From contig NZ_JONN01000001.1 in assembly GCF_000711715.1 (NCBI RefSeq), positions 372,001-436,000 on the forward strand: 64,000 nt of DNA, written 5' to 3'. The notes under the pieces were generated by a model. The model was not told where the DNA came from, ran no database searches, and saw nothing but the letters and a program-made list of their open reading frames with translations. Position numbers and translations under genes: made by a program. The DNA is from Sphingomonas astaxanthinifaciens DSM 22298. Its GTDB lineage: Bacteria > Pseudomonadota > Alphaproteobacteria > Sphingomonadales > Sphingomonadaceae. The number at the start of each line of letters is the position of its first letter. Positions within the stretch are counted from its first letter, which is position 1. Below, piece by piece: positions 1 through 64,000 of the stretch.

Positions 1-801
1 CGCGGGGATGAGCGCGACCAGTTCGTCGCCACCGCGACCAGGCTCGGGGTCGCCGAGACCCTGGCCCGGCAACTGCGCCGCGGCAGTCATCGCGAGCGAA
101 TCCTCGCCGCCGAAAGCCTTTCTCATTTTCCCGACGACCGAACCACCGATGCACTCGACGCGGCGCTCGACGATCGTAGCGCCGACGTTCGGCTGACGGC
201 TGCACTGGCGCTGGCCAGCTCGGGCCGCGCGCCGCCGCTCGCCGCACTGGTCGAGCGGCTTCGGCTCGGGATCAGCGAGCAGTCGATGCTGGTGGTCACG
301 CTGATCGAGGAGATTGCCCGGGTTCGCCCCGAGGAATCGCGCGCGCTGCTGCTCGACCCGGCCACCCCCGCGACGCTCAAGGCGGCCGCGATCGATGCCA
401 TGTCGGGGAGCGGCGACTATTCGCTGGTACCGGTGATCGCCAGCCTCGCGGTCGAGGCGCCCGACGACGCGCCCGAGCTTCCGCGCTATCTTCGCGCCCT
501 CGGGCAATTGCACCATCCCGCGGCCCGGCCGGCGATCGTTCGCGGGCTCGCCAGCCGGACCTGGTTCGTCCGCGCGGCGGCGGCCGAGGCGGCGGGCCGG
601 ATCGGCCTGTTGGATCTTCTCCACGAGCTCGAAGACCTGCTCGACGACGGCGACTGGTGGGTGCGCTACCGGGCCGGCGAGGCGATTGCGCGGCTTGGGG
701 CGCAGGGGCGGCGCTGCCTCGCCCATGTCACCGAGGCGGGATCGCCCCGTGCCCGCGAAGTCGCGCGCCTCTCGCTTATCGAACAGGCCGCGCTCGCATG
801 A
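1..801 (+). CDS. HEAT-repeat domain protein (5' truncated by window edge)
   Basis: The reading frame is open from the first base to the TGA at 799-801, so the start lies outside the window; 266 C-terminal residues are visible. They are built of repeated Ala/Leu/Arg/Asp-rich helical units of about 30 residues (for example around DDRSADVRLTAALALASSG and GDWWVRYRAGEAIARLG), the pattern of HEAT/PBS-lyase-like repeats, which serve as protein-binding scaffolds. No catalytic motif is visible. Its stop overlaps the ATG of the following membrane glycosyltransferase (ATGA), implying translational coupling and a shared role, possibly as a scaffold for the synthase complex. That role is inferred. Whether it has an N-terminal signal or membrane segment cannot be seen. 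Confidence 0.85.
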   Translation, partial: RGDERDQFVATATRLGVAETLARQLRRGSHRERILAAESLSHFPDDRTTDALDAALDDRSADVRLTAALALASSGRAPPLAALVERLRLGISEQSMLVVTLIEEIARVRPEESRALLLDPATPATLKAAAIDAMSGSGDYSLVPVIASLAVEAPDDAPELPRYLRALGQLHHPAARPAIVRGLASRTWFVRAAAAEAAGRIGLLDLLHELEDLLDDGDWWVRYRAGEAIARLGAQGRRCLAHVTEAGSPRAREVARLSLIEQAALA

Positions 802-2228
802 CCGATCTCGCCTGGTGGGAAGCCATGGCCGTGCGCGCGGCCGAGGTCACGGCCTGGATCGTGATCGTCACCGGCCTCGCCCAGATCCTCATCTATCTCG
901 TCCAGCTGCTGTTCGCCGCGATCAGCCTGTCGCGACGCCCGCCGGTGGTCCGCTCCTCGCTCCTGTGGCAGCGCTACGCTGACCGCGCGCCGCCGATCAC
1001 CGTGCTCGCGCCCGCCTACAACGAGGAGCTGACGATCGTCGAAAGCGTCACCTCGCTGCTCGCGCTCCACTATCCCGAGTTCGAGGTGGTGGTGATCAAC
1101 GACGGGTCGCGCGACGGGACGCTGCAGCGGCTGATCGACCATTTCGAGGTCGAGCCCATCGATCGCTATCACGACCTCACCGTCGCCCATCAGCCGATCC
1201 GTGGGCTCTACGCCAATCCGCGCCTCCCGCGGCTGCTGGTGATCGACAAGGAAAATGGCGGCAAGTCGGATGCCTTGAACGCCGGGATCAACCTCGCCCG
1301 GGCGCCGCTCTTCTGCTCGATCGACGCCGATTCGCTGCTCGAGAGCGATGCCCTGCTGCGCGCGGTCCGCCCCTTCATTGAGGACCCCGATAGGATGGTC
1401 GCGGTGGGCGGCACGATCCGCCTCGCCAACGGCAGCGCGATCGAGCGCGGGCGGGTGACCGACGTCCGGCTGCCACGCAATCCGCTCGCCCTGGTGCAGG
1501 TGGTCGAATATCTCCGCGCCTTCCTGATGGCGCGGCTGGGGCTCAGCCAGCTCCAAGTGCTGACCGTCATTTCGGGGGCCTTCGGGCTGTTCCGCCGCCG
1601 CCTGGCGCTCGAGGTCGGGGGCTACAGCCACGGCACCGTCGGCGAGGACATGGAGCTGGTGATCAAGCTCCATCGCCACATGCGCGAGCTCAGGCGGCCT
1701 TACCGGATCGACTTCATCCCCGAGCCCGTCTGCTGGACCGAGGCACCCGAGGATCTCGCCGTCCTCGGCCGCCAGCGCGCGCGCTGGCAGCGCGGCTCGC
1801 TCGAGACCTTCGCCAAGCATCGCGACATGCTGTTCAATCCCAGATATGGCCGGGTCGGATTCCTCGCCTTCGGCCAGGTGCTGGTGGTCGACGTGCTGGG
1901 GCCGGTCATCGAGGTGCTCGGCTATTTCCTCATTCCGTTGCTGTGGGCGGCGGGCCTGCTCTCGATCGACTATCTGCTGGCCTTCCTCGCGGTCACCTTC
2001 ACCTTCGGGATCTTCATCAGCGTCGCGACCTTGATCCTCGAGGAAGTCGAGCTTCGCCGCTTCGCGCGCGCGCGCGACCTGGCGGTCCTGACCTTCGTCG
2101 CGGTGGTCGAGAACCTGGGCTACCGGCAGATCAGCAACGTCTGGCGGGTGCGCGGGCTGTGGCAGTTCCTGCGCAAGCACCAGGGCTGGGGTCAGATGAC
2201 CCGCAAGGGCTTTCAGTCGGCGTCGTGA
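798..2228 (+). CDS. Membrane glycosyltransferase, family 2 (cellulose/hyaluronan synthase-like)
   Basis: This 476-residue protein should polymerise or transfer a nucleotide-sugar at the inner membrane. An N-terminal hydrophobic segment (about 15-36) is followed by a GT-A domain with the APAYNEE nucleotide-binding start (about 68), INDGSRDGT, the catalytic DADS (about 175), GEDMEL (about 282) and a QRARWQRG box (about 324). The last is the Q(Q/R)xRW signature of processive synthases such as BcsA, PgaC and HasA. Several hydrophobic segments (about 350-430) follow. The ATG at 798 overlaps the stop of the HEAT-repeat gene, so the two form an operon. Its 3' end overlaps the convergent Hpt gene by 16 bases. 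The sugar and the polymer are unknown. Confidence 0.9.
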   Translation: MTDLAWWEAMAVRAAEVTAWIVIVTGLAQILIYLVQLLFAAISLSRRPPVVRSSLLWQRYADRAPPITVLAPAYNEELTIVESVTSLLALHYPEFEVVVINDGSRDGTLQRLIDHFEVEPIDRYHDLTVAHQPIRGLYANPRLPRLLVIDKENGGKSDALNAGINLARAPLFCSIDADSLLESDALLRAVRPFIEDPDRMVAVGGTIRLANGSAIERGRVTDVRLPRNPLALVQVVEYLRAFLMARLGLSQLQVLTVISGAFGLFRRRLALEVGGYSHGTVGEDMELVIKLHRHMRELRRPYRIDFIPEPVCWTEAPEDLAVLGRQRARWQRGSLETFAKHRDMLFNPRYGRVGFLAFGQVLVVDVLGPVIEVLGYFLIPLLWAAGLLSIDYLLAFLAVTFTFGIFISVATLILEEVELRRFARARDLAVLTFVAVVENLGYRQISNVWRVRGLWQFLRKHQGWGQMTRKGFQSAS

Positions 2229-2491
2229 GCGATCGCACGAAGCCCGGCCAGCAGCTGGCCCACCGCGGGAAGGTCGAGCGTGGGCCCGCCCGCAGCGGCC
2301 GCCTCGTCGATCTGCGACGCGCATGCGCCAAGCTCGGCGAACCCGAAGATGGCGGCGCTTCCCGCCAGCTTGTGCGCCAGTGCGACCAGCGCGGCTTCGT
2401 CCTGCGCCGCCACCGCGCGGTCGAGCGCTTCCGCATGGGTCGCGGCGCGCGCCCTGAAGCGTTCGCGCAAGGGCCCCATGGGATCGTCCAT
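2213..2491 (-). CDS. Hpt domain histidine phosphotransfer protein
   Basis: A 92-residue protein made of little more than one Hpt four-helix module. The phosphorylatable histidine is His40 in ALAHKLAGSA, matching the H-x-L-(K/A)-G-S-A signature. Such proteins relay phosphoryl groups between receiver domains of a multistep phosphorelay. The start codon (CAT at 2489-2491) overlaps the stop of the upstream single-REC response regulator (ATGA), so the two are cotranscribed and translationally coupled and are probably partners. The gene converges on the glycosyltransferase and overlaps its 3' end. The cognate kinase may be the GAF-PAS kinase encoded divergently at 2961; this is inference from position only. 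Confidence 0.85.
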   Translation of the reverse strand: MDDPMGPLRERFRARAATHAEALDRAVAAQDEAALVALAHKLAGSAAIFGFAELGACASQIDEAAAAGGPTLDLPAVGQLLAGLRAIAHDAD

Positions 2492-2859
2492 CAGCCCAGA
2501 TATCCGCGCAGCGTCGCCGCCAGCCGCACCGCGTCGAAGGGCTTGGCGATCAGTCCCGCCGCGCCGAGCGCGAGCAGTCGCTCGGCCTCGCCCGGCCGCG
2601 CGTTGGCGGTGATGAAGACCACGGGCACGTCGGCAAGGTGAGCATGATCGCGCAGTCCCCGCATCGTCGCGGGCCCGTCCATCCCGGGCATCATCACGTC
2701 GAGCAGGATGAGGTCCGGCCGAAGACCGGGCGCCTCGGCCAGCGCCTCGGCTCCCGAGGCGAAGGCGACCATCTCGAGGCTGCCTTCCATCGCCAGTGCC
2801 ATTCGCACCAGATCGCGCAGGTCCTCGTCGTCGTCGACGTAGATGATCGTTCCACCCAT
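2491..2859 (-). CDS. Single-domain response regulator (CheY-like)
   Basis: This 122-residue protein is a lone receiver domain. It has the acidic pocket VDDDED near residues 8-13, the phospho-acceptor Asp54 in LLDVMMPGMDG, the conserved Thr in FITAN and Lys in AKPFD. There is no output domain, so it must act by protein contact or by passing phosphate to the Hpt protein that overlaps its stop codon. It is transcribed divergently from the GAF-PAS histidine kinase across about 100 bases, a common arrangement for a coregulated signalling set. It resembles the regulator at 4526 (similar length, PGM and AKPFD motifs), suggesting an old duplication. Confidence 0.9.
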   Translation of the reverse strand: MGGTIIYVDDDEDLRDLVRMALAMEGSLEMVAFASGAEALAEAPGLRPDLILLDVMMPGMDGPATMRGLRDHAHLADVPVVFITANARPGEAERLLALGAAGLIAKPFDAVRLAATLRGYLG

Positions 2860-2960
2860 CGCCCCACCACGCCCGCAAATGCGGCAAAGGGCAAGCCATT
2901 CGATTGGGCGTGGTCCATTTCGGCGCGGGTCAAAGCCGAGCGCAACGAAAAAGCAAACGG

Positions 2961-4529
2961 ATGGAGAGCATGATCGAGTCCCAGGACGACCTGCGCGAAC
3001 GGGTCATTGCGCGCTATCGCCTCGGTGAGGGCGAGGAACTGGCGTTCAACCAGCTGAGCCGCACAGTGGCCGAGGTCTTCGGTTTCCCGATCGCGCTCCT
3101 CACCGTGCTGCGCCGCGACCGCCAGATGTTCCAGGGCGTGTGCGGGGTCTCGGGAACCGGCACGAGCCGCGAGAGCGCTTTCTGCAGCCACACGGTGCGC
3201 AAGGCCGAGGTAATGGTCGTGGAGGATGCGCTGCTCGACCCGCGTTTCCGCGACAACGACCATGTGACCGGCCATCCGTTCATCCGCTTCTACGCCGGTG
3301 CGCCGGTGACCATTGCCGGGGTCGCGGTCGGTGCCCTGTGCGTGATCGACCACCAGCCGCGCAACTTCTCGGCCGAGCAGCGCGAGCTGCTCAGCCACCT
3401 CGCGGACGTCGCCGCGAGCCTGATCGAGACCCGCCTCGACAGCTTCGTTTCCGAGCGGCGCGAGCGCGAGCTCAAGCGCCAGACCGACCTCCTGCGGGTC
3501 ATGCTCGACAACGTCGACCAAGGCATCGCCTATTTCGACGACGCGCTGAAGCTGACCTTGTGGAACGAGCGCTTCTTCGAGCTGCACGGCTTTCCCGACG
3601 AGATGAAGCGGCGCGGTGCGGATGCGGCCGAGATGCTCCGGATCAGCATCAACTGGGGCCTGTTCGGGCCCGAGGCGACCGAGGCCTGGGTCCCCGAAAT
3701 GCTCGAGGCGATCCGCAACACGCCGAGCTCGGAGCGAACCATCGCGACCCGCGAAGGCCGGCTCCTCCATTCGGTCCGGATCCGGCTCGATGACCGGCAG
3801 GGGTTCATCGTCGCGGTCCGTGATCTCACCGCCGAGCGGAGCGCGAGCCGGGCCAAGGACGAATTCATTTCCACCGTCAGCCACGAACTGCGCACGCCGC
3901 TGACCGCGATCCGCGGTGCGCTGGCGCTGCTCAACAGCAGCATCGAGGGGAAGGTCGGCGATGGCGAGAAGCTCATGCTGCAGATGGCCGAGAAGAATTC
4001 GCTCCGCCTCAACCGCCTGATCGACGACATCCTCGACATCGAGCGGCTGAGCCGTGGCCAGACCGGCTATTTCATGGTCCCGATCCTGATGGAGGACGTG
4101 GTCCGCGACGCGGTGCAGCAGAACCAGCCCTTCGCGCATAGCCTTGGCGTGAAGCTCGTCGGTCACGCGAGGCAGACCTTGCCGGTCTCGGGCGACCCCG
4201 GGCGGCTGCTGCAGGTGCTGACCAACCTCATCGCCAATGCCGTCCGCCACAGTCCCGAAGGGGCCGAGGTCGATGTCGTGGCCGTCATGACGGAGCGCGG
4301 GGTACGGGTGGAGGTCTGCGACCGCGGAAGCGGTGTTCCCGCCGACTTCGTCGACCGCCTGTTCGAGCGCTTCTCGCAGGCGATCGACCCCAATCGCCGC
4401 GGTCATGGCGGAACCGGCCTCGGACTCGCGATCAGCCGCGCGATCATCGAGCAGCACGGCGGGCGGATCGGCTATTCTCCGCGCGACGGTGGCGGCTCGT
4501 CCTTCTGGATCGAGTTGCCCGCCGCATGA
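2961..4529 (+). CDS. GAF-PAS sensor histidine kinase
   Basis: A soluble-looking hybrid-free histidine kinase of 522 residues with no membrane segment. A GAF domain covers about 15-165, including the motif IRFYAGAPV and VGALCVID. A PAS_7-like domain follows (about 180-290, DNVDQGIAYFD). The HisKA H-box STVSHELRTPL carries His308. The HATPase_c domain has the N box (NLIANAVRHSP), DRGSGVP and the GGTGLGLAIS lid. The stop overlaps the start of the next response regulator (ATGA), identifying its likely partner. The frame is open further upstream; the ATG at 2961 was chosen because the domain begins soon after it, with 2970 as an alternative. The GAF part closely resembles the lone GAF protein at 16057. 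Confidence 0.9.
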   Translation: MESMIESQDDLRERVIARYRLGEGEELAFNQLSRTVAEVFGFPIALLTVLRRDRQMFQGVCGVSGTGTSRESAFCSHTVRKAEVMVVEDALLDPRFRDNDHVTGHPFIRFYAGAPVTIAGVAVGALCVIDHQPRNFSAEQRELLSHLADVAASLIETRLDSFVSERRERELKRQTDLLRVMLDNVDQGIAYFDDALKLTLWNERFFELHGFPDEMKRRGADAAEMLRISINWGLFGPEATEAWVPEMLEAIRNTPSSERTIATREGRLLHSVRIRLDDRQGFIVAVRDLTAERSASRAKDEFISTVSHELRTPLTAIRGALALLNSSIEGKVGDGEKLMLQMAEKNSLRLNRLIDDILDIERLSRGQTGYFMVPILMEDVVRDAVQQNQPFAHSLGVKLVGHARQTLPVSGDPGRLLQVLTNLIANAVRHSPEGAEVDVVAVMTERGVRVEVCDRGSGVPADFVDRLFERFSQAIDPNRRGHGGTGLGLAISRAIIEQHGGRIGYSPRDGGGSSFWIELPAA

Positions 4530-4921
4530 GCACGCTCCGCCATATCATCCTGGTCGAGGACGATCCCGATATCGCCATGGTCGTGCGCCTGGCGCTGGTC
4601 GAGATGAACGGGCTCGAGGTGCGCCATTACGTTTCGGGCACCGCTTTGCTGGCCGATCCAGACATGGTCGTGCCCGACCTGTTCCTGCTGGATTACGGAC
4701 TGCCCGGAATGACCGGCGACGAATTGCTGGCCCGGCTGCGCGAGTCGCCGCGAACCGCGGCCGTGCCGGCGGTCTTCATGACCGCGAGCCTGATGCCCGA
4801 CCGGATGCGTGACCTCAAGCAGGCGGGCGCGCTCGATGTCATCGCCAAGCCGTTCGACCCGATGCGCCTCGCCGCCAACCTGCGCGACCTGTTCGAGCGC
4901 GCCAATCCGCGCCCGCGCTGA
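4526..4921 (+). CDS. Single-domain response regulator
   Basis: A 131-residue receiver domain with VEDDPD acidic residues (11-15), phospho-acceptor Asp56 in LLDYGLPG, Thr in FMTAS and Lys in AKPFDP. It has no DNA-binding or enzymatic output domain. The ATG overlaps the stop codon of the GAF-PAS histidine kinase, so kinase and regulator are translationally coupled. With the Hpt and the other REC protein on the opposite strand, the cluster contains all parts of a multistep phosphorelay next to a glycosyltransferase operon. The final target is not encoded here. Confidence 0.9.
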   Translation: MSTLRHIILVEDDPDIAMVVRLALVEMNGLEVRHYVSGTALLADPDMVVPDLFLLDYGLPGMTGDELLARLRESPRTAAVPAVFMTASLMPDRMRDLKQAGALDVIAKPFDPMRLAANLRDLFERANPRPR

Positions 4922-5282
4922 CCGCGGCTAGGCGCGGGGACACGGTTCCGCGCTTCCGCCCGGCCACCGAGGAGGCACGCCCGTTAATAGTGGCCTTCGT
5001 TAGCGATGCGCTGGAAAGACGTCTGCGCCGCTGTCTGTGCGGTCTGACGGACGATCGATTACGCGCGGCGAAATCAACACTCCTACTTCAAGCCTCATGC
5101 CGGCTCGGCATAGTAGGACAGAGAAAGAAATCGCAACGTCGGCAAGCCGACTTATCTCAAAATGAGACGGCTTTCACCGGCAACGCTTGGACAGTTTTAC
5201 TAAATTGGTTATGAATTCCTTAACCCGAGTCGGGGGCCGGCCAGTTAACGCAGGGCTCGCTCGGGGAGGGGAAGCGTAGTCA
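4922..5282. other. 361-base intergenic region upstream of the fimbrial operon
   Basis: This stretch is clearly richer in A+T than its surroundings, especially 5150-5225, as expected for a promoter region. It contains a short perfect hairpin (ATGCCG-GCT-CGGCAT, 5097-5111) and the candidate sigma-70 promoter listed separately. A 74-codon open frame at 4990-5214 has no ribosome-binding site or coding character and is not called. A purine-rich ribosome-binding site (GGGGAGGGGAAG, about 5262-5273) precedes the ATG at 5283. Confidence 0.6.
5187..5215 (+). promoter_or_regulatory. Candidate sigma-70 promoter of the fimbrial operon
   Basis: A -35-like TTGGAC (5187-5192) is separated by 17 bases from a -10-like TATGAA (5210-5215) in the most A+T-rich part of the gap. 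Transcription would start near 5222, leaving a leader of about 60 bases before the first fimbrial gene. The match to consensus is moderate and no activator site was recognised. Confidence 0.4.
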
Positions 5283-5825
5283 ATGTTGCGTTCGCTTGCG
5301 GCGCCAGCACTGCTGGGCGTCATCAGTATTGCTTTGCTTTCGCAACCGGCCTCGGCGGACCAGCTCGACGCCGCGGCTTCGCAGCGCGTGCGGGTCCACG
5401 GAACTGTCGACGGGGCCTGCGGAATGGGCAACGGCGGCTCGGCCGACTTCGGCGAACTCGGGAGTGGCGGCCAGCAGGCGAACTTTAAGGTTTCGCTGCG
5501 CTGCAATGTTCCCTTCGTCCTTAAGTTCTCGGCGGAACGCGGCGCGTTGACAAACCGCGATTTTCCGCATGGCCAGGGTCCCTATGCGGGCAGCCTGCCC
5601 TACACTCTCGACATCGCCATTCCTGCCCGTCGCCCGGCGCCGGTCATGCTCACGGGCATGCTCCGCAGCGCGGACCTTCTCGGCAGTCAATCAATCTCTT
5701 CGGCCGGGGCAATCGCCGACCAGGGGATGGACGTCCGCGTGACCCTCGGGCGCGTGGACAGCAGCGCCGGCCTGCTCGCCGGTAATTACGGGGAAACGAT
5801 CACGGTCACCTTGTCCCCGATCTGA
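5283..5825 (+). CDS. Spore coat U/fimbrial subunit-like secreted protein
   Basis: A 180-residue protein with a signal peptide (about 1-25, cleavage after PASA) and a beta-rich mature part of SCPU (spore coat protein U) type. It has the pair of cysteines (in DGACGMG and LRCNV) and the characteristic C-terminal strand GNYGETITVTLSP. SCPU proteins are the subunits of archaic chaperone-usher pili such as Csu, assembled by donor-strand exchange in the periplasm and outer membrane. It is the first gene of a six-gene chaperone-usher cluster. The ATG at 5283 has a strong purine-rich ribosome-binding site. It may be a minor or capping subunit; the order of subunits in the fibre is not deducible. Confidence 0.75.
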   Translation: MLRSLAAPALLGVISIALLSQPASADQLDAAASQRVRVHGTVDGACGMGNGGSADFGELGSGGQQANFKVSLRCNVPFVLKFSAERGALTNRDFPHGQGPYAGSLPYTLDIAIPARRPAPVMLTGMLRSADLLGSQSISSAGAIADQGMDVRVTLGRVDSSAGLLAGNYGETITVTLSPI

Positions 5826-5870
5826 TCGGGGCGGCCGCCAATCGCGTGAACCAGGGGAAGGAAGACGTAG

Positions 5871-6560
5871 ATGAAAAAGGCTCTTCTGCTGGCGGCAGCC
5901 AGCATGCTCATCACCACGGCCGCCAATGCTGCGCCGGTAGGGGGCACACTGACCGACAATGACCACAGCGCCAACAAGGTCAGCTACAGCGGCAGCTCGC
6001 CGGACAACTTCTTCGAGGATGCTGACGATAACCTGACCGCCAAGTTCACGCTTCGCGGCGAGGTCACCAAGACCTGCGCGATCCAGGGCGTCGACGAAGG
6101 TTCGGTCGGCCTGTCGGGCACCATCGACCTCGGCACCATCGGCATCTCGGCCGGTGACGACCAGGCCGTCGGGACCCTGTTCATGATGACCGGCCCGGGC
6201 ACGGTGCAGATCAACTCGGCCGCCGCCGGGTGCAACTACACCAACCAGCTCAGCCTTTCGAAGGACGACATCCGCGGCCTCGTGAACAACAGCGGGATCA
6301 GCTATGATTCCAACCAGTTCCAGGCGAACATCCCGTACAACGCCGAAGCCAGCTTTACCGGCGTGTCGTCGAGCGCCGGCGCTGTTGCGGGCACTCCGCA
6401 GTCGGTCGTCGTGGGCTACAATGCCAACGCTGCTTCGGGCAACTTCGGGGCGTGGCGTTCGCCGCTGTCGATCCAGGTCGGCGTCCAGCAGGTCACCGGC
6501 AAGGCGCTGATCGGCGGCACCTACCAGGGCGTGCTGACCCTCAACCTCGCGATCATCTAA
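5871..6560 (+). CDS. Probable major fimbrial subunit
   Basis: A 229-residue secreted protein with a clear signal peptide (MKKALLLAAA start, cleavage after NAA near residue 20). The mature part is rich in Gly, Ser, Asn and Thr, with two cysteines (KTCAIQG and AGCNYTN) that could form the pilin disulphide, and it ends in a hydrophobic beta strand (GTYQGVLTLNLAII) of the kind used in donor-strand exchange. It lies between a SCPU subunit and the chaperone-usher genes. A strong intrinsic terminator follows 15 bases after the stop, which should make it more abundant than the assembly proteins. Major-subunit status is inferred from that arrangement and from composition, not from homology I could verify. 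Confidence 0.65.
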   Translation: MKKALLLAAASMLITTAANAAPVGGTLTDNDHSANKVSYSGSSPDNFFEDADDNLTAKFTLRGEVTKTCAIQGVDEGSVGLSGTIDLGTIGISAGDDQAVGTLFMMTGPGTVQINSAAAGCNYTNQLSLSKDDIRGLVNNSGISYDSNQFQANIPYNAEASFTGVSSSAGAVAGTPQSVVVGYNANAASGNFGAWRSPLSIQVGVQQVTGKALIGGTYQGVLTLNLAII

Positions 6561-6575
6561 GACCGCGGGGCGTTT

Positions 6576-6610
6576 GGGCGGTGCGGCTTCGGCCGCGCCG
6601 CCCTTTCTTT
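6576..6610 (+). terminator. Intrinsic terminator with UUCG tetraloop inside the fimbrial operon
   Basis: A 12-bp GC-rich stem (6576-6587 pairing with 6592-6603, one G-T wobble) is capped by TTCG (6588-6591) and followed by TTTCTTT. This is a textbook rho-independent terminator just downstream of the second subunit gene. Readthrough would be needed for the chaperone and usher genes unless they have their own promoter in 6611-6758. Confidence 0.85.
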
Positions 6611-6758
6611 CCGATGCCGAACCGTCGCGGCAAGGCACGGAATTAATTGATCATTATCCCTGTCCCTAGTGACACTGTTTTTCAATCGAGAGTAACGTCG
6701 CCGGGGAGTGGCGTTTGGCCTGCGTCAGGCTCTGTCGCTCTCGCACGAGGGGGAAGTC

Positions 6759-7565
6759 ATGCCTGTACCGCTGCTACGCCGGCTCTGCCTGCTGCTAGCC
6801 AGTTTTTCGTTGATTCTTGCGCCCACGCCGGCGGGAGCGATGAACGTCTCGCCGATGGTCCTCGAACTGACCACTCGCGGCGCCGCCACGACCGGGCGGA
6901 TCCAGCTCAGCAACGTCCTCAAGCAGAACCTCCCCTATGAGGTGCGGATGTACCGCGTCGACGTGACCGCGGACGGAAAGACGGTCGAGACACCGGCCGA
7001 TGGCGACTTCATCGTCTATCCGCCGCAAGGCGTGGTGAAGCCCGAGGAACGCCAGATGATCCGCCTCCAGTGGGTCGGCGGCGAGATTGCGGCCTCGCAG
7101 GGCTATTATGCCTCGATCAACCAGGTGCCGGTGCCGCTGGACCCGGCCAAGGCCGACAAGACCAAGGCGTCGGTGGAGGTCCAGCTCGTCTACCACATTA
7201 AGGTGCTGGTGACGGTCGCCCCGCCCGGAGCCGAACCCAAGATCAAGGTCGTGAGCGCGCGCCCGACCAGCATCGCACCCCGCGACCCCGCAACCGGCTC
7301 CGCGACCGCGGCGTCCAAGGTGCCTGGGGTCGCCGTCACCGTGGCCAATTCGGGCGCTCGCTACGCGATGCTCGCGGGGGTCAACTGGACGATCGAGGGG
7401 ACCGGCACCGACGGCAAGCCGCTCAAGCTGGTTCTTCCCAAGAGCCGGATGGGCGAGCTTCTGGGCGCAGGTTACGTGCCGGCGCTGAAAGGCGAACGGA
7501 CCTTCGAGATTCCGACCGGGGCTGGCTTCGCCGACAAGCCGATCCGGGTCCGCTTCAGCGACTGA
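6759..7565 (+). CDS. Periplasmic fimbrial chaperone (PapD-like)
   Basis: A 268-residue protein with a signal peptide (1-27, cleavage after PAGA). The N-terminal Ig-like domain starts NVSPMVLEL and contains the R-V-Y/Y-R-V strands and a PPQGVVKPEERQMIRLQW motif, the typical G1-strand/proline region of pilus chaperones. Such chaperones bind unfolded subunits in the periplasm and deliver them to the usher encoded five bases downstream. The frame is open to 6708, but the ATG at 6759 follows a good ribosome-binding site (GAGGGGGAAG) and gives a proper signal peptide. Confidence 0.85.
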   Translation: MPVPLLRRLCLLLASFSLILAPTPAGAMNVSPMVLELTTRGAATTGRIQLSNVLKQNLPYEVRMYRVDVTADGKTVETPADGDFIVYPPQGVVKPEERQMIRLQWVGGEIAASQGYYASINQVPVPLDPAKADKTKASVEVQLVYHIKVLVTVAPPGAEPKIKVVSARPTSIAPRDPATGSATAASKVPGVAVTVANSGARYAMLAGVNWTIEGTGTDGKPLKLVLPKSRMGELLGAGYVPALKGERTFEIPTGAGFADKPIRVRFSD

Positions 7566-7570
7566 GACCG

Positions 7571-10093
7571 ATGCGCCACCTCAGTGTCGGCCTGCTCCTT
7601 GCAGGGCTCGCGCCTGCTGCGCTCGCGCAAGGCGTGACCATCCCGCTCAAGCCCGGTCCCGTCCCGGCGCCGCCACCGGTCGGCTTGCCCGCCCAAGGCC
7701 AAGGCCAGAGCCAGAGCCGCAAGCCCACCAACCTCATCGTCAACGTGCAGTTCGGGCGCCGCGATCTTGGCGAGATCGGCATCGCGATTGCGCCCGACGG
7801 CAGCGTCTCGCTGCCGGCCGCGCCCTTTCGTGAACTGGTGCGTCCGCTCCTCAATGACGCCGGCCTTGCGCGCCTCGATACGACCCTGGCGGGCCGAACG
7901 GCCGTTTCCCCGGACGATGTTCGTCCGAGCGGGATCGACCTCGCCTTCTCGCAGGCCGATGTGGCGCTCGCCATCGCCAGTATCGATCCCGCGATGCGCC
8001 GCGCGCAGGACCTGTTCCGCCCGACCAACCTCGAGGCCGAGAACAAGATCAACGCGTCGCCAGAGCCTTTTTCCTTCCTGCTCGACGCTTCGCTGTCACA
8101 GACCTACGCCTGGAACGGGCCGGACGCCGGGCTGCGCCATCCCGGCATCTATTTCACGTCGGCGGCGCGGATGCTCGGACTGGTGATCGAGGGCGCGGGT
8201 CAGTTCGCCGACCGCCGTCCCGGCCAGCCGCAACCCGACTTCGCGTTCGACCGCAACTTCGTCCGCCTGGTCTATGACAAGCCCGACTGGTATCTGCGCG
8301 CGCTTGCCGGCGATCTCACTCCCGAAGTCCGCCTCCAGCAGAATTATGTCCAGATGGGCGGGGTCGGCATCTCGCGGCAGCGACGGCGTTTCGACAGCTT
8401 CCGCTCGGCCGTCCTGCAGGGCAACCGCCAGCTTCTCCTGCAGCGCGAGTCGACCGTCGAGGTCTATCGCAACGGCGGACTGTTCCAGCAGATCAAGCTC
8501 GGGCCGGGGGCCTATGATCTCAACAACCTGCCGCTGCTGGCCGGATCCAACGACATCAGGATCAACGTCCGCGACGAGAGCGGGATCGCGCAGTCGCTCA
8601 ACCTCCAGACCTATCTCGATCCGATCGATCTTGCGCCGGGAGATTGGGAAGGCGGCGCCTATGTCGGACGGATGGCGCGCCGGTTCGGCCTCTCGCCCGT
8701 GTATGACGGAGAGCTGGCGTTCAGCGGCTTCGTCCGCAAATCCTTCCGCAACCATCCCGCCGTGGGTCTGACGCTGCAGGGAAGCCGAAGCGTCCAGCAG
8801 GCCGGCCTCCAGTCCCAGATCCTCCTCGGACCCGGCCGGCTCGACATGTCGGCGGCGGCCAGCCGGAGCCGGGTCGGCAACGGCTGGTTCGCGGGCCTCC
8901 TCTACGACCTCGCGATCGACAATGGCGACCGGGGGATGTCGCTCAACCTTCAGGCGACGGCCCAGTCGCGCCTGTTCACCGGCCTCGGCGCGCCCGACCA
9001 GGTCAATTCGACCTTTGTCACCACCTCGGCGACGCTCACTCGTATCTTCAGCCAGAAATTCAGCGGCCAGGTCGGTGCCTTCTACGTCCGCAACCGCCGC
9101 CCTGCGGGCGACAGCTACCGCCTGTTCGCCGACGGCTTCTACCAATTGTCGCGCAAGTGGTTCGCGCGGTTCGGGGTCGATTACCAGGACAATGGCCTGC
9201 GGTCGCGCGACACGCGCAATCGTGGGTTGGGCTTCCAGGTCGGACTGGTGTGGCGGCCGTCGGACAGCAATCGCGCCGAAGGCCGGTATGACAGCCGCTT
9301 CCGCGAAGCCCAGCTCAACTTCGAACATGCTCCCAACGGCTATGTCGGATCGATCGGCTATGGCGGCGTTGTCGCCCATTCCCCGACGCGCTCGGGCGTG
9401 CAGGGCTACGCCAGCTACATCGGCAACCGCTTCGCGGCGAGTGCCAGCCATAGCGCGACCGGACCTGGCTTCGGCAACCTAAACGACCGCCAGGTGAGCA
9501 CTGCCCGGATCTCGACGGCGCTGGCTTATGCCGGCGGCGCGTTCAGCGTCACGCGCAACATCGGCGACAGCTTCGCGATCGTCACTCCGCACCCCTCGCT
9601 TGGCTCCTCGCGGGTGATCATCGGGCAGCTATTGACCGATTCCCATTACCGCAGCCGGAGCGGCGCGCTCGGCGGGGCGGTCCAGGGCAATCTCGGCTCG
9701 TACATCACCCAGTCGGTCCAGTACGATGTCGAGGACGCTCCGGTGGGCTACGACACGGGTCTCGGCCTGTTCCGGGTGCGCCCGCCCTATCGCAGCGGCT
9801 ATCACCTGGTGGTGGGCTCGGACTCCTTCGTCACCGCCATGGGAACGGTCGCCGACACCGCCGGCAAGCCTGCGGCCTATCTGTCGGGAACATTGATCGA
9901 TCTCGACAATCCGTCGAGCGAGCCCGTGCCCTTTTTCACCAATTCGATCGGCCGCTTTGCCGCGGTCAGCCTGCGGCCGGGCGGCAAATACGAGATCCGC
10001 CTGTCCTCGGGCGAGAAACTGCGCTTCGCCGTGCCGGCGGACAACAAGGGCCTGTACGACATGAAGACCATCACCATCGATCGGGAGCAATGA
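7571..10093 (+). CDS. Fimbrial outer-membrane usher
   Basis: An 840-residue outer-membrane protein with a signal peptide (cleavage after ALAQ, about 20). The segment STVEVYRNGGLFQQIKLGPG followed by a YDLNNLPL.AGSNDI motif is the conserved core near the plug domain of ushers, and many amphipathic beta strands follow. It forms the pore through which chaperone-bound subunits are assembled and secreted. It starts five bases after the chaperone stop, and its stop overlaps the next gene (ATGA). The C-terminal part (about 760-840) is a small Ig-like beta domain. A Pro/Gln-rich linker follows the signal peptide. The family resembles the alternative/archaic ushers more than FimD. Confidence 0.85.
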   Translation: MRHLSVGLLLAGLAPAALAQGVTIPLKPGPVPAPPPVGLPAQGQGQSQSRKPTNLIVNVQFGRRDLGEIGIAIAPDGSVSLPAAPFRELVRPLLNDAGLARLDTTLAGRTAVSPDDVRPSGIDLAFSQADVALAIASIDPAMRRAQDLFRPTNLEAENKINASPEPFSFLLDASLSQTYAWNGPDAGLRHPGIYFTSAARMLGLVIEGAGQFADRRPGQPQPDFAFDRNFVRLVYDKPDWYLRALAGDLTPEVRLQQNYVQMGGVGISRQRRRFDSFRSAVLQGNRQLLLQRESTVEVYRNGGLFQQIKLGPGAYDLNNLPLLAGSNDIRINVRDESGIAQSLNLQTYLDPIDLAPGDWEGGAYVGRMARRFGLSPVYDGELAFSGFVRKSFRNHPAVGLTLQGSRSVQQAGLQSQILLGPGRLDMSAAASRSRVGNGWFAGLLYDLAIDNGDRGMSLNLQATAQSRLFTGLGAPDQVNSTFVTTSATLTRIFSQKFSGQVGAFYVRNRRPAGDSYRLFADGFYQLSRKWFARFGVDYQDNGLRSRDTRNRGLGFQVGLVWRPSDSNRAEGRYDSRFREAQLNFEHAPNGYVGSIGYGGVVAHSPTRSGVQGYASYIGNRFAASASHSATGPGFGNLNDRQVSTARISTALAYAGGAFSVTRNIGDSFAIVTPHPSLGSSRVIIGQLLTDSHYRSRSGALGGAVQGNLGSYITQSVQYDVEDAPVGYDTGLGLFRVRPPYRSGYHLVVGSDSFVTAMGTVADTAGKPAAYLSGTLIDLDNPSSEPVPFFTNSIGRFAAVSLRPGGKYEIRLSSGEKLRFAVPADNKGLYDMKTITIDREQ

Positions 10094-11016
10094 GCATGGC
10101 ACCGCGCGCTTGGCTGGCCCGGCTCGGGCCTCTCACCATTCTCGCCGCTCTGCCGGCCGCGGCGCCGGCCCAGTCGCTCGCCCAGGCCGGCAATTGCCGT
10201 CTCGAGATGGTGGCGACGCCAGCGCAGTGGCAGGTCGCGGACATCGACATCTTTTCCGATGTTCCGCAGCGCCGCAGCTTTGACGTCGAGTTCGTCAACA
10301 GCGGCGCGACGCCCTGCCGGGTGATGCTCGACGCCTCGACGCAGGGGGCGCCCTTCGGGCTCACCGCCAACGGCCTTGGCAAGCGCACCACCTACAGCCT
10401 CGTCGAGCTCGCCAGCGGCGCCGACCTGACGCCGCAAGGCGGATCAAGCAAGCGCAGCCCGCGCAATCTCCTGACCGTGCCCGCGAACGGGCGGACGCTC
10501 GCACGTTACGAAGTCGAAATCGCCGCCAATTTCGATCATGACGGGAGCTTCACGCAGCCGCTGCTGCTCCAGGCATATGATGCCGGCGCGGGCTTCGCTC
10601 CCTTGGCCGAACGCCAGGTCCTGTTGCGGGCCGACGTCGCTTCGAGCGCGACCCTCGCGCTGTCGGGAAACTTCCGGCGCAGCGGGGGAATCGCCGACGT
10701 CGACCTCGGCGAACTCGAGCCGGGCGAAGCCAAGGTGCCGGTCATCATGCACGTCCGTGCGAGCCGGGCCTATCGCATTCGAACCTCGTCGGAGAATGGC
10801 GGCCGGCTGGTGCAGAGCGGTACCCCGTGGGGAATAAGCTACAAGCTCAGCATGGACGGGCAGACCGTGGAGCCGGCGGGCGGGACCTTCCGGTCGTCAC
10901 CGGGTGACATCAAGCGCGTCGACAACATGAAGCTCGGCTTCATCATCACCGGCAGCCTCGACGTTGCCGCGGGAGAATATTCTGACGTGGTAACGCTCGA
11001 GGTCTCGGTCGACTGA
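10090..11016 (+). CDS. Fimbrial accessory/tip subunit candidate
   Basis: A 308-residue secreted protein with a signal peptide (about 1-28). The mature part seems to hold two beta-rich domains: an N-terminal one with a Cys pair (GNCRLEM and TPCRVM) and a C-terminal one ending in GEYSDVVTLEVSVD, the terminal-strand pattern of SCPU-type subunits. The two-domain size, and its position directly after the usher with an overlapping start (ATGA), match tip adhesins or usher-associated subunits of archaic pili. Receptor binding is not deducible from sequence. Start ATG 10090 has GGGAGC upstream; 10096 is an alternative. Confidence 0.6.
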   Translation: MSMAPRAWLARLGPLTILAALPAAAPAQSLAQAGNCRLEMVATPAQWQVADIDIFSDVPQRRSFDVEFVNSGATPCRVMLDASTQGAPFGLTANGLGKRTTYSLVELASGADLTPQGGSSKRSPRNLLTVPANGRTLARYEVEIAANFDHDGSFTQPLLLQAYDAGAGFAPLAERQVLLRADVASSATLALSGNFRRSGGIADVDLGELEPGEAKVPVIMHVRASRAYRIRTSSENGGRLVQSGTPWGISYKLSMDGQTVEPAGGTFRSSPGDIKRVDNMKLGFIITGSLDVAAGEYSDVVTLEVSVD

Positions 11017-11103
11017 CCGGCCGCCGCGAGAGCGGAGGGACCGCTTACCCAATCTTCATTCATGACCGGTAGCGTGGGCAAACCTCAGCTTTTGGGTGCC
11101 CGT

Positions 11104-11523
11104 ATGACCGCTCCTTCCACGACCCTCCTTCGCACCGCGCTCCTTGTCGCGATGGCGGCGCCGATGACTACCGCGAATGCAGCGCCGGCCGGCGGCGCGA
11201 TGCGGCTCCAGCTGGAAGTCCCGGTCCTCTGCAAGCTCGCACATCGCGGCGACGTGACGGAATCGGAAGGCACGATCCGGCTCGGCACGCTTCGGCAATT
11301 CTGCAACGCCCCGGGCGGCTTCGTGGTCACGGTCGGATACACCCCCGGCACGATGCGCGGCTCGCGACTTCAGGTCGGCAATGCCCAGCTGGTCCTCGAC
11401 GGATCGGGCCAGGCCGAGCTGTTGCGGGCACCCGGACCGCGGATTGCGGAAGACGAAGTGATCCTGTCGTCCACCGCCGCAGGGCAATCGTCCGCGCTGA
11501 GGTTCGATATAACCCCGCTTTAA
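11104..11523 (+). CDS. Small secreted fimbrial-type subunit
   Basis: A 139-residue protein with a signal peptide (about 1-26, cleavage after ANA). The mature domain has two cysteines (VLCKL and QFCNA) and the beta-rich, Gly-containing pattern of a pilin-like domain (VTVGYTPGTM, LRFDITPL terminal strand). It is the last gene of the chaperone-usher cluster, 87 bases after the preceding gene. The open frame reaches 11062, but ATG 11104 gives a normal signal peptide; the ribosome-binding site is weak. Assignment as a subunit rests on size, disulphide pattern and context. Confidence 0.55.
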   Translation: MTAPSTTLLRTALLVAMAAPMTTANAAPAGGAMRLQLEVPVLCKLAHRGDVTESEGTIRLGTLRQFCNAPGGFVVTVGYTPGTMRGSRLQVGNAQLVLDGSGQAELLRAPGPRIAEDEVILSSTAAGQSSALRFDITPL

Positions 11524-11526
11524 GCA

Positions 11527-11545
11527 GACGGCCGCGCTGGCCGTC
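11527..11545 (+). terminator. Hairpin directly after the fimbrial operon
   Basis: A perfect 7-bp stem (GACGGCC, 11527-11533, with GGCCGTC, 11539-11545) with a five-base loop starts three bases after the last fimbrial stop codon. There is no T-run, so it may stabilise the mRNA 3' end or aid factor-dependent termination rather than act alone. Confidence 0.35.
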
Positions 11546-11882
11546 GACTATGATCGCTTCGGAAGCCGCATGCGGCGGCACGACGGGACCGGCCCGCCTT
11601 CAGCACCGGCGAGGCCGTTTCCGTCATCAGGAACGCGGCAGCGCGCCGCCGTTTTTCCTGGTGTCGAATGCCATCATCTAGAGCGCACCGACATCGGCAT
11701 CCGAACGTCGCCTTCAGGCCGAACGAAGACCTCCTGCGACCGACAGGGGTGCATCGCCGAACGGCCGGACCTGGCCGGCACAACCTACGGCGCACTTCGT
11801 GCCATATTCTCGTAGCACCCGGCGGCGAAGGAAGCGCTGCTTAGCGAGCATTCCCCTGTTCTGCGTGGAGAACTTCAGGAAA
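11546..11882. other. Intergenic region with no recognised gene
   Basis: Between the fimbrial operon and tRNA-Glu I see no gene. An 81-codon frame on the plus strand (11570-11815) has no ribosome-binding site, unusual composition and no recognisable motif, and is not called. Confidence 0.5.
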
Positions 11883-11958
11883 TGGTGACCCCTACGGGAC
11901 TCGAACCCGTGTTTTCGCCGTGAGAGGGCGACGTCCTAGACCGCTAGACGAAGGGGCC
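11883..11958 (-). tRNA. tRNA-Glu (CTC)
   Basis: Read on the minus strand, this 76-base sequence folds as a complete cloverleaf. The acceptor arm GGCCCCT pairs with AGGGGTC (one G-T), the anticodon stem TCGCC/GGCGA encloses CTCTCAC with anticodon CTC, the T arm contains GGTTCGAGTCC, and the 3' CCA is encoded. It decodes GAG. It stands alone between the fimbrial operon and wecB. Confidence 0.95.
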
Positions 11959-12013
11959 GTGCGGCGCTGCGCGCGACTGGCGGCCATATGGCGGGCGAAG
12001 GCCGGTTCGTCAA

Positions 12014-13135
12014 TCAGGCGATGAGCTTCTCGCGGGGGCCGTGCTGGCGCACGAGCCAGTCCTCGGTGATCGCGGCGATCCGTGCCGCCGCCTTGCCGTC
12101 GCCGAAGGGGAGGGCGGGCACCGCCATGGCGCGATAGGCCGCCCGGTCGTCGAGCAGACGGTTGACCTCGGCGACGATGGTCGCGCGGTCGCTGCCGACG
12201 AGGAGGCTGTTGCCGCTGGCGACGGCCTCGGGCCGCTCGGTCTTGCTGCGCAGGACGAGGAGCGGGACCCCGAGCGCGGGGGCTTCCTCCTGGATTCCGC
12301 CCGAATCGCTCAGCACCAGATGGGCCGAGCGAAGCGCCGAGATCATGCTGCGATGGTCCATCGGCGGCAGGAGGCGGATCCGCGGATGACCGCCGAGCAG
12401 CAGCCGTGCCGCGCCCGCCATGGCGGGATTGTTGTGAAGCACGACTTCGATCCGCAGCCAAGGCGAGCGGGCGAGCTCGATCAGCGCGAGCCCGATCGGG
12501 GCGAAGGCCGCGCCCCAGTTCTCGCGGCGATGGCAGGTGACGAGGAGCCGCGGCAGCCCGCCGCTGTCAAGGAGGCGCGGGGGAAGGGTCTCGACCATTT
12601 CGAACAGGGCGTCGATCGCGCTGTTGCCGGTGACGTGAACCTCGCCCCCCAAGCGTTCGGTCGCGAGATTGGCGGCATTGTCCTCGGTGGGCGCGAAGAG
12701 GAGGTCGGCGAGCGCGTCGATCGCCAACCGATTGCCTTCCTCGGGCCAGGGCAGAGACAGGTCGTGACTGCGCAGCCCCGCCTCGACATGAGCGAGCGGC
12801 ACCCCGGCGGCGGATGCGGCGAGGGCCCCGCCGAGCGCGCTCGAGGTATCGCCCTGAACGATTAGCATCGCCGGGCGGCCCTCGCCGCGCAACGCCGGGG
12901 TCAGCGCCGCCGCGACTGCTTCGGCGTGGAGCCTGGGGTCATTGCCGGCACGGCAGCGCAGGCGCAGCGCGGGCAGGCCGCCAAGCCCGAAGCTTGCGGG
13001 GTCGAGGGTCGCATGCTGGCCGGTAAAGGCGAGCTGGACCGCAAGACCGCGCGCCGCCAGCGCATGCGCCACGGGCGCGAGCTTGATGGCTTCGGGACGG
13101 GTCCCGATGACGAGCGTGATGGAACGGGTGAGCAC
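12014..13135 (-). CDS. wecB: UDP-N-acetylglucosamine 2-epimerase (non-hydrolysing)
   Basis: A 373-residue cytoplasmic enzyme that interconverts UDP-GlcNAc and UDP-ManNAc for surface polysaccharide synthesis. Family motifs are present in order: IGTRPEAIKLAPV at the N terminus, QGDTSSALGGALAA, HVEAGLRSHD, PWPEEGNR, a CHRREN motif, and SDSGGIQEEAPALGVPLLVLR with TERPEA near the C terminus. The length matches WecB/MnaA. The start is a GTG (13133-13135); no ATG lies before the conserved N terminus. No other polysaccharide gene is adjacent, so the product it serves is unknown. Confidence 0.9.
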   Translation of the reverse strand: MLTRSITLVIGTRPEAIKLAPVAHALAARGLAVQLAFTGQHATLDPASFGLGGLPALRLRCRAGNDPRLHAEAVAAALTPALRGEGRPAMLIVQGDTSSALGGALAASAAGVPLAHVEAGLRSHDLSLPWPEEGNRLAIDALADLLFAPTEDNAANLATERLGGEVHVTGNSAIDALFEMVETLPPRLLDSGGLPRLLVTCHRRENWGAAFAPIGLALIELARSPWLRIEVVLHNNPAMAGAARLLLGGHPRIRLLPPMDHRSMISALRSAHLVLSDSGGIQEEAPALGVPLLVLRSKTERPEAVASGNSLLVGSDRATIVAEVNRLLDDRAAYRAMAVPALPFGDGKAAARIAAITEDWLVRQHGPREKLIA

Positions 13136-13208
13136 CGGCGCTCTCCTGCGAGCGATCCGGCGAGGTCATCATTAACGCAAATTTGTCGTAACGGCAACGA
13201 AACCGCGA

Positions 13209-13490
13209 TCAGCGGAAATTGTCCGCATAGGCCTGGAGCTTAAGCTTCACCGGCGGCGCGGTGACGACATGATAGTCGAGCCCGTGCTTCTCGGCATAAG
13301 CGATCGCCTGCTCCTTGCTGTCGAACGACAGCCGGACCTGGGTGGTCGTGCTGGCATTGCCGACCCAGCCGGTCAGCGGATCGTGCCGCTGGGCGCGGTC
13401 GTTCTCGAATTCGAGCGTCCACTTGCCGGCCTTGGCACGGCCCGACTGGGTGGTCTTGCGATCCTGTTCGATGATCCGGGCGGTCGGCAT
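13209..13490 (-). CDS. ETC complex I subunit, NDUFS4-like (ubiquinone Fe-S protein 4)
   Basis: A 93-residue protein matching the conserved core of the alphaproteobacterial/mitochondrial complex I accessory subunit (18-kDa, NDUFS4). It shows KWTLEFE, DPLTGWVGNAST and the Ser/Phe-rich segment before KEQAIAYAEKHGLDY. It is expected to bind the peripheral arm of NADH:quinone oxidoreductase. As in other alphaproteobacteria, it is encoded away from the nuo operon. The ATG at 13490 gives the usual short N terminus (MPTARII). It lies 32 bases downstream of hrpB on the same strand. Confidence 0.85.
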   Translation of the reverse strand: MPTARIIEQDRKTTQSGRAKAGKWTLEFENDRAQRHDPLTGWVGNASTTTQVRLSFDSKEQAIAYAEKHGLDYHVVTAPPVKLKLQAYADNFR

Positions 13491-13522
13491 GGCGCGCGAG
13501 GTGGCGCAAGGCGGGCGCGAAA

Positions 13523-15973
13523 TCAAGACCGGGGTTTGGCGCGGAGCGTCGGCGCGGCGGCGGCGGGGTCGTCGGGCCAGGGGTGGCGGGGATAACGCCC
13601 GCGCATTTCCTTGGCGACCTCGCGCCAGCTTCCCTTCCAGAAGCCGGGAAGGTCGCGGCTGGTCTGGATCGGGCGTCCCGCGGGCGAGGTGATGGCGAGG
13701 GTCAGCGGGACCTTGCCGTCGCCCACGCTGGGATGCGTCCCAAGCCCGAACAGGGCCTGCGCGCGCACCTCGACCGTCGGGCCGCCGGGCGCCGCATAGT
13801 CGATTGGATGGGCGGAGCCGGCGGGGGAGCGGAAGTGGGTCGGGGCGAGTCGCTCGAGCCGGCGCTCGGCCTCCCAGCCGAGCAGCGCCTTGAGGGCCTG
13901 GATCAGAGCGTCGGCAGGAACGTCCGACAGGCGCCGCCGGCCCTCGACCAGCCCCGGGAGCCACTCGTCGAGCCGCTCGGCGAGGACGTCGTCGCCGAGC
14001 GCCGGAAAGGACGGGTCGAGGTCCCGGGCGAAGGCCGCACGATGGCGGAGCGCGGCGGCCTCGTCGCTCCAGGGGAGGAGGCCAAGGCCATGCTCGCGGA
14101 TGCCCTCTACCAAGGCGGCGGCGATGGCGGTGGGGTCGGGTCTGGGATCGGGGCCCGAGGCAAGGCGGATCGCGCCGAGACGGCGGCTGCGGGTGGGAGT
14201 GACACTGGCCGTGGCGGGATCGAACGTCCCATCGTGGCGGATCTCGACCCGGTCGCCGAACAGGGCGAAGACGTCCTCCTCGCCAATGGCGGCGGCCGAC
14301 AGGATTCGCGCACCCGCCGCGCTTCCCGCGACCTCGCCCACCGCCAGCCACTGGGCCGAGGCGAGCGACGAGGCGGGGTCGAGCCGGAAGCCGCGGCCGC
14401 CGACCGACTGCCAATGCTCGCCCGACTGGTCGCGCCGCCGCGACAGGCGATCGGGAAAGGCTAGCGCGAGGGCGAGCGCAAGTTGCTCGGCGCTCGCCGG
14501 CCGGTCGTCGCCCGGTTCGACCTGCCGCAGCCAGCGCGCCGCCAGACCGCGGGTGCCCTCGGCCCGCTGGCCGCGCTCGCTCCGCCAGCGGCGCCAGCGC
14601 GGCTCGAGGTCGGGACCGGTGCCGCCAAGCCCGCGCTCGGTCAGCAGCACCGCGACGTCGGCGGCGGCACGGGCAAAGCCGCGGCGGGCGCTTTCGACCA
14701 GCATGTGCGCCAGCCGCGGCTCGAGCGGGAGGCGGGCGATGGTGCGGCCGTGGTCGGTGACCCGCCCGTCGTCGTCGATCGCGCCCAGCGCCGCCAGCCG
14801 CTGGCGCGCCTCGGCCAGGGCAGGAGGCGGCGGGGGGTCGAGGAAGGGCAGGCGCGCAGGCTCGGCCTCGCCCCACAGCAGCGCGGTCAGGTAAAGGCTC
14901 GACAGGTCGGCCTCGAGGATCTCGGGCGGGTCATGCGCGGGGAGCGCGCTGGTCGCGGCTTCCTCCCACAGGCGATAGGCGGTGCCCGGTCGCTGCCTTG
15001 CGGCGCGACCCGCGCGCTGGGTGACCGCGGCGCGGCTCGCGCGCTCGGTGACGAGGCGGGTGAGGCCGGCCCCGCGATCATAGCGCGGACGCCGGGCCAG
15101 CCCGCTGTCGACCACGGCGCTGACGTGATCGAGCGTGACGCTGGTCTCGGCGATGGCGGTGGCGAGGACCAGCTTGCGGGTGCCGGGCGCGGGCGCGGCG
15201 AGCGCCTGGCGCTGGGCGGCGGGATCGACCTGTCCATGGAGGCGGTGAAGAACGACATCCTGCGGCAGGGTTCCAAGCGCGTCGGCGGTCCGCTCGATCT
15301 CGGCGACCCCGGGGAGGAAGGCGAGCACCGACCCATCCTGTTCGGCGAGCGCCAGCCGGCAGGCAACGGCGACCTGCGGCTCGATCCGCGCGGCGGAGTC
15401 GCGGCCGAGGTGGCGCAAGGCGAGCGGAAAGCTCTTGCCCTCGGAGCGAATGAGCGGAGGATCGCCGAGCAGCCGCGCGAAGCGCTCGCCGTCGAGCGTC
15501 GCCGACATGGCGAGCAGGCGAAGGTCGGGGCGGAGCGCCTGCGCCGCGTCGAGCGTCAGCGCGAGCGCGAGGTCGTTGTCGAGGCTGCGCTCGTGGACCT
15601 CGTCGAACAGCACCGCCGATACCCCCGTCAGCTCTGGATCGGCCTGGAGGCGCGACAGGTAGACGCCATGGGTCATGGCGATCACCCGGGTCGTCTTGCC
15701 GACCTTGCTGTCGAGCCTGGTCTGGTAGCCGATGGTCTCGCCCGGTTTTTCGCCGAACTGGCCGGCGATATATTCGGCGGCGGCGCGGGCGGCGAGGCGG
15801 CGCGGGACCAGCAGCAGCAGCAGGCCGGTGCACCAGGGCTCGGCGAGCAGCGCCGGCGGCACGGCCGTGGTCTTGCCCGCGCCCGGCGGGGCGATCAGCA
15901 GCGCGCGCGGCCCCTCGCGCAGCGCGGCGGCAAGCTCGGGCAGGACGGCGTGGATGGGGAGGGGCGCGGCCAC
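13523..15973 (-). CDS. hrpB: ATP-dependent helicase HrpB
   Basis: An 816-residue DEAH-family RNA-helicase-like protein. The Walker A motif is APPGAGKTT, motif II is DEVH (FDEVHERSLDND), motif III is SATLD and motif VI is QRAGRAARQRPG. A helicase-associated domain and the HrpB-specific C-terminal region follow (GHPSVG-type motif near THPSVGDGKVP). The frame is open to 16003, but that codon is TTG. The GTG at 15973 yields the usual N terminus just before LPIHAVLPEL, so I chose it. HrpB homologues are widespread, and their cellular role is poorly defined. Confidence 0.9.
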   Translation of the reverse strand: MAAPLPIHAVLPELAAALREGPRALLIAPPGAGKTTAVPPALLAEPWCTGLLLLLVPRRLAARAAAEYIAGQFGEKPGETIGYQTRLDSKVGKTTRVIAMTHGVYLSRLQADPELTGVSAVLFDEVHERSLDNDLALALTLDAAQALRPDLRLLAMSATLDGERFARLLGDPPLIRSEGKSFPLALRHLGRDSAARIEPQVAVACRLALAEQDGSVLAFLPGVAEIERTADALGTLPQDVVLHRLHGQVDPAAQRQALAAPAPGTRKLVLATAIAETSVTLDHVSAVVDSGLARRPRYDRGAGLTRLVTERASRAAVTQRAGRAARQRPGTAYRLWEEAATSALPAHDPPEILEADLSSLYLTALLWGEAEPARLPFLDPPPPPALAEARQRLAALGAIDDDGRVTDHGRTIARLPLEPRLAHMLVESARRGFARAAADVAVLLTERGLGGTGPDLEPRWRRWRSERGQRAEGTRGLAARWLRQVEPGDDRPASAEQLALALALAFPDRLSRRRDQSGEHWQSVGGRGFRLDPASSLASAQWLAVGEVAGSAAGARILSAAAIGEEDVFALFGDRVEIRHDGTFDPATASVTPTRSRRLGAIRLASGPDPRPDPTAIAAALVEGIREHGLGLLPWSDEAAALRHRAAFARDLDPSFPALGDDVLAERLDEWLPGLVEGRRRLSDVPADALIQALKALLGWEAERRLERLAPTHFRSPAGSAHPIDYAAPGGPTVEVRAQALFGLGTHPSVGDGKVPLTLAITSPAGRPIQTSRDLPGFWKGSWREVAKEMRGRYPRHPWPDDPAAAAPTLRAKPRS

Positions 15974-16056
15974 GCGCGAACCGCTACAATCCCGCCGCGA
16001 CAATTCAAGCAGGGCTCTGTTATTGTTGTCCGTCCGTCAATCGTGGAGGAGCAGCG

Positions 16057-16557
16057 ATGAGCATCATCGACGTCGACGAACGCGAGGAGCTTCGCCAGCA
16101 GACCATCTCGGCCTTCCGCCTCGCGCGGATGAGCGCCGAGCCGGTATTCGACGCGGTGACCGAGCTTGCCGCCGACCTGTTCGACGTGCCCATCTCCGCG
16201 GTCACCATCCTCGGCCGCGAGAAGCAGCTGCTGCCCGGCGTCCACGGGCTCGAGATTCGCGAGACACCGCGGGTCGACGCCTTCTGCAACGTCACGGTGG
16301 CGCGCGATTCGCTGCTGATCGTCGAGGACGCCGCGGCCGACCCGTTCTTCAGGGACAATCCGCTGGTCACGGGGGAGCCGCATATCCGTTTCTATGCGGG
16401 GGCACCGATCCGGCTTGGCGGTGTGCCGGTGGGCTCGCTCTGCATCATCGACAAGACGCCGCGCCGGCTGACCGAGCGCGACCGGCGCCGGCTGACGCTC
16501 ATCGCCCAGACCGTGGTCAACATCATGGAATTGCGGCTGGCCGCCGGGACCGACTGA
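16057..16557 (+). CDS. Stand-alone GAF domain protein
   Basis: A 166-residue protein consisting of one GAF domain, with motifs HIRFYAGAPIRLGGVPVGSLCIID and a C-terminal helix. It has no output domain. It is clearly related to the GAF part of the histidine kinase at 2961 (same FRDN.LVTG, IRFYAGAP and VG(A/S)LC(V/I)ID blocks), so one may have arisen from the other. The ligand is unknown. The ribosome-binding site GGAGGAGCAGCG fixes the start at 16057. It is divergent from hrpB and convergent with the Crp/Fnr regulator. Confidence 0.85.
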   Translation: MSIIDVDEREELRQQTISAFRLARMSAEPVFDAVTELAADLFDVPISAVTILGREKQLLPGVHGLEIRETPRVDAFCNVTVARDSLLIVEDAAADPFFRDNPLVTGEPHIRFYAGAPIRLGGVPVGSLCIIDKTPRRLTERDRRRLTLIAQTVVNIMELRLAAGTD

Positions 16558-16572
16558 GCCGCAGCCTCGCGC

Positions 16573-17292
16573 TCAGCGCGCGCGTTTCTCGAGATAGAGA
16601 TAGGCCGGATCGAAGTCGGCGGCCTGCCGCAGTCCGGCTAGGTCGAGAATCGTCACCCGGCCGTCGCGGAACTCGACCAGACCGGCTGTCCGCAATTCGC
16701 GCAGGGTGCGGTTGGTGTGGACCGTGGTCAGGCCCATGCATTCGGCAAGGTCGGACTGGGTGAGGGGCAAGGCATAGCCATCCGCCTCGGCGAGGCCGAC
16801 CACCTCGAGCCGGACCTGCAGCTCGCAGAAGAGGTGCGCGAGCCGGCCCCGCGCGGTCCGCCGTCCGAGCGACACTTCCCACTCGCGGTGAATCGCGGCG
16901 TCGAGGTTGGTCTCGAACCAATAGGCCCGGGTAAGATGGGGGAGGCGCTCGGTGATCGCGGTCAGCGCGGTATGCGGCACCGTCGCGAAGGTGCAGGCGG
17001 TGAGCGTCGCGACATGCTGGTCGAGGCGCTTCAGCGTGAAGCCGTGAAGATCGAGAAAGTCGCCGGGCAGGTGGAGCCCGGTGACCTGCCGCTCTCCTCC
17101 ACGCAGATCCTTGTAGCGGCAGGCGATGCCGTCGAGCAGCAGGGTGGAGTGGGTGAGTTCGCGCCCGGCATGGAGGACGATCCTGTCGGGGGGGAAGCTG
17201 ATCGTCCCGTCGATCGCCGCGCGGAGGGCGTTTTCCTCCTCGCGGCTGATGTCGTCACGCATGCGAAGCTTGGTGAAATGGCGTTCGATCAT
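16573..17292 (-). CDS. Crp/Fnr family transcriptional regulator
   Basis: A 239-residue regulator with an N-terminal cyclic-nucleotide-binding-type beta roll (about 20-140; LLLDGIACRYKDLRGGERQVTGLHLPGDFLDLH pattern, shortened here) and a C-terminal winged helix (LTQSDLAECMGLTTVHTNRTLREL). There is no cluster of cysteines for an Fnr Fe-S centre and the cAMP-pocket residues are not obvious, so the effector is unknown. This subfamily is abundant in sphingomonads. The start ATG is at 17290-17292. Confidence 0.85.
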   Translation of the reverse strand: MIERHFTKLRMRDDISREEENALRAAIDGTISFPPDRIVLHAGRELTHSTLLLDGIACRYKDLRGGERQVTGLHLPGDFLDLHGFTLKRLDQHVATLTACTFATVPHTALTAITERLPHLTRAYWFETNLDAAIHREWEVSLGRRTARGRLAHLFCELQVRLEVVGLAEADGYALPLTQSDLAECMGLTTVHTNRTLRELRTAGLVEFRDGRVTILDLAGLRQAADFDPAYLYLEKRAR

Positions 17293-17453
17293 GCGGTTTC
17301 GGTGGTCGTCGAAGGCAGGAAAGTCAGGGTCGTCACGGGACTGTTTCCGAATTGACGCGGCGACAGGTCATGACGGGGTAACGAGAGACGGGCGCTTGGG
17401 TTCACTTCGCGGTCGGTCGCTCGTTGATCCATGTCATTGCAAGGACTTAGCCA

Positions 17454-17729
17454 GTGTCTATGCTCTTTTCTCCGCTGCTCAAGGCCGGTGCCATGGACCT
17501 TCTTCCCATCGACTCCGCATCGTTCCAGGCGCCCCGGCCCGTCCGCCGTCCGGCCCGCGCGGCCGAGCCCGAGAGCGATGTCCATTATTTCCGGCGGCGC
17601 GCCGAGCAGGAGCGCCGGCTCGCCATGGCCGCCCTCGATCCGCAGGCCCGAGCACGCCACCGCGAACTCGCCGAGCGCTACGCCGGCCTCGTCGCCGCGA
17701 TGATCGAGGCCGAGGACAAGCTCGGCTGA
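17454..17729 (+). CDS. Small hypothetical protein
   Basis: A 91-residue protein with a Pro/Arg-rich N-terminal half and an amphipathic, Ala/Arg/Glu-rich helix in the second half (RRRAEQERRLAMAALDP). It contains no motif I recognise. GTG 17454 is chosen because AAGGA at 17441-17445 lies eight bases upstream; ATGs at 17460 and 17493 are alternatives. The gene stands alone, divergent from the Crp/Fnr gene and convergent with the alcohol dehydrogenase. Coding character is supported by codon bias and helix periodicity only. Confidence 0.6.
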   Translation: MSMLFSPLLKAGAMDLLPIDSASFQAPRPVRRPARAAEPESDVHYFRRRAEQERRLAMAALDPQARARHRELAERYAGLVAAMIEAEDKLG

Positions 17730-17784
17730 CGGGCGGGCGACGGGTCGTCAGGGATCACGCCCGCCGCCCGTCGCCTGCACTTCG

Positions 17785-18900
17785 TTATTCCTCGTCGGCT
17801 TCTTCCTTGGCGATGCTCGCCATGTCGATGACGTAGCGGAAGCGCACGTCGCCCTGTTCGACCTTCTTCATCGCCTTGTTGATGTCCTGGATCTCGATCA
17901 GCTCGATCTCGGAGGCGATTCCGTGCTCGGCGCAGAAATCGATCACTTCCTGGGTTTCGGCGATCGAACCGATGAGCGAGCCCGCGACCGATCGACGGTG
18001 GAAGGCGACCTGGCTGTTGTCGACGCCCGCCATGGGCTCGAGCGCGCCGACGATCACCAGTGTCTTGTCACGCTTCAGCAGCGCGATGAACGGATTGATG
18101 TCGTGCTTCTCGGGCACGGTCGAGATGATGAAGTCGAAGGTGCCGGGCATCGCCGACAGTTTCTCGGCTTCCTTCTTGAGCTCCTTCTCGATCGTGACAT
18201 GGGCGGCGCCGAGCCCTTCGGCCTCGCCCTTCTTCTCGGGGCTGGTGGTGAAGACCGTGACCTCGGCACCGAGTGCCTTGGCGATCTTCACGGCCATGTG
18301 GCCGAGGCCGCCGAGGCCGATCACCCCGACCTTGTCGCCCTTCTTCACGCCCCAATGCTTCATCGGCGAGTAAGTGGTGACGCCCGCGCACAGGATCGGC
18401 GCGGCTTCGGCCGGCTTGAGCGCGTCCGGGATCCCGATCACGAAATCCTCGCGGCAGACGATGTTCGAGGAATAGCCGCCATAGGTGTTGTCGCGGCCGT
18501 ACATGTTCTCGCCCGTCGCGGCCTTGGCGGCGGGGATGAAGGGGCCGTTGTAGGTGGCGAGGAAGCCGTTGGGGCCCTCGCAATATTGCTCGTCGCCTTC
18601 CTTGCAGGGCGCGCAGGACTGGCAGCTGTCGACCATGCAGCCGACCCCGACGATGTCGCCGACCTTGTACTTGCCGCCCTTGGCCGCCTTGGCGACGCGG
18701 CCGACGACCTCATGGCCGGGAACGCAGGGATAGACGGTGTTCGACCACTCGTTCTTCACCTGGTGAATGTCCGAGTGGCAAACCCCGCAGTACAGGACGT
18801 CGATCAGGACCTCATTGTCCTTCGGGTCCTCGCGGGTGAAGCGAAAGGGCTTCATCCGGCTGAAACTATGCTTGGCGGCGTAACCGATCGTCTCGACCAT
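17785..18900 (-). CDS. Zinc-dependent alcohol dehydrogenase, NAD(P)-dependent
   Basis: A 371-residue medium-chain dehydrogenase of the cinnamyl-alcohol/YahK type. Catalytic zinc ligands are in GVCHSD and PGHEVVG. The structural zinc cluster is C-x2-C-x2-C-x7-C (CQSCAPCKEGDEQYC). The Rossmann motif is GLGGLGHMAVK. It should oxidise alcohols or reduce aldehydes in the cytoplasm. The frame extends upstream, but ATG 18900 has GTGGAG five bases away and gives the standard start (MVETIGYAAK). No linked catabolic genes suggest a substrate. Confidence 0.9.
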   Translation of the reverse strand: MVETIGYAAKHSFSRMKPFRFTREDPKDNEVLIDVLYCGVCHSDIHQVKNEWSNTVYPCVPGHEVVGRVAKAAKGGKYKVGDIVGVGCMVDSCQSCAPCKEGDEQYCEGPNGFLATYNGPFIPAAKAATGENMYGRDNTYGGYSSNIVCREDFVIGIPDALKPAEAAPILCAGVTTYSPMKHWGVKKGDKVGVIGLGGLGHMAVKIAKALGAEVTVFTTSPEKKGEAEGLGAAHVTIEKELKKEAEKLSAMPGTFDFIISTVPEKHDINPFIALLKRDKTLVIVGALEPMAGVDNSQVAFHRRSVAGSLIGSIAETQEVIDFCAEHGIASEIELIEIQDINKAMKKVEQGDVRFRYVIDMASIAKEEADEE

Positions 18901-18980
18901 GGGGCTCCACTTTGTCCTGTTCATTGGGGAACAGGGGTAGCCGATGGCGCCGACGAATGTTCCGCCGGCTGGACATTCAG

Positions 18981-19487
18981 TCAGGGTTGCGAAGGCCGCA
19001 ATCGTGCCCGGACGCGGCTTGCGCTCTCCGCGACCGACCGGCCGCTGGTGTCGAGGATGTCGACGCCTTCCGCCACAGCTTCGCGGCGAAGGAAGGCCGC
19101 CCAATTGCGCATCTCGGCGTGGGCCAGTCCGGGCTGGCCGCGTTCATGGATCAGGCGGTGGTCGCGCGTCGAGTCGTCGCAATCGATGAGCAGGATGCGG
19201 GCGTCGAAATGAGGCTGCCGCAACAGTGCCTTCCGAATGAAGGCGATCCGCATTTGCCCTTCGAGCAGGATCGGAACCTGCGGATCGTGCGACGCCAGCC
19301 GCTCGATCCATTGATCGGTCATCGCCTGCTGCCAAGCCTCGCCAGAGCCCCAGCCGCCGACCATCGCTTCGGGAGATGGCACGCCAACGCTGTCGAAATG
19401 AAAGACGGCAAGCCCGTCCCGCCCAAGCGCCTCGGCGATGCTGGTCTTGCCCGACCCTGACGCACCGGTGAGGATCAGGGCGGGCAT
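18981..19487 (-). CDS. P-loop nucleotide-binding protein (small kinase-like)
   Basis: A 168-residue protein beginning almost directly with a Walker A motif (GASGSGKTS, about residues 8-16) and continuing with a Rossmann-like alpha/beta pattern (ILLEGQMRI, ILLIDCDD, TRDHRLI). It resembles small AAA/adenylylsulphate-kinase-like P-loop enzymes that phosphorylate small molecules, but the substrate is unknown. The ATG at 19487 is the first Met before the P loop. It starts 10 bases after the polyprenyl synthase stop on the same strand, suggesting an operon. Confidence 0.7.
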   Translation of the reverse strand: MPALILTGASGSGKTSIAEALGRDGLAVFHFDSVGVPSPEAMVGGWGSGEAWQQAMTDQWIERLASHDPQVPILLEGQMRIAFIRKALLRQPHFDARILLIDCDDSTRDHRLIHERGQPGLAHAEMRNWAAFLRREAVAEGVDILDTSGRSVAESASRVRARLRPSQP

Positions 19488-19497
19488 TTTGGTCCGC

Positions 19498-20505
19498 TCA
19501 ATAAGCCCGTGCGACCGCGAATTCGACCGCCTGGGTGAGGGCCGACTTGGCCTTGCCGGCGGGGAAGGCGGCGAGATTGTCGATCGCGCGGCGGGCGTAG
19601 GTGCGGGCGCGCTCGAGCGTCTCGGCGATGGCGTCGGTCTTGTGGAGCAGCGCCACCGCATGGGCGAGATCGGCGTCACTGGTGCGCTCGCCGCCGACCG
19701 CCTCGCGCCAGAAGTCGCGCTCCTCGTCCGATCCGCGGGCGTAGGCGAGGATGATCGGGAGGGTCATCTTGCCCTCGCGGAAGTCGTCGCCGAGGTCCTT
19801 GCCGCTGGTCGCGCTCTCGCTGGTGTAGTCGATCGCGTCGTCGACCAGCTGGAAGGCGATTCCGAGGTTGCGACCGAAGGCGCCAAGCGCGTCCTCGGCT
19901 TCCTCGCCGGCCTCGGCCACCACCGGCGCGATCTGGCAGGCGGCGGCGAACAGCGCGGCGGTCTTGGCTTCGATGATCGAGAGGTAGGTGTCCTCGCTGG
20001 TGCCGATCTGGCGCTGGGCGGTCAGCTGGGCGACCTCGCCCTCGGCGATCACCGCCGAGGCGCGGCTGAGGATCTTCAGCACCTTGAGGCTGCCGTCCTC
20101 GACCATCAGCTCGAAGGCGCGGCTGAACAGGAAGTCGCCGACCAGCACGCTCGCCGGATTGCCCCAGATGAGGTTGGCGGTGCGCTTGCCGCGGCGGGTC
20201 TCGCTGACGTCGACCACGTCGTCATGCAGCAGGGTCGCGGTATGGATGAACTCGACCGCGGCGGCGAGCTTGTGGTGGCGGCTGCCGGGATATTGGCAAA
20301 GCGCGGCGCTGGCGCAGGTCAGCATCGGCCGCATCCTTTTGCCGCCGCCCGCGATGAGGTGCCCGGCAAGCTCGGGGATGAGCGGCACCTCGCTCTGCAT
20401 CCGCGAGAGGATGACCTGGTTGACCGCGTTCATGTCGGGAGCGGTCAGCGCCACCAGCGGGTCGAGGCTGGGGACCGGCGAAAGGCTGTGCAGGGTCGCA
20501 GTCAC
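19498..20505 (-). CDS. ispB: Polyprenyl (octaprenyl/decaprenyl) diphosphate synthase
   Basis: A 335-residue trans-polyprenyl synthase that builds the ubiquinone side chain from IPP and FPP. It has GGGKRMRPML, the first Asp-rich motif LLHDDVVD, RRGKRTAN, and the second Asp-rich motif FQLVDDAIDY. The residues before the first motif are small, as expected for long-chain products. The frame starts at a TTG (20541); GTG 20505 fits family length better. Sphingomonads usually make Q-10, so the product may be decaprenyl diphosphate; chain length cannot be read from sequence with certainty. Confidence 0.9.
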   Translation of the reverse strand: MTATLHSLSPVPSLDPLVALTAPDMNAVNQVILSRMQSEVPLIPELAGHLIAGGGKRMRPMLTCASAALCQYPGSRHHKLAAAVEFIHTATLLHDDVVDVSETRRGKRTANLIWGNPASVLVGDFLFSRAFELMVEDGSLKVLKILSRASAVIAEGEVAQLTAQRQIGTSEDTYLSIIEAKTAALFAAACQIAPVVAEAGEEAEDALGAFGRNLGIAFQLVDDAIDYTSESATSGKDLGDDFREGKMTLPIILAYARGSDEERDFWREAVGGERTSDADLAHAVALLHKTDAIAETLERARTYARRAIDNLAAFPAGKAKSALTQAVEFAVARAY

Positions 20506-20572
20506 GTGCTGGCCGGTAGGCCGAGTTTCGGGCGGCGGCAAGACGGGACGCCCTGCCGCCGCCCGCTCGGGC

Positions 20573-22597
20573 TTACCAGACGCGGACGCGGTCGGCGGGC
20601 GCGAGGTAGAGCTTCTCGCCCGGCTTGACGTCGAACGCCTTGTACCAGGCGTCCAAGTTGCGGACGACGCCGTTCACCCGATACTTGGCGGGGCTGTGCT
20701 CGTTGGTGAGCAGCTGGGCCCGCAGCGCGCCCTCGCGCTGCTTGGTTTGCCAGCTGTAGCCATAAGCGATGAAGAAGCGCTGGTCGCCGGTCAGGCCGTC
20801 GATCACCGCCGGCTCGCCATGCTGGGCGACATAGCGGCGATAGGCGGCATAAGCGACTTCGAGACCGCCGAGGTCGCCGAGGTTCTCGCCCAGCGTCAGC
20901 TCGCCCTTGATGTGCACACCCGGCAGCGGCTCGTACGAGTCATATTGCTGGACGAGGCGCTGCGCCTTGGCGGTGTAGAGCTTGGCGGTTTGCGGGGTCC
21001 ACCAGTCGCGCAGCCGGCCCTTGCCGTCGAACTTGCGGCCCTGGTCGTCGAAGCCGTGGCCGATCTCGTGCCCGATGGTCGCGCCGATGCTGCCGTAGTT
21101 GCTGGCTGGGTCGGCGTTGGGGTCGAAATAGGGCGGCTGGAGGATCGCTGCCGGGAAGGTGATCTGGTTCTGGGTCGGGTCGTAATAAGCGTTGTTGGTC
21201 TGCGGGAGCATGTCCCACAAAGTCCGGTCGACCGGATTGGGGAAGCGCGACAGCATCAACTTCCACTCGAAATCGTCGGCGCGGATGGCGTTGCCGAGGA
21301 GGTCGCCGCGCCTCACCGCGAGGCTCGAATAATCGATGTAGTTCCTCGGGTGGCCGGTGCGGGGATCGAAGGCGGCCAGCTTGGCCAGCGCCTCCGTCTT
21401 GGTCGGCGCGTCCATCCAGCTCGACGTCTCGATCTTCTCCTGGAGCGCGGCGCGGATGTTGGTGATGAGCTCGCCCATCTGGCGGTCGCTCTCGGGCGGA
21501 TAGTGGCGGGCCACGTAGATCTGGCCGACCGCCTCGCCGAGCGCGCCATTGACGAGGTCGACCCCGCGCTTCCACCGCGCGCGCTGTTCGGGGACGTCAC
21601 GCAGTGTCTTGGAATAGAAGCCGAACTTCGCCTCGTCGAAGGCCTTGGGCAGATATTGGGCATTGCCGCTGACGAAGTGGAAGGCGCTCCAGTCCTTCCA
21701 GGTCTGCAAGGGGACGGTCGCCAGCAGCTTCGCCTCGGCGGCGATCGCGCTCGGCTGGGCGACGATCAGCTGGCGGGCCTTGGCCAGCCCCATGTTGCGG
21801 AGCGCGCGGTCCCAGGCGATCTGCGGCGCAAAGGCCTTGAGCTGCGCCAGCGTCTTGGGGTTGTAGGAAGCGTCGACGTCGCGGCTCTTCTCGGGCGTCC
21901 AGTGGATCTTCGCGATCGCGGTCTCGAGCGCGATGATCCGGTCGGCCCTCGCGGCCGCGTCCGGAATCCCGGCGAGCTGCTGCATCGTCACGACATAGTC
22001 GCGATAGGCCTTGCGATAGGCGACGTACTTCTCGCCCTGCAGCAGGTAGTAATCGCGGTTGGGCAGCCCGAGCCCGCCCTGCGAGGCGTAGGCCGAATAA
22101 CGGGTCGGGTCCTTGAAATCGGGATAGATGCCGAAGCCGATCGGGCTCTCGTATCCGGGCGTCGTGAACAGGTCGACGAGCCCGTTGCGGTCCTTCACCG
22201 CGGCGATCCTGGCGAGATAGGGCTTGAGCGGAGCGGTGCCCTTGGCCTCGATCCCGGCCTCGTCCATCCAGCTCGCATAATAGTCGCCGACCTGTTGCCC
22301 GATCCGGCCCGAGGCCTGCGGGTCCCGGGCGAGATCCTCGACGATGGCGCGGACGTCGCTGTCGATCTTGTCGTTGAGCACGCTGTCGATGCCGGCGAAG
22401 GTGCGGTCGGGCGCGATCTGGGTGCGCTTGTCCCAGCTGCCGTTGACGAAGGCGAAGAAGTCGTCGCCCGGGCGAACCGAGCGATCCATCGAACTCTGGT
22501 CATAGCCCCAGCTGCCGAACACCGGCGCGGCGCTCCACGCGGCGGTGGCGGCAGTCACGGCAAAGGCCGCGCTGGCGGTAACGAACAGTCGATTCAT
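20573..22597 (-). CDS. M13 family metallopeptidase (neprilysin-like), secreted
   Basis: A 674-residue zinc endopeptidase with a signal peptide (about 1-24, AAWSA). It carries the M13 motifs NAYYDP, HEIGHGFDDQG (HExxH with catalytic Glu) and GENLGDLGG (third zinc ligand Glu and Asp), and a C-terminal CxxW-like region reading RVW at the very end. It probably degrades peptides in the periplasm or outside the cell. ATG 22597 was chosen over the upstream in-frame start because it directly gives the signal peptide. Confidence 0.92.
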   Translation of the reverse strand: MNRLFVTASAAFAVTAATAAWSAAPVFGSWGYDQSSMDRSVRPGDDFFAFVNGSWDKRTQIAPDRTFAGIDSVLNDKIDSDVRAIVEDLARDPQASGRIGQQVGDYYASWMDEAGIEAKGTAPLKPYLARIAAVKDRNGLVDLFTTPGYESPIGFGIYPDFKDPTRYSAYASQGGLGLPNRDYYLLQGEKYVAYRKAYRDYVVTMQQLAGIPDAAARADRIIALETAIAKIHWTPEKSRDVDASYNPKTLAQLKAFAPQIAWDRALRNMGLAKARQLIVAQPSAIAAEAKLLATVPLQTWKDWSAFHFVSGNAQYLPKAFDEAKFGFYSKTLRDVPEQRARWKRGVDLVNGALGEAVGQIYVARHYPPESDRQMGELITNIRAALQEKIETSSWMDAPTKTEALAKLAAFDPRTGHPRNYIDYSSLAVRRGDLLGNAIRADDFEWKLMLSRFPNPVDRTLWDMLPQTNNAYYDPTQNQITFPAAILQPPYFDPNADPASNYGSIGATIGHEIGHGFDDQGRKFDGKGRLRDWWTPQTAKLYTAKAQRLVQQYDSYEPLPGVHIKGELTLGENLGDLGGLEVAYAAYRRYVAQHGEPAVIDGLTGDQRFFIAYGYSWQTKQREGALRAQLLTNEHSPAKYRVNGVVRNLDAWYKAFDVKPGEKLYLAPADRVRVW

Positions 22598-22775
22598 GGA
22601 CGGCACCTCGGAAGAAACACTCGTCGCTTCATCCGGCAAGCCACCTGAATGTCAAAGGAATGTTCGACGAACGTGCGGGCTTCTGCCGATTAGTCGTATA
22701 CGCGTTGGAAGTCTTTGCAGCGCCACGAAGTTCGTTAAGTTGCACGTGCCGAATCGCATGGAACGGGGGTTCTTC

Positions 22776-23651
22776 ATGCGTCGGATCATCACGCTCATCT
22801 GCTCTTCGGCCCTGTTGTGCGGCTGCACAACCTTCGAGCCGCTTCGTCCCGATATGGAAGCCCGGCCGCTGCCCAGCCGGCTTGACGAAATTGCCTACGT
22901 CAATGTGCTCCGGGAAGCATTTGCGGTGACGAGCAACGGCGACGAAGGAGCCCCGCCCGCCTGCTATTCGGGAGCCAAGCTCCATGCCTTCAAATCCAAA
23001 TTCGGTCAGGGCTATGTCGATCACGACGAGGACGCGGAATCTGTCGCCGACGGCTGCGTCACCTTCAGGAAGTTGAAAGGCGAAGACGCCATCGACCGTT
23101 ACATGGAAGCGGGCTTCGGCCTCTCGGATATCTACTGCGACCGCTTCTTCACGGTCGCCGGGCAGTCCCGCCAAAGTCGCCGTGTCCAGCGCAACGCCTT
23201 CAAGGTAGCTGACACGCTCTTCAATTCATTTCTCACCGTGCTCCGAACCGGCGAAACGGCCGTTGGATTGAGCAGCGCCGGCTTCTCGGCGGTGGACGGC
23301 GCTTATGGTGCCATCGATGACGCGTTCGTGGTGGCGCCCGACAGGGACGACGTCCGCAAACTCGTCCAAGGGGCGCAGCAGATTTATCGCGCAGACGCCT
23401 TTCGGGCAGCAAACAAGCCCAAGAGCTATGTCGGCGCGCGCGCCGTGCTGACCAAATATGCGTGGATCTGCAGCTTCGACGGGATGAAGTCGCTGGTCAC
23501 GTCGTCGCTCAAGGAAAAGGCCGAGGAACAGGAACAAGTTGCTCAGCAGGCGAGGGAAAGTGGCGGGGACGGGGACGAGGAAGCGAAAAAGAAAAAGGTG
23601 GAGAAAGCGACGGGAAAGCGTGATTTGACGGTTCCGATCACCGGCGGCTGA
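22776..23651 (+). CDS. Lipoprotein of unknown function
   Basis: A 291-residue protein with a lipoprotein signal peptide (lipobox LCGC, Cys about residue 17). The mature part is mostly helical, contains several Cys (PACYSG, DGCVTF, IYCDRF, WICSFD) and ends in a highly charged Glu/Lys/Gln tail (EEQEQVAQQA, EAKKKKVEK). I do not recognise the family. Base composition is less GC-rich than neighbours, and the promoter region 22660-22740 is A+T-rich, which may indicate later acquisition. The ATG at 22776 follows GGGGG; ATG 22758 is possible. It stands alone between M13 peptidase (divergent) and a histidine kinase (convergent, 0-base gap). Confidence 0.75.
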   Translation: MRRIITLICSSALLCGCTTFEPLRPDMEARPLPSRLDEIAYVNVLREAFAVTSNGDEGAPPACYSGAKLHAFKSKFGQGYVDHDEDAESVADGCVTFRKLKGEDAIDRYMEAGFGLSDIYCDRFFTVAGQSRQSRRVQRNAFKVADTLFNSFLTVLRTGETAVGLSSAGFSAVDGAYGAIDDAFVVAPDRDDVRKLVQGAQQIYRADAFRAANKPKSYVGARAVLTKYAWICSFDGMKSLVTSSLKEKAEEQEQVAQQARESGGDGDEEAKKKKVEKATGKRDLTVPITGG

Positions 23652-25106
23652 TCAGCCCAGCGGCAGGCTCAGCTTGGCGAGCAGGCCGCCAAGGTCTTCG
23701 CTTTCCTCGAGCGTGATCCGGCCGCCGTAGATTTCGGCGACGTCGCGGACGATGGCGAGGCCGAGCCCGGTGCCGGGCTTTCCGGTGGTGTCGAGCCGCT
23801 TGCCGCGAGTGAAGAGTTCGGTCCGCAGCGCCTCGGGAATGCCGGGCCCGTCGTCCTCGACCAGGATGTCGACGAAGGGCGCCGATTTCTCGACCGTCAC
23901 GAACACCCGGCCCGAGCCATATTTGGCGGCATTTTCGACGAGGTTGCCGAGCATCTCGTCAAGATCCTGGCGCTCGACCCGGGCCATGGCCGCGCGGTCG
24001 CCGGCGATGTCGATCGTCACGCCCTCGTGCATCCGGGAGACGGCGCGCTGCACCGCGTCCAGGCTTTCCCAGACGCTGGCGCGGGCCTGGGCCGAGGCGC
24101 GGCGGCCGATCGCACGGGCCCGGGCGAGATGGTGGTCGACCTGCCGCCGCATCGTCGTCGCCTCGCGGCAGACGGTGTCGGCGAGGTCCTCGCTGCGCGC
24201 GGTGGCAGCATTGGTGATGACCGTCAGCGGGGTCTTTAGCGCATGGGCAAGGTTGCCCGCATGGCGACGCGCTTCCTCGGCCTGCTCCTCATTGTGCGCG
24301 AGCAGCTGGTTGATTTCCTCGGTCAGCGGCTGGAGCTCCACGGGAAAATCGTCGGACACCCGGGTCTTGGCGCCCGAGCGGATCGCCGCCACCTCGCTCC
24401 GCACCCGCCGCAGCGGCCACAGGCCGTAGACCGTCTGCAACGCCGCCAGCACCGTCAGCCCGAGCCCGAGGGCGACGAACGCCCAGACCAGCGTGTTGCG
24501 CAGCTCGTTCAGCTGGGCGTCGAGATTCTCGCGGCTCTGCGCGACCTGGAAGCGCCATTTGACCGGCGAGCCGGGAAAGATGACGTCGCGCTCGACGATC
24601 CGCAGTGGCTCGCCCGGGAACTGGTAGCTGTCGTAGGTCTGGGTCTGGCTATGGTCGTGGACGGTATCGATGCTGAGCCGCCGGTCCCACAGCGAGCGCG
24701 AGGGGAAGTCGGCGACATTGGGCACCTTGCCGTCGGGGCCGGGCAGGGGGCTGATCTGGAAATAGCTGCCCGAATAGGCCTCGATGAAGCGCTGGTCGGC
24801 GGGCGGTCGGCTGAACACCAGTTCGCCATTGGGATAGACTTCGGATGCGCCGATCATCGAGCGCAGGACGAGCGTCAGCTGCTCGTCGAAATTGCGCACG
24901 AGGCTCGCGGTCAGCACCCGGTCGAGCGCGAAGCCGCCCGCGAACAGCAGGATCGAGATCCACACCATCGCGACCACGATCATGCGCCGGGTCAGCGAGC
25001 GCGTGCCGCCCCCGCGCTGCCCCGCGACCGCGTCCGCCGCGCCCGCCCCGGCAGGCTCGGGGGACGGGCCCCCGGGCGTGCTTCGGGCGGGCAAGGCGGC
25101 ATTCAC
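23652..25106 (-). CDS. Sensor histidine kinase (PhoQ/OmpR-type partner)
   Basis: A 484-residue inner-membrane kinase. Two transmembrane segments (about 42-65 and 190-212) flank a periplasmic sensor domain. HAMP-like and dimerisation regions follow, with the H-box in LAHALKTPLTVI, the PhoQ-like variant in which Lys replaces Arg. The ATPase lobe has NLVENAAKYG, EDDGPGIP and GTGLGLAIVRD. The GTG start overlaps the stop of the upstream OmpR-type regulator by one base (TAGTG), so the pair is translationally coupled. An Ala/Pro/Gly-rich N-terminal tail precedes the first membrane segment. The stimulus is unknown, though a PepSY protein lies upstream. Confidence 0.88.
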   Translation of the reverse strand: MNAALPARSTPGGPSPEPAGAGAADAVAGQRGGGTRSLTRRMIVVAMVWISILLFAGGFALDRVLTASLVRNFDEQLTLVLRSMIGASEVYPNGELVFSRPPADQRFIEAYSGSYFQISPLPGPDGKVPNVADFPSRSLWDRRLSIDTVHDHSQTQTYDSYQFPGEPLRIVERDVIFPGSPVKWRFQVAQSRENLDAQLNELRNTLVWAFVALGLGLTVLAALQTVYGLWPLRRVRSEVAAIRSGAKTRVSDDFPVELQPLTEEINQLLAHNEEQAEEARRHAGNLAHALKTPLTVITNAATARSEDLADTVCREATTMRRQVDHHLARARAIGRRASAQARASVWESLDAVQRAVSRMHEGVTIDIAGDRAAMARVERQDLDEMLGNLVENAAKYGSGRVFVTVEKSAPFVDILVEDDGPGIPEALRTELFTRGKRLDTTGKPGTGLGLAIVRDVAEIYGGRITLEESEDLGGLLAKLSLPLG

Positions 25107-25768
25107 TAAGCGGGCTCCTCCAGGCTGTAGCCGAGCCCGCGGATGGTGGTGATGACGTCGGCACCCAGTTTCTTGCGGATGCGGGTCACGAACACCTCGA
25201 TCGTGTTCGAATCGCGATCGAAGTCCTGGTCGTAGATATGCTCGATGAGCTCGGTCCGGCTGACCACCTTGCCCTTGTGGTGCATGAGGTAGCTCAGCAG
25301 CTTGTACTCCTGCGCGGTGAGCTTGACCGGTTCGCCCGCCTTGGTGACCTTGCCCGAGCGGGTGTCGAGGCGGATGTCGCCGGCGATGAGCTCGGAGGAG
25401 GCGTTGCCCGAGGCACGGCGGATCAGCGCGCGCAGGCGGGCGATCAGCTCCTCGGTCTGGAAGGGCTTGGCGAGATAGTCGTCGGCGCCCGCATCGAGGC
25501 CCGCGACCTTGTCCGACCAGCTGTCGCGCGCGGTCAGCACGAGGACCGGCATCCGCCGCCCTTCCTTGCGCCATCGGTCGAGCACGGTCAGGCCGTCGAC
25601 CTCGGGCAGCCCGAGGTCGAGGACCACCGCGTCATAGCTTTCGGTCTGGCCGAGATAATGGCCGTCCTCGCCGTCGGTGGCGAGATCGACCGCGTAACCG
25701 GCGCCTTCGAGCGTGGAGCGCAACTGGCGCCCGAGCGACGGTTCGTCTTCGACGATGAGGACACGCAT
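25106..25768 (-). CDS. OmpR/PhoP family response regulator
   Basis: A 220-residue DNA-binding regulator. The receiver domain has VEDEPSLG, phospho-acceptor Asp in VVLDLGLPEVDG, LTARDS and AKPFQTEEL. The winged-helix output includes KLLSYLMHHKGKVVSRTEL, VTRIRKKLG and TIRGLGYSL. It is cotranscribed with the histidine kinase (one-base overlap) and follows a PepSY-domain gene on the same strand. ATG 25768 gives the canonical MRVLIVEDE start. Confidence 0.92.
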   Translation of the reverse strand: MRVLIVEDEPSLGRQLRSTLEGAGYAVDLATDGEDGHYLGQTESYDAVVLDLGLPEVDGLTVLDRWRKEGRRMPVLVLTARDSWSDKVAGLDAGADDYLAKPFQTEELIARLRALIRRASGNASSELIAGDIRLDTRSGKVTKAGEPVKLTAQEYKLLSYLMHHKGKVVSRTELIEHIYDQDFDRDSNTIEVFVTRIRKKLGADVITTIRGLGYSLEEPA

Positions 25769-25849
25769 GAGTCTTGTATCTCCTTCGGGGAGGTCAAACA
25801 CGTGCGAAGATGAACGGTTGCAGACTCGAAATGAAGTAGGGCGTCGGGA

Positions 25850-26140
25850 TTAGTCGCCCGAGCGCCCGAGGATGCGGCCGCTGGCGGCGTCGACGTCGAC
25901 CCAGATCACCCGTCCGCCGCGCATGAACTTGAGCCGGTAGGTGCGTCCGTCGAATTCAGGTCCGAGATAATCGGCGCCGGCCATGAAGGGCAGCACCTTC
26001 CGCTCGATCATCGGGAGCGGCATGGAGCGGCCCTGGCGGATCGCCTCGAACGCACGATCCTGGTCGCGCGGACGCTCGAGCGCCGCGGCGGGACTGGTGA
26101 CGGCGGCGAGCGCCAGGAACAGGGCAATGGTCTTACGCAT
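25850..26140 (-). CDS. PepSY domain-containing secreted protein
   Basis: A 96-residue protein with a signal peptide (about 1-20, cleavage near AAA-LERP) followed by one PepSY domain (LGPEFDGRTYRLKFMRGGRVIWVDVDAASGRILG pattern, residues about 58-94). PepSY domains bind or inhibit peptidases or sense periplasmic conditions. It is the first gene of a PepSY-regulator-kinase set, spaced 81 bases from the regulator. A frequent alphaproteobacterial arrangement, it suggests that the PepSY protein is a target or modulator of the two-component system. Confidence 0.85.
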   Translation of the reverse strand: MRKTIALFLALAAVTSPAAALERPRDQDRAFEAIRQGRSMPLPMIERKVLPFMAGADYLGPEFDGRTYRLKFMRGGRVIWVDVDAASGRILGRSGD

Positions 26141-26252
26141 GTCGAATCTCTGGTCGGCTATGTAGCACGAGGGATTGAATGGGTTGTGAATGGTCGCGTC
26201 AGCTGCCGCTCACGAGGTGACGGGCCGGTCCCGCTCGGCTAGAGGCGCGGCC

Positions 26253-28043
26253 ATGGCGGCTCCTCCCATCCTGTCCTTCGAAGACCTCGGCCTCGTGCAG
26301 GGCGAGGGGTGGCTGTTCCGCCACCTCGACGTCCACATCGGTCCGCGCGACCGGCTGGCGCTGATCGGGCGCAACGGCGCGGGCAAGACGACGCTGCTGA
26401 AGTGCCTCGCCGGGCTCATCGACACCGACGAGGGCAAGCGGAGCGTGGTCCCGGGCAAAAAGGTCGTGATGCTCGAGCAGGACCCGCCGATGAGCGCCCA
26501 TGCGACCCTCGAGGACTGGGTGCTGAGTGGGGCCGGAGCGCCCGAACCGCACGAGGCGGCGGCCATCGCCGACCAATTGGGCATCGACCTCACGCGCACC
26601 ACCGCGACCGCCAGCGGGGGCGAGCGCCGGCGGGCGGCGATCGTCCGCGCGCTGGCGCAGGAGCCCGACCTCCTGTTCCTCGACGAGCCGACCAACCACC
26701 TCGACCTTGCCGCGATCGACTGGCTCGAAAGCTGGCTCAACCGCTTCCAGGGCGCCTTCATCGTCATCAGCCACGACCGCACGTTCCTGACGCGCCTGAC
26801 CAAGAGCTGCCTGTGGCTCGACCGCGGCCAGATCCGCCGGGCCGAAGTCGGCTTCGGCGGGTTCGAGGCGTGGACCGAGCGGGTTTATGCCGAGGAAGAG
26901 CGCGCCGCCGAGAAGCTCGACGCCAAACTCGCGATCGAATTGCATTGGCTCCAGCGCGGGGTCACCGCCCGCCGCCGCCGCAACCAGGGGCGGCTGGCCA
27001 AGCTCAACGAGATGCGCGCGACCCGCGCGGCGATGATCGGCGGGCCGGGGACCGCCAAGCTGGGCCTCGCCCGCGACGACACCAAGACCAAGACCGTGAT
27101 CGACGCCGAGCACGTGACCAAGGGCTTCGGCGAGCGCGCGATCATCAAGGACTTCACCCTGCGCGTGCAGCGTGGCGACCGGATCGGCATCGTCGGTGCG
27201 AACGGGGCGGGGAAGACCACGCTTCTCAAGCTGCTGACCGGCGAACTTGCGCCCGACGAGGGCAAGGTGACGCTGGCCAAGACGCTCTCGGGAATCGTCA
27301 TCGACCAGCAGCGCAAGCTGATGGCGCCCGACAAGCGCGTCCGCGACGTGCTGGCCGATGGCGGCGACTGGATCGAGGTCCGCGGCGTCAAGAAGCACAT
27401 CAAGGGCTATCTGAAGGAATTCCTCTTCGCGCCCGAGCTGACCGAAGCGCCGGTCGGGAGCCTGTCGGGCGGCGAGCGCTCGCGCCTGCTGCTGGCGCGC
27501 GAATTCGCCCGGGCCTCGAACCTCCTCGTGCTCGACGAACCCACCAACGACCTCGACCTCGAGACGCTCGACCTCCTCCAGGAAGTGATCGCCGACTATG
27601 AGGGGACGGTCCTGATTGTCAGCCACGACCGCGACTTCCTCGACCGGACGGTGACGGTGACGCTCGGGCTCGACGGCTCGGGCAAGGTCGACATCGTCGC
27701 CGGCGGCTACGAGGACTGGGCGAAGCGGCGGGCTCCGGCCAGGACGATCGCGGCCAAGCCGAAGAAGGTCGAGCCGGCGGCAACGCGGCCGGCGCCCGCG
27801 ACCAAGCTCAGCTACAAGGACCAGCGCGACCTCGACCGGCTGCCGGGCGAGATCGAGAAACTCGAGGCGGCCATCGCGGCGGACGAGGCGGCGCTTGCCG
27901 ACCCCGACCTCTATACCCGCGATCCGGCCAGGTTCGCCGCACTGATGAAGGCGATCGAGGCCAAGCGCGCCGAGAAGGAAGCCGCCGAACTGCGCTGGCT
28001 CGAGGTCGCCGAAATGGCGGAAGCGCTTCGCTCGGTCATTTAA
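26253..28043 (+). CDS. ABC-F family ATPase (Uup-like)
   Basis: A 596-residue soluble protein with two ATP-binding cassettes and no membrane domain. First cassette: Walker A GRNGAGKTT, signature ASGGERRRAA, Walker B LLFLDEPTNHLD. Second: GANGAGKTT, SLSGGERSR, LLVLDEPTNDLD. A linker of about 80 residues and a C-terminal coiled-coil (IEKLEAAIAADEAAL) match the Uup subgroup, which acts on ribosomes or DNA structures rather than transport. ATG 26253 follows a GAGG ribosome-binding site. A small GC hairpin (28046-28061) after the stop may help termination. Confidence 0.9.
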   Translation: MAAPPILSFEDLGLVQGEGWLFRHLDVHIGPRDRLALIGRNGAGKTTLLKCLAGLIDTDEGKRSVVPGKKVVMLEQDPPMSAHATLEDWVLSGAGAPEPHEAAAIADQLGIDLTRTTATASGGERRRAAIVRALAQEPDLLFLDEPTNHLDLAAIDWLESWLNRFQGAFIVISHDRTFLTRLTKSCLWLDRGQIRRAEVGFGGFEAWTERVYAEEERAAEKLDAKLAIELHWLQRGVTARRRRNQGRLAKLNEMRATRAAMIGGPGTAKLGLARDDTKTKTVIDAEHVTKGFGERAIIKDFTLRVQRGDRIGIVGANGAGKTTLLKLLTGELAPDEGKVTLAKTLSGIVIDQQRKLMAPDKRVRDVLADGGDWIEVRGVKKHIKGYLKEFLFAPELTEAPVGSLSGGERSRLLLAREFARASNLLVLDEPTNDLDLETLDLLQEVIADYEGTVLIVSHDRDFLDRTVTVTLGLDGSGKVDIVAGGYEDWAKRRAPARTIAAKPKKVEPAATRPAPATKLSYKDQRDLDRLPGEIEKLEAAIAADEAALADPDLYTRDPARFAALMKAIEAKRAEKEAAELRWLEVAEMAEALRSVI

Positions 28044-28099
28044 CGCCGCACGTTCGCGGCTTTACGTGTTCTTAACGGCTTAACCTCAATCAAGTCCTG

Positions 28100-29077
28100 G
28101 TGCGTTCGGCTGTATGCGTTTCTGTCCCCGAGCCATCGGTGCGTCCCGGCCCCTGGTCGACCATGCTGCTCGCGTGGCTGCTGGTCATCGTGCCGTTGTG
28201 GGTCTCGAACATCGTTCTCAGCCCGCTCGCCCTTGCCCGCTTCACGTCGTTGATTGCGGCAAGTGCGTTGCTCGGCCTGTTTCGCAGCCGGCTGACCCGT
28301 CCCGTCCTGCAGCGGTTCGGGGCGTTCTGCGAATGCCAGGCGGCCTTGGCGGGAATCTGCCTTGCCGGCGCGGTGGGGAGCTATGCGGCGGCAGCGCTCT
28401 CGAACGGTTATGTTGACCACCGGATGGCGGCGGTCGACCAGTTCCTCGGCTTCGACTGGCCGTTTCTCTACGGGCTGATGGCTGCCAGCCCGACCGCGCA
28501 GCTCGTCTCGAAACTGGCCTATGCCTCGATTTTTGTCGGTCCCCAATTCGTGCTGCTGGCGCTTTGTGCGACCGGCGAGGATGCCCGCGCGCGGCGCTTC
28601 GTCACCATCTACGGCATGACCCTGATCGTGGTCGTGATGGTCTTCCCGCTGGTTCCCGCGGTCGGCCCGATCACACATTACGGGGTCGCCGAGCCGGACT
28701 ATGTCACCGCCACGAGCAGCCGCCATGTGGAGATCATCGAGGCCCTTCGCGCAGGGTCGCTACGCACGGTGGATGTCGGCGAGGTGGCGGGCCTGATCAG
28801 CGTTCCCAGCTTCCATGCCGCGACCGCGCTGCTGCTCATCTGGGCCGCGTGGCCGCTGCGGCGCGCGCGCTACCTCGTTGGCCTCGTGAACATCGCCATG
28901 CTCGTGGCGACTCCCATCGAGGGCAATCACTATCTCGTCGACGTGATTGCCGGACTGGCGCTGGCGGCCGCCGCGATCGGCCTTCCAAGCTGGTGGCCGC
29001 AGGTTCGTGCGTTCCCGGCCGGCGCCTTCCGGCCGACCGAAATACTTACGCCAGCGCGGCTGCCGTCCGCTCCCTGA
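28100..29077 (+). CDS. PAP2 superfamily membrane protein (inositolphosphotransferase/Aur1-like)
   Basis: A polytopic protein of up to 325 residues with about six membrane segments and the PAP2 catalytic motifs PSFHA (motif with His) and EGNHYLVDVIAG (second His and Asp). This pattern is that of the PAP2_3 group, which includes lipid phosphatases and inositol-phosphorylceramide-synthase-like enzymes. A role in sphingolipid or phospholipid headgroup exchange is attractive in a sphingomonad but unproven. A second family member lies at 56118. The frame begins with GTG 28100; ATG 28163 is an alternative start just before the first membrane segment. Confidence 0.8.
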   Translation: MRSAVCVSVPEPSVRPGPWSTMLLAWLLVIVPLWVSNIVLSPLALARFTSLIAASALLGLFRSRLTRPVLQRFGAFCECQAALAGICLAGAVGSYAAAALSNGYVDHRMAAVDQFLGFDWPFLYGLMAASPTAQLVSKLAYASIFVGPQFVLLALCATGEDARARRFVTIYGMTLIVVVMVFPLVPAVGPITHYGVAEPDYVTATSSRHVEIIEALRAGSLRTVDVGEVAGLISVPSFHAATALLLIWAAWPLRRARYLVGLVNIAMLVATPIEGNHYLVDVIAGLALAAAAIGLPSWWPQVRAFPAGAFRPTEILTPARLPSAP

Positions 29078-30872
29078 CCCGCCGCTCGAGGATCGTCAGC
29101 GGCATGGCGCCGTCCTTCAGCACCTCGTGGAAGGCCTTTTCGTCGAACTTCGCGCCCAGCCCTTTCTCCGCCTCGGCGCGGGCGCGGGTCCAGGCCATGT
29201 GCCCGATCTTGTAGGTGCAGGCCTGGCCGAGCTGGGTGCAGTAGCGCTCGACCTCGCGTTGCGAGCGCGCCCGGGCGAAGCCGGTGGTCGCGACCAGATA
29301 GTCGGTCGCCTTCTCGCGGCTCCAGCGCTTGGTGTGGATGCCGGTGTCGACCACCAGCCGCGCCGCGCGGAACAGGTAGGACTGGAGGAAGCCCGCGCGC
29401 TCGATCCCGCTATAGCCACCCAGTTCGTCGGCAACGCCCTCGGCGTAGAGCGCCCAGCCCTCGCTATAGGCCGAGAAGAAGCCGATCTTGCGCAGCGTCG
29501 GGATGTCGGCCGATTCTTGCGCGAGGCTGATCTGGAGGTGATGGCCGGGGACGCCCTCGTGATAGGTGAGCGCGGGCAGGCTGTACTTGGGCCAGTCGCC
29601 GGTGTCCTTGAGGTTGATGAAGTAGATCGCCGGCCGCGACCCGTCGAGCGAGGCGCGGTTGTAATAGCCGTTCGACGCGCCGTCCTGGATTTCGGGCGGC
29701 ACGCGGCGGATCTCGAGCGGCTGGGTCGGCAGCGTGGCGAAGGCGCGCGGCAGCTTGGCCGTCATCGCGCGCACGCCCTCGTTGAGGCTCGCGATCAGCG
29801 CCGCGCGGCCCTCGTCATTATTGGGATAGAGCTGGGCGGCGTCCTTGTTGAGCGCGGCCAGCCGCTCGCCGACCGACCCTTGCGTGTAGCCCGCGTTCCG
29901 GAGGATCCCGTCGAGTTCGGCGGTGATCTCCGCCACCTGGGCAAGGCCGAGGCGGTGGACTTCGTCGGCGCTGTAGCGGGTGGTCGTCATCTGCGCGAGC
30001 GCGGCGGCGTAGATCGCCTCGCCATCGGGCAGCCGCCAGCCGCCGTCGCCCGGCCGGGTGGTCGGCCGAAGCTTTTCGAGCACGGCGATCTGGCGGTCGA
30101 GCGCGGGATAGACCTGCCGTTCGACGATAGCGGTGGCGCGCCGCTGCCAGTCGCCAGCGAGGTTCTTCGCCGCCGTGCGGGAAACGAGCGACTCGACCAT
30201 CGAGCTCGTCGCGGCAGGCTGGTCACGCAGCTTCTTCAGTTGACCGAGGGTGAGGTCGAGCGACCAGCCCGGCGCAAGGAAGCCGCGCGCGGCCTGGGCG
30301 CGCTGCTCGGCGGTGTCGTTGTCGAGCAGCGTCGGGAATTGCGCGAGGCGCGAGAGATAGGCCTCGGCGTCGCTCCGGGTCTCGACCGTATGGTCGGTGT
30401 TGAGGAAGTCGGGGGTCGAGAAATAGGCGCCGCCCTGCTGGAAGATCGGATAGGGGCGGACCGTGCTGTCGATCCCGAAGCGGGTGGGCGCCGTCAGCGA
30501 CTGGGCAAACTGGTAGAGCACGACCTCGCGGTTGAGGCGGGCGGCGTCAGACAGGCTGGCGAGCGGGATCGCCTGCACCCGAGCCTGGTCGCGGCGGACG
30601 ATCGCCACTTCCTCGGCGCGAACCGCGGCGGCCGAGCGGGTCTCGAACTTCGCCTTGAGGCCGGCGAGCGGTCCCTTGTCGAGGCCGAGCGAGGTGGCGA
30701 GCTCGGGCGAACGCGCGACCCTTTCCTTGAAGATCTGCTCGAACAGGGCGTTGAGCCGGGCATCGCCGCTCCCCGGCCTGGCGGCGACCCGCTGGACGGT
30801 GCGCGCGGGGGCGGAGGTGGCGGCAAGGCCGAGCGCGGCGGTCGAGCCGGCAAGGAAAAGGCGGCGGTCCAT
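29046..30872 (-). CDS. DUF885 family secreted hydrolase
   Basis: A 608-residue protein with a signal peptide that has a twin-arginine-like start (MDRRLFLAG, cleavage after APA about 30). The C-terminal half carries TYHEGVPGHHLQ, the zinc-peptidase-like motif of DUF885 proteins, and a downstream Glu in SEGWALYAEG. These proteins are thought to be metallocarboxypeptidase-like. ATG 30872 gives the signal peptide. The 3' end overlaps the convergent PAP2 gene by 32 bases. Confidence 0.88.
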   Translation of the reverse strand: MDRRLFLAGSTAALGLAATSAPARTVQRVAARPGSGDARLNALFEQIFKERVARSPELATSLGLDKGPLAGLKAKFETRSAAAVRAEEVAIVRRDQARVQAIPLASLSDAARLNREVVLYQFAQSLTAPTRFGIDSTVRPYPIFQQGGAYFSTPDFLNTDHTVETRSDAEAYLSRLAQFPTLLDNDTAEQRAQAARGFLAPGWSLDLTLGQLKKLRDQPAATSSMVESLVSRTAAKNLAGDWQRRATAIVERQVYPALDRQIAVLEKLRPTTRPGDGGWRLPDGEAIYAAALAQMTTTRYSADEVHRLGLAQVAEITAELDGILRNAGYTQGSVGERLAALNKDAAQLYPNNDEGRAALIASLNEGVRAMTAKLPRAFATLPTQPLEIRRVPPEIQDGASNGYYNRASLDGSRPAIYFINLKDTGDWPKYSLPALTYHEGVPGHHLQISLAQESADIPTLRKIGFFSAYSEGWALYAEGVADELGGYSGIERAGFLQSYLFRAARLVVDTGIHTKRWSREKATDYLVATTGFARARSQREVERYCTQLGQACTYKIGHMAWTRARAEAEKGLGAKFDEKAFHEVLKDGAMPLTILERRVRERTAAALA

Positions 30873-30963
30873 GCGAAAATCTCCCTCTGTCGGGCGCGAT
30901 GCTAGCCGCCGCACCGCCATCGGCAAGGAAGTTCGTCGAGCCTCGCCGGCCGTTGGCAGAGCC

Positions 30964-31977
30964 TCAGAAGAAGGTGGTCAGCCAGTAGATGAGGGCGGCG
31001 ACGCTGGCGCTGGCGGGAATGGTGATCAGCCAGGCCATGACCACGCTCTGCGCGACGCCCCAGTTGACCGCGCTCGCCCGCCGCGCGACGCCCGCGCCGA
31101 TCACCGCGCCAGTGATGGTGTGGGTGGTCGAGACGGGAATTCCGTAGAGACTCGCGCCGAACAGCATGAACGAACCGCCGAGCGAGGCCGAGAAGCCCTG
31201 GTGCTGGCTGAGCTTGGTGATCCGGCTGCCCATCGTCTCGATGATCTTCCACCCGCCCGTCAGCGTGCCGAGGCCGATCGCGATGTAGCAGCTGATCGCG
31301 ACCCAGTGGGGAACGTGGAACTCGCCCTTCAGATAGCCGGTCGAGAAGAGCAGCACGGTGATGATGCCCATCGTCTTCTGCGCGTCGTTGAGGCCGTGGC
31401 CGAGCGAATAGGCCGCCGACGAGGCAAGGTGGAGCATGCGGAAGCTGCGGTCGGCGCCGCGGCTCGACGCCTTCACCGCCAGCCAGCTCGACAGGAGCAT
31501 GATGAGCATGGCCATCATCATGCCGAGCAGGGGCGCGAGTGGAATGAAGAGGAGGGTCTTGGTGACCCCGCTCCACTGGATCGTGCCGAGCCCGGCCGAG
31601 GCGAGCCCCGCGCCGACGATTCCCCCGACCAGCGCATGGCTCGACGAGGAGGGAATGCCCTTGAGCCAGGTGACGACGTTCCAGAACATCGCCCCGATCA
31701 GCGCCGCGAACACCACCGATGGCGTGACGAGGTCCTTGTCGATCAGCCCCTTGCCGACCGTGTCCGCGACCTTGTGGAGGGCGGGAAAGGCGAGCGTCAG
31801 GAAATAGGCGGCGAAATTGAAGAAGGCGGCGAAGGCGACCGCCTGCACCGGTCCCAGCAGCCGGGTCGCGACCACCGTGGCGATCGAATTGGCGGCGTCG
31901 TGGAGCCCGTTCAGATAGTCGAACGCCAGCGCGACCAGCACCAGGCCGACGAGCAGCGGGAAGGCAAGCTCGTGCAT
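30964..31977 (-). CDS. pitA: Inorganic phosphate transporter, Pit family
   Basis: A 337-residue, roughly ten-helix inner-membrane permease that imports metal-phosphate using the proton gradient. Duplicated family signatures are visible: NGLHDAANSIATVV at the N terminus and GLNDAQKTMGI in the second half, plus STTHTITGAVIGAG. Its ATG shares one base with the stop of the upstream NUDIX-DUF47 gene (TGATG), so the accessory protein and transporter are coupled. DUF47 (PhoU-like) proteins next to Pit genes commonly modulate the transporter. Confidence 0.92.
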   Translation of the reverse strand: MHELAFPLLVGLVLVALAFDYLNGLHDAANSIATVVATRLLGPVQAVAFAAFFNFAAYFLTLAFPALHKVADTVGKGLIDKDLVTPSVVFAALIGAMFWNVVTWLKGIPSSSSHALVGGIVGAGLASAGLGTIQWSGVTKTLLFIPLAPLLGMMMAMLIMLLSSWLAVKASSRGADRSFRMLHLASSAAYSLGHGLNDAQKTMGIITVLLFSTGYLKGEFHVPHWVAISCYIAIGLGTLTGGWKIIETMGSRITKLSQHQGFSASLGGSFMLFGASLYGIPVSTTHTITGAVIGAGVARRASAVNWGVAQSVVMAWLITIPASASVAALIYWLTTFF

Positions 31978-33089
31978 CAGGCGTGATCGATGACGATGCC
32001 GTCGATCTCGTTGGCGACGTCCTCGAAGGCATCGACGATCCGCTCGAGATGCTTGTAGATTTCACGCCGCACGGTGAACTGCATCGCGCCCGCCGGATCC
32101 GAGCCGAAGCGCTGGAAGGCGGATTTGAGGCCCGCACGATGGGTTTCGTCGGCATGGCCTTCCATCCGCACCAGCCGTTCGGTCAGCTCGTGGAGGCGGC
32201 CGGCGTTGGACCCGACATTGCGCAGCAGCGGCAGCGCCTCGGCCATCAGCCGGCCGCTGTCGATGATGATCCCGACCATGTCCTTCATCTCGGGCTCGAA
32301 CTCCGAGAAATCGTAGAGGTCGACCGCGTTGGCGGCAGCCTGCATCTCGTCGATCGCATTGTCCATCGCGCTGATCAGCGAGGTGATCGCGCCGCGGTCG
32401 AAGGGGGTGAGGAAGGTCCGGCGGACGGTGCCCAGGGTCTCACGGATGATGTTGTCGGCATCATGCTCGCGCTCGCTGATTTCGCGGATATGCTCGGCCC
32501 GGGCGCCGCCCTCGCTGAACAGCCGGCCAAGCGCGCGCGCGGCGCCGCAGACGCTCTCGGCATGCGCCTCGAACAGCTCGAAGAAATTGCCGGTCTTCGG
32601 CAGGAGATTCTGGAACCAGGCAAACATGGGACCCACTTTCGATCGTTCGGCGACCACCGTGAACAGGCTCTTGCGCCGTGCGGCGGAGTTGAATTCGGCG
32701 GCGTTGAAGGAGCGGATCAGCGCCGCGAGATCCTCTTCCTCGACCGCGTCGGCGGCCTCGTTGAGGGTGAACCAGCGGCGGGTGCGCTCGTCGGCTTCCT
32801 TCCACCGGGTGAGCTCCTCGTCGACCGACATCGGATAGACGTCGACGTCGAACATCAGGCTGGCGCCGGTCTTGCGCCGCTTGCGGTAGCGATAGGAGCC
32901 AAGGGGCACGGGGCAGACCGCGCCGCGCACGCCCGCTTCTTCCTCGGCCTCGAGCGCGGCGGCGGTGTGGGGCGCGAGGCTGGCGCTCGGATTGCCCTTG
33001 GGAATGACCCAGCGCCGGGTCTCGCGCGAAGTCACCAGCAACACGCTGACGGGCGCGTCGAGCGTGGAACCGCCGAGGCGGTACGGCAA
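31977..33089 (-). CDS. NUDIX hydrolase-DUF47 (PhoU-like) fusion
   Basis: One uninterrupted frame encodes an N-terminal NUDIX-like domain (about 1-125; WVIPKGNP, then EEEAGVRG as a partial Nudix box) and a C-terminal DUF47/PhoU-like four-helix domain (from MFAWFQNLLPK, residue 155, to the end) that normally forms a separate Pit-associated protein. The junction reads AERSKVGPMFAW without a stop. The internal ATG at 32627 could still start DUF47 alone. The fused frame has no ATG or GTG: the first usable codon is TTG 33089, although family-like sequence (RFIRQIAALPYRL) continues upstream to an in-frame stop. This hints at a frameshift or an unusual start. Start confidence is low; both domains are clear. 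Confidence 0.75.
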   Translation of the reverse strand: MPYRLGGSTLDAPVSVLLVTSRETRRWVIPKGNPSASLAPHTAAALEAEEEAGVRGAVCPVPLGSYRYRKRRKTGASLMFDVDVYPMSVDEELTRWKEADERTRRWFTLNEAADAVEEEDLAALIRSFNAAEFNSAARRKSLFTVVAERSKVGPMFAWFQNLLPKTGNFFELFEAHAESVCGAARALGRLFSEGGARAEHIREISEREHDADNIIRETLGTVRRTFLTPFDRGAITSLISAMDNAIDEMQAAANAVDLYDFSEFEPEMKDMVGIIIDSGRLMAEALPLLRNVGSNAGRLHELTERLVRMEGHADETHRAGLKSAFQRFGSDPAGAMQFTVRREIYKHLERIVDAFEDVANEIDGIVIDHA

Positions 33090-33215
33090 GGCTGCGATCT
33101 GGCGAATGAAACGAACCCCGGGCGGTGACCGTCACACCACCCCGTGCCGGCCTTCAACGGTCACAGGCAAATGACAGAATGTTGACCAAGTGCAAGCCCG
33201 GGCTCGCACGTCGCC

Positions 33216-34586
33216 TTACTGCTGGAGCTGATATTGCTTGAGCAGGTCGTAGAGCGTCGGCCGGCTGATCCCGAGCAGCTTGGCCGCGCCCGAGATATTA
33301 TGCTCGGTGCGGATCAGCGCCTGGTGGATCGCGCGGCGGTCGGCCTTTTCGCGCGCGGCGCGCAGATTGATCGCCTCGAACGCCGCTTCCGACACGCCGG
33401 GCAGGTCGAGGTCGAGCGCACCGACGAGCTTGCCCTCGGCCATGATCACCGCGCGCTTGATCCGGTTCTCGAGCTCGCGGACGTTGCCGGGCCAGGCATA
33501 GCTGTCGATCGCGTCGACCGCGTCGGGGGCAAGGCCGGTAATCGGGCTGCCGAGCTCGCGGGCGAAGCGGCGGACGAAATGCCGTGCGAGCAGCACCGCG
33601 TCGCCGGGCCGCTCGGCGAGGGTGGGGATGTCGATCACCATCTCGGCGAGGCGATAATAGAGGTCTTCGCGGAACCGGCCATCGGCCTGCATCGCCGACA
33701 GGTCCTGATGCGTGGCGCAGACGATGCGCAGGTCGACGGGGATCGTCTGGCGCCCGCCGATCCGCTCGATTACCCTTTCCTGGAGGAAGCGCAGCAGCTT
33801 GACCTGGAGCGGCAGCGGCACGTCGCCGATCTCGTCGAGGAAGAGCGTTCCGCCCTCGGCCATCTCGATCTTGCCGGGCGTGGTCTTGACCGCGCCGGTG
33901 AAGGCCCCGCGCTCGTAGCCGAACAGTTCGGCCTCGAGGAGGTTCTCGGGGATGGCCGCGCAGTTGATCGCGATGAAGGGCTTGCCGGCGCGGCGCGACT
34001 TCTCGTGAACCGCGCGGGCGAGCAGTTCCTTGCCGGTGCCGCTTGCGCCCAGCAGCATGACCGAGACGTCGGCCGGGGCGACCCGCTCGATCGTCCGGGC
34101 GACCTTGAGCATCACGGGCGAGGCGCTGATGATCGAGCCGAGCACGGTCCCGCCGTCGCTCGCCTGCGCTGCCAGGCGCTGGTTTTCGGCCTCGAGCGCG
34201 TGGAGCTGGAAGGCGCGGGCGACGATCAGGCCGAGGTCGTCGATGTCGACCGGCTTCTTGTAGAAATCATAGGCGCCGAGCGCGATGGCGTTCAACGCGC
34301 TTTCGCGCGCGCCATGGCCCGAGGCGACGATTACCTTGGTGTCGGGCTTCACGCGCAGGATCTCGGCCAGCGCGGCGAAGCCTTCGGTGGTGCCGTCGGG
34401 ATCGGGCGGAAGGCCGAGGTCAAGCGTGACCACGGCCGGCTCGTGCAGGCGCAGCAGCTCGAGCGCCTCGGCCCGGTTGAAGGCGCTGACCACGCGATAA
34501 CCCTCATAGGCCCATTTCAGCTGGCGCTGGAGGCCTTCGTCGTCCTCGACGACGAGCAGGACGGGGAGTTCGACGGGGTCGCTCAT
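33216..34586 (-). CDS. prsR: PEP-CTERM-box response regulator (sigma-54 activator) PrsR
   Basis: A 456-residue NtrC-type regulator. The receiver domain (1-130) has VEDDEG and LDLGLPPDPDGTTEGF, the lengthened loop typical of PrsR. The AAA+ domain has Walker A GASGTGKE, the sigma-54 contact loop GAFTGA, and Walker B GGTLFLDEIGD. A C-terminal Fis-type helix-turn-helix includes ISGAAKLLGISRPTLYDLL. PrsR proteins control extracellular polysaccharide and PEP-CTERM protein genes together with PrsK and sigma-54. The ATG overlaps the stop of prsK (ATGA). Confidence 0.9.
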   Translation of the reverse strand: MSDPVELPVLLVVEDDEGLQRQLKWAYEGYRVVSAFNRAEALELLRLHEPAVVTLDLGLPPDPDGTTEGFAALAEILRVKPDTKVIVASGHGARESALNAIALGAYDFYKKPVDIDDLGLIVARAFQLHALEAENQRLAAQASDGGTVLGSIISASPVMLKVARTIERVAPADVSVMLLGASGTGKELLARAVHEKSRRAGKPFIAINCAAIPENLLEAELFGYERGAFTGAVKTTPGKIEMAEGGTLFLDEIGDVPLPLQVKLLRFLQERVIERIGGRQTIPVDLRIVCATHQDLSAMQADGRFREDLYYRLAEMVIDIPTLAERPGDAVLLARHFVRRFARELGSPITGLAPDAVDAIDSYAWPGNVRELENRIKRAVIMAEGKLVGALDLDLPGVSEAAFEAINLRAAREKADRRAIHQALIRTEHNISGAAKLLGISRPTLYDLLKQYQLQQ

Positions 34587-36673
34587 GCGGACAATCTTTC
34601 GCGCTGGTCGGAGGAAGAGGCCGCGGCGAGCGGCAGGCTGATGGTGAAACGGGTGCCCTGGCCGGGACGGCTGTCGACGGTCAGCTGCCCGCCCATGGCA
34701 TGGACAAGGCTGCGCGCCTCGAAGGCCCCGATCCCGAAGCCGCCGTCCTTGGTCGAGGCGAAGGGGGCGAACAGACGGTTGGCGATGAAGTCGGCGTCCA
34801 TCCCCGGGCCGGTGTCGGCGATCTCGATCCGCGCGTCCCGCTCGCTGCGGGTCACCCGGACCTGGACGGGATCGGCCAGCGGGCTTGCCTCGATCGCGTT
34901 GGTGATGAGGTGGCCGAGCGCCTGCTCGAGCCCGAGCGGATCGGCCGATACCGCGACCCCGCCGTCGCCGAGCAGCCGGACGTCATGGTGCCCGCGATGC
35001 GCGGTGATGGTCGCGGCGAGGAGGGGGCGCAGTTCGACGGCACGCAGCGGCGGCTTGGACTGATTGCCCGCGGCCGGCGCGAGGCGGGCGAGGAGGTCAT
35101 TCATCTTGCCCACCGATCCCTGCAGCGTCGCCACCATGTCGGCGCGCCACTCGGGATTGTCGGCATGACGCTCGGCGTTGCGGGCGAGCAGCTTCAGCTG
35201 GCTGACCAGGTTCTTGATGTCGTGGAGGATGAAGGCGAAGCGGCGATTGAATTCGTCAAAGCGCTGGGCTTCGGACAGGCGTTGCTGGCCGGTCGCCTCG
35301 GACAGGCTCGCCGCCGCCTGCCGGCCGGCGGTACGGAGCAGGTCGAAATCCTCCCAGTCGAGCGGGCGGCGAAGCTCGGGCGCGGCGAGGAGGACGAGCC
35401 CGACCACGGTCTCGCCATGGACCAGGGGAACGCCGACCCACAGCAGGGAATCGTCGCGCATCCAGCTCGGCACGGGAAGCGCGAGATCGGCGGCCGACCC
35501 CCAGCGATACCGGTGGGCGTCGAGCTCGAGCACCTTGCCGTCATTGAGCTGCGGCCAGAGCGCGGCCAGGCCTTCGCCACCGAGCGTGCTGGCCGAGAGA
35601 CGGCTCGGCCACTGCCAGTTGCCGGCAATCGTGAAGCGTCCCATTCCGTCGGGCGCGATCAGCAGCCCGGCCGGGGCCTCGAGGATGTCGGCGAAAGCCT
35701 TGACGATCCGGCCCGCGAGCGGCTCGGACGACCTGCGCTCGCCGAGTGTCGCGGCGAAGCGCAGCCATTCGGTGCGATAGTCGTAGCGATGCTCGAAGAA
35801 ATGCTTGGCGATCTTGACCCGCGTCCAGCTCCGCGCGCGCCGGCTCGGCAGCAGCACCGCCAGCCCGACGGTCATGCCGGCGAGGACGAGGATCGCAAGG
35901 CTCCGAAGCCAGTCCCACTCGCCCGCGCGGAGCGAGGCGGAGAGCAGCGACATGATCGCAAAATAGGAACAGATGGCGAGCAGCGAGAGCGACTGGAAGG
36001 TCGCGGCGCGCGACAGCTTCGGGCGCCAGGCGGCGCTGTCGCTGCGGGTGATGGCGAAGAAAGGTGCGGCGATGGCGACCACCACGCCGCGCATCTCGGC
36101 GAGCGCGCTGCCGACGGGCACCTGGAGCGACTGCAACGTGTAAAGGTTGAGGTCGTAGACCCAAATGACGGCAAGCCCGAGCATCGGCAGCCGGATCGGG
36201 CCGCGGCTGGCGGCGGCGCTCTGGCCGTAGAGATTGTGGACCAGCACCAGCGCCCCCGCCGCGCCGATGGTTCGAAGGACGATGGCGGCCGCAGCGAGGG
36301 CGGGGCGGTCGCCGGGGAGCGCGAAGGGGGCGAGCGTATCGACCAGCGCCTGCAGCCCGAGCACGAGCGCGACCGCTCCGTAGACGAGCCCGACCCCGCG
36401 CTGCCGTGCCCGGTCGCCGCCGGCGTCCGACAGGACGAACAGCATCGCGACCCAGATCAGGTTGCGCGCGGTCTCGGCATGGGCGGCGAGCATGGTTCCG
36501 GCCGAGACCCCGCTCAGCCAGGCGGCGGTCGCGGTCGACAGCAGGCCGCCGAGGAGGAGCCGCTGCGCCGGTCCTGCCGCCCAGCCGCGCAGCTGCCACA
36601 ACAGCACCGTCGCGACCGCTACCGCGCCGAGCGCGTGACTCCAGAAGGAAAGCAGGCTGTCCACCTGCGACAC
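34583..36673 (-). CDS. prsK: XrtA/PEP-CTERM system histidine kinase PrsK
   Basis: A 696-residue membrane kinase. About nine hydrophobic segments fill residues 1-280. A GAF-like domain follows (about 310-460), then a divergent H-box ILHDIKNLVSQLKLL and an ATPase lobe with HLITNAIEASP, DTGPGM and FGIGAFEAR. This layout matches PrsK of the exosortase A (XrtA) EPS system. It starts with GTG 36673 and is coupled to prsR by a four-base overlap. No exosortase or PEP-CTERM substrate gene is in this window. Confidence 0.88.
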   Translation of the reverse strand: MSQVDSLLSFWSHALGAVAVATVLLWQLRGWAAGPAQRLLLGGLLSTATAAWLSGVSAGTMLAAHAETARNLIWVAMLFVLSDAGGDRARQRGVGLVYGAVALVLGLQALVDTLAPFALPGDRPALAAAAIVLRTIGAAGALVLVHNLYGQSAAASRGPIRLPMLGLAVIWVYDLNLYTLQSLQVPVGSALAEMRGVVVAIAAPFFAITRSDSAAWRPKLSRAATFQSLSLLAICSYFAIMSLLSASLRAGEWDWLRSLAILVLAGMTVGLAVLLPSRRARSWTRVKIAKHFFEHRYDYRTEWLRFAATLGERRSSEPLAGRIVKAFADILEAPAGLLIAPDGMGRFTIAGNWQWPSRLSASTLGGEGLAALWPQLNDGKVLELDAHRYRWGSAADLALPVPSWMRDDSLLWVGVPLVHGETVVGLVLLAAPELRRPLDWEDFDLLRTAGRQAAASLSEATGQQRLSEAQRFDEFNRRFAFILHDIKNLVSQLKLLARNAERHADNPEWRADMVATLQGSVGKMNDLLARLAPAAGNQSKPPLRAVELRPLLAATITAHRGHHDVRLLGDGGVAVSADPLGLEQALGHLITNAIEASPLADPVQVRVTRSERDARIEIADTGPGMDADFIANRLFAPFASTKDGGFGIGAFEARSLVHAMGGQLTVDSRPGQGTRFTISLPLAAASSSDQRERLSA

Positions 36674-36720
36674 TGTCGGAGAAATTTACAAAGGAAGGAT
36701 GAACGGCCGCGGCCTCTTTC

Positions 36721-38004
36721 TCACCTCTTCTTGAGCTCCGCCATCGCCGCGGTGGCGAGTGCCTCGCTCGCGGTCGCGATCACCGTCTCGGCCTCGGGGG
36801 CCCAGAAGGGCGAGTGGAGCGAAGGCAGCTTGGCGGGGTCGCCGCCGGCCTTGTCCCACGCCGCCTGCGGCACCCCGCCGACCCAGAAGATCAGGCTGTC
36901 GATCTTCTGGTCGGCGAGCCAGAAGCGGCTGAAATCCTCGCCGCCCATCACCGGTGGGACCTTCTTGACGCGGTCGGCGCCGAAGCGCTGCTCGAACAAG
37001 GCGAGCGTGCGGTTGGAGATCGCCTCGGTGTTGAAGGTCGAGGGGGTGAACAGCTCCTCGCGCACCGTGACGACGGGCATCCGGTCCGCAGGCAGGCCGG
37101 CGGCAATGGCTTCGCCCCGCGCGATCCGGGCGATGCCATCCAGGAGCAGCTTGCGCACCGCGGGCGTATAGCTGCGCACGGTCAGCTGGAGCTTGGCCTC
37201 GTCGGGGATGATGTTGTGCTTGGCACCTGCCTGGAAGCTGCCGACGGTCACCACCGCCGGATCGAGCGGGCTGTTTTCGCGGCTGACCAAGGTCTGCAGC
37301 GCCATCACGATCTGGCTGGCCAGGACGATCGGGTCCTTGGTCGTCTGCGGATAGGCGCCGTGCCCGCCGACGCCCTTCACCAGGATGTCGACGCTGTCGA
37401 CGTTGGCGAGGGCATAGCCGGGCGTGATCCCGATCGTGCCCGCAGGCAGGCTTGCGCTGTCGTGGAAGGCGATGGCGGTGTCGGGCTTCGGAAAGCGGTT
37501 GTAGAGGCCGGCATCGAGCATCGCTTTCGCGCCTTCGCCGGTTTCCTCGCCGGGCTGGAAGACGACCAGCAGGGTCCCGCTCCAGTTCGCCTTGTCGGCG
37601 ACGAGGCGGCGGACCGCGCCGATCATCGCGGTCATGTGGGTGTCGTGGCCGCAGGCGTGCATCACCCCGGTCTCGACGCCCGAGCGGGCGGTCGCGCGGA
37701 CCTTGGAAGCGAAGGGGAGGCCGGTCTGCTCGACCACCGGCAGCCCGTCCATGTCGGCGCGCATGAGGAGCGTCTTGCCCGGCCCGTTCCTGAGCACCCC
37801 GACGATGCCCGTGCCGCCGACCTTCTCGGTCACGGTGAAGCCGAGCTTCTTCAGTTCGGGCGCCAGCCGCGCGGCCGTCTTCACTTCCTGCATGGAAAGT
37901 TCGGGCGCGGCGTGAAGCTCACGGTACAGCGCCATCAGGCTGGCGTCGGCGGGCGGAACGGGAGCGGCGGCGGCCGCGGCGGCGGCGAGGAGCGACGTCA
38001 GCAT
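36721..38004 (-). CDS. M20 family amidohydrolase/peptidase, secreted
   Basis: A 427-residue dinuclear-zinc hydrolase of the M20D type (aminoacylase/IAA-amino-acid hydrolase-like). A short signal peptide (LLAAAAAAAAP) is followed by ELHAAPELSMQE, ADMDGLPV, MHACGHDTHM (metal ligands), FQPGEETGEGA (catalytic Glu) and VMGGEDFSRF. It probably removes acyl or aminoacyl groups from amino acids or peptides in the periplasm. The ATG at 38004 gives the signal peptide. Confidence 0.9.
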   Translation of the reverse strand: MLTSLLAAAAAAAAPVPPADASLMALYRELHAAPELSMQEVKTAARLAPELKKLGFTVTEKVGGTGIVGVLRNGPGKTLLMRADMDGLPVVEQTGLPFASKVRATARSGVETGVMHACGHDTHMTAMIGAVRRLVADKANWSGTLLVVFQPGEETGEGAKAMLDAGLYNRFPKPDTAIAFHDSASLPAGTIGITPGYALANVDSVDILVKGVGGHGAYPQTTKDPIVLASQIVMALQTLVSRENSPLDPAVVTVGSFQAGAKHNIIPDEAKLQLTVRSYTPAVRKLLLDGIARIARGEAIAAGLPADRMPVVTVREELFTPSTFNTEAISNRTLALFEQRFGADRVKKVPPVMGGEDFSRFWLADQKIDSLIFWVGGVPQAAWDKAGGDPAKLPSLHSPFWAPEAETVIATASEALATAAMAELKKR

Positions 38005-38050
38005 GAGGCGAAGTTGTAACCGCGCTTCGCCGTCCTTCCATCCCCTCTCG

Positions 38051-38671
38051 TCAGGCGGGCACGAGCTCGACGACGTCGGTCAGGCTCTCGTAGCGCGGCG
38101 AGGGGAGGATGATCCGCCAGCGCCGCTCGCCGATCCGCTCGACCCAGCCGGCAAGGTCGCGATCGCCGTCGGCGCCATAGGGCAGCGCCTTCTGCTCGTC
38201 GCCGAGCACCAGCGTGCCGAGGAAGACGTGGCGAAGCTGGTCATGCACGAAGATCGAGCCGACCTGCCGCTGCGACCCCGTCAGCTTGGCGAAGGACTGG
38301 AGCCGCCCGGCCTGGCTCACCCGGCAGTTGAAGGCGGGATAAGCGATGAAGGGCAGCATCCCCGGGCTGCGGGTGCCGAGCTTGATCATCCGGCAGCGAT
38401 AATCGCCGTTGGGGAGCCCGCCGCCGATGGCCGAATCGGGCTGGAGCAGCACGCCCTCGCGGGCGATGGCGGCGCCGTGTCCGGCGGCCTTCGCCTCCGC
38501 CAGCGCCTGCACGAAGACGGGCCGCCACGACCGCAGCCGCTCGCGGTCGCCCGGCGTGGCGACGGTCTGCCAGGCCGAGGCGGTGGCGATCGGGCCGGCG
38601 GTCGGCCGCTCGGTCGGGGTGCAGGCCCCGAGCGCCGCGGCGGCAAGGGCGAGAGCGGCGACCGTCCTCAT
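38051..38671 (-). CDS. DUF4893-type lipoprotein
   Basis: A 206-residue protein with a lipobox (LGAC, Cys about residue 17) and a beta-rich mature domain containing NGDYRCRMIKLGT, RVSQAGRL and SIFVHDQLRHVFLGTLVLGDE. These resemble the DUF4893 family of alphaproteobacterial secreted proteins with unknown function. Its ATG overlaps the stop of 3-hydroxybutyrate dehydrogenase (ATGA), so the two are cotranscribed, an odd pairing that may only reflect compact packing. Confidence 0.75.
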   Translation of the reverse strand: MRTVAALALAAAALGACTPTERPTAGPIATASAWQTVATPGDRERLRSWRPVFVQALAEAKAAGHGAAIAREGVLLQPDSAIGGGLPNGDYRCRMIKLGTRSPGMLPFIAYPAFNCRVSQAGRLQSFAKLTGSQRQVGSIFVHDQLRHVFLGTLVLGDEQKALPYGADGDRDLAGWVERIGERRWRIILPSPRYESLTDVVELVPA

Positions 38672-39453
38672 TGCGCGGTCCACCCGCCGTCCATGCTCAG
38701 GTTGGCGCCGGTGATGCTGCCCGATTCGGGCCGGCAGAGGTAGAGTGCGAGGCTGGCGACCTCGACCGGCTCGACGAAGCGCTTGGTCGGCTGGGCCGCC
38801 AGCAGGACGTCGTTCATCACCTGCTCGCGGGTGAGCCCGCGGGCCTTCATCGTGTCGGGGATCTGATTCTCGACGAGGGTCGTCCAGACATAGCCGGGCG
38901 AGATGCAGTTCACCGTCACCCCGTCGCGCGCGGCCTCGAGCGCGACCGTCTTGGTGAAGCCCGCGACACCGTGTTTCGCCGCGACATAGGCGCTCTTGTT
39001 GGGAGAGGCGACGAGGCTGTGCGCGCTCGCCGTGTTGATGATCCGGCCCCAGCCGCGCTGCCGCATCGAGGGGAGGCACAGCCGGGTGGTGTGGAATACC
39101 GCCGAGAGATTGACCGCCATGATCAGGTCCCACTTCTCGGACGGGAAGCTTTCCACCGGCGAGACATGCTGGACCCCGGCGTTGTTGACGAGGATCGACG
39201 GGCTACCGAGCTCGTCGGTGCATTGCGCGACGAGGCCGTCGATGGCCTCCGGGTCCGACAGGTCGGCGTCCGAGAAGCTCGCCAGGTCCTGCGACAGTTC
39301 GGCCAGCTCGTCCTTCAAGGCGAGATTGGCGTCCCGGTCGCCGAAGCCGTGGAGCATCACCCGCGCGCCCTCGCCCGCCAACGCCCGCGCAATGGCGAGC
39401 CCGATCCCGCTGGTCGATCCCGTGACCAACGCCACCTTGTCCTTGAGGATCAT
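38668..39453 (-). CDS. bdhA: 3-hydroxybutyrate dehydrogenase
   Basis: A 261-residue short-chain dehydrogenase that interconverts 3-hydroxybutyrate and acetoacetate with NAD, as in polyhydroxybutyrate use. Cofactor motif TGSTSGIGLAIA, NNAGVQHVSPVE, catalytic Ser in NTASAHSLVAS, YVAAKHG (Tyr and Lys) and the family-specific SPGYVWTTLVENQIPD are all present. ATG 39453 gives the canonical start. The stop overlaps the following lipoprotein gene. Confidence 0.9.
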   Translation of the reverse strand: MILKDKVALVTGSTSGIGLAIARALAGEGARVMLHGFGDRDANLALKDELAELSQDLASFSDADLSDPEAIDGLVAQCTDELGSPSILVNNAGVQHVSPVESFPSEKWDLIMAVNLSAVFHTTRLCLPSMRQRGWGRIINTASAHSLVASPNKSAYVAAKHGVAGFTKTVALEAARDGVTVNCISPGYVWTTLVENQIPDTMKARGLTREQVMNDVLLAAQPTKRFVEPVEVASLALYLCRPESGSITGANLSMDGGWTAQ

Positions 39454-39587
39454 CGCTCTTCCTTCTCTCGCTTTGCGTCCCTGTCAGAAGAAGAAGCGCG
39501 ACCCCGGGTCAAGCCCGGGCCCAGGCGAAACGGCGATTGCAACCGCATTGCCCTGCCGATCATTATGGGGGCGAAAGGGAGAGGCGG

Positions 39588-40484
39588 ATGCGGATTGGCG
39601 GCGACGGCAACGACGGAGACTTCATCGACCGGACCGGGCAATCGGGCGGCGGCTTCTCGCTCGGCGGTGGCGGCGGCATCCTCGGGATGCTGATCCCGCT
39701 GATCCTCAGCCGGTTCGGGATCGTCGGCCTGCTCATCCTAGCGCTCGGCTATTGCGCGCTCGGCGGGCTCGGCGGCGGCGGAATCCTCGGTGGCGGCGGC
39801 GGCTCTCCCACCCAGCAATCCTCGCCGGGCGAGTCGCGTTTGGATCCCCAGACCAGGAACCTCCTCGCCAACACGCTGGAGAATACCGACCAGGTCTGGA
39901 CCCAGCTCTTCGCCGCCTCGGGCGCGCGCTACACTCAGCCCAAGCTCGTTGCCTACACCGGCGGGACCAGCACCGCCTGCGGGCAGGGGCAGGCGGTGAT
40001 GGGGCCGTTCTACTGCCCGGGCGACCAGAGCGTCTACATCGACCCCGCCTTCTTCCAGGAGCTCAAGACCCGCTTCGGCGCGACCGGCGATTTTGCACCT
40101 TATTACGTGATCGCGCATGAGGTCGGCCACCATATCCAGAACCTCGAGGGGACGCTCGACCGCGCCAGCAGCGCCCAGTCGCGCGCCAGCCAGGCCGAGG
40201 GCAATGCCGTCCAGGTCGGGGTCGAACTCCAGGCCGATTGTTATGCCGGCGTCTGGGCTGCGCTCGCAAAGGCGCCCGATGGCTCGAAGGCGCTCGATCC
40301 GGGCGATCTCGAGGAAGGGCTCAAGGCCGCCTCGGCGATCGGCGACGATGCGCTCCAGCAGCAGGCGGGGCAGGCGGTGCGGCCCGAGAGCTTCACCCAC
40401 GGCTCGAGCCAGCAGCGAATGGAAGCGCTCCGCCGCGGCCTGACCACCGGCGACCCCAAGAGCTGCAACTACAACCGGGTGTAA
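39588..40484 (+). CDS. Neutral zinc metallopeptidase (YpfJ-like)
   Basis: A 298-residue membrane-anchored putative metallopeptidase. A Gly-rich N terminus and one hydrophobic segment (about 38-60) are followed by FCPGD-type motif (GPFYCPGDQSVYID), the zinc-binding HEVGHHIQNLEG, and QADCYAGVWA, in the order expected for the YpfJ family. ATG 39588 has a strong ribosome-binding site (GGGAGAGGCGG). The substrate is unknown. Confidence 0.9.
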   Translation: MRIGGDGNDGDFIDRTGQSGGGFSLGGGGGILGMLIPLILSRFGIVGLLILALGYCALGGLGGGGILGGGGGSPTQQSSPGESRLDPQTRNLLANTLENTDQVWTQLFAASGARYTQPKLVAYTGGTSTACGQGQAVMGPFYCPGDQSVYIDPAFFQELKTRFGATGDFAPYYVIAHEVGHHIQNLEGTLDRASSAQSRASQAEGNAVQVGVELQADCYAGVWAALAKAPDGSKALDPGDLEEGLKAASAIGDDALQQQAGQAVRPESFTHGSSQQRMEALRRGLTTGDPKSCNYNRV

Positions 40485-40492
40485 GAAAGATA

Positions 40493-40526
40493 GGGTCGTC
40501 CCCGCCCGGGCGGGGACGACCCTTTT
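40493..40526. terminator. Bidirectional intrinsic terminator
   Basis: A perfect 15+15-bp palindrome (40493-40507 and 40508-40522) is followed by TTTT on the plus strand and preceded by A-rich sequence on the other side. It lies between two convergent genes (YpfJ-like and the oxidoreductase) and should terminate both. Confidence 0.8.
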
Positions 40527-40529
40527 GCC

Positions 40530-41522
40530 TTACAGCTTGACCAGCATCTTGCCGGTGTTGGCACCACTGAACAGGCCGAGGAAGGCCTCCGGGGTCTTCT
40601 CCAGCCCCTCGACCACGGTGTCGCGGCTCTTGACCTTTCCGGTCGCGACCAGCTGGCCCATGTCGGCGTAGAATTCGGCGTTGCGCGGCAGATAGTCGGT
40701 GTAGATGAAGCCCTTGAGCATCATCCGCATCGCGATCACCCGCATGATGTAGCGCAGGCTGGTCGGCTCGCCGCTGTTGTAGCCGTCGATCATCCCGCAG
40801 ATGGCGAAGCGCGCGTCGCGGCGGCCATGCGCCAGCGCGGCGTCGAGATGCTCGCCGCCGACATTGTCGAAATAGACGTCGATGCCCTTGGGCGCCGCTT
40901 CGGCCAGCGCCTTCACCAGCGGCACGCCGCCCTTGTAGTCGATCACCGCATCGGCGCCGAGCGACTTGACGAATTCGACCTTGTCGGGGCCGCCGGCCGA
41001 GCCGATCACGGTCATGCCCTTGGCCTTGGCGATCTGGACCACCGCCGAACCAACCGCACCGGCCGCGGCCGAGACGAACACGATATCGCCTTCCTTGGCC
41101 TGCGCCGCGTCGAGCAGGCCCCAATAGGCCGTGCCCCCGGTCAGCCCGAGGTTGCCGAGGAAGTCCTTGGCCTCGATGCCGGGGATCGACGGCAGCTTGT
41201 TCAGCGCCTGCGCCGGAAGCACCGCCTCGTCGCGCCAGCCGGCCATGTGCAGCACCTTGTCGCCCGGCTGGAAATCGGGCGAGCGGCTTTCCACCACCTC
41301 GCCGACCGCGCCGCCCTCGAGCGGCTCGCCGATCTGGAACGGGGGCACGTAGCTCTTCACGTCGTTCATCCGCCCGCGCATGTACGGGTCGACCGACAGC
41401 CAGTGGTTGCGGACATGGACCATGCCCTCCTCGAGCGCGGGGAGGGTCAGTGCCTTATACTCGAAATTGTCGCTGGTCGGCATGCCGTGCGGGCGGCTCT
41501 TGAGGTGCCAGGCTTGGGCCAT
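40530..41522 (-). CDS. NADP-dependent oxidoreductase (zinc-free MDR, CurA/leukotriene B4 dehydrogenase-like)
   Basis: A 330-residue medium-chain reductase without the zinc cysteines. It has the family N-terminal DPYMRGRMND, NFLGxxGLTGGTAYWGLLD-type motif, AAAGAVGSAVVQIAKAKG (nucleotide binding) and VYFDNVGGEHLDAAL. It reduces double bonds of alpha,beta-unsaturated ketones or aldehydes with NADPH, and probably detoxifies reactive carbonyls. ATG 41522 follows AGGAGAG. Confidence 0.9.
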   Translation of the reverse strand: MAQAWHLKSRPHGMPTSDNFEYKALTLPALEEGMVHVRNHWLSVDPYMRGRMNDVKSYVPPFQIGEPLEGGAVGEVVESRSPDFQPGDKVLHMAGWRDEAVLPAQALNKLPSIPGIEAKDFLGNLGLTGGTAYWGLLDAAQAKEGDIVFVSAAAGAVGSAVVQIAKAKGMTVIGSAGGPDKVEFVKSLGADAVIDYKGGVPLVKALAEAAPKGIDVYFDNVGGEHLDAALAHGRRDARFAICGMIDGYNSGEPTSLRYIMRVIAMRMMLKGFIYTDYLPRNAEFYADMGQLVATGKVKSRDTVVEGLEKTPEAFLGLFSGANTGKMLVKL

Positions 41523-41623
41523 GAATCTCTCCTGTGAAGCGTGCGGGCCGAGGGGTCGGCGACCGATTGCCGGATGCAACTCACAAAGCGATGACGCTCC
41601 GCCGGTCAAGCCCGGCCGCCGAC

Positions 41624-41667
41624 AAAAAAAGCGGGCCCGGCCTTCCGCTGGGGAAGGCCGGGCCCGC
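41624..41667 (-). terminator. Intrinsic terminator of the DUF2171 stress gene
   Basis: A perfect 16-bp GC-rich stem (41631-41646 with 41652-41667, five-base loop) followed, in the minus-strand direction, by seven T (41630 down to 41624). This is a strong rho-independent terminator 21 bases after the stop codon at 41689. Confidence 0.9.
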
Positions 41668-41688
41668 GCTTGAAGTCAGCGGTGTCGC

Positions 41689-43017
41689 TTACTTCTTGTT
41701 GCCGGTGCTGCCCGTGGTCGGGGTGGCACTGGTGGTCGAACCGAGGGGGGTCGTCGAGGCGGTGTTGCCGCCATCGTCGTAGGTCCCCGAGAAGCTCTTA
41801 TCGAGCATGTGCGGACCCTCGTCCGTCCGCGACATCGACGAGCGGCGATCCTCGTCGCGCTCGCGGTCCGAACCGAACAGCCCGCCGAGCATGCCGCCCG
41901 ACTGGCCCTCGTCGCGCTCCTCCTCGAGGCGCGAACGGATGCTGTCCTTCTTGCCGGTCAGATAGACCTTCCCGTCCTCGATCCGGTCGAGCAGGCTGCA
42001 GGTGAAGCTGCGGTGGACGCCGTTCGCTTCCGGGTCGTTCTTGGTCAGGATGACCTTGTCGCCGCGGACCTTGTCGACCGTGCCGATGCGCTCGCCGCTC
42101 TCGTCGACGACCTCGGCATGCTCGCGGATCTGGCCGAGCAGCTGGCGCTTGGTCTGGCGCTGGGTGCGGAAGCTCGAGAATTCGTTCTCGAACCGGCTCT
42201 GATGCTCGCGGCGATATTCGTCATAGTCGCGGTCGAGGTCCTCGATCTGGCGCTGGCGCCAGCTCGAATAATGGTCGTCGTGCGGTGAGCGCGAATAGCC
42301 CGACTGCTGCGACTGGCCGCCGAAACGCGACTGCTGCCCGGAGCCGAAGCTGTCGCGGCCACCGAATTGCGAACGGCCATAGGCCTGCGAGCCCATGTCG
42401 CGGTCCTGGTCCTGGAGCCGGTCCTGGCGGCCATATTGCTGCTGGCCATAATCCTGGCTGCCGAGGCCCGAGCCGCGGCCATAGTCGCCGGTCATCGGCT
42501 GATAGCGGTCGCTGCCCTGGCTCTGGTAGCCGCGATCCATGTTCTGCCGGCCAGTGTCGCTCCGGCCGAAGCTGCTGCCGTAGGAATCGCTGTCGCGGCT
42601 CGAGCGCTCGTCACGGCCGTAGCTCGCCGAGCGGTCGCCCGAGAAGAAGGCCGACCGGTCGCTGCGACCGTAGCGGCCCTCGTCGCGGCCGAAGGACTGG
42701 CGGTTCTCGTCCTCGTCATAGGCGCGCGGCGCGTAGCTCTGGCTCTGGCTGCTGCTGCTGCCCCAGCCGCCCTGGCCGGCGGTGTAGCCGCCCCGGTCGC
42801 GGTCGCTGCGGCCTTCGAGGCCCGACATGCGGTCGGACCGCGAATAACGGTCGTCGTCTCTCCGTCCGCCCGAACTGTCGTCGCCGAACCAGCTCGAAAC
42901 CTCGTCGGCCGCGCGCTGGAAGAAACCGCGATCCTCGCGGTCGGAACCATAATTGCGCTGGCGATCGCTGCGGTAGCCGCGGTTCTCGTCGCGGCTGTCA
43001 TACCGGTCGTAAGCCAT
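41689..43017 (-). CDS. SWFGD-motif, low-complexity DUF2171 stress protein
   Basis: A 442-residue protein. The N terminus contains the SSWFGDD motif within RAADEVSSWFGDD. Residues about 45-265 are a disordered, Ser/Gly/Arg/Asp/Tyr/Gln-rich repeat-like region (YGRSDR, SYGRDERSSR, QDYGQQQYG). A DUF2171 domain follows (about 310-375; VVDESGERIGTVDKVRGDKVILTK), then a Ser/Thr/Gly tail. ATG 43017 has GGAGGAGTG. A GGAAC-N16-CGTT promoter lies upstream, implicating the EcfG general stress sigma factor. Function is unknown; proteins of this kind are induced by stress in sphingomonads. The opposite strand shows long shadow frames due to the biased composition. Confidence 0.85.
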   Translation of the reverse strand: MAYDRYDSRDENRGYRSDRQRNYGSDREDRGFFQRAADEVSSWFGDDSSGGRRDDDRYSRSDRMSGLEGRSDRDRGGYTAGQGGWGSSSSQSQSYAPRAYDEDENRQSFGRDEGRYGRSDRSAFFSGDRSASYGRDERSSRDSDSYGSSFGRSDTGRQNMDRGYQSQGSDRYQPMTGDYGRGSGLGSQDYGQQQYGRQDRLQDQDRDMGSQAYGRSQFGGRDSFGSGQQSRFGGQSQQSGYSRSPHDDHYSSWRQRQIEDLDRDYDEYRREHQSRFENEFSSFRTQRQTKRQLLGQIREHAEVVDESGERIGTVDKVRGDKVILTKNDPEANGVHRSFTCSLLDRIEDGKVYLTGKKDSIRSRLEEERDEGQSGGMLGGLFGSDRERDEDRRSSMSRTDEGPHMLDKSFSGTYDDGGNTASTTPLGSTTSATPTTGSTGNKK

Positions 43018-43071
43018 GAACACTCCTCCACTTGGCATCCGCCGAGGGGGGACGACGGAATGCGAATATTT

Positions 43072-43096
43072 AACGTTGCTGGTGGGTCGGCGTTCC
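43072..43096 (-). promoter_or_regulatory. EcfG-type general stress promoter (GGAAC-N16-CGTT)
   Basis: On the minus strand, GGAAC (43092-43096) is followed after exactly 16 bases by CGTT (43072-43075), the alphaproteobacterial EcfG consensus. It is placed about 55 bases upstream of the DUF2171 stress gene start. Confidence 0.7.
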
Positions 43097-43214
43097 GGCC
43101 CCAAAGGCCAGGATGACGGTCGAGAGAGGCGAAATGAAAAAGCTTTACCCTTGCCCCGCAAAAGCGCGTTGCGCTGGCGGGCAAGCGCCGCTAGAGGCGC
43201 GGGGCAACCGGTGC

Positions 43215-43290
43215 GGGGCTGTAGCTCAGATGGGAGAGCGCTGCAATCGCACTGCAGAGGTCAGGGGTTCGATTCCCCTCAGCTCCACCA
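43215..43290 (+). tRNA. tRNA-Ala (CGC)
   Basis: A complete 76-base cloverleaf with acceptor GGGGCTG/CAGCTCC including the alanine identity pair G3:U70, D arm AGCTCAGATGGGAGAGC, anticodon stem CTGCA/TGCAG around ATCGCAC (anticodon CGC, codon GCG), T arm GGGGTTCGATTCCCC and encoded CCA. Its 3' half is the left copy of the island attachment repeat, so the insertion left the gene intact. Confidence 0.95.
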
Positions 43291-43292
43291 GC
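43240..43292 (+). repeat. Attachment site attL (3' half of tRNA-Ala)
   Basis: Fifty-three bases from within the anticodon arm of tRNA-Ala to two bases past its CCA are repeated exactly, and in the same orientation, at 55371-55423. A tRNA 3' end duplicated in direct orientation is the signature of tyrosine-recombinase integration. Confidence 0.9.
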
Positions 43293-43361
43293 CGCACCGG
43301 TCACAATTTCAATGTCTTAGCTGTTTAAGGGCGCCGCTTGGGCCCATGGTCACGCGCCTGC

Positions 43362-43380
43362 GGTATCGCACTGGTATAAC
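43362..43380 (+). repeat. Candidate recombinase arm-type repeat, left end
   Basis: Two boxes, GGTATCGC (43362-43369) and GGTATAAC (43373-43380), spaced by three bases lie 70 bases inside attL. The same two-box arrangement is found 79 bases inside the right repeat. Confidence 0.5.
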
Positions 43381-43423
43381 GTAGTCGCGCTGCCGATGTG
43401 AACCGCGCGGCGTGCAGTGGCAA

Positions 43424-44797
43424 TTAGGCACGAATCCAAAGCTTGCCGCTGGCAAATGCCCAGATCGACAGCAGCGCAGCGGCGGCTTGGCTACATGCGA
43501 CGATCAAGGCGAGCGCGACATAGGATCCACCGAGATGGAAGATCGCGAGCCATCCAAGTCCGCCGGCAATCGCAAGGCGCACGGTTCCCGCGATGGTGGT
43601 CCAGGCCGGCCGTCCGCTTCCTTGCGAGACGAAGGCAAGAAGAAAGGCCGTGGCCAGCGCGGGATAGGCGATCGCCATGATCCGAAGGTAGGTCGAACCG
43701 GCGGCGAAGATCGCCGGGTCTTTTGTGAACAGCCCGAGCCAGACTGTCGGGCGAGCCGCCAGGATGAGTCCGACGGCGCCTGCGAAGCCAGCTGCAATGC
43801 CTGTCCCGACAATGGCAATCCGCTTCGCTCGAGCCACATCGCCGGCGCCGGTGCAGGTTCCCACCATCGTCAGCACGGCGCTCCCAAGTCCGAAGAGGAC
43901 CGGCACGAGAAGATATTCGACCCGCGACGCGATGCCGTATCCAGCGAGCGCTTCCGCACCGAAATGCCCCGCTGCAGCGGTGACGAGGACAACCGCCAGA
44001 TTGAGCTGCACGACCGAAAGCGAGGAAAGCAGTCCCACGCCGAGAATGCGTCCGAACGCTTTCCTGTCGAGGCGGTGGCGGCGGAGAGAAAGGTTCGTCC
44101 GTCCCTGCCGCAAGAGCCGCAGCAAGAACACGGCCGCTGCCGCGTAGAACAGGGTGACCGCGACGCCTGCGCCCGTGATGCCCATGCCCTGCAGCGGACC
44201 GAAGCCGAAGATCAGCAAGGGCGAGAGCGGGACAAGTGTGACGATGCCCGCGAGTGATATTCTGGCCGGGGTTTTGACGTCCCCGGACCCGCGCAAAGCC
44301 GCCGAGCAGAGATTGACCGTCCAGATCGGCACACTGCAAAGGAAGAGCCAGTTCGAATAACGAAGCGCTTCGTCGATCGGCGCGCCCTGCAAGCCGAGCG
44401 CCCCGTAAATGATTGGGCCGGCGAGCCACATGGCCGCGCTGAAGCCCGCGCCGATCAAGACCGCCAGCACGACTGCGTGGAAGAGCAAGGCATCGGCGTC
44501 GTCATGGTGCCCGGCGCCAATCGCGTTGGAAACCGCCGCGGCGACTCCGCCGCCCATCCCGCCGGCGGACATCATCGTCATAAGCATCCACAGCGGAAAG
44601 ACCGCCGCGACACCGACGAGCGCGTCGCTACCGAGCCGCGCGACGTAATAGGTCTCGGCAACGCCAACGACGGTCTGGGCCACCAGCACAGCGATCGTCG
44701 GGAGCGACAGGCGTGCGAGCGGCGGAAGGATCGGTCCATCAAGGACAGCCGACCGAATGTCCTGTTGACGCTCGGGCCGCAGCGCGACCGCGCTCAT
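43424..44797 (-). CDS. MATE family multidrug efflux transporter
   Basis: A 457-residue inner-membrane protein with about twelve hydrophobic segments in two similar halves. N-terminal features are LARLSLPTIAVLVAQT and VGVAETYYVARLG; the second half begins with the equivalent GLLSSLSVVQLNLAVV. This matches MATE exporters, which expel cationic drugs or dyes using Na+ or H+ gradients. Its ATG overlaps the stop of the HxlR-type regulator (ATGA), forming a regulator-exporter operon. The stop lies 132 bases from attL, at the left end of the island. Confidence 0.88.
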   Translation of the reverse strand: MSAVALRPERQQDIRSAVLDGPILPPLARLSLPTIAVLVAQTVVGVAETYYVARLGSDALVGVAAVFPLWMLMTMMSAGGMGGGVAAAVSNAIGAGHHDDADALLFHAVVLAVLIGAGFSAAMWLAGPIIYGALGLQGAPIDEALRYSNWLFLCSVPIWTVNLCSAALRGSGDVKTPARISLAGIVTLVPLSPLLIFGFGPLQGMGITGAGVAVTLFYAAAAVFLLRLLRQGRTNLSLRRHRLDRKAFGRILGVGLLSSLSVVQLNLAVVLVTAAAGHFGAEALAGYGIASRVEYLLVPVLFGLGSAVLTMVGTCTGAGDVARAKRIAIVGTGIAAGFAGAVGLILAARPTVWLGLFTKDPAIFAAGSTYLRIMAIAYPALATAFLLAFVSQGSGRPAWTTIAGTVRLAIAGGLGWLAIFHLGGSYVALALIVACSQAAAALLSIWAFASGKLWIRA

Positions 44798-45120
44798 CGT
44801 GCCGATCCTCCTTCGGCATCGTGAGGGTGCGGATCATTGGCCCATTGCTCCGACCATCGATCCAGGGCTTCGACGATCTCGCGGACCGCCTTGCCCTTTT
44901 CGGTCAGGCGGTAGACCGCACGATTGGCTGGCTCCGGAAGATAGTCCTTCACGAGAACCCCTCTCTTTTCGAGCTCTTTCAATCGAGCAGCGAGGAGATT
45001 CGCGGTGATGCCGTCGATCTTATTCCGAATAACGGAGAAGCGGGTCGGTCCGTCGAGGAGGACTCGCAGGACTGGCAGGCTCCACTTCGCCGACATGATG
45101 GCCTCGGCCTCAGGCCTCAC
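44794..45120 (-). CDS. HxlR family winged-helix transcriptional regulator
   Basis: A 108-residue DNA-binding protein. KWSLPVLRVLLDGPTRFSVIRNKIDGITANLLAARLKELEKRG has the MarR/HxlR winged-helix pattern (listed here as two blocks: KWSLPVLRVLLDGPTRFS and GITANLLAARLKELE). It ends in a charged dimerisation helix. No Cys for redox sensing is present. It starts with GTG 45120 overlapping the upstream small gene's stop (GTGA), and its own stop overlaps the MATE start, so all three are coupled. It probably represses this operon in response to a drug or aldehyde; that is inference. Confidence 0.85.
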   Translation of the reverse strand: MRPEAEAIMSAKWSLPVLRVLLDGPTRFSVIRNKIDGITANLLAARLKELEKRGVLVKDYLPEPANRAVYRLTEKGKAVREIVEALDRWSEQWANDPHPHDAEGGSAR

Positions 45121-45314
45121 AGTTCGCTGCCCGGCGCATCCGCCCCGCGCCTGCCTTCGAGCGCTTCCTCGACCTTTAGAAGCCGTCCCTCGATTGCCGT
45201 CAGGCGACTGGCGGCGACGTCATGTTCGCTGAAATCCATCGCCAGCGCCCACGCGTTCAGCCAGGCGCCAATGCGCGAGAAAAGTCCTCGCGAGCGGACA
45301 TCCTCATTCGTCAT
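45117..45314 (-). CDS. Small hypothetical protein, first gene of the MATE operon
   Basis: A 65-residue protein with a helical first part (LFSRIGAWLNAWALAMDFSEHDVA) and a coiled-coil-like second part (SRLTAIEGRLLKVEEALEG). It resembles no family I can name. Its stop overlaps the GTG start of the HxlR gene, and an ATG at 45314 follows a purine-rich stretch (AAGGAGACTGAAA), so it is likely translated. The amphipathic N-terminal helix might associate with membranes. Function is unknown. Confidence 0.6.
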   Translation of the reverse strand: MTNEDVRSRGLFSRIGAWLNAWALAMDFSEHDVAASRLTAIEGRLLKVEEALEGRRGADAPGSEL

Positions 45315-45377
45315 TTTCAGTCTCCTTGAGGCGGGTTCGAAGCGTCGGGGCGACCGGCCGTCCTCGGGTCATGACAA

Positions 45378-48300
45378 TCAGGCCGGAAGTGCGCGCGCGT
45401 GGGCGGGCTCGGACTCAGCCGAAGGCGACGTGTCCGGAGGCGTGATCTTGAACCAGAGTGCGTAGAGTGCGGGCAGGAAGAGTAGCGTAAGTACGGTCCC
45501 GCCGAGCGTGCCGCCGATCAGGGTGACCGCCATCGATCCCCAGAAAACGGATTCGATCAACGGAACGAAGGCGAGGACGGCGGCGAGCGCAGTCAGGATG
45601 ACCGGGCGGGATCGCTGGACGGTCGCTTCGACGACTGCGTCGTAGGCCGACATGCCCTCCTTCTCGTTATCGTGGATCTGACCGATCAGGATGAGCGTGT
45701 TGCGCATTAGGATGCCGGCGAGGGCAATCAGGCCGAGAATGGCATTGAACCCAAAGGGCTGCCCGGTGACGAGCAAGGTCGGCACGACCCCGATCAGACC
45801 CAGCGGAGCGGTCAAAAGCACGATCGCCATGGCCGACAGGCTGCGAACCTGGAGGATGATAACGACCATCATCAGCACGACCATGATCGGGAAGATCGGT
45901 GCCAGCGCCTCGTTCGCCTTGCCGGCCTCCTCGATGGAACCCGCCATGTCGATCCGGTAGCCCGCCGGCAGAGTGTCGATGATCGGCTGCAGTTTCTCCA
46001 TCATTGCCGTGGAGACATCGGGCGGCTGCAGGCCATCGGCGATGTCGCCGCGCACGGTGATGGTTGGCACGCGGTCGCGCCGCTGGAGAAGCGGATTCTC
46101 CATTTGCACGACTACCTTCCCGATCTGACTGACCGTCACGCGCTGGCCGCCTGACCCGGTGAGGACGTAATCGGCGATGCGCTGCGGATCGAGGCGGTCT
46201 GCCCCTGACGAGCGCGCGACCACGTCGACCGTCCGGATATCTTCCCGGGCCTGCGAGACGGTGACGCCGGTCAGCAGGAACTGCAGCTGTTCGGCGACAT
46301 CGGCGGACGTCAGACCAAAGGAACGCAGGCGGTCTTGGTCGAGGACGATGCGCATCGCCGGAGCCCGCTCGCTCCAGTCGAGATTGACCGTGCGCATCAT
46401 CGGGTCGTCCTGCATGACGATCTTAACCCGCTCGGCAATCGCGCGGACCTCGGCGAGGTCGGGGCCATTGACCCGGAACGCCACGGGGAATGGAGAAGGA
46501 GGACCGAACACCAGCTGCGTAGCCCGCACGCGGGCCGAGGGGGCCAGCCCGTCTGCTACGGCCTTGCGAAGCCGTAGCTTCAGCGCGTCCCGCTCCTCCT
46601 CATTGTCGGTCCGAACGACGATCTTCGCGAACGACGGATCGGGCAGCTCCGAATTGAGCGACATGAAGAAGCGCGGAGCGCCCTGGCCGATATAGCTGGT
46701 GACAATCTTGGCCTCGGGCTGCCTGCGCAGCCAGCGCTCGACTTCTTCGGTCGACTTGCTCGTGGTGGCGAGCGCGGTGCCCTTGGGAAGATAGACCTCG
46801 ACCAGGAGTTCGGGTCGGTCGGACGTCGGGAAGAATTGTTTCTTCACTGGGCCCATGCCGATCCCGGCGAGTATGAACGCGCCCAGCGTTGCGAGCGCGA
46901 CCAGTTTCTTGCGCGCAACGGCCCAGGAGATGAAGCGACGCACCCGCTGGTAGCGCGGCGTCTGATAGATGGCGGCGTGCCCCCCTTCGACGGGCTTGAT
47001 GGCCGGGAGCAGCTTGACGCCCATGTACGGCGTGAAGATCACGGCGACGAACCACGACGCGATCAGCGCGAAGCCGACGACCCAGAAGATGTTGCCCGCA
47101 TATTCCCCGGCAGAGGATTGGGCGAAGCCGACGGGCATGAGGCCAATGACGGTGACGAGGGTTCCCGCCAGCATCGGCGCGGCGGTATGGCTCCAGGCAT
47201 AGGCCGACGCACGGATGCGGTCGTAACCCTCCTCCATCTTCACCACCATCATCTCGATGGCGATGATGGCATCGTCGACCAGCAGGCCGAGCGCGAGGAT
47301 CAAGGCGCCGAGCGTGATGCGGTCGAGCACCCGTCCGGTCGCCCACATGATGACAAGCACAATGGCCAGCGTCAGGGGAACGGCAGCCGCGACCACGATC
47401 CCGACCCGCCAGCCGAGGCTGAGAAGGCTGACGATCATCACAATGGCCAAGGCCTCCAGGAAGGTCTTCATGAACTGGTTGACCGCCGCCCTGATGTTGA
47501 CGGCCTGGTCGGTCACCGGTGTGAAGGTCATGCCGAGCGGCAGCTCGGCCTGGATCTTGGTGACTTCGTCATTGAGGGCCTTGCCGAGCTCCAGACCATT
47601 CCAGCCCTGGCGCATGACGACGCTCAGGAGGATCGCGGGCTCGCCCTCGCTGCGGATCTGGAAGGTCGCCGGATCCTCGTAGCCGCGCCGAACCGTGGCG
47701 ATCTCCGACAGTCGCAGCGTCGTTCCGTTGGCGACGATGGGAAGCGCGCGGATCTTCTCGAGATCGTCGAATGCGCCGTCGAGCCGGACGACTACGCTTT
47801 GCGCCTTGGTTTCGATCGATCCGGCCGGGGTCAGGAGGTTCTGCTGGCCGAGCGCGTCGAGGATGGTGCGGGGATCGACGCCGAGCGTCGCCAGGCGTTT
47901 CTCGTCAAACTCCACGAAGATGCGCTCGGGCTGTTCGCCGAGAATCTTGATCTTGTTCACGCCCGGGACGTGGAGCAATCGCTGGCGCAGTTCCTCGGCA
48001 TCGCGGGCGAGCTTGCGCTGCGGCTCGCCCTTGGCCTTCAGAGCGTAGAGCGCGAAGGTGACATCGCCATATTCGTCGTCGATGAAGGGTCCCGCGACGC
48101 CTCGCGGCAGCTTGCGCTGTTCGTCGGCGAGCTTCTTGCGGGCCTGGTAGAATTGCTCCGGCACCTCGGAGGGCGGAATCTTGTCCTTCAGCCAGACCGT
48201 CATGAAGACCTGACCCGGGCGGGTGAAGGTATCGACCCGGTCGTACCAGCGAAGTTCCTGAAGCCGCTTCTCGATCGGCTCGGCGACTTGCTCCTGCATC

Positions 48301-48506
48301 TCCGCGGCGGTGGCGCCTGGCCAGGCGGCCGCAACCGTCATCACCTTGATGGTGAAGCTCGGATCCTCGGCGCGGCCGAGTTTCAGGAAGGCGATCGTCC
48401 CGGCCATAATGATAGCCATCAGGAAGAAGAGGGTGACCGACTTCTCGCGGACGGCGAGCGCGGAGAGGTTGAAGCGGCTGGGGGCCGCGCCGCCATCGCC
48501 GATCAT
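45378..48506 (-). CDS. RND efflux transporter permease (HAE-type)
   Basis: A 1042-residue inner-membrane proton/drug antiporter with twelve membrane segments and two large periplasmic loops. Conserved features are the N-terminal FFLMAIIMAG segment, PGATAAEMQEQVAEPIE, and the proton-relay motif LLVDDAIIAIEMM in TM4. A second set of helices follows about residue 870. It pairs with the adaptor gene just upstream (four-base overlap) and the outer-membrane factor encoded divergently at 50345. The closest type is the single-permease AcrB-like/MexF-like group with relatively short loops; substrates are unknown. Confidence 0.92.
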   Translation of the reverse strand: MIGDGGAAPSRFNLSALAVREKSVTLFFLMAIIMAGTIAFLKLGRAEDPSFTIKVMTVAAAWPGATAAEMQEQVAEPIEKRLQELRWYDRVDTFTRPGQVFMTVWLKDKIPPSEVPEQFYQARKKLADEQRKLPRGVAGPFIDDEYGDVTFALYALKAKGEPQRKLARDAEELRQRLLHVPGVNKIKILGEQPERIFVEFDEKRLATLGVDPRTILDALGQQNLLTPAGSIETKAQSVVVRLDGAFDDLEKIRALPIVANGTTLRLSEIATVRRGYEDPATFQIRSEGEPAILLSVVMRQGWNGLELGKALNDEVTKIQAELPLGMTFTPVTDQAVNIRAAVNQFMKTFLEALAIVMIVSLLSLGWRVGIVVAAAVPLTLAIVLVIMWATGRVLDRITLGALILALGLLVDDAIIAIEMMVVKMEEGYDRIRASAYAWSHTAAPMLAGTLVTVIGLMPVGFAQSSAGEYAGNIFWVVGFALIASWFVAVIFTPYMGVKLLPAIKPVEGGHAAIYQTPRYQRVRRFISWAVARKKLVALATLGAFILAGIGMGPVKKQFFPTSDRPELLVEVYLPKGTALATTSKSTEEVERWLRRQPEAKIVTSYIGQGAPRFFMSLNSELPDPSFAKIVVRTDNEEERDALKLRLRKAVADGLAPSARVRATQLVFGPPSPFPVAFRVNGPDLAEVRAIAERVKIVMQDDPMMRTVNLDWSERAPAMRIVLDQDRLRSFGLTSADVAEQLQFLLTGVTVSQAREDIRTVDVVARSSGADRLDPQRIADYVLTGSGGQRVTVSQIGKVVVQMENPLLQRRDRVPTITVRGDIADGLQPPDVSTAMMEKLQPIIDTLPAGYRIDMAGSIEEAGKANEALAPIFPIMVVLMMVVIILQVRSLSAMAIVLLTAPLGLIGVVPTLLVTGQPFGFNAILGLIALAGILMRNTLILIGQIHDNEKEGMSAYDAVVEATVQRSRPVILTALAAVLAFVPLIESVFWGSMAVTLIGGTLGGTVLTLLFLPALYALWFKITPPDTSPSAESEPAHARALPA

Positions 48507-49573
48507 CGTGCGGCGATCCGGACCGGCTGGCCCTGGTGCAATAGATGCGCGCCCATGGCGACGATGCGCTCGCCGGGCCGGATGATGGCGTTGATCCGCG
48601 CGGTTTCCTCGCCGAGCGACAGGATCTGGATCGACCGCCAGGCAACGGTCGGTTGCTTGCCGCCGCGGATGATCCAGACGCCCGGCCCCTTGCCTGCGTC
48701 GAAGATGGCGGAGAGAGGGACCTCGAAACCGGCGCTTTGCCCCGGGCGAGGAAGGTCGATGGTGACCGTCGAACCCAGCGGGGCACCGCCCGCCGCGCCG
48801 CTCAGGACATAGCGGGCCTCGAAGGTCCGGGTGGCCGGATCGGCCGCATCGGACAGCTGCCGCAGCGTCGCGGGGCCGCTCGCGCCCGCATAGGTTCGAG
48901 CGCTGGCCGAGGAGCCGATTGGCGGCCGGATGGTCTCTGGCAATTGCACCAGTGCCTCGCGCGGGCCCGAGCGAGCGATCCGCAAGACTACCTGCCCGGC
49001 CCCAACCACTTGTCCGGGCTCAGCGAGTGTCTCCGTGATCGTCCCGTCGGCATCGGCGACGAGGACGCTATATGCTGCGGCATTCCGGGCGACCCGGGCT
49101 TCGGCCTGCGCCGCCTGCAACTGTGCACGCGCGGCGTTCGCGGCCGCCTTGGCCTGATCGTAAGCGGAAGCCGAAACGGCGCCGGCGCCGACTAGGCCTC
49201 GAAGGCGCGCCTCGTCGGCGGCTGTCTGCGTCGCGCGGGCTTGGGCAGCCTGGACGGCGCTGATCGACGCGCTGGTGGCGAGAGACAGATCGGTGCCGTC
49301 GATCCGCATCAGGGGCTGCCCCCGGCGGACCGATTGGCCAGCGTTGACGAAACGGCCGACGACCTTGCCCCCGACCCGAAATCCCAGATCGCTCTGAACC
49401 CGGGCAGCAACGACGCCGGTAAAGGACTGCAAACCCGCCTCGCCCGATAGGGGCACCGTGACCCTCACCAAAGGTGGGAGGGTACGCGGATCGGCCTCCG
49501 ACGAACTGCACGACGTTAATGCCAGTGCCGCGAGTGCCGTGGCCGTGGTCAGGAAACAGGAGCGAGCGGTCAC
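48503..49573 (-). CDS. RND efflux periplasmic adaptor (lipoprotein)
   Basis: A 356-residue membrane fusion protein. A lipobox (LTSC, Cys about 21) anchors it to the inner membrane. The biotinyl-lipoyl half motifs (GFRVGGKVVGRFVNAGQSVRRGQPLMRID and VLVADADGTITETLAEPGQVV regions) flank an alpha-helical hairpin (AQAARAQLQAAQAEARVA type), then beta-barrel domain. It bridges pump and outer-membrane channel. GTG 49573 is preferred over TTG 49576 because GGAGGA lies seven bases upstream. Its stop overlaps the permease start. Confidence 0.9.
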   Translation of the reverse strand: MTARSCFLTTATALAALALTSCSSSEADPRTLPPLVRVTVPLSGEAGLQSFTGVVAARVQSDLGFRVGGKVVGRFVNAGQSVRRGQPLMRIDGTDLSLATSASISAVQAAQARATQTAADEARLRGLVGAGAVSASAYDQAKAAANAARAQLQAAQAEARVARNAAAYSVLVADADGTITETLAEPGQVVGAGQVVLRIARSGPREALVQLPETIRPPIGSSASARTYAGASGPATLRQLSDAADPATRTFEARYVLSGAAGGAPLGSTVTIDLPRPGQSAGFEVPLSAIFDAGKGPGVWIIRGGKQPTVAWRSIQILSLGEETARINAIIRPGERIVAMGAHLLHQGQPVRIAAR

Positions 49574-49613
49574 CAACGATTCCTCCGAGGTTCGGAGGAA
49601 TGAGTGCCATCAA

Positions 49614-49639
49614 TGTGACTAGTGTGTCAACTGGTCACA
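49614..49639 (-). promoter_or_regulatory. Operator upstream of the RND pump operon
   Basis: An inverted repeat TGTGAC (49614-49619) and GTCACA (49634-49639) lies between the tetR stop (49646) and the adaptor start (49573). Its core GTGAC-N14-GTCAC has the same spacing as the repeat at 50301-50326. On the minus strand, TTGACG precedes it, as a -35 would. Confidence 0.6.
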
Positions 49640-49645
49640 CGTCAA

Positions 49646-50263
49646 TCATGGTGCCAAACTTCGAAGGATCAGATTGGTCACCTCATTTTGCGCATCGGGA
49701 AGCAGGTCGAGATTGCGTTCGAGGTGCAGCGGATCGATGAAGGGCATCATGGCGTAGAAGATGGCTCGGCAGGTTTCGTCGATCGGAGTCTTGCGTTCGA
49801 ATTCGCCTTGCTCACGCCCTTCCCGGACGATCGCCTGGATCATTTCCTGCAGCGTCGAGCGATACTTCCGATAGGAATTCCACTCCTCGGCGGCCGAGTG
49901 AGCGGCGATGTCGTAGATCTTCCGATCATCGAAGAAGAGCTCGACGCTCAAAGCCGAGATATTGCGGAAAAACCGCCGAAACTTCTCGGTGGCAGAGGTC
50001 ACGTCGGCGATAGCGCTCGACGTCGATTCGACGATCCGGTCGAGGCGGGAGGTACAGATCGTCTCGCCGATGGCCTGCTTCGATTCGAAGAAGCGATAAA
50101 CATAGGCCTTAGAGAACCCGATCTCGCGAGCGAGGTCGGCGACTGTCGTCTTGTCATAGCCGTAACGCGCAAAGCAGGCATAGGCGGCCCGCACGATCTG
50201 ATCGCGCACGGCATGTTCGGTAGGACCCCGAAGGGCGGTGTCGGCGGAAGCGGTGCTCGGCAT
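49646..50263 (-). CDS. TetR/AcrR family repressor
   Basis: A 205-residue regulator. The N-terminal helix-turn-helix is RDQIVRAAYACFARYGYDKTTVADLAREIGFSKAYVYRFFESK in pattern (key parts: TTVADLAREIGFSK and YVYRFFESK, about residues 22-66), with a C-terminal ligand-binding domain (FYAMMPFIDP near the end). The ATG at 50263 is used, since the upstream frame begins with TTG. The gene lies between the pump genes and the outer-membrane factor, with a matching inverted repeat on each side, so it most likely represses both pump transcription units. Confidence 0.9.
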   Translation of the reverse strand: MPSTASADTALRGPTEHAVRDQIVRAAYACFARYGYDKTTVADLAREIGFSKAYVYRFFESKQAIGETICTSRLDRIVESTSSAIADVTSATEKFRRFFRNISALSVELFFDDRKIYDIAAHSAAEEWNSYRKYRSTLQEMIQAIVREGREQGEFERKTPIDETCRAIFYAMMPFIDPLHLERNLDLLPDAQNEVTNLILRSLAP

Positions 50264-50291
50264 GACTTGTCCATACACGGCCAAGCGATCC

Positions 50292-50326
50292 TTGACAAAC
50301 AGTGACCATATTGGATATCGGTCACT
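50292..50326 (+). promoter_or_regulatory. Operator/promoter of the outer-membrane factor gene
   Basis: An inverted repeat AGTGACC (50301-50307) and GGTCACT (50320-50326) sits in the gap between divergent tetR and the outer-membrane factor gene. A consensus -35 TTGACA (50292-50297) overlaps its upstream edge, so a bound repressor would block RNA polymerase. Confidence 0.7.
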
Positions 50327-50344
50327 ATTGGGAAGGATCAGCTT

Positions 50345-51814
50345 ATGTCCTCACGTCGTGCACGCCTTATTGCCGGCATCTTGTCCGCATCGCTCAGCGG
50401 CTGCGCAGTCGGTCCGCGCTACGTTGCGCCCGCGTCATCGGTCGCAACCAGTTTTCCTTCCACAGCGGCGATGGATGCCCGGAGTACTGGCCCGACCTCG
50501 GCCGAACTCGCGACGTGGTGGCAATCGTTCAACGATCCGATACTCAGCGCATTGGTTGAGCGCGCCCTCGCGCAGAATCTCGATCTTCAGCAGGCTGGCG
50601 CGCGGGTCGCGCAGGCACGCGCCGCGCTCAGCGGCGCAAATGCTTCCCTTCTCCCTTCGGGGTCGGTCAGCGCGAATGCAGGACGGGCGTATCAATCGCT
50701 GGAGACTCCCACCGGACAGATCGCCAGCGCCTTCGGATCAAATCGTGCCGTCAGCACCTACGACATTGGTGTCGGGGGAAGCTGGGAGATCGATGTCTTC
50801 GGCGGCAAGGACGCCGCGCGTGACGCCGTTCGAGCTGACTGGCAGGCCTCGGCGGCCAGCGCGACGGCTGTCCGGCTCGCCATCGCCGCGCAGACCGCCG
50901 ACACCTATGTCGCGATCCGAGCGCTGCAGGCTCGTCTGGCCCTCGCCAGGGAGCAGGTCGCCACCCAGAGCAAGCTAACGGACCTAATCGCGCTTCAGTA
51001 TCGCCGTGGGATCGCTGCCGAGCTCCAGCTCCGCCAGAGCGAAGGGGCCTTGGCCCAACTCAAGGCGTCCGTGCCGGCGCTTCAGAATGATCTCGATCGA
51101 TCGATGAACGCGCTCGACGTCCTGCTTGGACGCGAGCCGGGCGCGGCGCGCGGGGAGTTGGCCCTTGCTGCCCCGATCCCGACGCCCCCGGCTATCTCGA
51201 GCGCCGGAGGACCCACCGCCCTTCTTCGCCGCCGCCCCGACGTCATCGCCGCTGAGCGAACGTTGGCGGCCTCGAACGCGAGGATCGGGGCCGCGATGGC
51301 GGAATATTATCCCAAGTTCTCGCTGAGCGGCCTGCTGGGGAGCGCGACGGTGTCGTTGGGGGGACTTCTCGGGTCCAATTCCCTGCAGGCGGGAGGCTTC
51401 CTAGGACTTCGTTGGAGGCTCTTCGATTTCGGCCGCGTGGATGCCGAGATCAGGGCTGCCAAGGGGCGCAACGCCGAAGCGTTGGCCGCTTATCGCCAGA
51501 CGGTGCTGCGTGCTTCGCAGGACGTCGAAGACGCTTTTTCCACGCTCATCCAGCAGGAAGTCAGGGCGGCGGCCTTGCGGGATGGCGAAGCCTCCCTCGC
51601 GCGTGCGCGCCAGACCTCCGAAGCCGCTTACAAGGGCGGCGTCGTCAGCCTGATCGAGGTACTCGACGCAGACCGTCGACTTCTCGACGCGCGCGACGGA
51701 TTGATTCAGGCTCGCGCCGCGGCGACCCGAGGTGCGATCGCCTCATTCCGGGCGTTGGGCGGTGGATGGCAGGCACCTAAGCCCGATGGAGGCCTCGATG
51801 TCGCCAATCGTTGA
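50345..51814 (+). CDS. RND efflux outer-membrane factor (NodT/OprM-type lipoprotein)
   Basis: A 489-residue lipoprotein (lipobox LSGC, Cys about 20) of the TolC-like family. It has CAVGPRYVAP after the lipidated Cys, WWQSFNDPILSALVERAL, long helices rich in Ala/Gln/Leu, and RRRPDVIAAERTLAASNARIG, the conserved equatorial motif. It forms the trimeric exit duct for the pump encoded at 45378-49573. ATG 50345 follows GGAAGGA. It is transcribed divergently from tetR. Confidence 0.92.
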   Translation: MSSRRARLIAGILSASLSGCAVGPRYVAPASSVATSFPSTAAMDARSTGPTSAELATWWQSFNDPILSALVERALAQNLDLQQAGARVAQARAALSGANASLLPSGSVSANAGRAYQSLETPTGQIASAFGSNRAVSTYDIGVGGSWEIDVFGGKDAARDAVRADWQASAASATAVRLAIAAQTADTYVAIRALQARLALAREQVATQSKLTDLIALQYRRGIAAELQLRQSEGALAQLKASVPALQNDLDRSMNALDVLLGREPGAARGELALAAPIPTPPAISSAGGPTALLRRRPDVIAAERTLAASNARIGAAMAEYYPKFSLSGLLGSATVSLGGLLGSNSLQAGGFLGLRWRLFDFGRVDAEIRAAKGRNAEALAAYRQTVLRASQDVEDAFSTLIQQEVRAAALRDGEASLARARQTSEAAYKGGVVSLIEVLDADRRLLDARDGLIQARAAATRGAIASFRALGGGWQAPKPDGGLDVANR

Positions 51815-52262
51815 TGCTGCGCTCAGCGGGCTGGAGCAGGTCGAACAACTTCTTCAGGCCGGGCTCCAACCTCCATTCGGTCGGAAAACGCGAGTGTCAT
51901 TGATCGAGGCCGCTCACGGCCACTCGGTGTTCGAGGGGCGACCCGACGAAAGCGACTACAATCCGATGGGGACTGTCCATGGCGGTTATATCGCGGCCAT
52001 TCTCGACAGCGCCTGCGGGATCGCCGCCCACACCGGGCTGAGGCCGTTCCAGGCCTACACCACCGCCGATCTGAAGGTGTCCTTCCTGCGACCGCTCACG
52101 GAACGCAGCGGAGTCGTCCGAGCGATCGGCAAGCTCGTCTCGATCGGGCGAAGGGCCGCATTCTCCGAGGCCGAATTGCGCGACGAGCAAGGACGCCTGT
52201 GCGCGACTGCTTCATCGACCCTGATCGTCTTCGATCGGAAGAGTGAGCGCACCACTGCCTGA
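51798..52262 (+). CDS. PaaI-type hotdog thioesterase
   Basis: A 154-residue acyl-CoA thioesterase with the hotdog motif NPMGTVHGGYIAAILDSACG (Asn, HGG and Asp are the expected active-site residues), an Asp-containing strand and TTADLKVSFLRPL. The start ATG 51798 lies inside the end of the outer-membrane factor gene (17-base overlap) and has GGAGG upstream; ATG 51786 is possible. Coupling to an efflux operon suggests removal of an acyl-CoA intermediate, but this is only inferred. Confidence 0.85.
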   Translation: MSPIVDAALSGLEQVEQLLQAGLQPPFGRKTRVSLIEAAHGHSVFEGRPDESDYNPMGTVHGGYIAAILDSACGIAAHTGLRPFQAYTTADLKVSFLRPLTERSGVVRAIGKLVSIGRRAAFSEAELRDEQGRLCATASSTLIVFDRKSERTTA

Positions 52263-52312
52263 CGGCAATCACGACATTTTCATTCTCACGCAAAACGAGG
52301 GGCACGCACGTC

Positions 52313-53134
52313 ATGGACCAATCTCGCTCGAAGGCATCGAAAGTTATCCTGGTGACCGGGGCTTCTTCAGGCATCGGCAAAGCAACGGCGATCGCGCTCG
52401 CCGAGGCCGGTCATCGGGTTTTCGCCGGCGTCCGGAAGCCTTCGGAAGCCATCGTGCATCCTCTGGTCGAGCTCGTGAAGCTCGACGTTACCAATCCCGA
52501 CGATGTCGTCAGCGCGGTCGCACACGTCGAGCGCGAGGCGGGTCGCCTCGACGTCCTCGTGAATAACGCCGGGACCTCCCTCGTCGGTGCCGTCGAGGAG
52601 ACCAGCGACAAGGAAGCGTCGTCGCTGTTCCAAACTAACTTTTTCGGCCCTCTTCGGCTCAGCCGGGCAGTTCTGCCTCTGATGCGCCGCCAGGGCCAGG
52701 GCCTGATCGTGAACGTGAGTTCGGTCCTCGGCTTCCTCCCTGCGCCTTTCATGGGACTGTATGCGAGCAGCAAGCACGCGCTTGAAGGTCTCTCGGAATC
52801 TCTCGATCACGAAGTCCGGTCGTTCGGGGTGCGCGTGATCCTGGTCGAACCGAGCTTCACCAGAACCAGCCTTGACACCAACGCATCCGTCGCCTCGACA
52901 GGCATCGACGAGTACGCCGCAGCCCGATCGAAGTCCGTCGCGGCTGTCCGGCGCCAGATCGCCGAGGCCCCGCCGCCGTCGGGCGTTGCAGCCGAGATTC
53001 TGTCCGTAATCGACGGAAAGCACCACCTTCGCCGCCCCGCAGACCGCCGCGCGCGTATCCTGAGCAAACTTCGCCGGTGGGTGCCTGCGGCGCAGTTCGA
53101 TAAGAGTCTCCGCGCCTCCTTTGGGCTGAGCTGA
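52313..53134 (+). CDS. Short-chain dehydrogenase/reductase
   Basis: A 273-residue SDR with TGASSGIGKATAIAL, NNAGTSLVGAV, catalytic NVSSVLGF, YASSKHALEGLSESL and VEPSFTRT. The longer C-terminal part (GVAAEILSVIDGKHHLRR) is typical of classical SDRs that act on lipids or aromatics. It follows the thioesterase after 50 bases with a weak ribosome-binding site and likely closes the outer-membrane factor operon. Substrate unknown. Confidence 0.88.
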   Translation: MDQSRSKASKVILVTGASSGIGKATAIALAEAGHRVFAGVRKPSEAIVHPLVELVKLDVTNPDDVVSAVAHVEREAGRLDVLVNNAGTSLVGAVEETSDKEASSLFQTNFFGPLRLSRAVLPLMRRQGQGLIVNVSSVLGFLPAPFMGLYASSKHALEGLSESLDHEVRSFGVRVILVEPSFTRTSLDTNASVASTGIDEYAAARSKSVAAVRRQIAEAPPPSGVAAEILSVIDGKHHLRRPADRRARILSKLRRWVPAAQFDKSLRASFGLS

Positions 53135-53400
53135 TCGAACGTCGTCCTTCGCAGATTGACCCCCGGAGATTCGAAAGGCTGCTCTCGGCCAAGTGCAAAC
53201 GTCCGGCGACAAGGGGAAAAAAAGAGATACAATGAGGAAGGGCGAGCGATTGCTCCACCCGAGCAAATGAAATGGTTTGGGTTGAGGAGCGATAAATCCT
53301 AAAAGGATACGCCTTTGTTTTTCTATCGATTTTACAACGTAACGCGGGTTGTCGACCATCGACTCCTTGCCCGCAATCCCATCGGCAAGGCGGCCTAGAC
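53135..53400. other. A+T-rich intergenic region in the island
   Basis: This 266-base stretch contains no gene. Its second half (53270-53345) is notably A+T-rich, with runs such as TTTGTTTTTCTATCG, and probably holds the promoter of the next three genes. The change of composition here separates the efflux module from the right-end module. Confidence 0.5.
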
Positions 53401-53946
53401 GTGGCAGACTACAAGGCCGATCGGTCCAGGGTCTCAGTGGACGTCGCTGGTGGCGTGATTCCCGGCGAGTTCAATGGCACAATCAACCGCAGCGACGAGG
53501 TAGTGGGGCGCCGGATCACGCTGCACGAGGGCAACTCGACCTGCCAGCGCCAAGAGCTGATGATTCCGCCGCACGCCACTGACATGCTTCGAGACGTGAG
53601 CTCGATCCTGCGGCGCTACGAGAGCCAGCGCTTACCGGAGATGCGGGATCTGATGATCCTTTTCACGGTCAGGTTCAGACCGGGGGGCACCTTCCACGCG
53701 CAGTTCGAAGCTGCTCGTTCGTTTGCATGGGCCAAACTCTGCGTTGAGCGCCGGCTGCCCGTCGTACTGGTCCAGCATCAGCCCGGGCTGAGCGGCTATT
53801 CGGAAGGCAAGCCGCACATCCACATGCTGATTTTCGCCAGGGAACTCCACGACAGCAATTTCCTTGGGTTCACCCCGCTTCTTAAGGGCTCTCCCAAGGT
53901 CACCCTCGCCGCCGAGTGGGCCGCCTGGCCCGACCGGAACGCCTGA
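53401..53946 (+). CDS. Hypothetical protein with HxH (HUH-like) motif
   Basis: A 181-residue protein. The C-terminal part contains YSEGKPHIHMLIFARELH, where PHIHMLIFA matches the hydrophobic-flanked HUH motif of relaxases and rolling-circle Rep nucleases; a Tyr lies eight residues before it. The N-terminal half is beta-rich with no recognised motif. It begins with GTG 53401 and has AAGGCGG upstream. Position in the right-end module of a tRNA island fits a mobilisation-related or defence gene, but no catalytic Tyr arrangement can be confirmed, so nuclease activity is speculative. Confidence 0.6.
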   Translation: MADYKADRSRVSVDVAGGVIPGEFNGTINRSDEVVGRRITLHEGNSTCQRQELMIPPHATDMLRDVSSILRRYESQRLPEMRDLMILFTVRFRPGGTFHAQFEAARSFAWAKLCVERRLPVVLVQHQPGLSGYSEGKPHIHMLIFARELHDSNFLGFTPLLKGSPKVTLAAEWAAWPDRNA

Positions 53947-54021
53947 CCCTCAATTCATCGCGACCATCAGCCTCCGCCCTGTGGCGAAGACTCGCACACA
54001 CTTGCACTCAAGGAATACCAA

Positions 54022-54747
54022 GTGAAGACCGTCACCATCGACGTCGAAACCACTCTCGACGAAGAGGCTGCCAACCGCTGCAGCTACGTCCCGACCGGCG
54101 ATTTCGCCCCGTTCCCGCTCCATCAGATCGTATGCGCCAGCGCGCTTGTCGTGATAGAAAGCCCAAAGGGCGAGAGTTTCTACGCCCTCGAGACCTTTTC
54201 GCGCGGCTCGATGAGCGAGCGGGGTATCATTCTTTCGCTCGAGACGGTTGTCGACGACGCGGACGTCGTCGTGAGCTTCAACGGATATCAGTTCGACCTT
54301 CCCGTGATCAGGGCTCGAGCGGCTCTGTATGAACTTCACATCCCGAGGCTCATCGAGACGCACAATCGTTCGAGGGTGGGAAAGCACCTCGACCTCTTCG
54401 ATCAGCTGAAGAGGACAGCGTCGCCGGCCGGCCTCGCGCAGGTCTGCGCGCCCTTCGGCATTCCCGTGAAGCAGGAGTCGGCGAATACGGTCGCCGACCT
54501 CGTAGTTCGAAACGACTGGGCCGCTCTCGAAGCCTATTGCGAGAGCGACGTCATCGGATCTTGGCTCGCTAGCCTCTTCTGGAACAAGGTCCATGAGCCG
54601 GGAGCCGCTCAGACAGCTTGGCGTGCGTTCGCCTCGTGGGCAGTCGAGCACGCCAGCGAATATCCGAGCGTCGCAGCGTTTGCGTCCGTTCCGGAACCGC
54701 CTCGTCAGACCTACCCGTCTCGTGGCCTGGACGATTTAGACTTCTGA
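54022..54747 (+). CDS. Predicted 3'-5' exonuclease (DEDD family)
   Basis: A 241-residue protein with the four acidic motifs of DnaQ/PolB-like exonucleases: TIDVETT (Asp and Glu), SFNGYQFDLPVI (Asp) and, near the C-terminal side, YCESDVIGS (Tyr and Asp, DEDDy-like). Such free-standing exonucleases occur on plasmids and islands. The GTG start has AAGGA seven bases upstream. It lies 75 bases after the HxH protein on the same strand, suggesting an operon. Confidence 0.8.
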   Translation: MKTVTIDVETTLDEEAANRCSYVPTGDFAPFPLHQIVCASALVVIESPKGESFYALETFSRGSMSERGIILSLETVVDDADVVVSFNGYQFDLPVIRARAALYELHIPRLIETHNRSRVGKHLDLFDQLKRTASPAGLAQVCAPFGIPVKQESANTVADLVVRNDWAALEAYCESDVIGSWLASLFWNKVHEPGAAQTAWRAFASWAVEHASEYPSVAAFASVPEPPRQTYPSRGLDDLDF

Positions 54748-54843
54748 CAAAGAGTGGCGGCATCGGATCGGTGCCGCCGCTCTCACGGGGTGAGACCCAC
54801 TTGAGGAAGTGGCCCTTCGGCAATGATGCCCGAAGGAAAAGTA

Positions 54844-55242
54844 ATGGAATCAGGTTCTCACGATGCGACGCTCAGCAACTGGATCATCTGCGAGCTGTCG
54901 GATGGCCGACGTTTTCTCGCCGGTAAAGTGTTCGGTGATCGCAAGCGGCGCTTCAGGGAGGGCGCATACATCACCACGTCGCTCGTCGTCAGCCCTACCG
55001 AGGCGATAATCGACGGGAAGATCATCGAGACGCTCAACAGCCATTACCTGCTCACCGAACGCAACAAGCCTGATGACGAGATCTTCGCCAAGCTGGACGC
55101 CTGGCTGGCACAGCAGCCATCCCCGCCCACGCTGTTCGACGTTTTCGCCGTGCGAGACATCGATCTTTTGAACGCCTTCATACTTCGGGGCTTCCGGGCA
55201 GCGGCCGCCGAGGCAGCATGGCGCGCCAAGGATGGCGGCTAA
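54844..55242 (+). CDS. Hypothetical protein, right-end module of the island
   Basis: A 132-residue protein with a beta-rich N-terminal half (WIICELSDGRRFLAGKVFGD, GAYITTSLVV) and a helical C-terminal half (LLNAFILRGFRAAAAEAAWRA). I do not recognise it. The frame also has ATGs at 54823 and 54826, but AAGGA six bases before 54844 decides the start. It ends 128 bases before the right attachment repeat, where an integrase would normally be expected. Confidence 0.6.
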   Translation: MESGSHDATLSNWIICELSDGRRFLAGKVFGDRKRRFREGAYITTSLVVSPTEAIIDGKIIETLNSHYLLTERNKPDDEIFAKLDAWLAQQPSPPTLFDVFAVRDIDLLNAFILRGFRAAAAEAAWRAKDGG

Positions 55243-55273
55243 TGCAACGGCAATGCGCGACCTCGCGAACGTT

Positions 55274-55292
55274 GGTATCGCGCCGGTATCGC
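55274..55292 (+). repeat. Candidate recombinase arm-type repeat, right end
   Basis: Two GGTATCGC boxes (55274-55281 and 55285-55292) with a three-base spacer lie 78 bases before the right attachment repeat. The block from 55274 matches the left-end block at 43362 in 14 of 16 bases. Confidence 0.5.
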
Positions 55293-55370
55293 AAATGGCT
55301 CGATCTGGTCGCAAAGAGCGTGTAGGATCGTCTTCTAAGTCGCAGAAATCGGCGCTTTCGATAGTTTGCT

Positions 55371-55423
55371 GCTGCAATCGCACTGCAGAGGTCAGGGGTT
55401 CGATTCCCCTCAGCTCCACCAGC
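55371..55423 (+). repeat. Attachment site attR (tRNA-Ala 3' half copy)
   Basis: An exact 53-base copy of tRNA-Ala 43240-43292 including the T arm and CCA. The sequence before it diverges from the tRNA 5' half, so this is not a second gene but the right end of the insertion. It lies where the chromosomal flank or a second element continues. Confidence 0.9.
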
Positions 55424-55869
55424 TTCTCAATGAGTTAGCTGGTCCTCCCACCGGTCGTACGAAGTATGTACGGAAATGAGGTTGCTTATCTAAAGGCGCC
55501 CACTCACCTTAAGCGAGCGCAAGGGAGCAATTTCCGCCCCCAGGCAATTAAGCACTGACGAGCAGTCGCCCGAGTTGCGCGGCCGTCTCTGGGCAAATTT
55601 TTGCAGCTGCCAATCAAGGCAGGATCACATCTCGACAGTTGGCCAAGCAGTGGAGCACCGAACACGGCGAAGATGCTTTTCGAATCGAGCACGGGATGAG
55701 TCGTGAAGAGTGGGCCGAAGAGCAGGCTCGTGGTGGCATGGGGAGGCGCGAAGCGAAAAAGCGCGCTCGTGGACTTATGATCGAAGCGCGCGAAGAGGAT
55801 GTCGCCGCCCGCAGCTAAGCGGAAGCGTTTTGGAACGCTGCCATGAAGTGCCTCGGGAAGGACTGAATC
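55424..55869. other. Gap right of attR, decayed sequence
   Basis: No intact gene. An open frame free of stops runs from 55552 to the TAA at 55816-55818 and reads like a protein remnant (SREEWAEEQARGG near its end), but no start codon with a ribosome-binding site lies at its beginning; only ATG 55696 is available. TCAATGAGTTAGCTG (55427-55441) resembles TCAATGTCTTAGCTG (43309-43323) downstream of attL. Confidence 0.5.
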
Positions 55870-56001
55870 TCAGAGGATTTTCTGGACGCTTACGTTATCG
55901 ATCTGCCCGGTGAATGAAGCCGTGTCGGCCTCGATGTAAGAGTCGGTGCCGTCTGCCACGAAGGTGGTCGAGATCAGCACATGGCGGTCTCCCGCCAGCA
56001 A
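55870..56001 (-). pseudogene. 3' fragment of a phage-structural-like gene
   Basis: Forty-three codons ending at TGA 55870 encode a beta-strand-rich tail (SYIEADTASFTGQIDNVSVQKIL). That ending is characteristic of the C-terminal carbohydrate-binding-like domain found in many phage tail or structural proteins. The frame upstream loses similarity, and no start fits. The 22-base DNA segment 55880-55901 matches 57098-57119 in 18 positions, showing homology with the fragment at 57088. Confidence 0.5.
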
Positions 56002-56117
56002 GCCGCGTTGGCCGCAGATCAGCTTCTTCTGTTGCTTTCGCCGTCCCGCAGTACGCAACACGCGAAAGAATATCAGCAGGACTAGACGATAGCCATCTTG
56101 TTGATAAGTTCTCTACT

Positions 56118-57110
56118 ATGCTGGGGCGATTACTGCATCGATTGAAGCACGGCATTCCTGACGCTGAGATCAGGTCTCCCTTCAATCCCGTGACCGTGCC
56201 AATTTACTTGATTGTTTTTCTGTTTCTGCTCGCCGGGTTCGGCAGCCTCTATGCGACGGGCTTTCGACTTGGGCCTAATCTGTCCCTAGAAATTCCTCTG
56301 ATTGCGCCTTTTATGATCCTCTCGGCATGGGCTAGCCGCCGGGTGGGGCATTGTAAGATCGCTGACTGCCTCGAGACGACAGCCCTCTACGGTCTTTTCG
56401 GGATTGGCGCCTTGGCTGCCACAATTGCTGGCAGCACTAGTCCGGCTCCATTGGCGGACAGCCTTCTGGCGCGGGCAGACGCTATGATCGGGTTAGACTG
56501 GCCAGCCCTTGTGAAAGCCATCCCGCCTTGGGCCGATCAGCCTCTCATGGTCGCGTACAGGAGCTTCCTTCCTCAGGCGCTTTTCCTTCTGCCCCTGATG
56601 GTCGCTGTAGATCGGAATTCGACCGCTTGGAGAATGCTGATCGCTCTGTATCTCGCATTGGCGGTCGCGATAATTGTATATCCGCTCACGCCAGCAATTG
56701 GCCCATACCTACTGAACGGTATGCAGCCAGCGGAGGCCTACGGGCCTTATCCAATGGCATATGGCCCGGCCATTCAGGCGATCCGCAACGGAGAGCGGGT
56801 GGTGACCAATGAAATGGTTACCGCCTACGTCTCCATGCCGAGCTTCCACGCTTCTTCGGCCCTTGTTTACATGTGGGGTGCTTGGCGCCTGCCGCTAATT
56901 CGCTGGCCTATTCTCGCGCTTAACATGACAATGATTTTTGCTGCCATGCCTGCTGGCGGGCATTACTTTGTTGATCTGATCGGCGGAGTTCTCGTTGGCG
57001 CTGCTGCTATTTGGCTTAGCGGGCCAATCTTGCAGGCAAGTGCACGGGCCGATGGAAGTAACCTGCTCGGTCATGAGGAGCAGCCGTTTAAAGAACCTTC
57101 TGAACGCTGA
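56118..57110 (+). CDS. PAP2 superfamily membrane protein, island copy
   Basis: A 330-residue polytopic protein with about six membrane segments and the catalytic motifs PSFHASSALV and GGHYFVDLIGG. It is a relative of the PAP2_3 protein at 28100 (shared GLDWP/GFDWP, P(S)FHA and GxHY(L/F)VD blocks), but the two differ widely elsewhere. Base composition is lower in GC than the core genes, and it lies among phage-like fragments, so it was probably acquired. It may modify lipids or polyprenyl phosphates; phage-borne PAP2 genes could alter the cell surface. ATG 56118 is chosen as the first Met before the first membrane segment. Confidence 0.8.
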   Translation: MLGRLLHRLKHGIPDAEIRSPFNPVTVPIYLIVFLFLLAGFGSLYATGFRLGPNLSLEIPLIAPFMILSAWASRRVGHCKIADCLETTALYGLFGIGALAATIAGSTSPAPLADSLLARADAMIGLDWPALVKAIPPWADQPLMVAYRSFLPQALFLLPLMVAVDRNSTAWRMLIALYLALAVAIIVYPLTPAIGPYLLNGMQPAEAYGPYPMAYGPAIQAIRNGERVVTNEMVTAYVSMPSFHASSALVYMWGAWRLPLIRWPILALNMTMIFAAMPAGGHYFVDLIGGVLVGAAAIWLSGPILQASARADGSNLLGHEEQPFKEPSER

Positions 57111-57474
57111 CGTCATCCACGAAGCCGACACTCACAAGCAGGGTATTGCTCGCCTTTGACGTAACGCGGATCTTGTTCGCGCTGATCGCCTTGATCTTCA
57201 TGACAAGCCGGTAGGTCTCGCCGTTTACGAACACGCCTGTTTGAGACAGACGATCACTAGCGGACACACCCACTGCAGTTACGCCGCTAAGAGAGCATCC
57301 GCCCGTGGCTGACCAAGCTGAAGTCGATCCGAACGATCCTTTTGCGACTTTATCCGAGCCTAGCTGGCTGTGAGTATAGATGACCTCGTGCACCTCGATG
57401 TTGGTCAGTGTGCCCATGAACAAAGACCCGTCCGCATGAATGCGCAGTATTCCCAGCAATCTTCCGCGGTCCAT
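57088..57474 (-). pseudogene. Truncated phage-structural-like protein
   Basis: A 128-residue frame (ATG 57474) rich in Ser, Thr, Gly and Val, with a beta-sandwich-like segment (GSTSAWSATGGCSLSG, GETYRLVMKIKAIS) and the ending VDDVSVQKVL, typical of C-terminal domains of phage tail or decoration proteins. It is far shorter than such proteins usually are and is probably a remnant. Its 3' end overlaps the PAP2 gene's end by 23 bases, and is homologous to the fragment at 55870. Confidence 0.5.
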
Positions 57475-57562
57475 CAGTCGCCCTGACCGGATCGCCTGCC
57501 GACCGGAACAAGGCGGTCAAGACGCTTGTTCTCGCCAAAAGCCTCTTGCTGCGAGAACGTCC

Positions 57563-58465
57563 ATGGCCACGCGCTTTCAGTCGACCCTCGCGGGGTCGCA
57601 GTTCTTCAATGATGTCTTCCAGCGCGCGCTCAGCCACTGGAACCGCGAACGGCTCGCCCCGGGGCTTCCCGGCGAGGACGGCGCGGCCCGGATCGACCGT
57701 GACGCGCGGATGCAGCGGCTCGAGCTCGGGTTCCTCGAGGACCTGCGCGCCGAGGTCATCGCCGAGGCCGCGTTTGCCCCGACCGATCCCGACGGCTTCG
57801 TCGCCTGGTTCGAGGGGCTCGAGGCGACCGGCCCCGGCCAGCACGACCGGCTGTTCGACTGGCTCGAGCGCGACGCCACGCTCGACGATCTCAAGCTCTA
57901 CCTGACACAGGAAGCCGCGGGCGAGGCGGGGTTCGACGACCTCGTCGCCTTGACCCAGGTCAGGTTGCCCGACGGCCCCAAGCTCGAACTTGCCCGCAAT
58001 TACTGGGACGAGATGGGCCGCGGCAACGTGAAGGGCATGCACGGCCCGATGCTGCACTATGTGGTCGAAGCGCTTGGGCTTGAACCCGGGATCGCGACCA
58101 CCTGCTGGGAGAGCCTCGCGCTCGCCAATGCGATGACCGGCATGGCCACCAACCGCAATTATGCCTGGCACAGCCTCGGCGCGCTGGGGGTGATCGAACT
58201 GACCGCACCGGCGCGGTCGGCCGCGGTGTCCAGGTCCATGCGCCGGCTCGGCTTCGAGGCGAGGATGCGCCGCTACTTCGATCTCCATGCCGTGCTCGAC
58301 GTCAAGCATAGCGAGGAGTGGAACCGCGAGGCGATCCGCCCGCTCGTCGCCGATCCCGTCGAAGGCCCGGCGCGCGCCCGCGCCATGGCCGAGGGCGCGC
58401 TGATGCGGCTGAAGTGCGGCGAACGCTGCTTCGCACGCTACCGGGACCTGCTCGGCATCGCCTGA
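57563..58465 (+). CDS. Iron-containing redox enzyme family protein (haem-oxygenase-like fold)
   Basis: A 300-residue helical protein with the scattered His/Glu residues of the haem-oxygenase-like di-iron oxidase family: EAAGEAGFDDL, HGPMLHYVVEAL and DVKHSEEWN are the likely metal-ligand helices. Members oxidise or fragment organic substrates using iron and oxygen. The specific reaction is unknown. ATG 57563 is the first Met before the conserved region. It is the first core gene after the accessory region. Confidence 0.8.
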   Translation: MATRFQSTLAGSQFFNDVFQRALSHWNRERLAPGLPGEDGAARIDRDARMQRLELGFLEDLRAEVIAEAAFAPTDPDGFVAWFEGLEATGPGQHDRLFDWLERDATLDDLKLYLTQEAAGEAGFDDLVALTQVRLPDGPKLELARNYWDEMGRGNVKGMHGPMLHYVVEALGLEPGIATTCWESLALANAMTGMATNRNYAWHSLGALGVIELTAPARSAAVSRSMRRLGFEARMRRYFDLHAVLDVKHSEEWNREAIRPLVADPVEGPARARAMAEGALMRLKCGERCFARYRDLLGIA

Positions 58466-58503
58466 GCTTGGCGCGACCGGCGCTTGCCGCTACCCGCAGC
58501 CGC

Positions 58504-59430
58504 ATGACTTTCCTCCCCGAACCGCTCGCCGCGCTCCTCCAGGAGCTCGACAACGAGGGCTATGCCTTCACCACCGTCACTCCCGCGACCCACGCCCGCC
58601 TGCTTGCGCGGCGCAAGGGGGAGGCGGCGCAGGACCTGCGCGACGTGTTCGGCTGGAACCTCGACTTTGCGCGCGATCTTCTGCCGGGCGATCTCGTCGG
58701 ACTGCTCGAGGAAGGCGGCGCGCTCGAGCGACGGGGCGACCGGCTTCGCAGCTTGGTCCGGGTCGCCTCGCTCGGCGGGCGCCTGTTCCTTCATTCCGGT
58801 TTTCCGACCGACGCCGCGGATAGCGTCTTCTTCGGCCCCGACAGCTATCGCTTCGCCCGCTTCGTGGAAAGCGCCGCGGCCGAACTCGCCCCGCCGCGCA
58901 CCCTCGTCGACCTCGGCGCCGGGACCGGGCCGGGTGGGATCATCGCCGCCGGGCTGCTCGAGCCCGAGGCCGTGACCCTGCTCGACATCAATCCCGCGGC
59001 GCTCGCCCTTGCCGAGGCCAATGCGCTCGCCGCCGGGGTCGAGGTCGAAACGAAGCGCGGCGGGCTCGACCAAGTCGAGGGCGAGATCGACCTCTTGATC
59101 GCCAACCCACCGTTCATGGCTGACCCCGCGGGCCGCGACTATCGGGACGGCGGTGGGATGCTCGGGACCGGCCTGTCGCTCGACTGGGCTCGTCAGGCGC
59201 TCGGCCGGCTGAGCGACGGCGGCGCGATGCTGCTCTATACCGGAAGCCCGATCGTCGCCGGCGAGGACCGGCTGCTCGATGCCCTGGCCGAGCTTGCGGG
59301 GGAGCATGACGCCCAGCTCCGCTACGAGGAGATCGATCCCGACATCTTCGGCGAGGAGCTCGACCAGCCGGCCTATGCCGAGGCGGGAGTGGAGCGGATC
59401 GCCGCGGTCGGCGCGATCCTTCGCCGCTAG
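58504..59430 (+). CDS. SAM-dependent methyltransferase (class I, NPPF motif)
   Basis: A 308-residue methyltransferase. SAM-binding motif LVDLGAGTGPGG (about 138-150), acidic LLDINPAAL, and the N-methyltransferase catalytic motif LLIANPPFMAD match HemK/RsmC/TrmN6-like enzymes that methylate glutamine or nucleobase nitrogens. The N-terminal 120 residues form an extra domain, possibly a substrate-recognition part. It starts 38 bases after the previous gene on the same strand. Confidence 0.88.
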   Translation: MTFLPEPLAALLQELDNEGYAFTTVTPATHARLLARRKGEAAQDLRDVFGWNLDFARDLLPGDLVGLLEEGGALERRGDRLRSLVRVASLGGRLFLHSGFPTDAADSVFFGPDSYRFARFVESAAAELAPPRTLVDLGAGTGPGGIIAAGLLEPEAVTLLDINPAALALAEANALAAGVEVETKRGGLDQVEGEIDLLIANPPFMADPAGRDYRDGGGMLGTGLSLDWARQALGRLSDGGAMLLYTGSPIVAGEDRLLDALAELAGEHDAQLRYEEIDPDIFGEELDQPAYAEAGVERIAAVGAILRR

Positions 59431-59431
59431 C

Positions 59432-60472
59432 TCAGGCGGGCTGGAGCGGCAGCTCGAGCCGGGCCAGCGCCCCGCGCGCGCTTCCCGGGCCAAGCGTGAA
59501 CGACCCGCCGAGCTGGCCCGCCAGCATGGTCGCGATCTTCAGGCCCAGGCTGTCCGACGCGCCAAGGCTGAAGCCCGCGGGAAGGCCGCGGCCATTGTCC
59601 TCGATCTCGACCGCCAGCCGCTCGGCCGCCAGCGGCTGGAGCCGGATCCACAGCCGGCGATCGTCCTGGCCTTCGTCGAAGCCATGTTCGATCGCATTGG
59701 CGATGCTCTCGGCGACCACCAAAGCGAGCGGGATGGCGGCTTCGGGAGCGATGCTGGCATCGGTGTGGCCGCTCACCTCGTGGGCGATGCTGACGCCGCC
59801 GCTCGAATCGATCACGTCGCGGGCAAGGTCGCGCAGGAAGGTCTCAAGCTTCTGGCCCGAGCCCGAGGGGTCGTAGAGCTGGCGGCTGATCCGGCCGACC
59901 GTCTGGAGCCGGCGCGCGGCCTCGTCGAGCGCGCTGCGGGCGCTTTCGTCCGACAGCTGGCGGCGCTGCACGGTCAGCAGCGCGGCGACCATCTGCAGGT
60001 TGTTCGAGACCCGGTGCTGGAGCTCGCGGAACAGGAGTTCGCGGGTCTGCGCCAGCCGCGCATTGGCCTCGCGCTCGGCCACCAGCAGCCGGTTGGCGCG
60101 CTGCATCCAGTGGACCAGCGCGATCTCGGTCGCGGTGATGAAACCGTAGAAGCCCATCGCGATCCTGGCATTGTGCTCGAGCTGGAAGCTCCCGGAAGGG
60201 GGCACGAACCAGTACCAGGCAGCCAGCCCGCAGCCGAGCGCGGTCAGGATCCCGGCGCGCAGGCCGAACACGAAGGCCGCAAGGATGACGACCGGGAAAT
60301 AGGTGAGGAAGGGAAAGCCCGGCGGAAGCTGGTCGTCGAGCAGGAAGCGCAGGCCCGTCGCCAGCGCGCAGGAGGCGACGGCGACGAGCACGTCCCCGGG
60401 CACGCCGATCCGGGCGAGCGGGAAATTCTCGGTCCAGCGACCCGTCACATCTGTTGCTGGAAAATCCCGCAC
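59432..60472 (-). CDS. Membrane histidine kinase, HisKA_2/HWE type with DUF4118
   Basis: A 346-residue sensor kinase. Four hydrophobic segments (about 25-115) form a KdpD-like DUF4118 domain (LTYFPVVILAAFVFGLRAG). The HisKA_2 H-box is LFRELQHRVSNNLQMV with phospho-His, and the ATPase lobe has ESIANAIEHGF and EDNGRGLP. Such kinases often act in the general stress response or light signalling through PhyR-type regulators. No regulator gene is adjacent. It starts with GTG 60472 and has no cytoplasmic sensor domain; the final base of the stop lies one base from the convergent methyltransferase gene. Confidence 0.85.
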   Translation of the reverse strand: MRDFPATDVTGRWTENFPLARIGVPGDVLVAVASCALATGLRFLLDDQLPPGFPFLTYFPVVILAAFVFGLRAGILTALGCGLAAWYWFVPPSGSFQLEHNARIAMGFYGFITATEIALVHWMQRANRLLVAEREANARLAQTRELLFRELQHRVSNNLQMVAALLTVQRRQLSDESARSALDEAARRLQTVGRISRQLYDPSGSGQKLETFLRDLARDVIDSSGGVSIAHEVSGHTDASIAPEAAIPLALVVAESIANAIEHGFDEGQDDRRLWIRLQPLAAERLAVEIEDNGRGLPAGFSLGASDSLGLKIATMLAGQLGGSFTLGPGSARGALARLELPLQPA

Positions 60473-60520
60473 CCTGCTGCTCCTAACGTTCCGGACCGGA
60501 AAAGAAAGCGGACCGAAACG

Positions 60521-60558
60521 AAAAAGGCCTCGCAGGGAAAATCCCTACGAGGCCCTTT
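60521..60558. terminator. Bidirectional intrinsic terminator downstream of pnp
   Basis: A stem of 7 bp (GGCCTCG/CGAGGCC) plus, after one mismatch, 5 bp (AGGGA/TCCCT) with an AAA loop spans 60526-60554. It is flanked by AAAAA on the left and TTT on the right, so it can stop transcription of pnp on the minus strand and rare plus-strand transcripts. Confidence 0.85.
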
Positions 60559-60592
60559 CTGTTCAAAAGCTTAACCGAAGTCAGGCGTTTGA

Positions 60593-62965
<2,373 letters not shown>

Positions 62966-63090
62966 GAATATTCCTTTGTCCCGCCGCCGGATGCGGTCGG
63001 GTGCAGCTTGGCAGACAGGCCGGTCTGCCAGCGGGCGGGGCGTGTCATCCTGCCCCCGGACGCCCCGCCGGATGCGGGAGGCCCATAAGC

Positions 63091-63115
63091 GAAGGGCGCC
63101 GCTGGGGCGCCCTTC
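63091..63115 (-). terminator. Stem-loop between rpsO and pnp
   Basis: A perfect 10-bp stem (63091-63100 with 63106-63115) with a five-base loop lies just downstream of the rpsO stop. There is no T-run on the minus strand, so it is more likely an RNA processing or 3'-end-stabilising structure than a full terminator. In E. coli the rpsO-pnp gap also holds a terminator and an RNase III site. Confidence 0.5.
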
Positions 63116-63124
63116 GAAAACTCG

Positions 63125-63394
63125 TTACTTGCGGAGGCCCAGGCGCCCAATCAGGTCGGTGTAGCGCTGCGCGTCTTCCTTCTTGAGGTAGGCGAGCAGG
63201 CTGCGACGCTTGTTGACCATCGTCAGCAGGCCGCGCCGGCTGTGATTGTCCTTGGCGTGGCTCTTGAAGTGATCGGTGAGGGTCTGGATCCGGCTGGTGA
63301 GGATCGCGACCTGGACCTCGGGCGAACCGGTGTCGTTCTCGTCGCGGCGATATTCCTTGATCAGCTCGGCCTTGCGCTCGGCAGTGATCGACAT
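63125..63394 (-). CDS. rpsO: 30S ribosomal protein S15
   Basis: An 89-residue ribosomal protein with the conserved [35 protein letters not shown] and [13 protein letters not shown] blocks. It binds 16S rRNA in the central domain. ATG 63394 has AGGAGTAACACG upstream. The gene is 16 bases from truB on the 5' side, and pnp follows, the standard bacterial order. Confidence 0.97.
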
Positions 63395-63410
63395 CGTGTT
63401 ACTCCTATTC

Positions 63411-64000
63411 CTAAAGGTTGAACCCGCGCACGATGTCGGCCCCCTCGACCAAGGCGACGGGGGTCTGACCCTCGACGGCAAGGTGGAGCCCGCTCGTGGG
63501 CGGAACCCGCGAAAGCCGCTGTCCGAACCGGAGCAGGCGAGCTTCCTCGGGGGTGACGGGAAAGGCCGGGATGTCGTCCAGCCCTGCTTGCAATGGCAGA
63601 AGTGCCCCGTCGAGCGAGCCGCCCTTAGCGCAATCGTCCAGAAAGTCCAGCGATATCGCCTGTTCGAGCCCGAACGGCCCGGCTTTGATCCGCCGTAGCA
63701 TCGTCACGTGCCCGACGGTGCCGAGCGCCTGCGCGATGTCGCGGGCGAGAGAGCGAATGTAGGTGCCCTTGGAGACATTTGCCAGCAGCGTCGCCTCGGC
63801 CCCGCTCGCCGAAATCAGGCGAAGCTCGTGGATGGTGACGTCGCGCGAGGCCAGCGCCACTTCCTCGCCGCTTCGGGCAAGATCATAGGCGCGGCGGCCG
63901 TCGACCTTGAGCGCCGAATAGGCCGGCGGGACCTGGGCGATCGGCCCGGTGAATCGCGGCAGCACCGCCTCGACCTCGCTCGCGGTCGGGACATGGTCGC
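63411..64000 (-). CDS. truB: tRNA pseudouridine synthase B (5' part outside window)
   Basis: The C-terminal 195 or so residues are visible; the frame is open to the window edge. [21 protein letters not shown] (shortened motif [11 protein letters not shown]) and [18 protein letters not shown] are TruB motifs, and a PUA-like C-terminal domain follows. TruB makes pseudouridine 55 in the T loop of tRNAs. The catalytic Asp region is beyond the window. Confidence 0.95.

Follow-up and report, generated by a model that had tools for sequence, protein, structure and literature searches.

How an island that encodes no known recombinase comes to occupy a tRNA gene, and which enzyme could move it, is the question raised by a 12-kb segment of the genome of an environmental strain, Sphingomonas astaxanthinifaciens DSM 22298. 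The sequence of islands without an integrase is usually silent on the moving enzyme. The segment was analysed within a window of 64 kb (the whole stretch of DNA under analysis), and compared with genomes of the genus and order, with viral sequences and with described mobile elements.

The island and its tRNA target

The island is bounded by a direct repeat of 53 nt, identical at 53 of 53 positions, whose copies start 12,131 bp apart (Table 1). ARAGORN identifies the target as tRNA-Ala(CGC), the repeat being the 3′ end of the gene, which confirms the earlier note's description of a direct tRNA-end repeat around an island of this size. The repeat starts at the anticodon stem-loop, like other distal copies read at tRNA-Ala(CGC). 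A 34-nt piece of the tRNA has two matches in the window (up to 3 mismatches) versus none in 100 shuffles, and a 75-nt tRNA query finds three places in the organism's own genome (2,533,034 bases, 3 contigs, 99.97% complete): tRNA-Ala(CGC) itself, its partial copy and one further site with 86% identity.

An empty tRNA-Ala site, proposed earlier as a check, exists in a relative (G021). There the aligned start of the next conserved gene lies 168 bp past the tRNA, versus 14.25 kb here, within a gene order common to both (quinone oxidoreductase-PRC-tRNA-FeRedox-MTase-HK-pnp-rpsO). Profile matches also bear out the contents first described, namely two export systems (MATE and RND), a thioesterase, an SDR and three right-end genes, R1–R3.

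Table 1 Features of the island and its right flank (positions in the window)
Feature	Position	Strand	Basis
tRNA-Ala(CGC), intact, target gene	43215..43290	+	ARAGORN
attL core, repeat copy 1	43240..43292	+	53-nt direct repeat
Putative integrase arm-type site, attL, exact GGTATCGC	43362..43369	+	+72 after CCA
Putative second attL arm-type site, degenerate GGTATAAC	43373..43380	+	+83; 2 mismatches
MATE efflux transporter	43424..44797	-	PF01554; TIGR00797
HxlR-type regulator	44794..45120	-	PF01638
RND permease	45378..48506	-	PF00873
RND periplasmic adaptor	48503..49576	-	PF16576; TIGR01730
TetR-type regulator	49646..50284	-	PF00440
Outer-membrane efflux factor (NodT family)	50345..51814	+	PF02321; TIGR01845
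Hotdog thioesterase	51789..52262	+	PF03061
Short-chain dehydrogenase/reductase (SDR)	52313..53134	+	PF00106
R1, relaxase-fold (HUH-like) protein, narrow family	53401..53946	+	Alignment; predicted structure, Foldseek, VIA-align (low-confidence model)
R2, 3′-5′ exonuclease-like	54022..54747	+	PF10108, 8.8e-20
R3, protein of phage families of unknown function	54823..55242	+	phrog_8840, 4.6e-19
Putative attR arm-type site 1, exact GGTATCGC	55274..55281	+	-101 from core
Putative attR arm-type site 2, exact GGTATCGC	55285..55292	+	-90 from core
attR core, repeat copy 2; probably also left core of next element	55371..55423	+	53-nt direct repeat
Probable remnant of second, more decayed element; PAP2 gene 55914-57110	55424..57439	.	
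GTACGAAG/GTACGGAA pair, 11 nt apart, putative left arm of class C element	55457..55475	+	

Search for a recombinase

The absence of a recombinase at the island ends, claimed in the earlier note, held against three profiles, none of which has a match inside the repeats. PF00589, a weak detector here that at E up to 0.001 missed the integrase of G024, has three matches in the organism's own genome, all outside the window; relaxing the threshold to E 10 gave none inside it either. A search with PF00239 (serine recombinase) returned no match, and a profile of the integrase IntA, introduced below, found nothing on the island beyond a match at 55244-55306 (E 0.87), rejected as arm sites read as codons.

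The three PF00589 matches were considered as possible helpers. Two were read as XerC/XerD from length and sequence, which is not a family call, and the third was rejected, as it adjoins tRNA-Gly and has no direct repeat of at least 25 nt in the surrounding 12 kb. A tyrosine recombinase adjoining tRNA-Ala elsewhere in the genome, a possibility raised previously, is therefore absent as far as PF00589 detects. IntA was not found in the genome either, whether with PF00589 (E up to 10) or with the IntA profile, which covered about 0.94 of the 2.53 Mb. Among the 120 listed of 275 relatives, none lies on a contig that matches this genome's in length, and no class-C (A5) integrase was found in the genome at E up to 1e-5. 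With IntA undetected, no helper is known in the genome at present, and the island is probably immobile there until one arrives.

Putative paired arm-type sites and the IntA family

Sub-terminal paired repeats, absent from the earlier note, occur at both ends of the island. At either end two GGTATCGC sites stand in direct orientation with a spacing of 11 nt, at +72/+83 and -101/-90 from the core; three of the four sites are exact, the fourth has 2 mismatches, and all lie at the expected offsets. The window holds five copies of GGTATCGC, three of them in the two short non-coding ends of the island. Of 35 tRNA-Ala cores read, 30 have no copy of the motif within 300 nt. Five of 71 genomes of the genus contain GGTATCGCNNNGGTATCGC, at 7 places in all, and every one of these places is no more than about 100 nt from a tRNA-Ala(CGC) core; the reversed control had no match. 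An order-wide search for the arm sites across 396 genomes, allowing up to 1 mismatch, gave 9 places in 6 genomes, with one match for the reversed control (G051); the place in G375 (L128), which lacks a tRNA core, was discounted as a chance match.

Tyrosine integrases, that of P2 among them, use arm sites arranged in pairs to either side of the core. Paired arm sites are also described in mycobacteriophages (PMC3203893). Judged by position and repetition, the GGTATCGC pairs are putative integrase arm-type sites.

Four more islands of the genus, 18–125 kb long (G013, G029, G064 and G084; class A with the window island), have ends of this base-exact geometry, to within 1 nt, and so does a prophage in another genus (G406), which carries P2-like phage genes and whose tyrosine integrase gene, intA, abuts attL. 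Together these six att pairs have 24 arm positions, of which 21 are exact, one has 1 mismatch, one has 2 and one is lost, with offsets within 1 nt throughout. Complete intA is present in G013, and IntA genes also occur at loci L129 and L133; G064 retains a short C-terminal piece beside attL, and in G029, G084 and the window island intA was not found. IntA was further found in 18 IMG/VR loci, in 14 of which the arm pair lies inside the intA 3′ end. The L133 IntA protein has no relative in 50,697 deposited phage records (tblastn, 1e-5). No DNA is common to the window island and the other four; G029 and G064 have in common a 3.3-kb segment at 97% plus a diverged gene block, so class-A islands are not all independent.

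From the shared att geometry, IntA is proposed as the cognate integrase family. The window island has the core and the paired GGTATCGC sites of IntA attachment and, since intA was not found in it, is called a class-A substrate rather than an autonomous class-A element. New here is the paired arm-site geometry common to class-A islands and the IntA prophage, integrase-less att-flanked islands being already known. A literature search of titles and abstracts returned nothing on this attachment family, and no paper joining Sphingomonas, genomic island, tRNA-Ala and integrase.

A probable second element right of attR

The segment adjoining attR on the right, absent from the earlier note, is probably the remnant of a second element class, which points to tandem accretion at this tRNA. 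Its putative class C arm pair has counterparts to the right of tRNA-Ala(CGC), in G012 and, in diverged form, in G008. Past about 55443 there is no match in the relatives' stretches, and a third core is absent from the window.

Comparison with known systems

To call the lack of an integrase unusual for tRNA islands, as was done initially, is too strong, because att-flanked islands without an integrase are well documented (PMC3191183, PMC5704250, PMC7563491). The H47 genomic island of E. coli (microcin H47) is of similar size, about 13 kb, flanked by direct-repeat att sites and devoid of recombination genes; its excision and integration were shown to use outside functions, a "parasitic strategy" (PMC3191183). 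Its repeats, however, are 144-148 bp long and 76% identical, against 53 nt and 53/53 here, and the main text of that paper does not contain the word tRNA, whereas the target here is tRNA-Ala(CGC) (PMC3191183). Excision was shown for H47, while the window island is known from its sequence, with an integrase family proposed from its arm sites.

CIMEs (cis-mobilizable elements) keep attL and attR without recombination genes, often stand in tandem at one target with the most decayed element most distal, and by definition derive from ICEs or IMEs (PMC5704250, PMC7563491). The window island resembles them in its attL and attR (53-nt cores plus paired sites), in the lack of any PF00589, PF00239 or IntA match inside and in the tandem arrangement with the more decayed element distal. 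It differs in its att sites, which correspond to those used by the integrase of a P2-like prophage; R1 alone suggests an ICE or IME as ancestor. Further CIME traits are the lack of conjugation and mobilisation genes, on which R1 bears with its predicted relaxase fold and no recognised catalytic tyrosine, and movement in cis once accreted to an autonomous element. P2-like IntA prophages share the tRNA-Ala(CGC) core where the flank is available and the arm sequence, or a close variant (G406 and 14 of the 18 IMG/VR loci), with arm offsets equal within 1 nt in G406; unlike the window island, they carry intA, and G406 also phage genes. Phage satellites (PICI, P4-like) are likewise small, att-flanked and possibly dependent on a helper phage, but they typically include an integrase gene (PMC13376191), and no packaging or regulatory module was recognised in the window island. 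An IME has its own integrase plus a relaxase, in contrast to the relaxase-like R1 alone found here. Given the relaxase fold predicted for R1 by a low-confidence model, which hints at an IME, the island may derive from a mobilizable element.

Proposed movement and alternative explanations

The island resembles a target for an integrase that it does not itself encode, in the manner of a CIME or of H47, and may be a passenger moved by the IntA of another element, a reading given a probability of about two in three. The empty site in G021 and the absence of any integrase match within the repeats support the original suggestion of a decayed or non-autonomous passenger dependent on an integrase elsewhere; the degenerate arm site, one of four, is a caveat. 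IntA, supplied by a co-resident or incoming prophage or island (such as G406 or G013), would bind the GGTATCGC arm repeats and join attL with attR in trans. The island would then leave as a circle carrying attP, whose core would be flanked by two arm sites to the left and two to the right, and its insertion at tRNA-Ala(CGC) would restore a complete tRNA gene. Passage to another cell would perhaps proceed by mobilisation aided by R1, or by carriage with the helper element. In the present genome, insertion would have fallen between the tRNA and the remnant of the earlier, different class C element.

An unlikely but still serious account is plain decay, in which the island arrived as a prophage or IntA island complete with intA, then lost this and other mobility genes by deletion to become a dead remnant whose att sites persist. 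The complete intA of G013 and the C-terminal piece left in G064 also fit such loss, as does the degenerate attL arm site, and decay is how a review accounts for CIMEs (PMC5704250). Against this, neither intA nor any remnant of a prophage was found in the window island (0 of 47 tblastn rows for prophage genes; P2-like structural and packaging genes not matched), the MATE stop codon lies just 43 nt inside the left arm pair, and G029 and G084, with no DNA in common with this island, are also without intA. Since the repeat copies are identical, there has probably been little time for decay, 53 nt being weak evidence on this point.

It is very improbable that an unrecognised recombinase of the island's own, R1 with its HUH relaxase fold or else R2 or R3, drives insertion. 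The predicted structure of R1, a low-confidence model, matches relaxase structures (Foldseek, VIA-align), and the three genes at the right end are found as a group in G017 and also in G004, where a serine recombinase and tRNA-Leu lie next to them. Other class-A islands of the same geometry nevertheless lack this gene set, apart from a 34% R1-like match in G013, and an architecture of arms and core is of the tyrosine integrase type. Read against the position of the catalytic tyrosine in relaxases, the R1 alignment and model have, in our reading, no recognisable counterpart. By sequence, R1 matches no solved structure at E up to 1; its one plasmid match is weak (27%) and comes from a Novosphingobium plasmid, close to a tyrosine recombinase. 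Relatives of R1 and R2 were absent in genome-collection contig scans, and those of all three in viral sequence scans. An anti-phage role for R1–R3 was rejected, none having a PADLOC match.

Origin of the repeat by segmental duplication or by homologous recombination between tRNA genes, without site-specific integration, can practically be dismissed: a lone 53-nt repeat could be a duplication, but the site is empty in G021, the repeat begins where other distal copies at this tRNA do, and the arm-site geometry, paired at both island ends, largely refutes it.

Biological implications

Sub-terminal arm repeats act as a bar code, which sorts the islands at one tRNA into attachment classes and, for one class, names a candidate integrase family; what moves an integrase-less island thereby becomes a direct two-component test. 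A cheap search rule is suggested: paired direct repeats one helical turn apart, at a fixed distance inside tRNA-end repeats. The MATE and RND exporters, with their regulators, are predicted to alter the export range of the host. More tentatively, tRNA-Ala(CGC) in sphingomonads could possibly be a common docking site for a set of att-parasite islands without integrases, 12 to 125 kb in length and mostly unlike in cargo. These would retain just the core and arm sites recognised by the integrase of a P2-like prophage and would move when such a prophage or an IntA island enters, with the atypical relaxase-like R1–R3 module serving transfer. If so, adaptive genes, here two efflux systems, would travel on a borrowed phage integrase.

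Insertion site in relatives

The sequence at 55371-55423 is a direct copy of the final 51 nt of tRNA-Ala(CGC) plus two bases, identical at 53/53 positions to the repeat at the tRNA itself. Between the repeats lie MATE and HxlR genes, genes for an RND permease, adaptor, TetR regulator and outer-membrane factor, and those for a hotdog thioesterase and an SDR, with R1 (a predicted relaxase-fold protein), R2 (PF10108 exonuclease-like) and R3 (a phage-family protein) completing the contents of the island.

Insertion-site stretches were taken from 28 genomes of the genus. In G021 the order is closed up, running quinone oxidoreductase, PRC gene, tRNA-Ala(CGC), FeRedox, methyltransferase, kinase, pnp and rpsO, and the tRNA lies 168 bp from the aligned FeRedox start, against 14.25 kb to the same residue in the window. 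This gap measures 0.8 kb in G031, 3.4 kb in G009, 5.5 kb in G011 and 13.3 kb in G017; the remaining 23 of the 28 genomes, some of whose stretches end at contig ends, gave no FeRedox downstream of the PRC-side tRNA, and G008 has it on another contig, ~150 bp past a further copy of the tRNA. In G021, G031, G023 and G018 pnp follows 3 to 4 kb downstream; other genomes have it at greater distances, up to 136 kb (G029). The window island is an insertion, as the earlier note had supposed. Because G021 is closed up while the distances from tRNA to FeRedox or pnp vary elsewhere, the tRNA-Ala(CGC) site is a hotspot for integration, and in at least one genome it is empty.

Attachment-site geometry and cargo

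The total count of GGTATCGC in the window is not remarkable (5 copies per 64 kb against 1.6 expected, with at least 5 in 3/100 shuffles), but the two short non-coding island ends contain three of the five. Of 20,000 random 120-nt window stretches, 0.4% contain two exact copies of some 8-mer 11 nt apart. Among 35 tRNA-Ala cores, 30 lack a GGTATCGC copy within 300 nt, the remaining five being two in the window, two in G029 and one in G013. Across 71 genus genomes GGTATCGCNNNGGTATCGC is present at 7 places in five (G000, the own genome, and G013, G029, G064 and G084), every one ~100 nt or less from a tRNA-Ala(CGC) core; the reversed GGTATCGCNNNGGTATCGC control gave 0 in the same search. In six of six att pairs of this geometry, here class A, the arm sites stand at +71 to +73 and +82 to +84 from the core in attL, and at -102 to -100 and -91 to -89 in attR. 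Arm positions are exact in 21/24 cases; G029 has 1 mismatch, the window attL has 2 mismatches and one position is lost in G064.

Features of the site, class-A att pairs and distant protein matches of the window island
Feature	Genome or protein	Position, length or identity	Differences, 47-nt core pair	Remark
tRNA-Ala(CGC)	window	43215-43290		ARAGORN
Class-A att pair	G000 (window island)	12.1 kb	0	
Class-A att pair	G013	34.6 kb	4	
Class-A att pair	G029	125.3 kb	1	
Class-A att pair	G064	64.8 kb	1	contig ends joined as circular
Class-A att pair	G084	18.5 kb	5	second of two tandem elements; own left core without intact tRNA
Class-A att pair	G406 (another genus)	37.7 kb	0	
Distant protein match	RND, G013	23%		
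Distant protein match	outer-membrane factor, G084	27%		
Distant protein match	R1-like, G013	34%		

No DNA common to the window island and the other four class-A islands of the genus was found (blastn, 1e-5), and with ORFs called mechanically its proteins gave just three distant matches to them (see table). The G029 and G064 islands do share DNA: a 3.3-kb segment is 97% identical, and a gene block occurs in both in diverged form. What the window island has in common with other class-A islands is attachment DNA.

Several further loci were observed. The G084 tandem (L102/L101) consists of an element of a second class, C, whose integrase adjoins the hybrid att, followed by the class-A island, where ORFs were read as other export genes and IntA, the candidate tyrosine integrase of class A, was not found. 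In G004 (L062 6764-11353), R1-R3 adjoin a large serine recombinase gene that runs into tRNA-Leu(CAG), possibly a mobilizable element with its own integrase. A class-A arm pair in the viral stretch L135 (IMGVR_UViG_2636415887_000005) adjoins the apparent 3' end of a different tRNA, where ARAGORN calls no whole tRNA, which suggests that arm and core specificity are separately exchangeable. L142 (G395) and L143 (G417) have class-A arm pairs, in G417 three sites in a row, upstream of a core matching tRNA-Ala over only ~26 nt; these are possibly unintegrated or off-target att sites.

Candidate integrases of class A

In G324 and G406, two genomes of another genus, class-A arm sites adjoin tRNA-Ala(CGC), and a tyrosine-recombinase gene runs into attL (loci L129 and L133). 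The two recombinases are 65% identical, both narrowly pass the PF00589 cut-off, and the arm pair lies inside their final intA codons, encoding an RYQRDT tail. The G013 island has an IntA homologue ~6 kb inside, 52% identical to that of L133, while in G064 a short C-terminal IntA piece adjoins attL in an orientation inverted relative to the others. The G406 element carries terminase, scaffold/protease, tape measure and baseplate genes, families from which we read it as a P2-like prophage. Among viral_contigs, 18/34 candidate stretches are IntA relatives; their intA 3' end bears the arm pair in 14/18 and adjoins a tRNA-Ala 3' end in 5/18, most of the other stretches ending at the intA stop codon. 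A tblastn search of 50,697 deposited phage records at 1e-5 gave no relative of the L133 IntA protein. When ORFs of G406 and the 18 viral stretches were compared with six islands by tblastn, 47 rows resulted, 0 on the window island and 0 on G084. It was also observed that the intA 3' end holds the arm sites in L129, L133 and L144-L161, and that the inter-site spacer differs in islands devoid of intA.

PF00589 is a weak detector for these integrases: it scores that of G013 at just E 0.002 and misses that of G024 at E up to 0.001, which the IntA profile recovers at 1.2e-12. The G024 gene, for a divergent tyrosine recombinase, adjoins attL of a 37-kb tRNA-Ala(CGC) island (L057 4109-5323, minus strand, and L076 16367) with a different, TCCGGTGCAAGT-like arm pair at both ends. 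In the own genome (three contigs, 2.53 Mb), PF00589 gave three matches at E up to 10, zero of them inside the window, and PF00239 gave zero. The IntA profile found nothing in the ~0.94 of 2.53 Mb covered, nor was an own-genome IntA among the matches listed (120 of 275 relatives), and it had no match in the G029 island, in element 2 of G084 or in the window island. No known integrase was thus found inside the window island. The 125-kb G029 island (L081-L085), between class-A attL and attR, likewise gave no PF00589 match at E up to 10 and none for PF00239.

A second element to the right

Directly right of the window attR stand GCTTCTCAATGAGTTAGCTGG and then a GTACGAAG/GTACGGAA pair 11 nt apart. 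Closely similar DNA follows tRNA-Ala(CGC) on the right in G012, where the pair stands at +38, and G008 carries a diverged form of it. Because elements of G012 and G084 with such sites near the distal core have a different integrase (alignment A5) adjoining the core, 55424-57439, which contains a PAP2 gene, probably represents the left portion of an older class-C element whose right core was lost; beyond ~55443 it had no match in the relatives' stretches compared. The window array thus runs tRNA, class-A island, hybrid att, class-C remnant. In tandem arrays of this sort, PMC7563491 reports, the most decayed element is farthest from the target gene, as is the decayed class-C remnant here. Short minus-strand ORFs (55870-56061 and 57088-57474) with similar terminal peptides, IDNVSVQKIL and VDDVSVQKVL, flank the PAP2 gene, as if gene ends had been duplicated around it.

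Possible movement in trans or loss of intA

The att geometry is base-exact and common to the window island and the integrase-bearing class. IntA is inferred to bind the class-A arm sites of the window island and to move it in trans. Counting against this are the half-degenerate attL pair of the window and the failure of both PF00589 and the IntA profile (~0.94 of 2.53 Mb) to find a helper in the own genome. Ordinary integration followed by loss of intA from the island is a live rival, since G013 keeps intA and G064 a fragment, showing that the gene can stay or vanish inside class-A islands.

Islands flanked by att sites and lacking an integrase are of an already known kind. The H47 island of E. 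coli, similarly att-flanked and integrase-less, is excised and integrated by functions supplied from outside (PMC3191183); CIMEs, also att-flanked without an integrase, keep attL and attR only (PMC5704250, PMC7563491); and paired arm-type sites flanking the core are known from phages (PMC3203893). The novelty lies in the island members, the att-geometry class and a candidate integrase.
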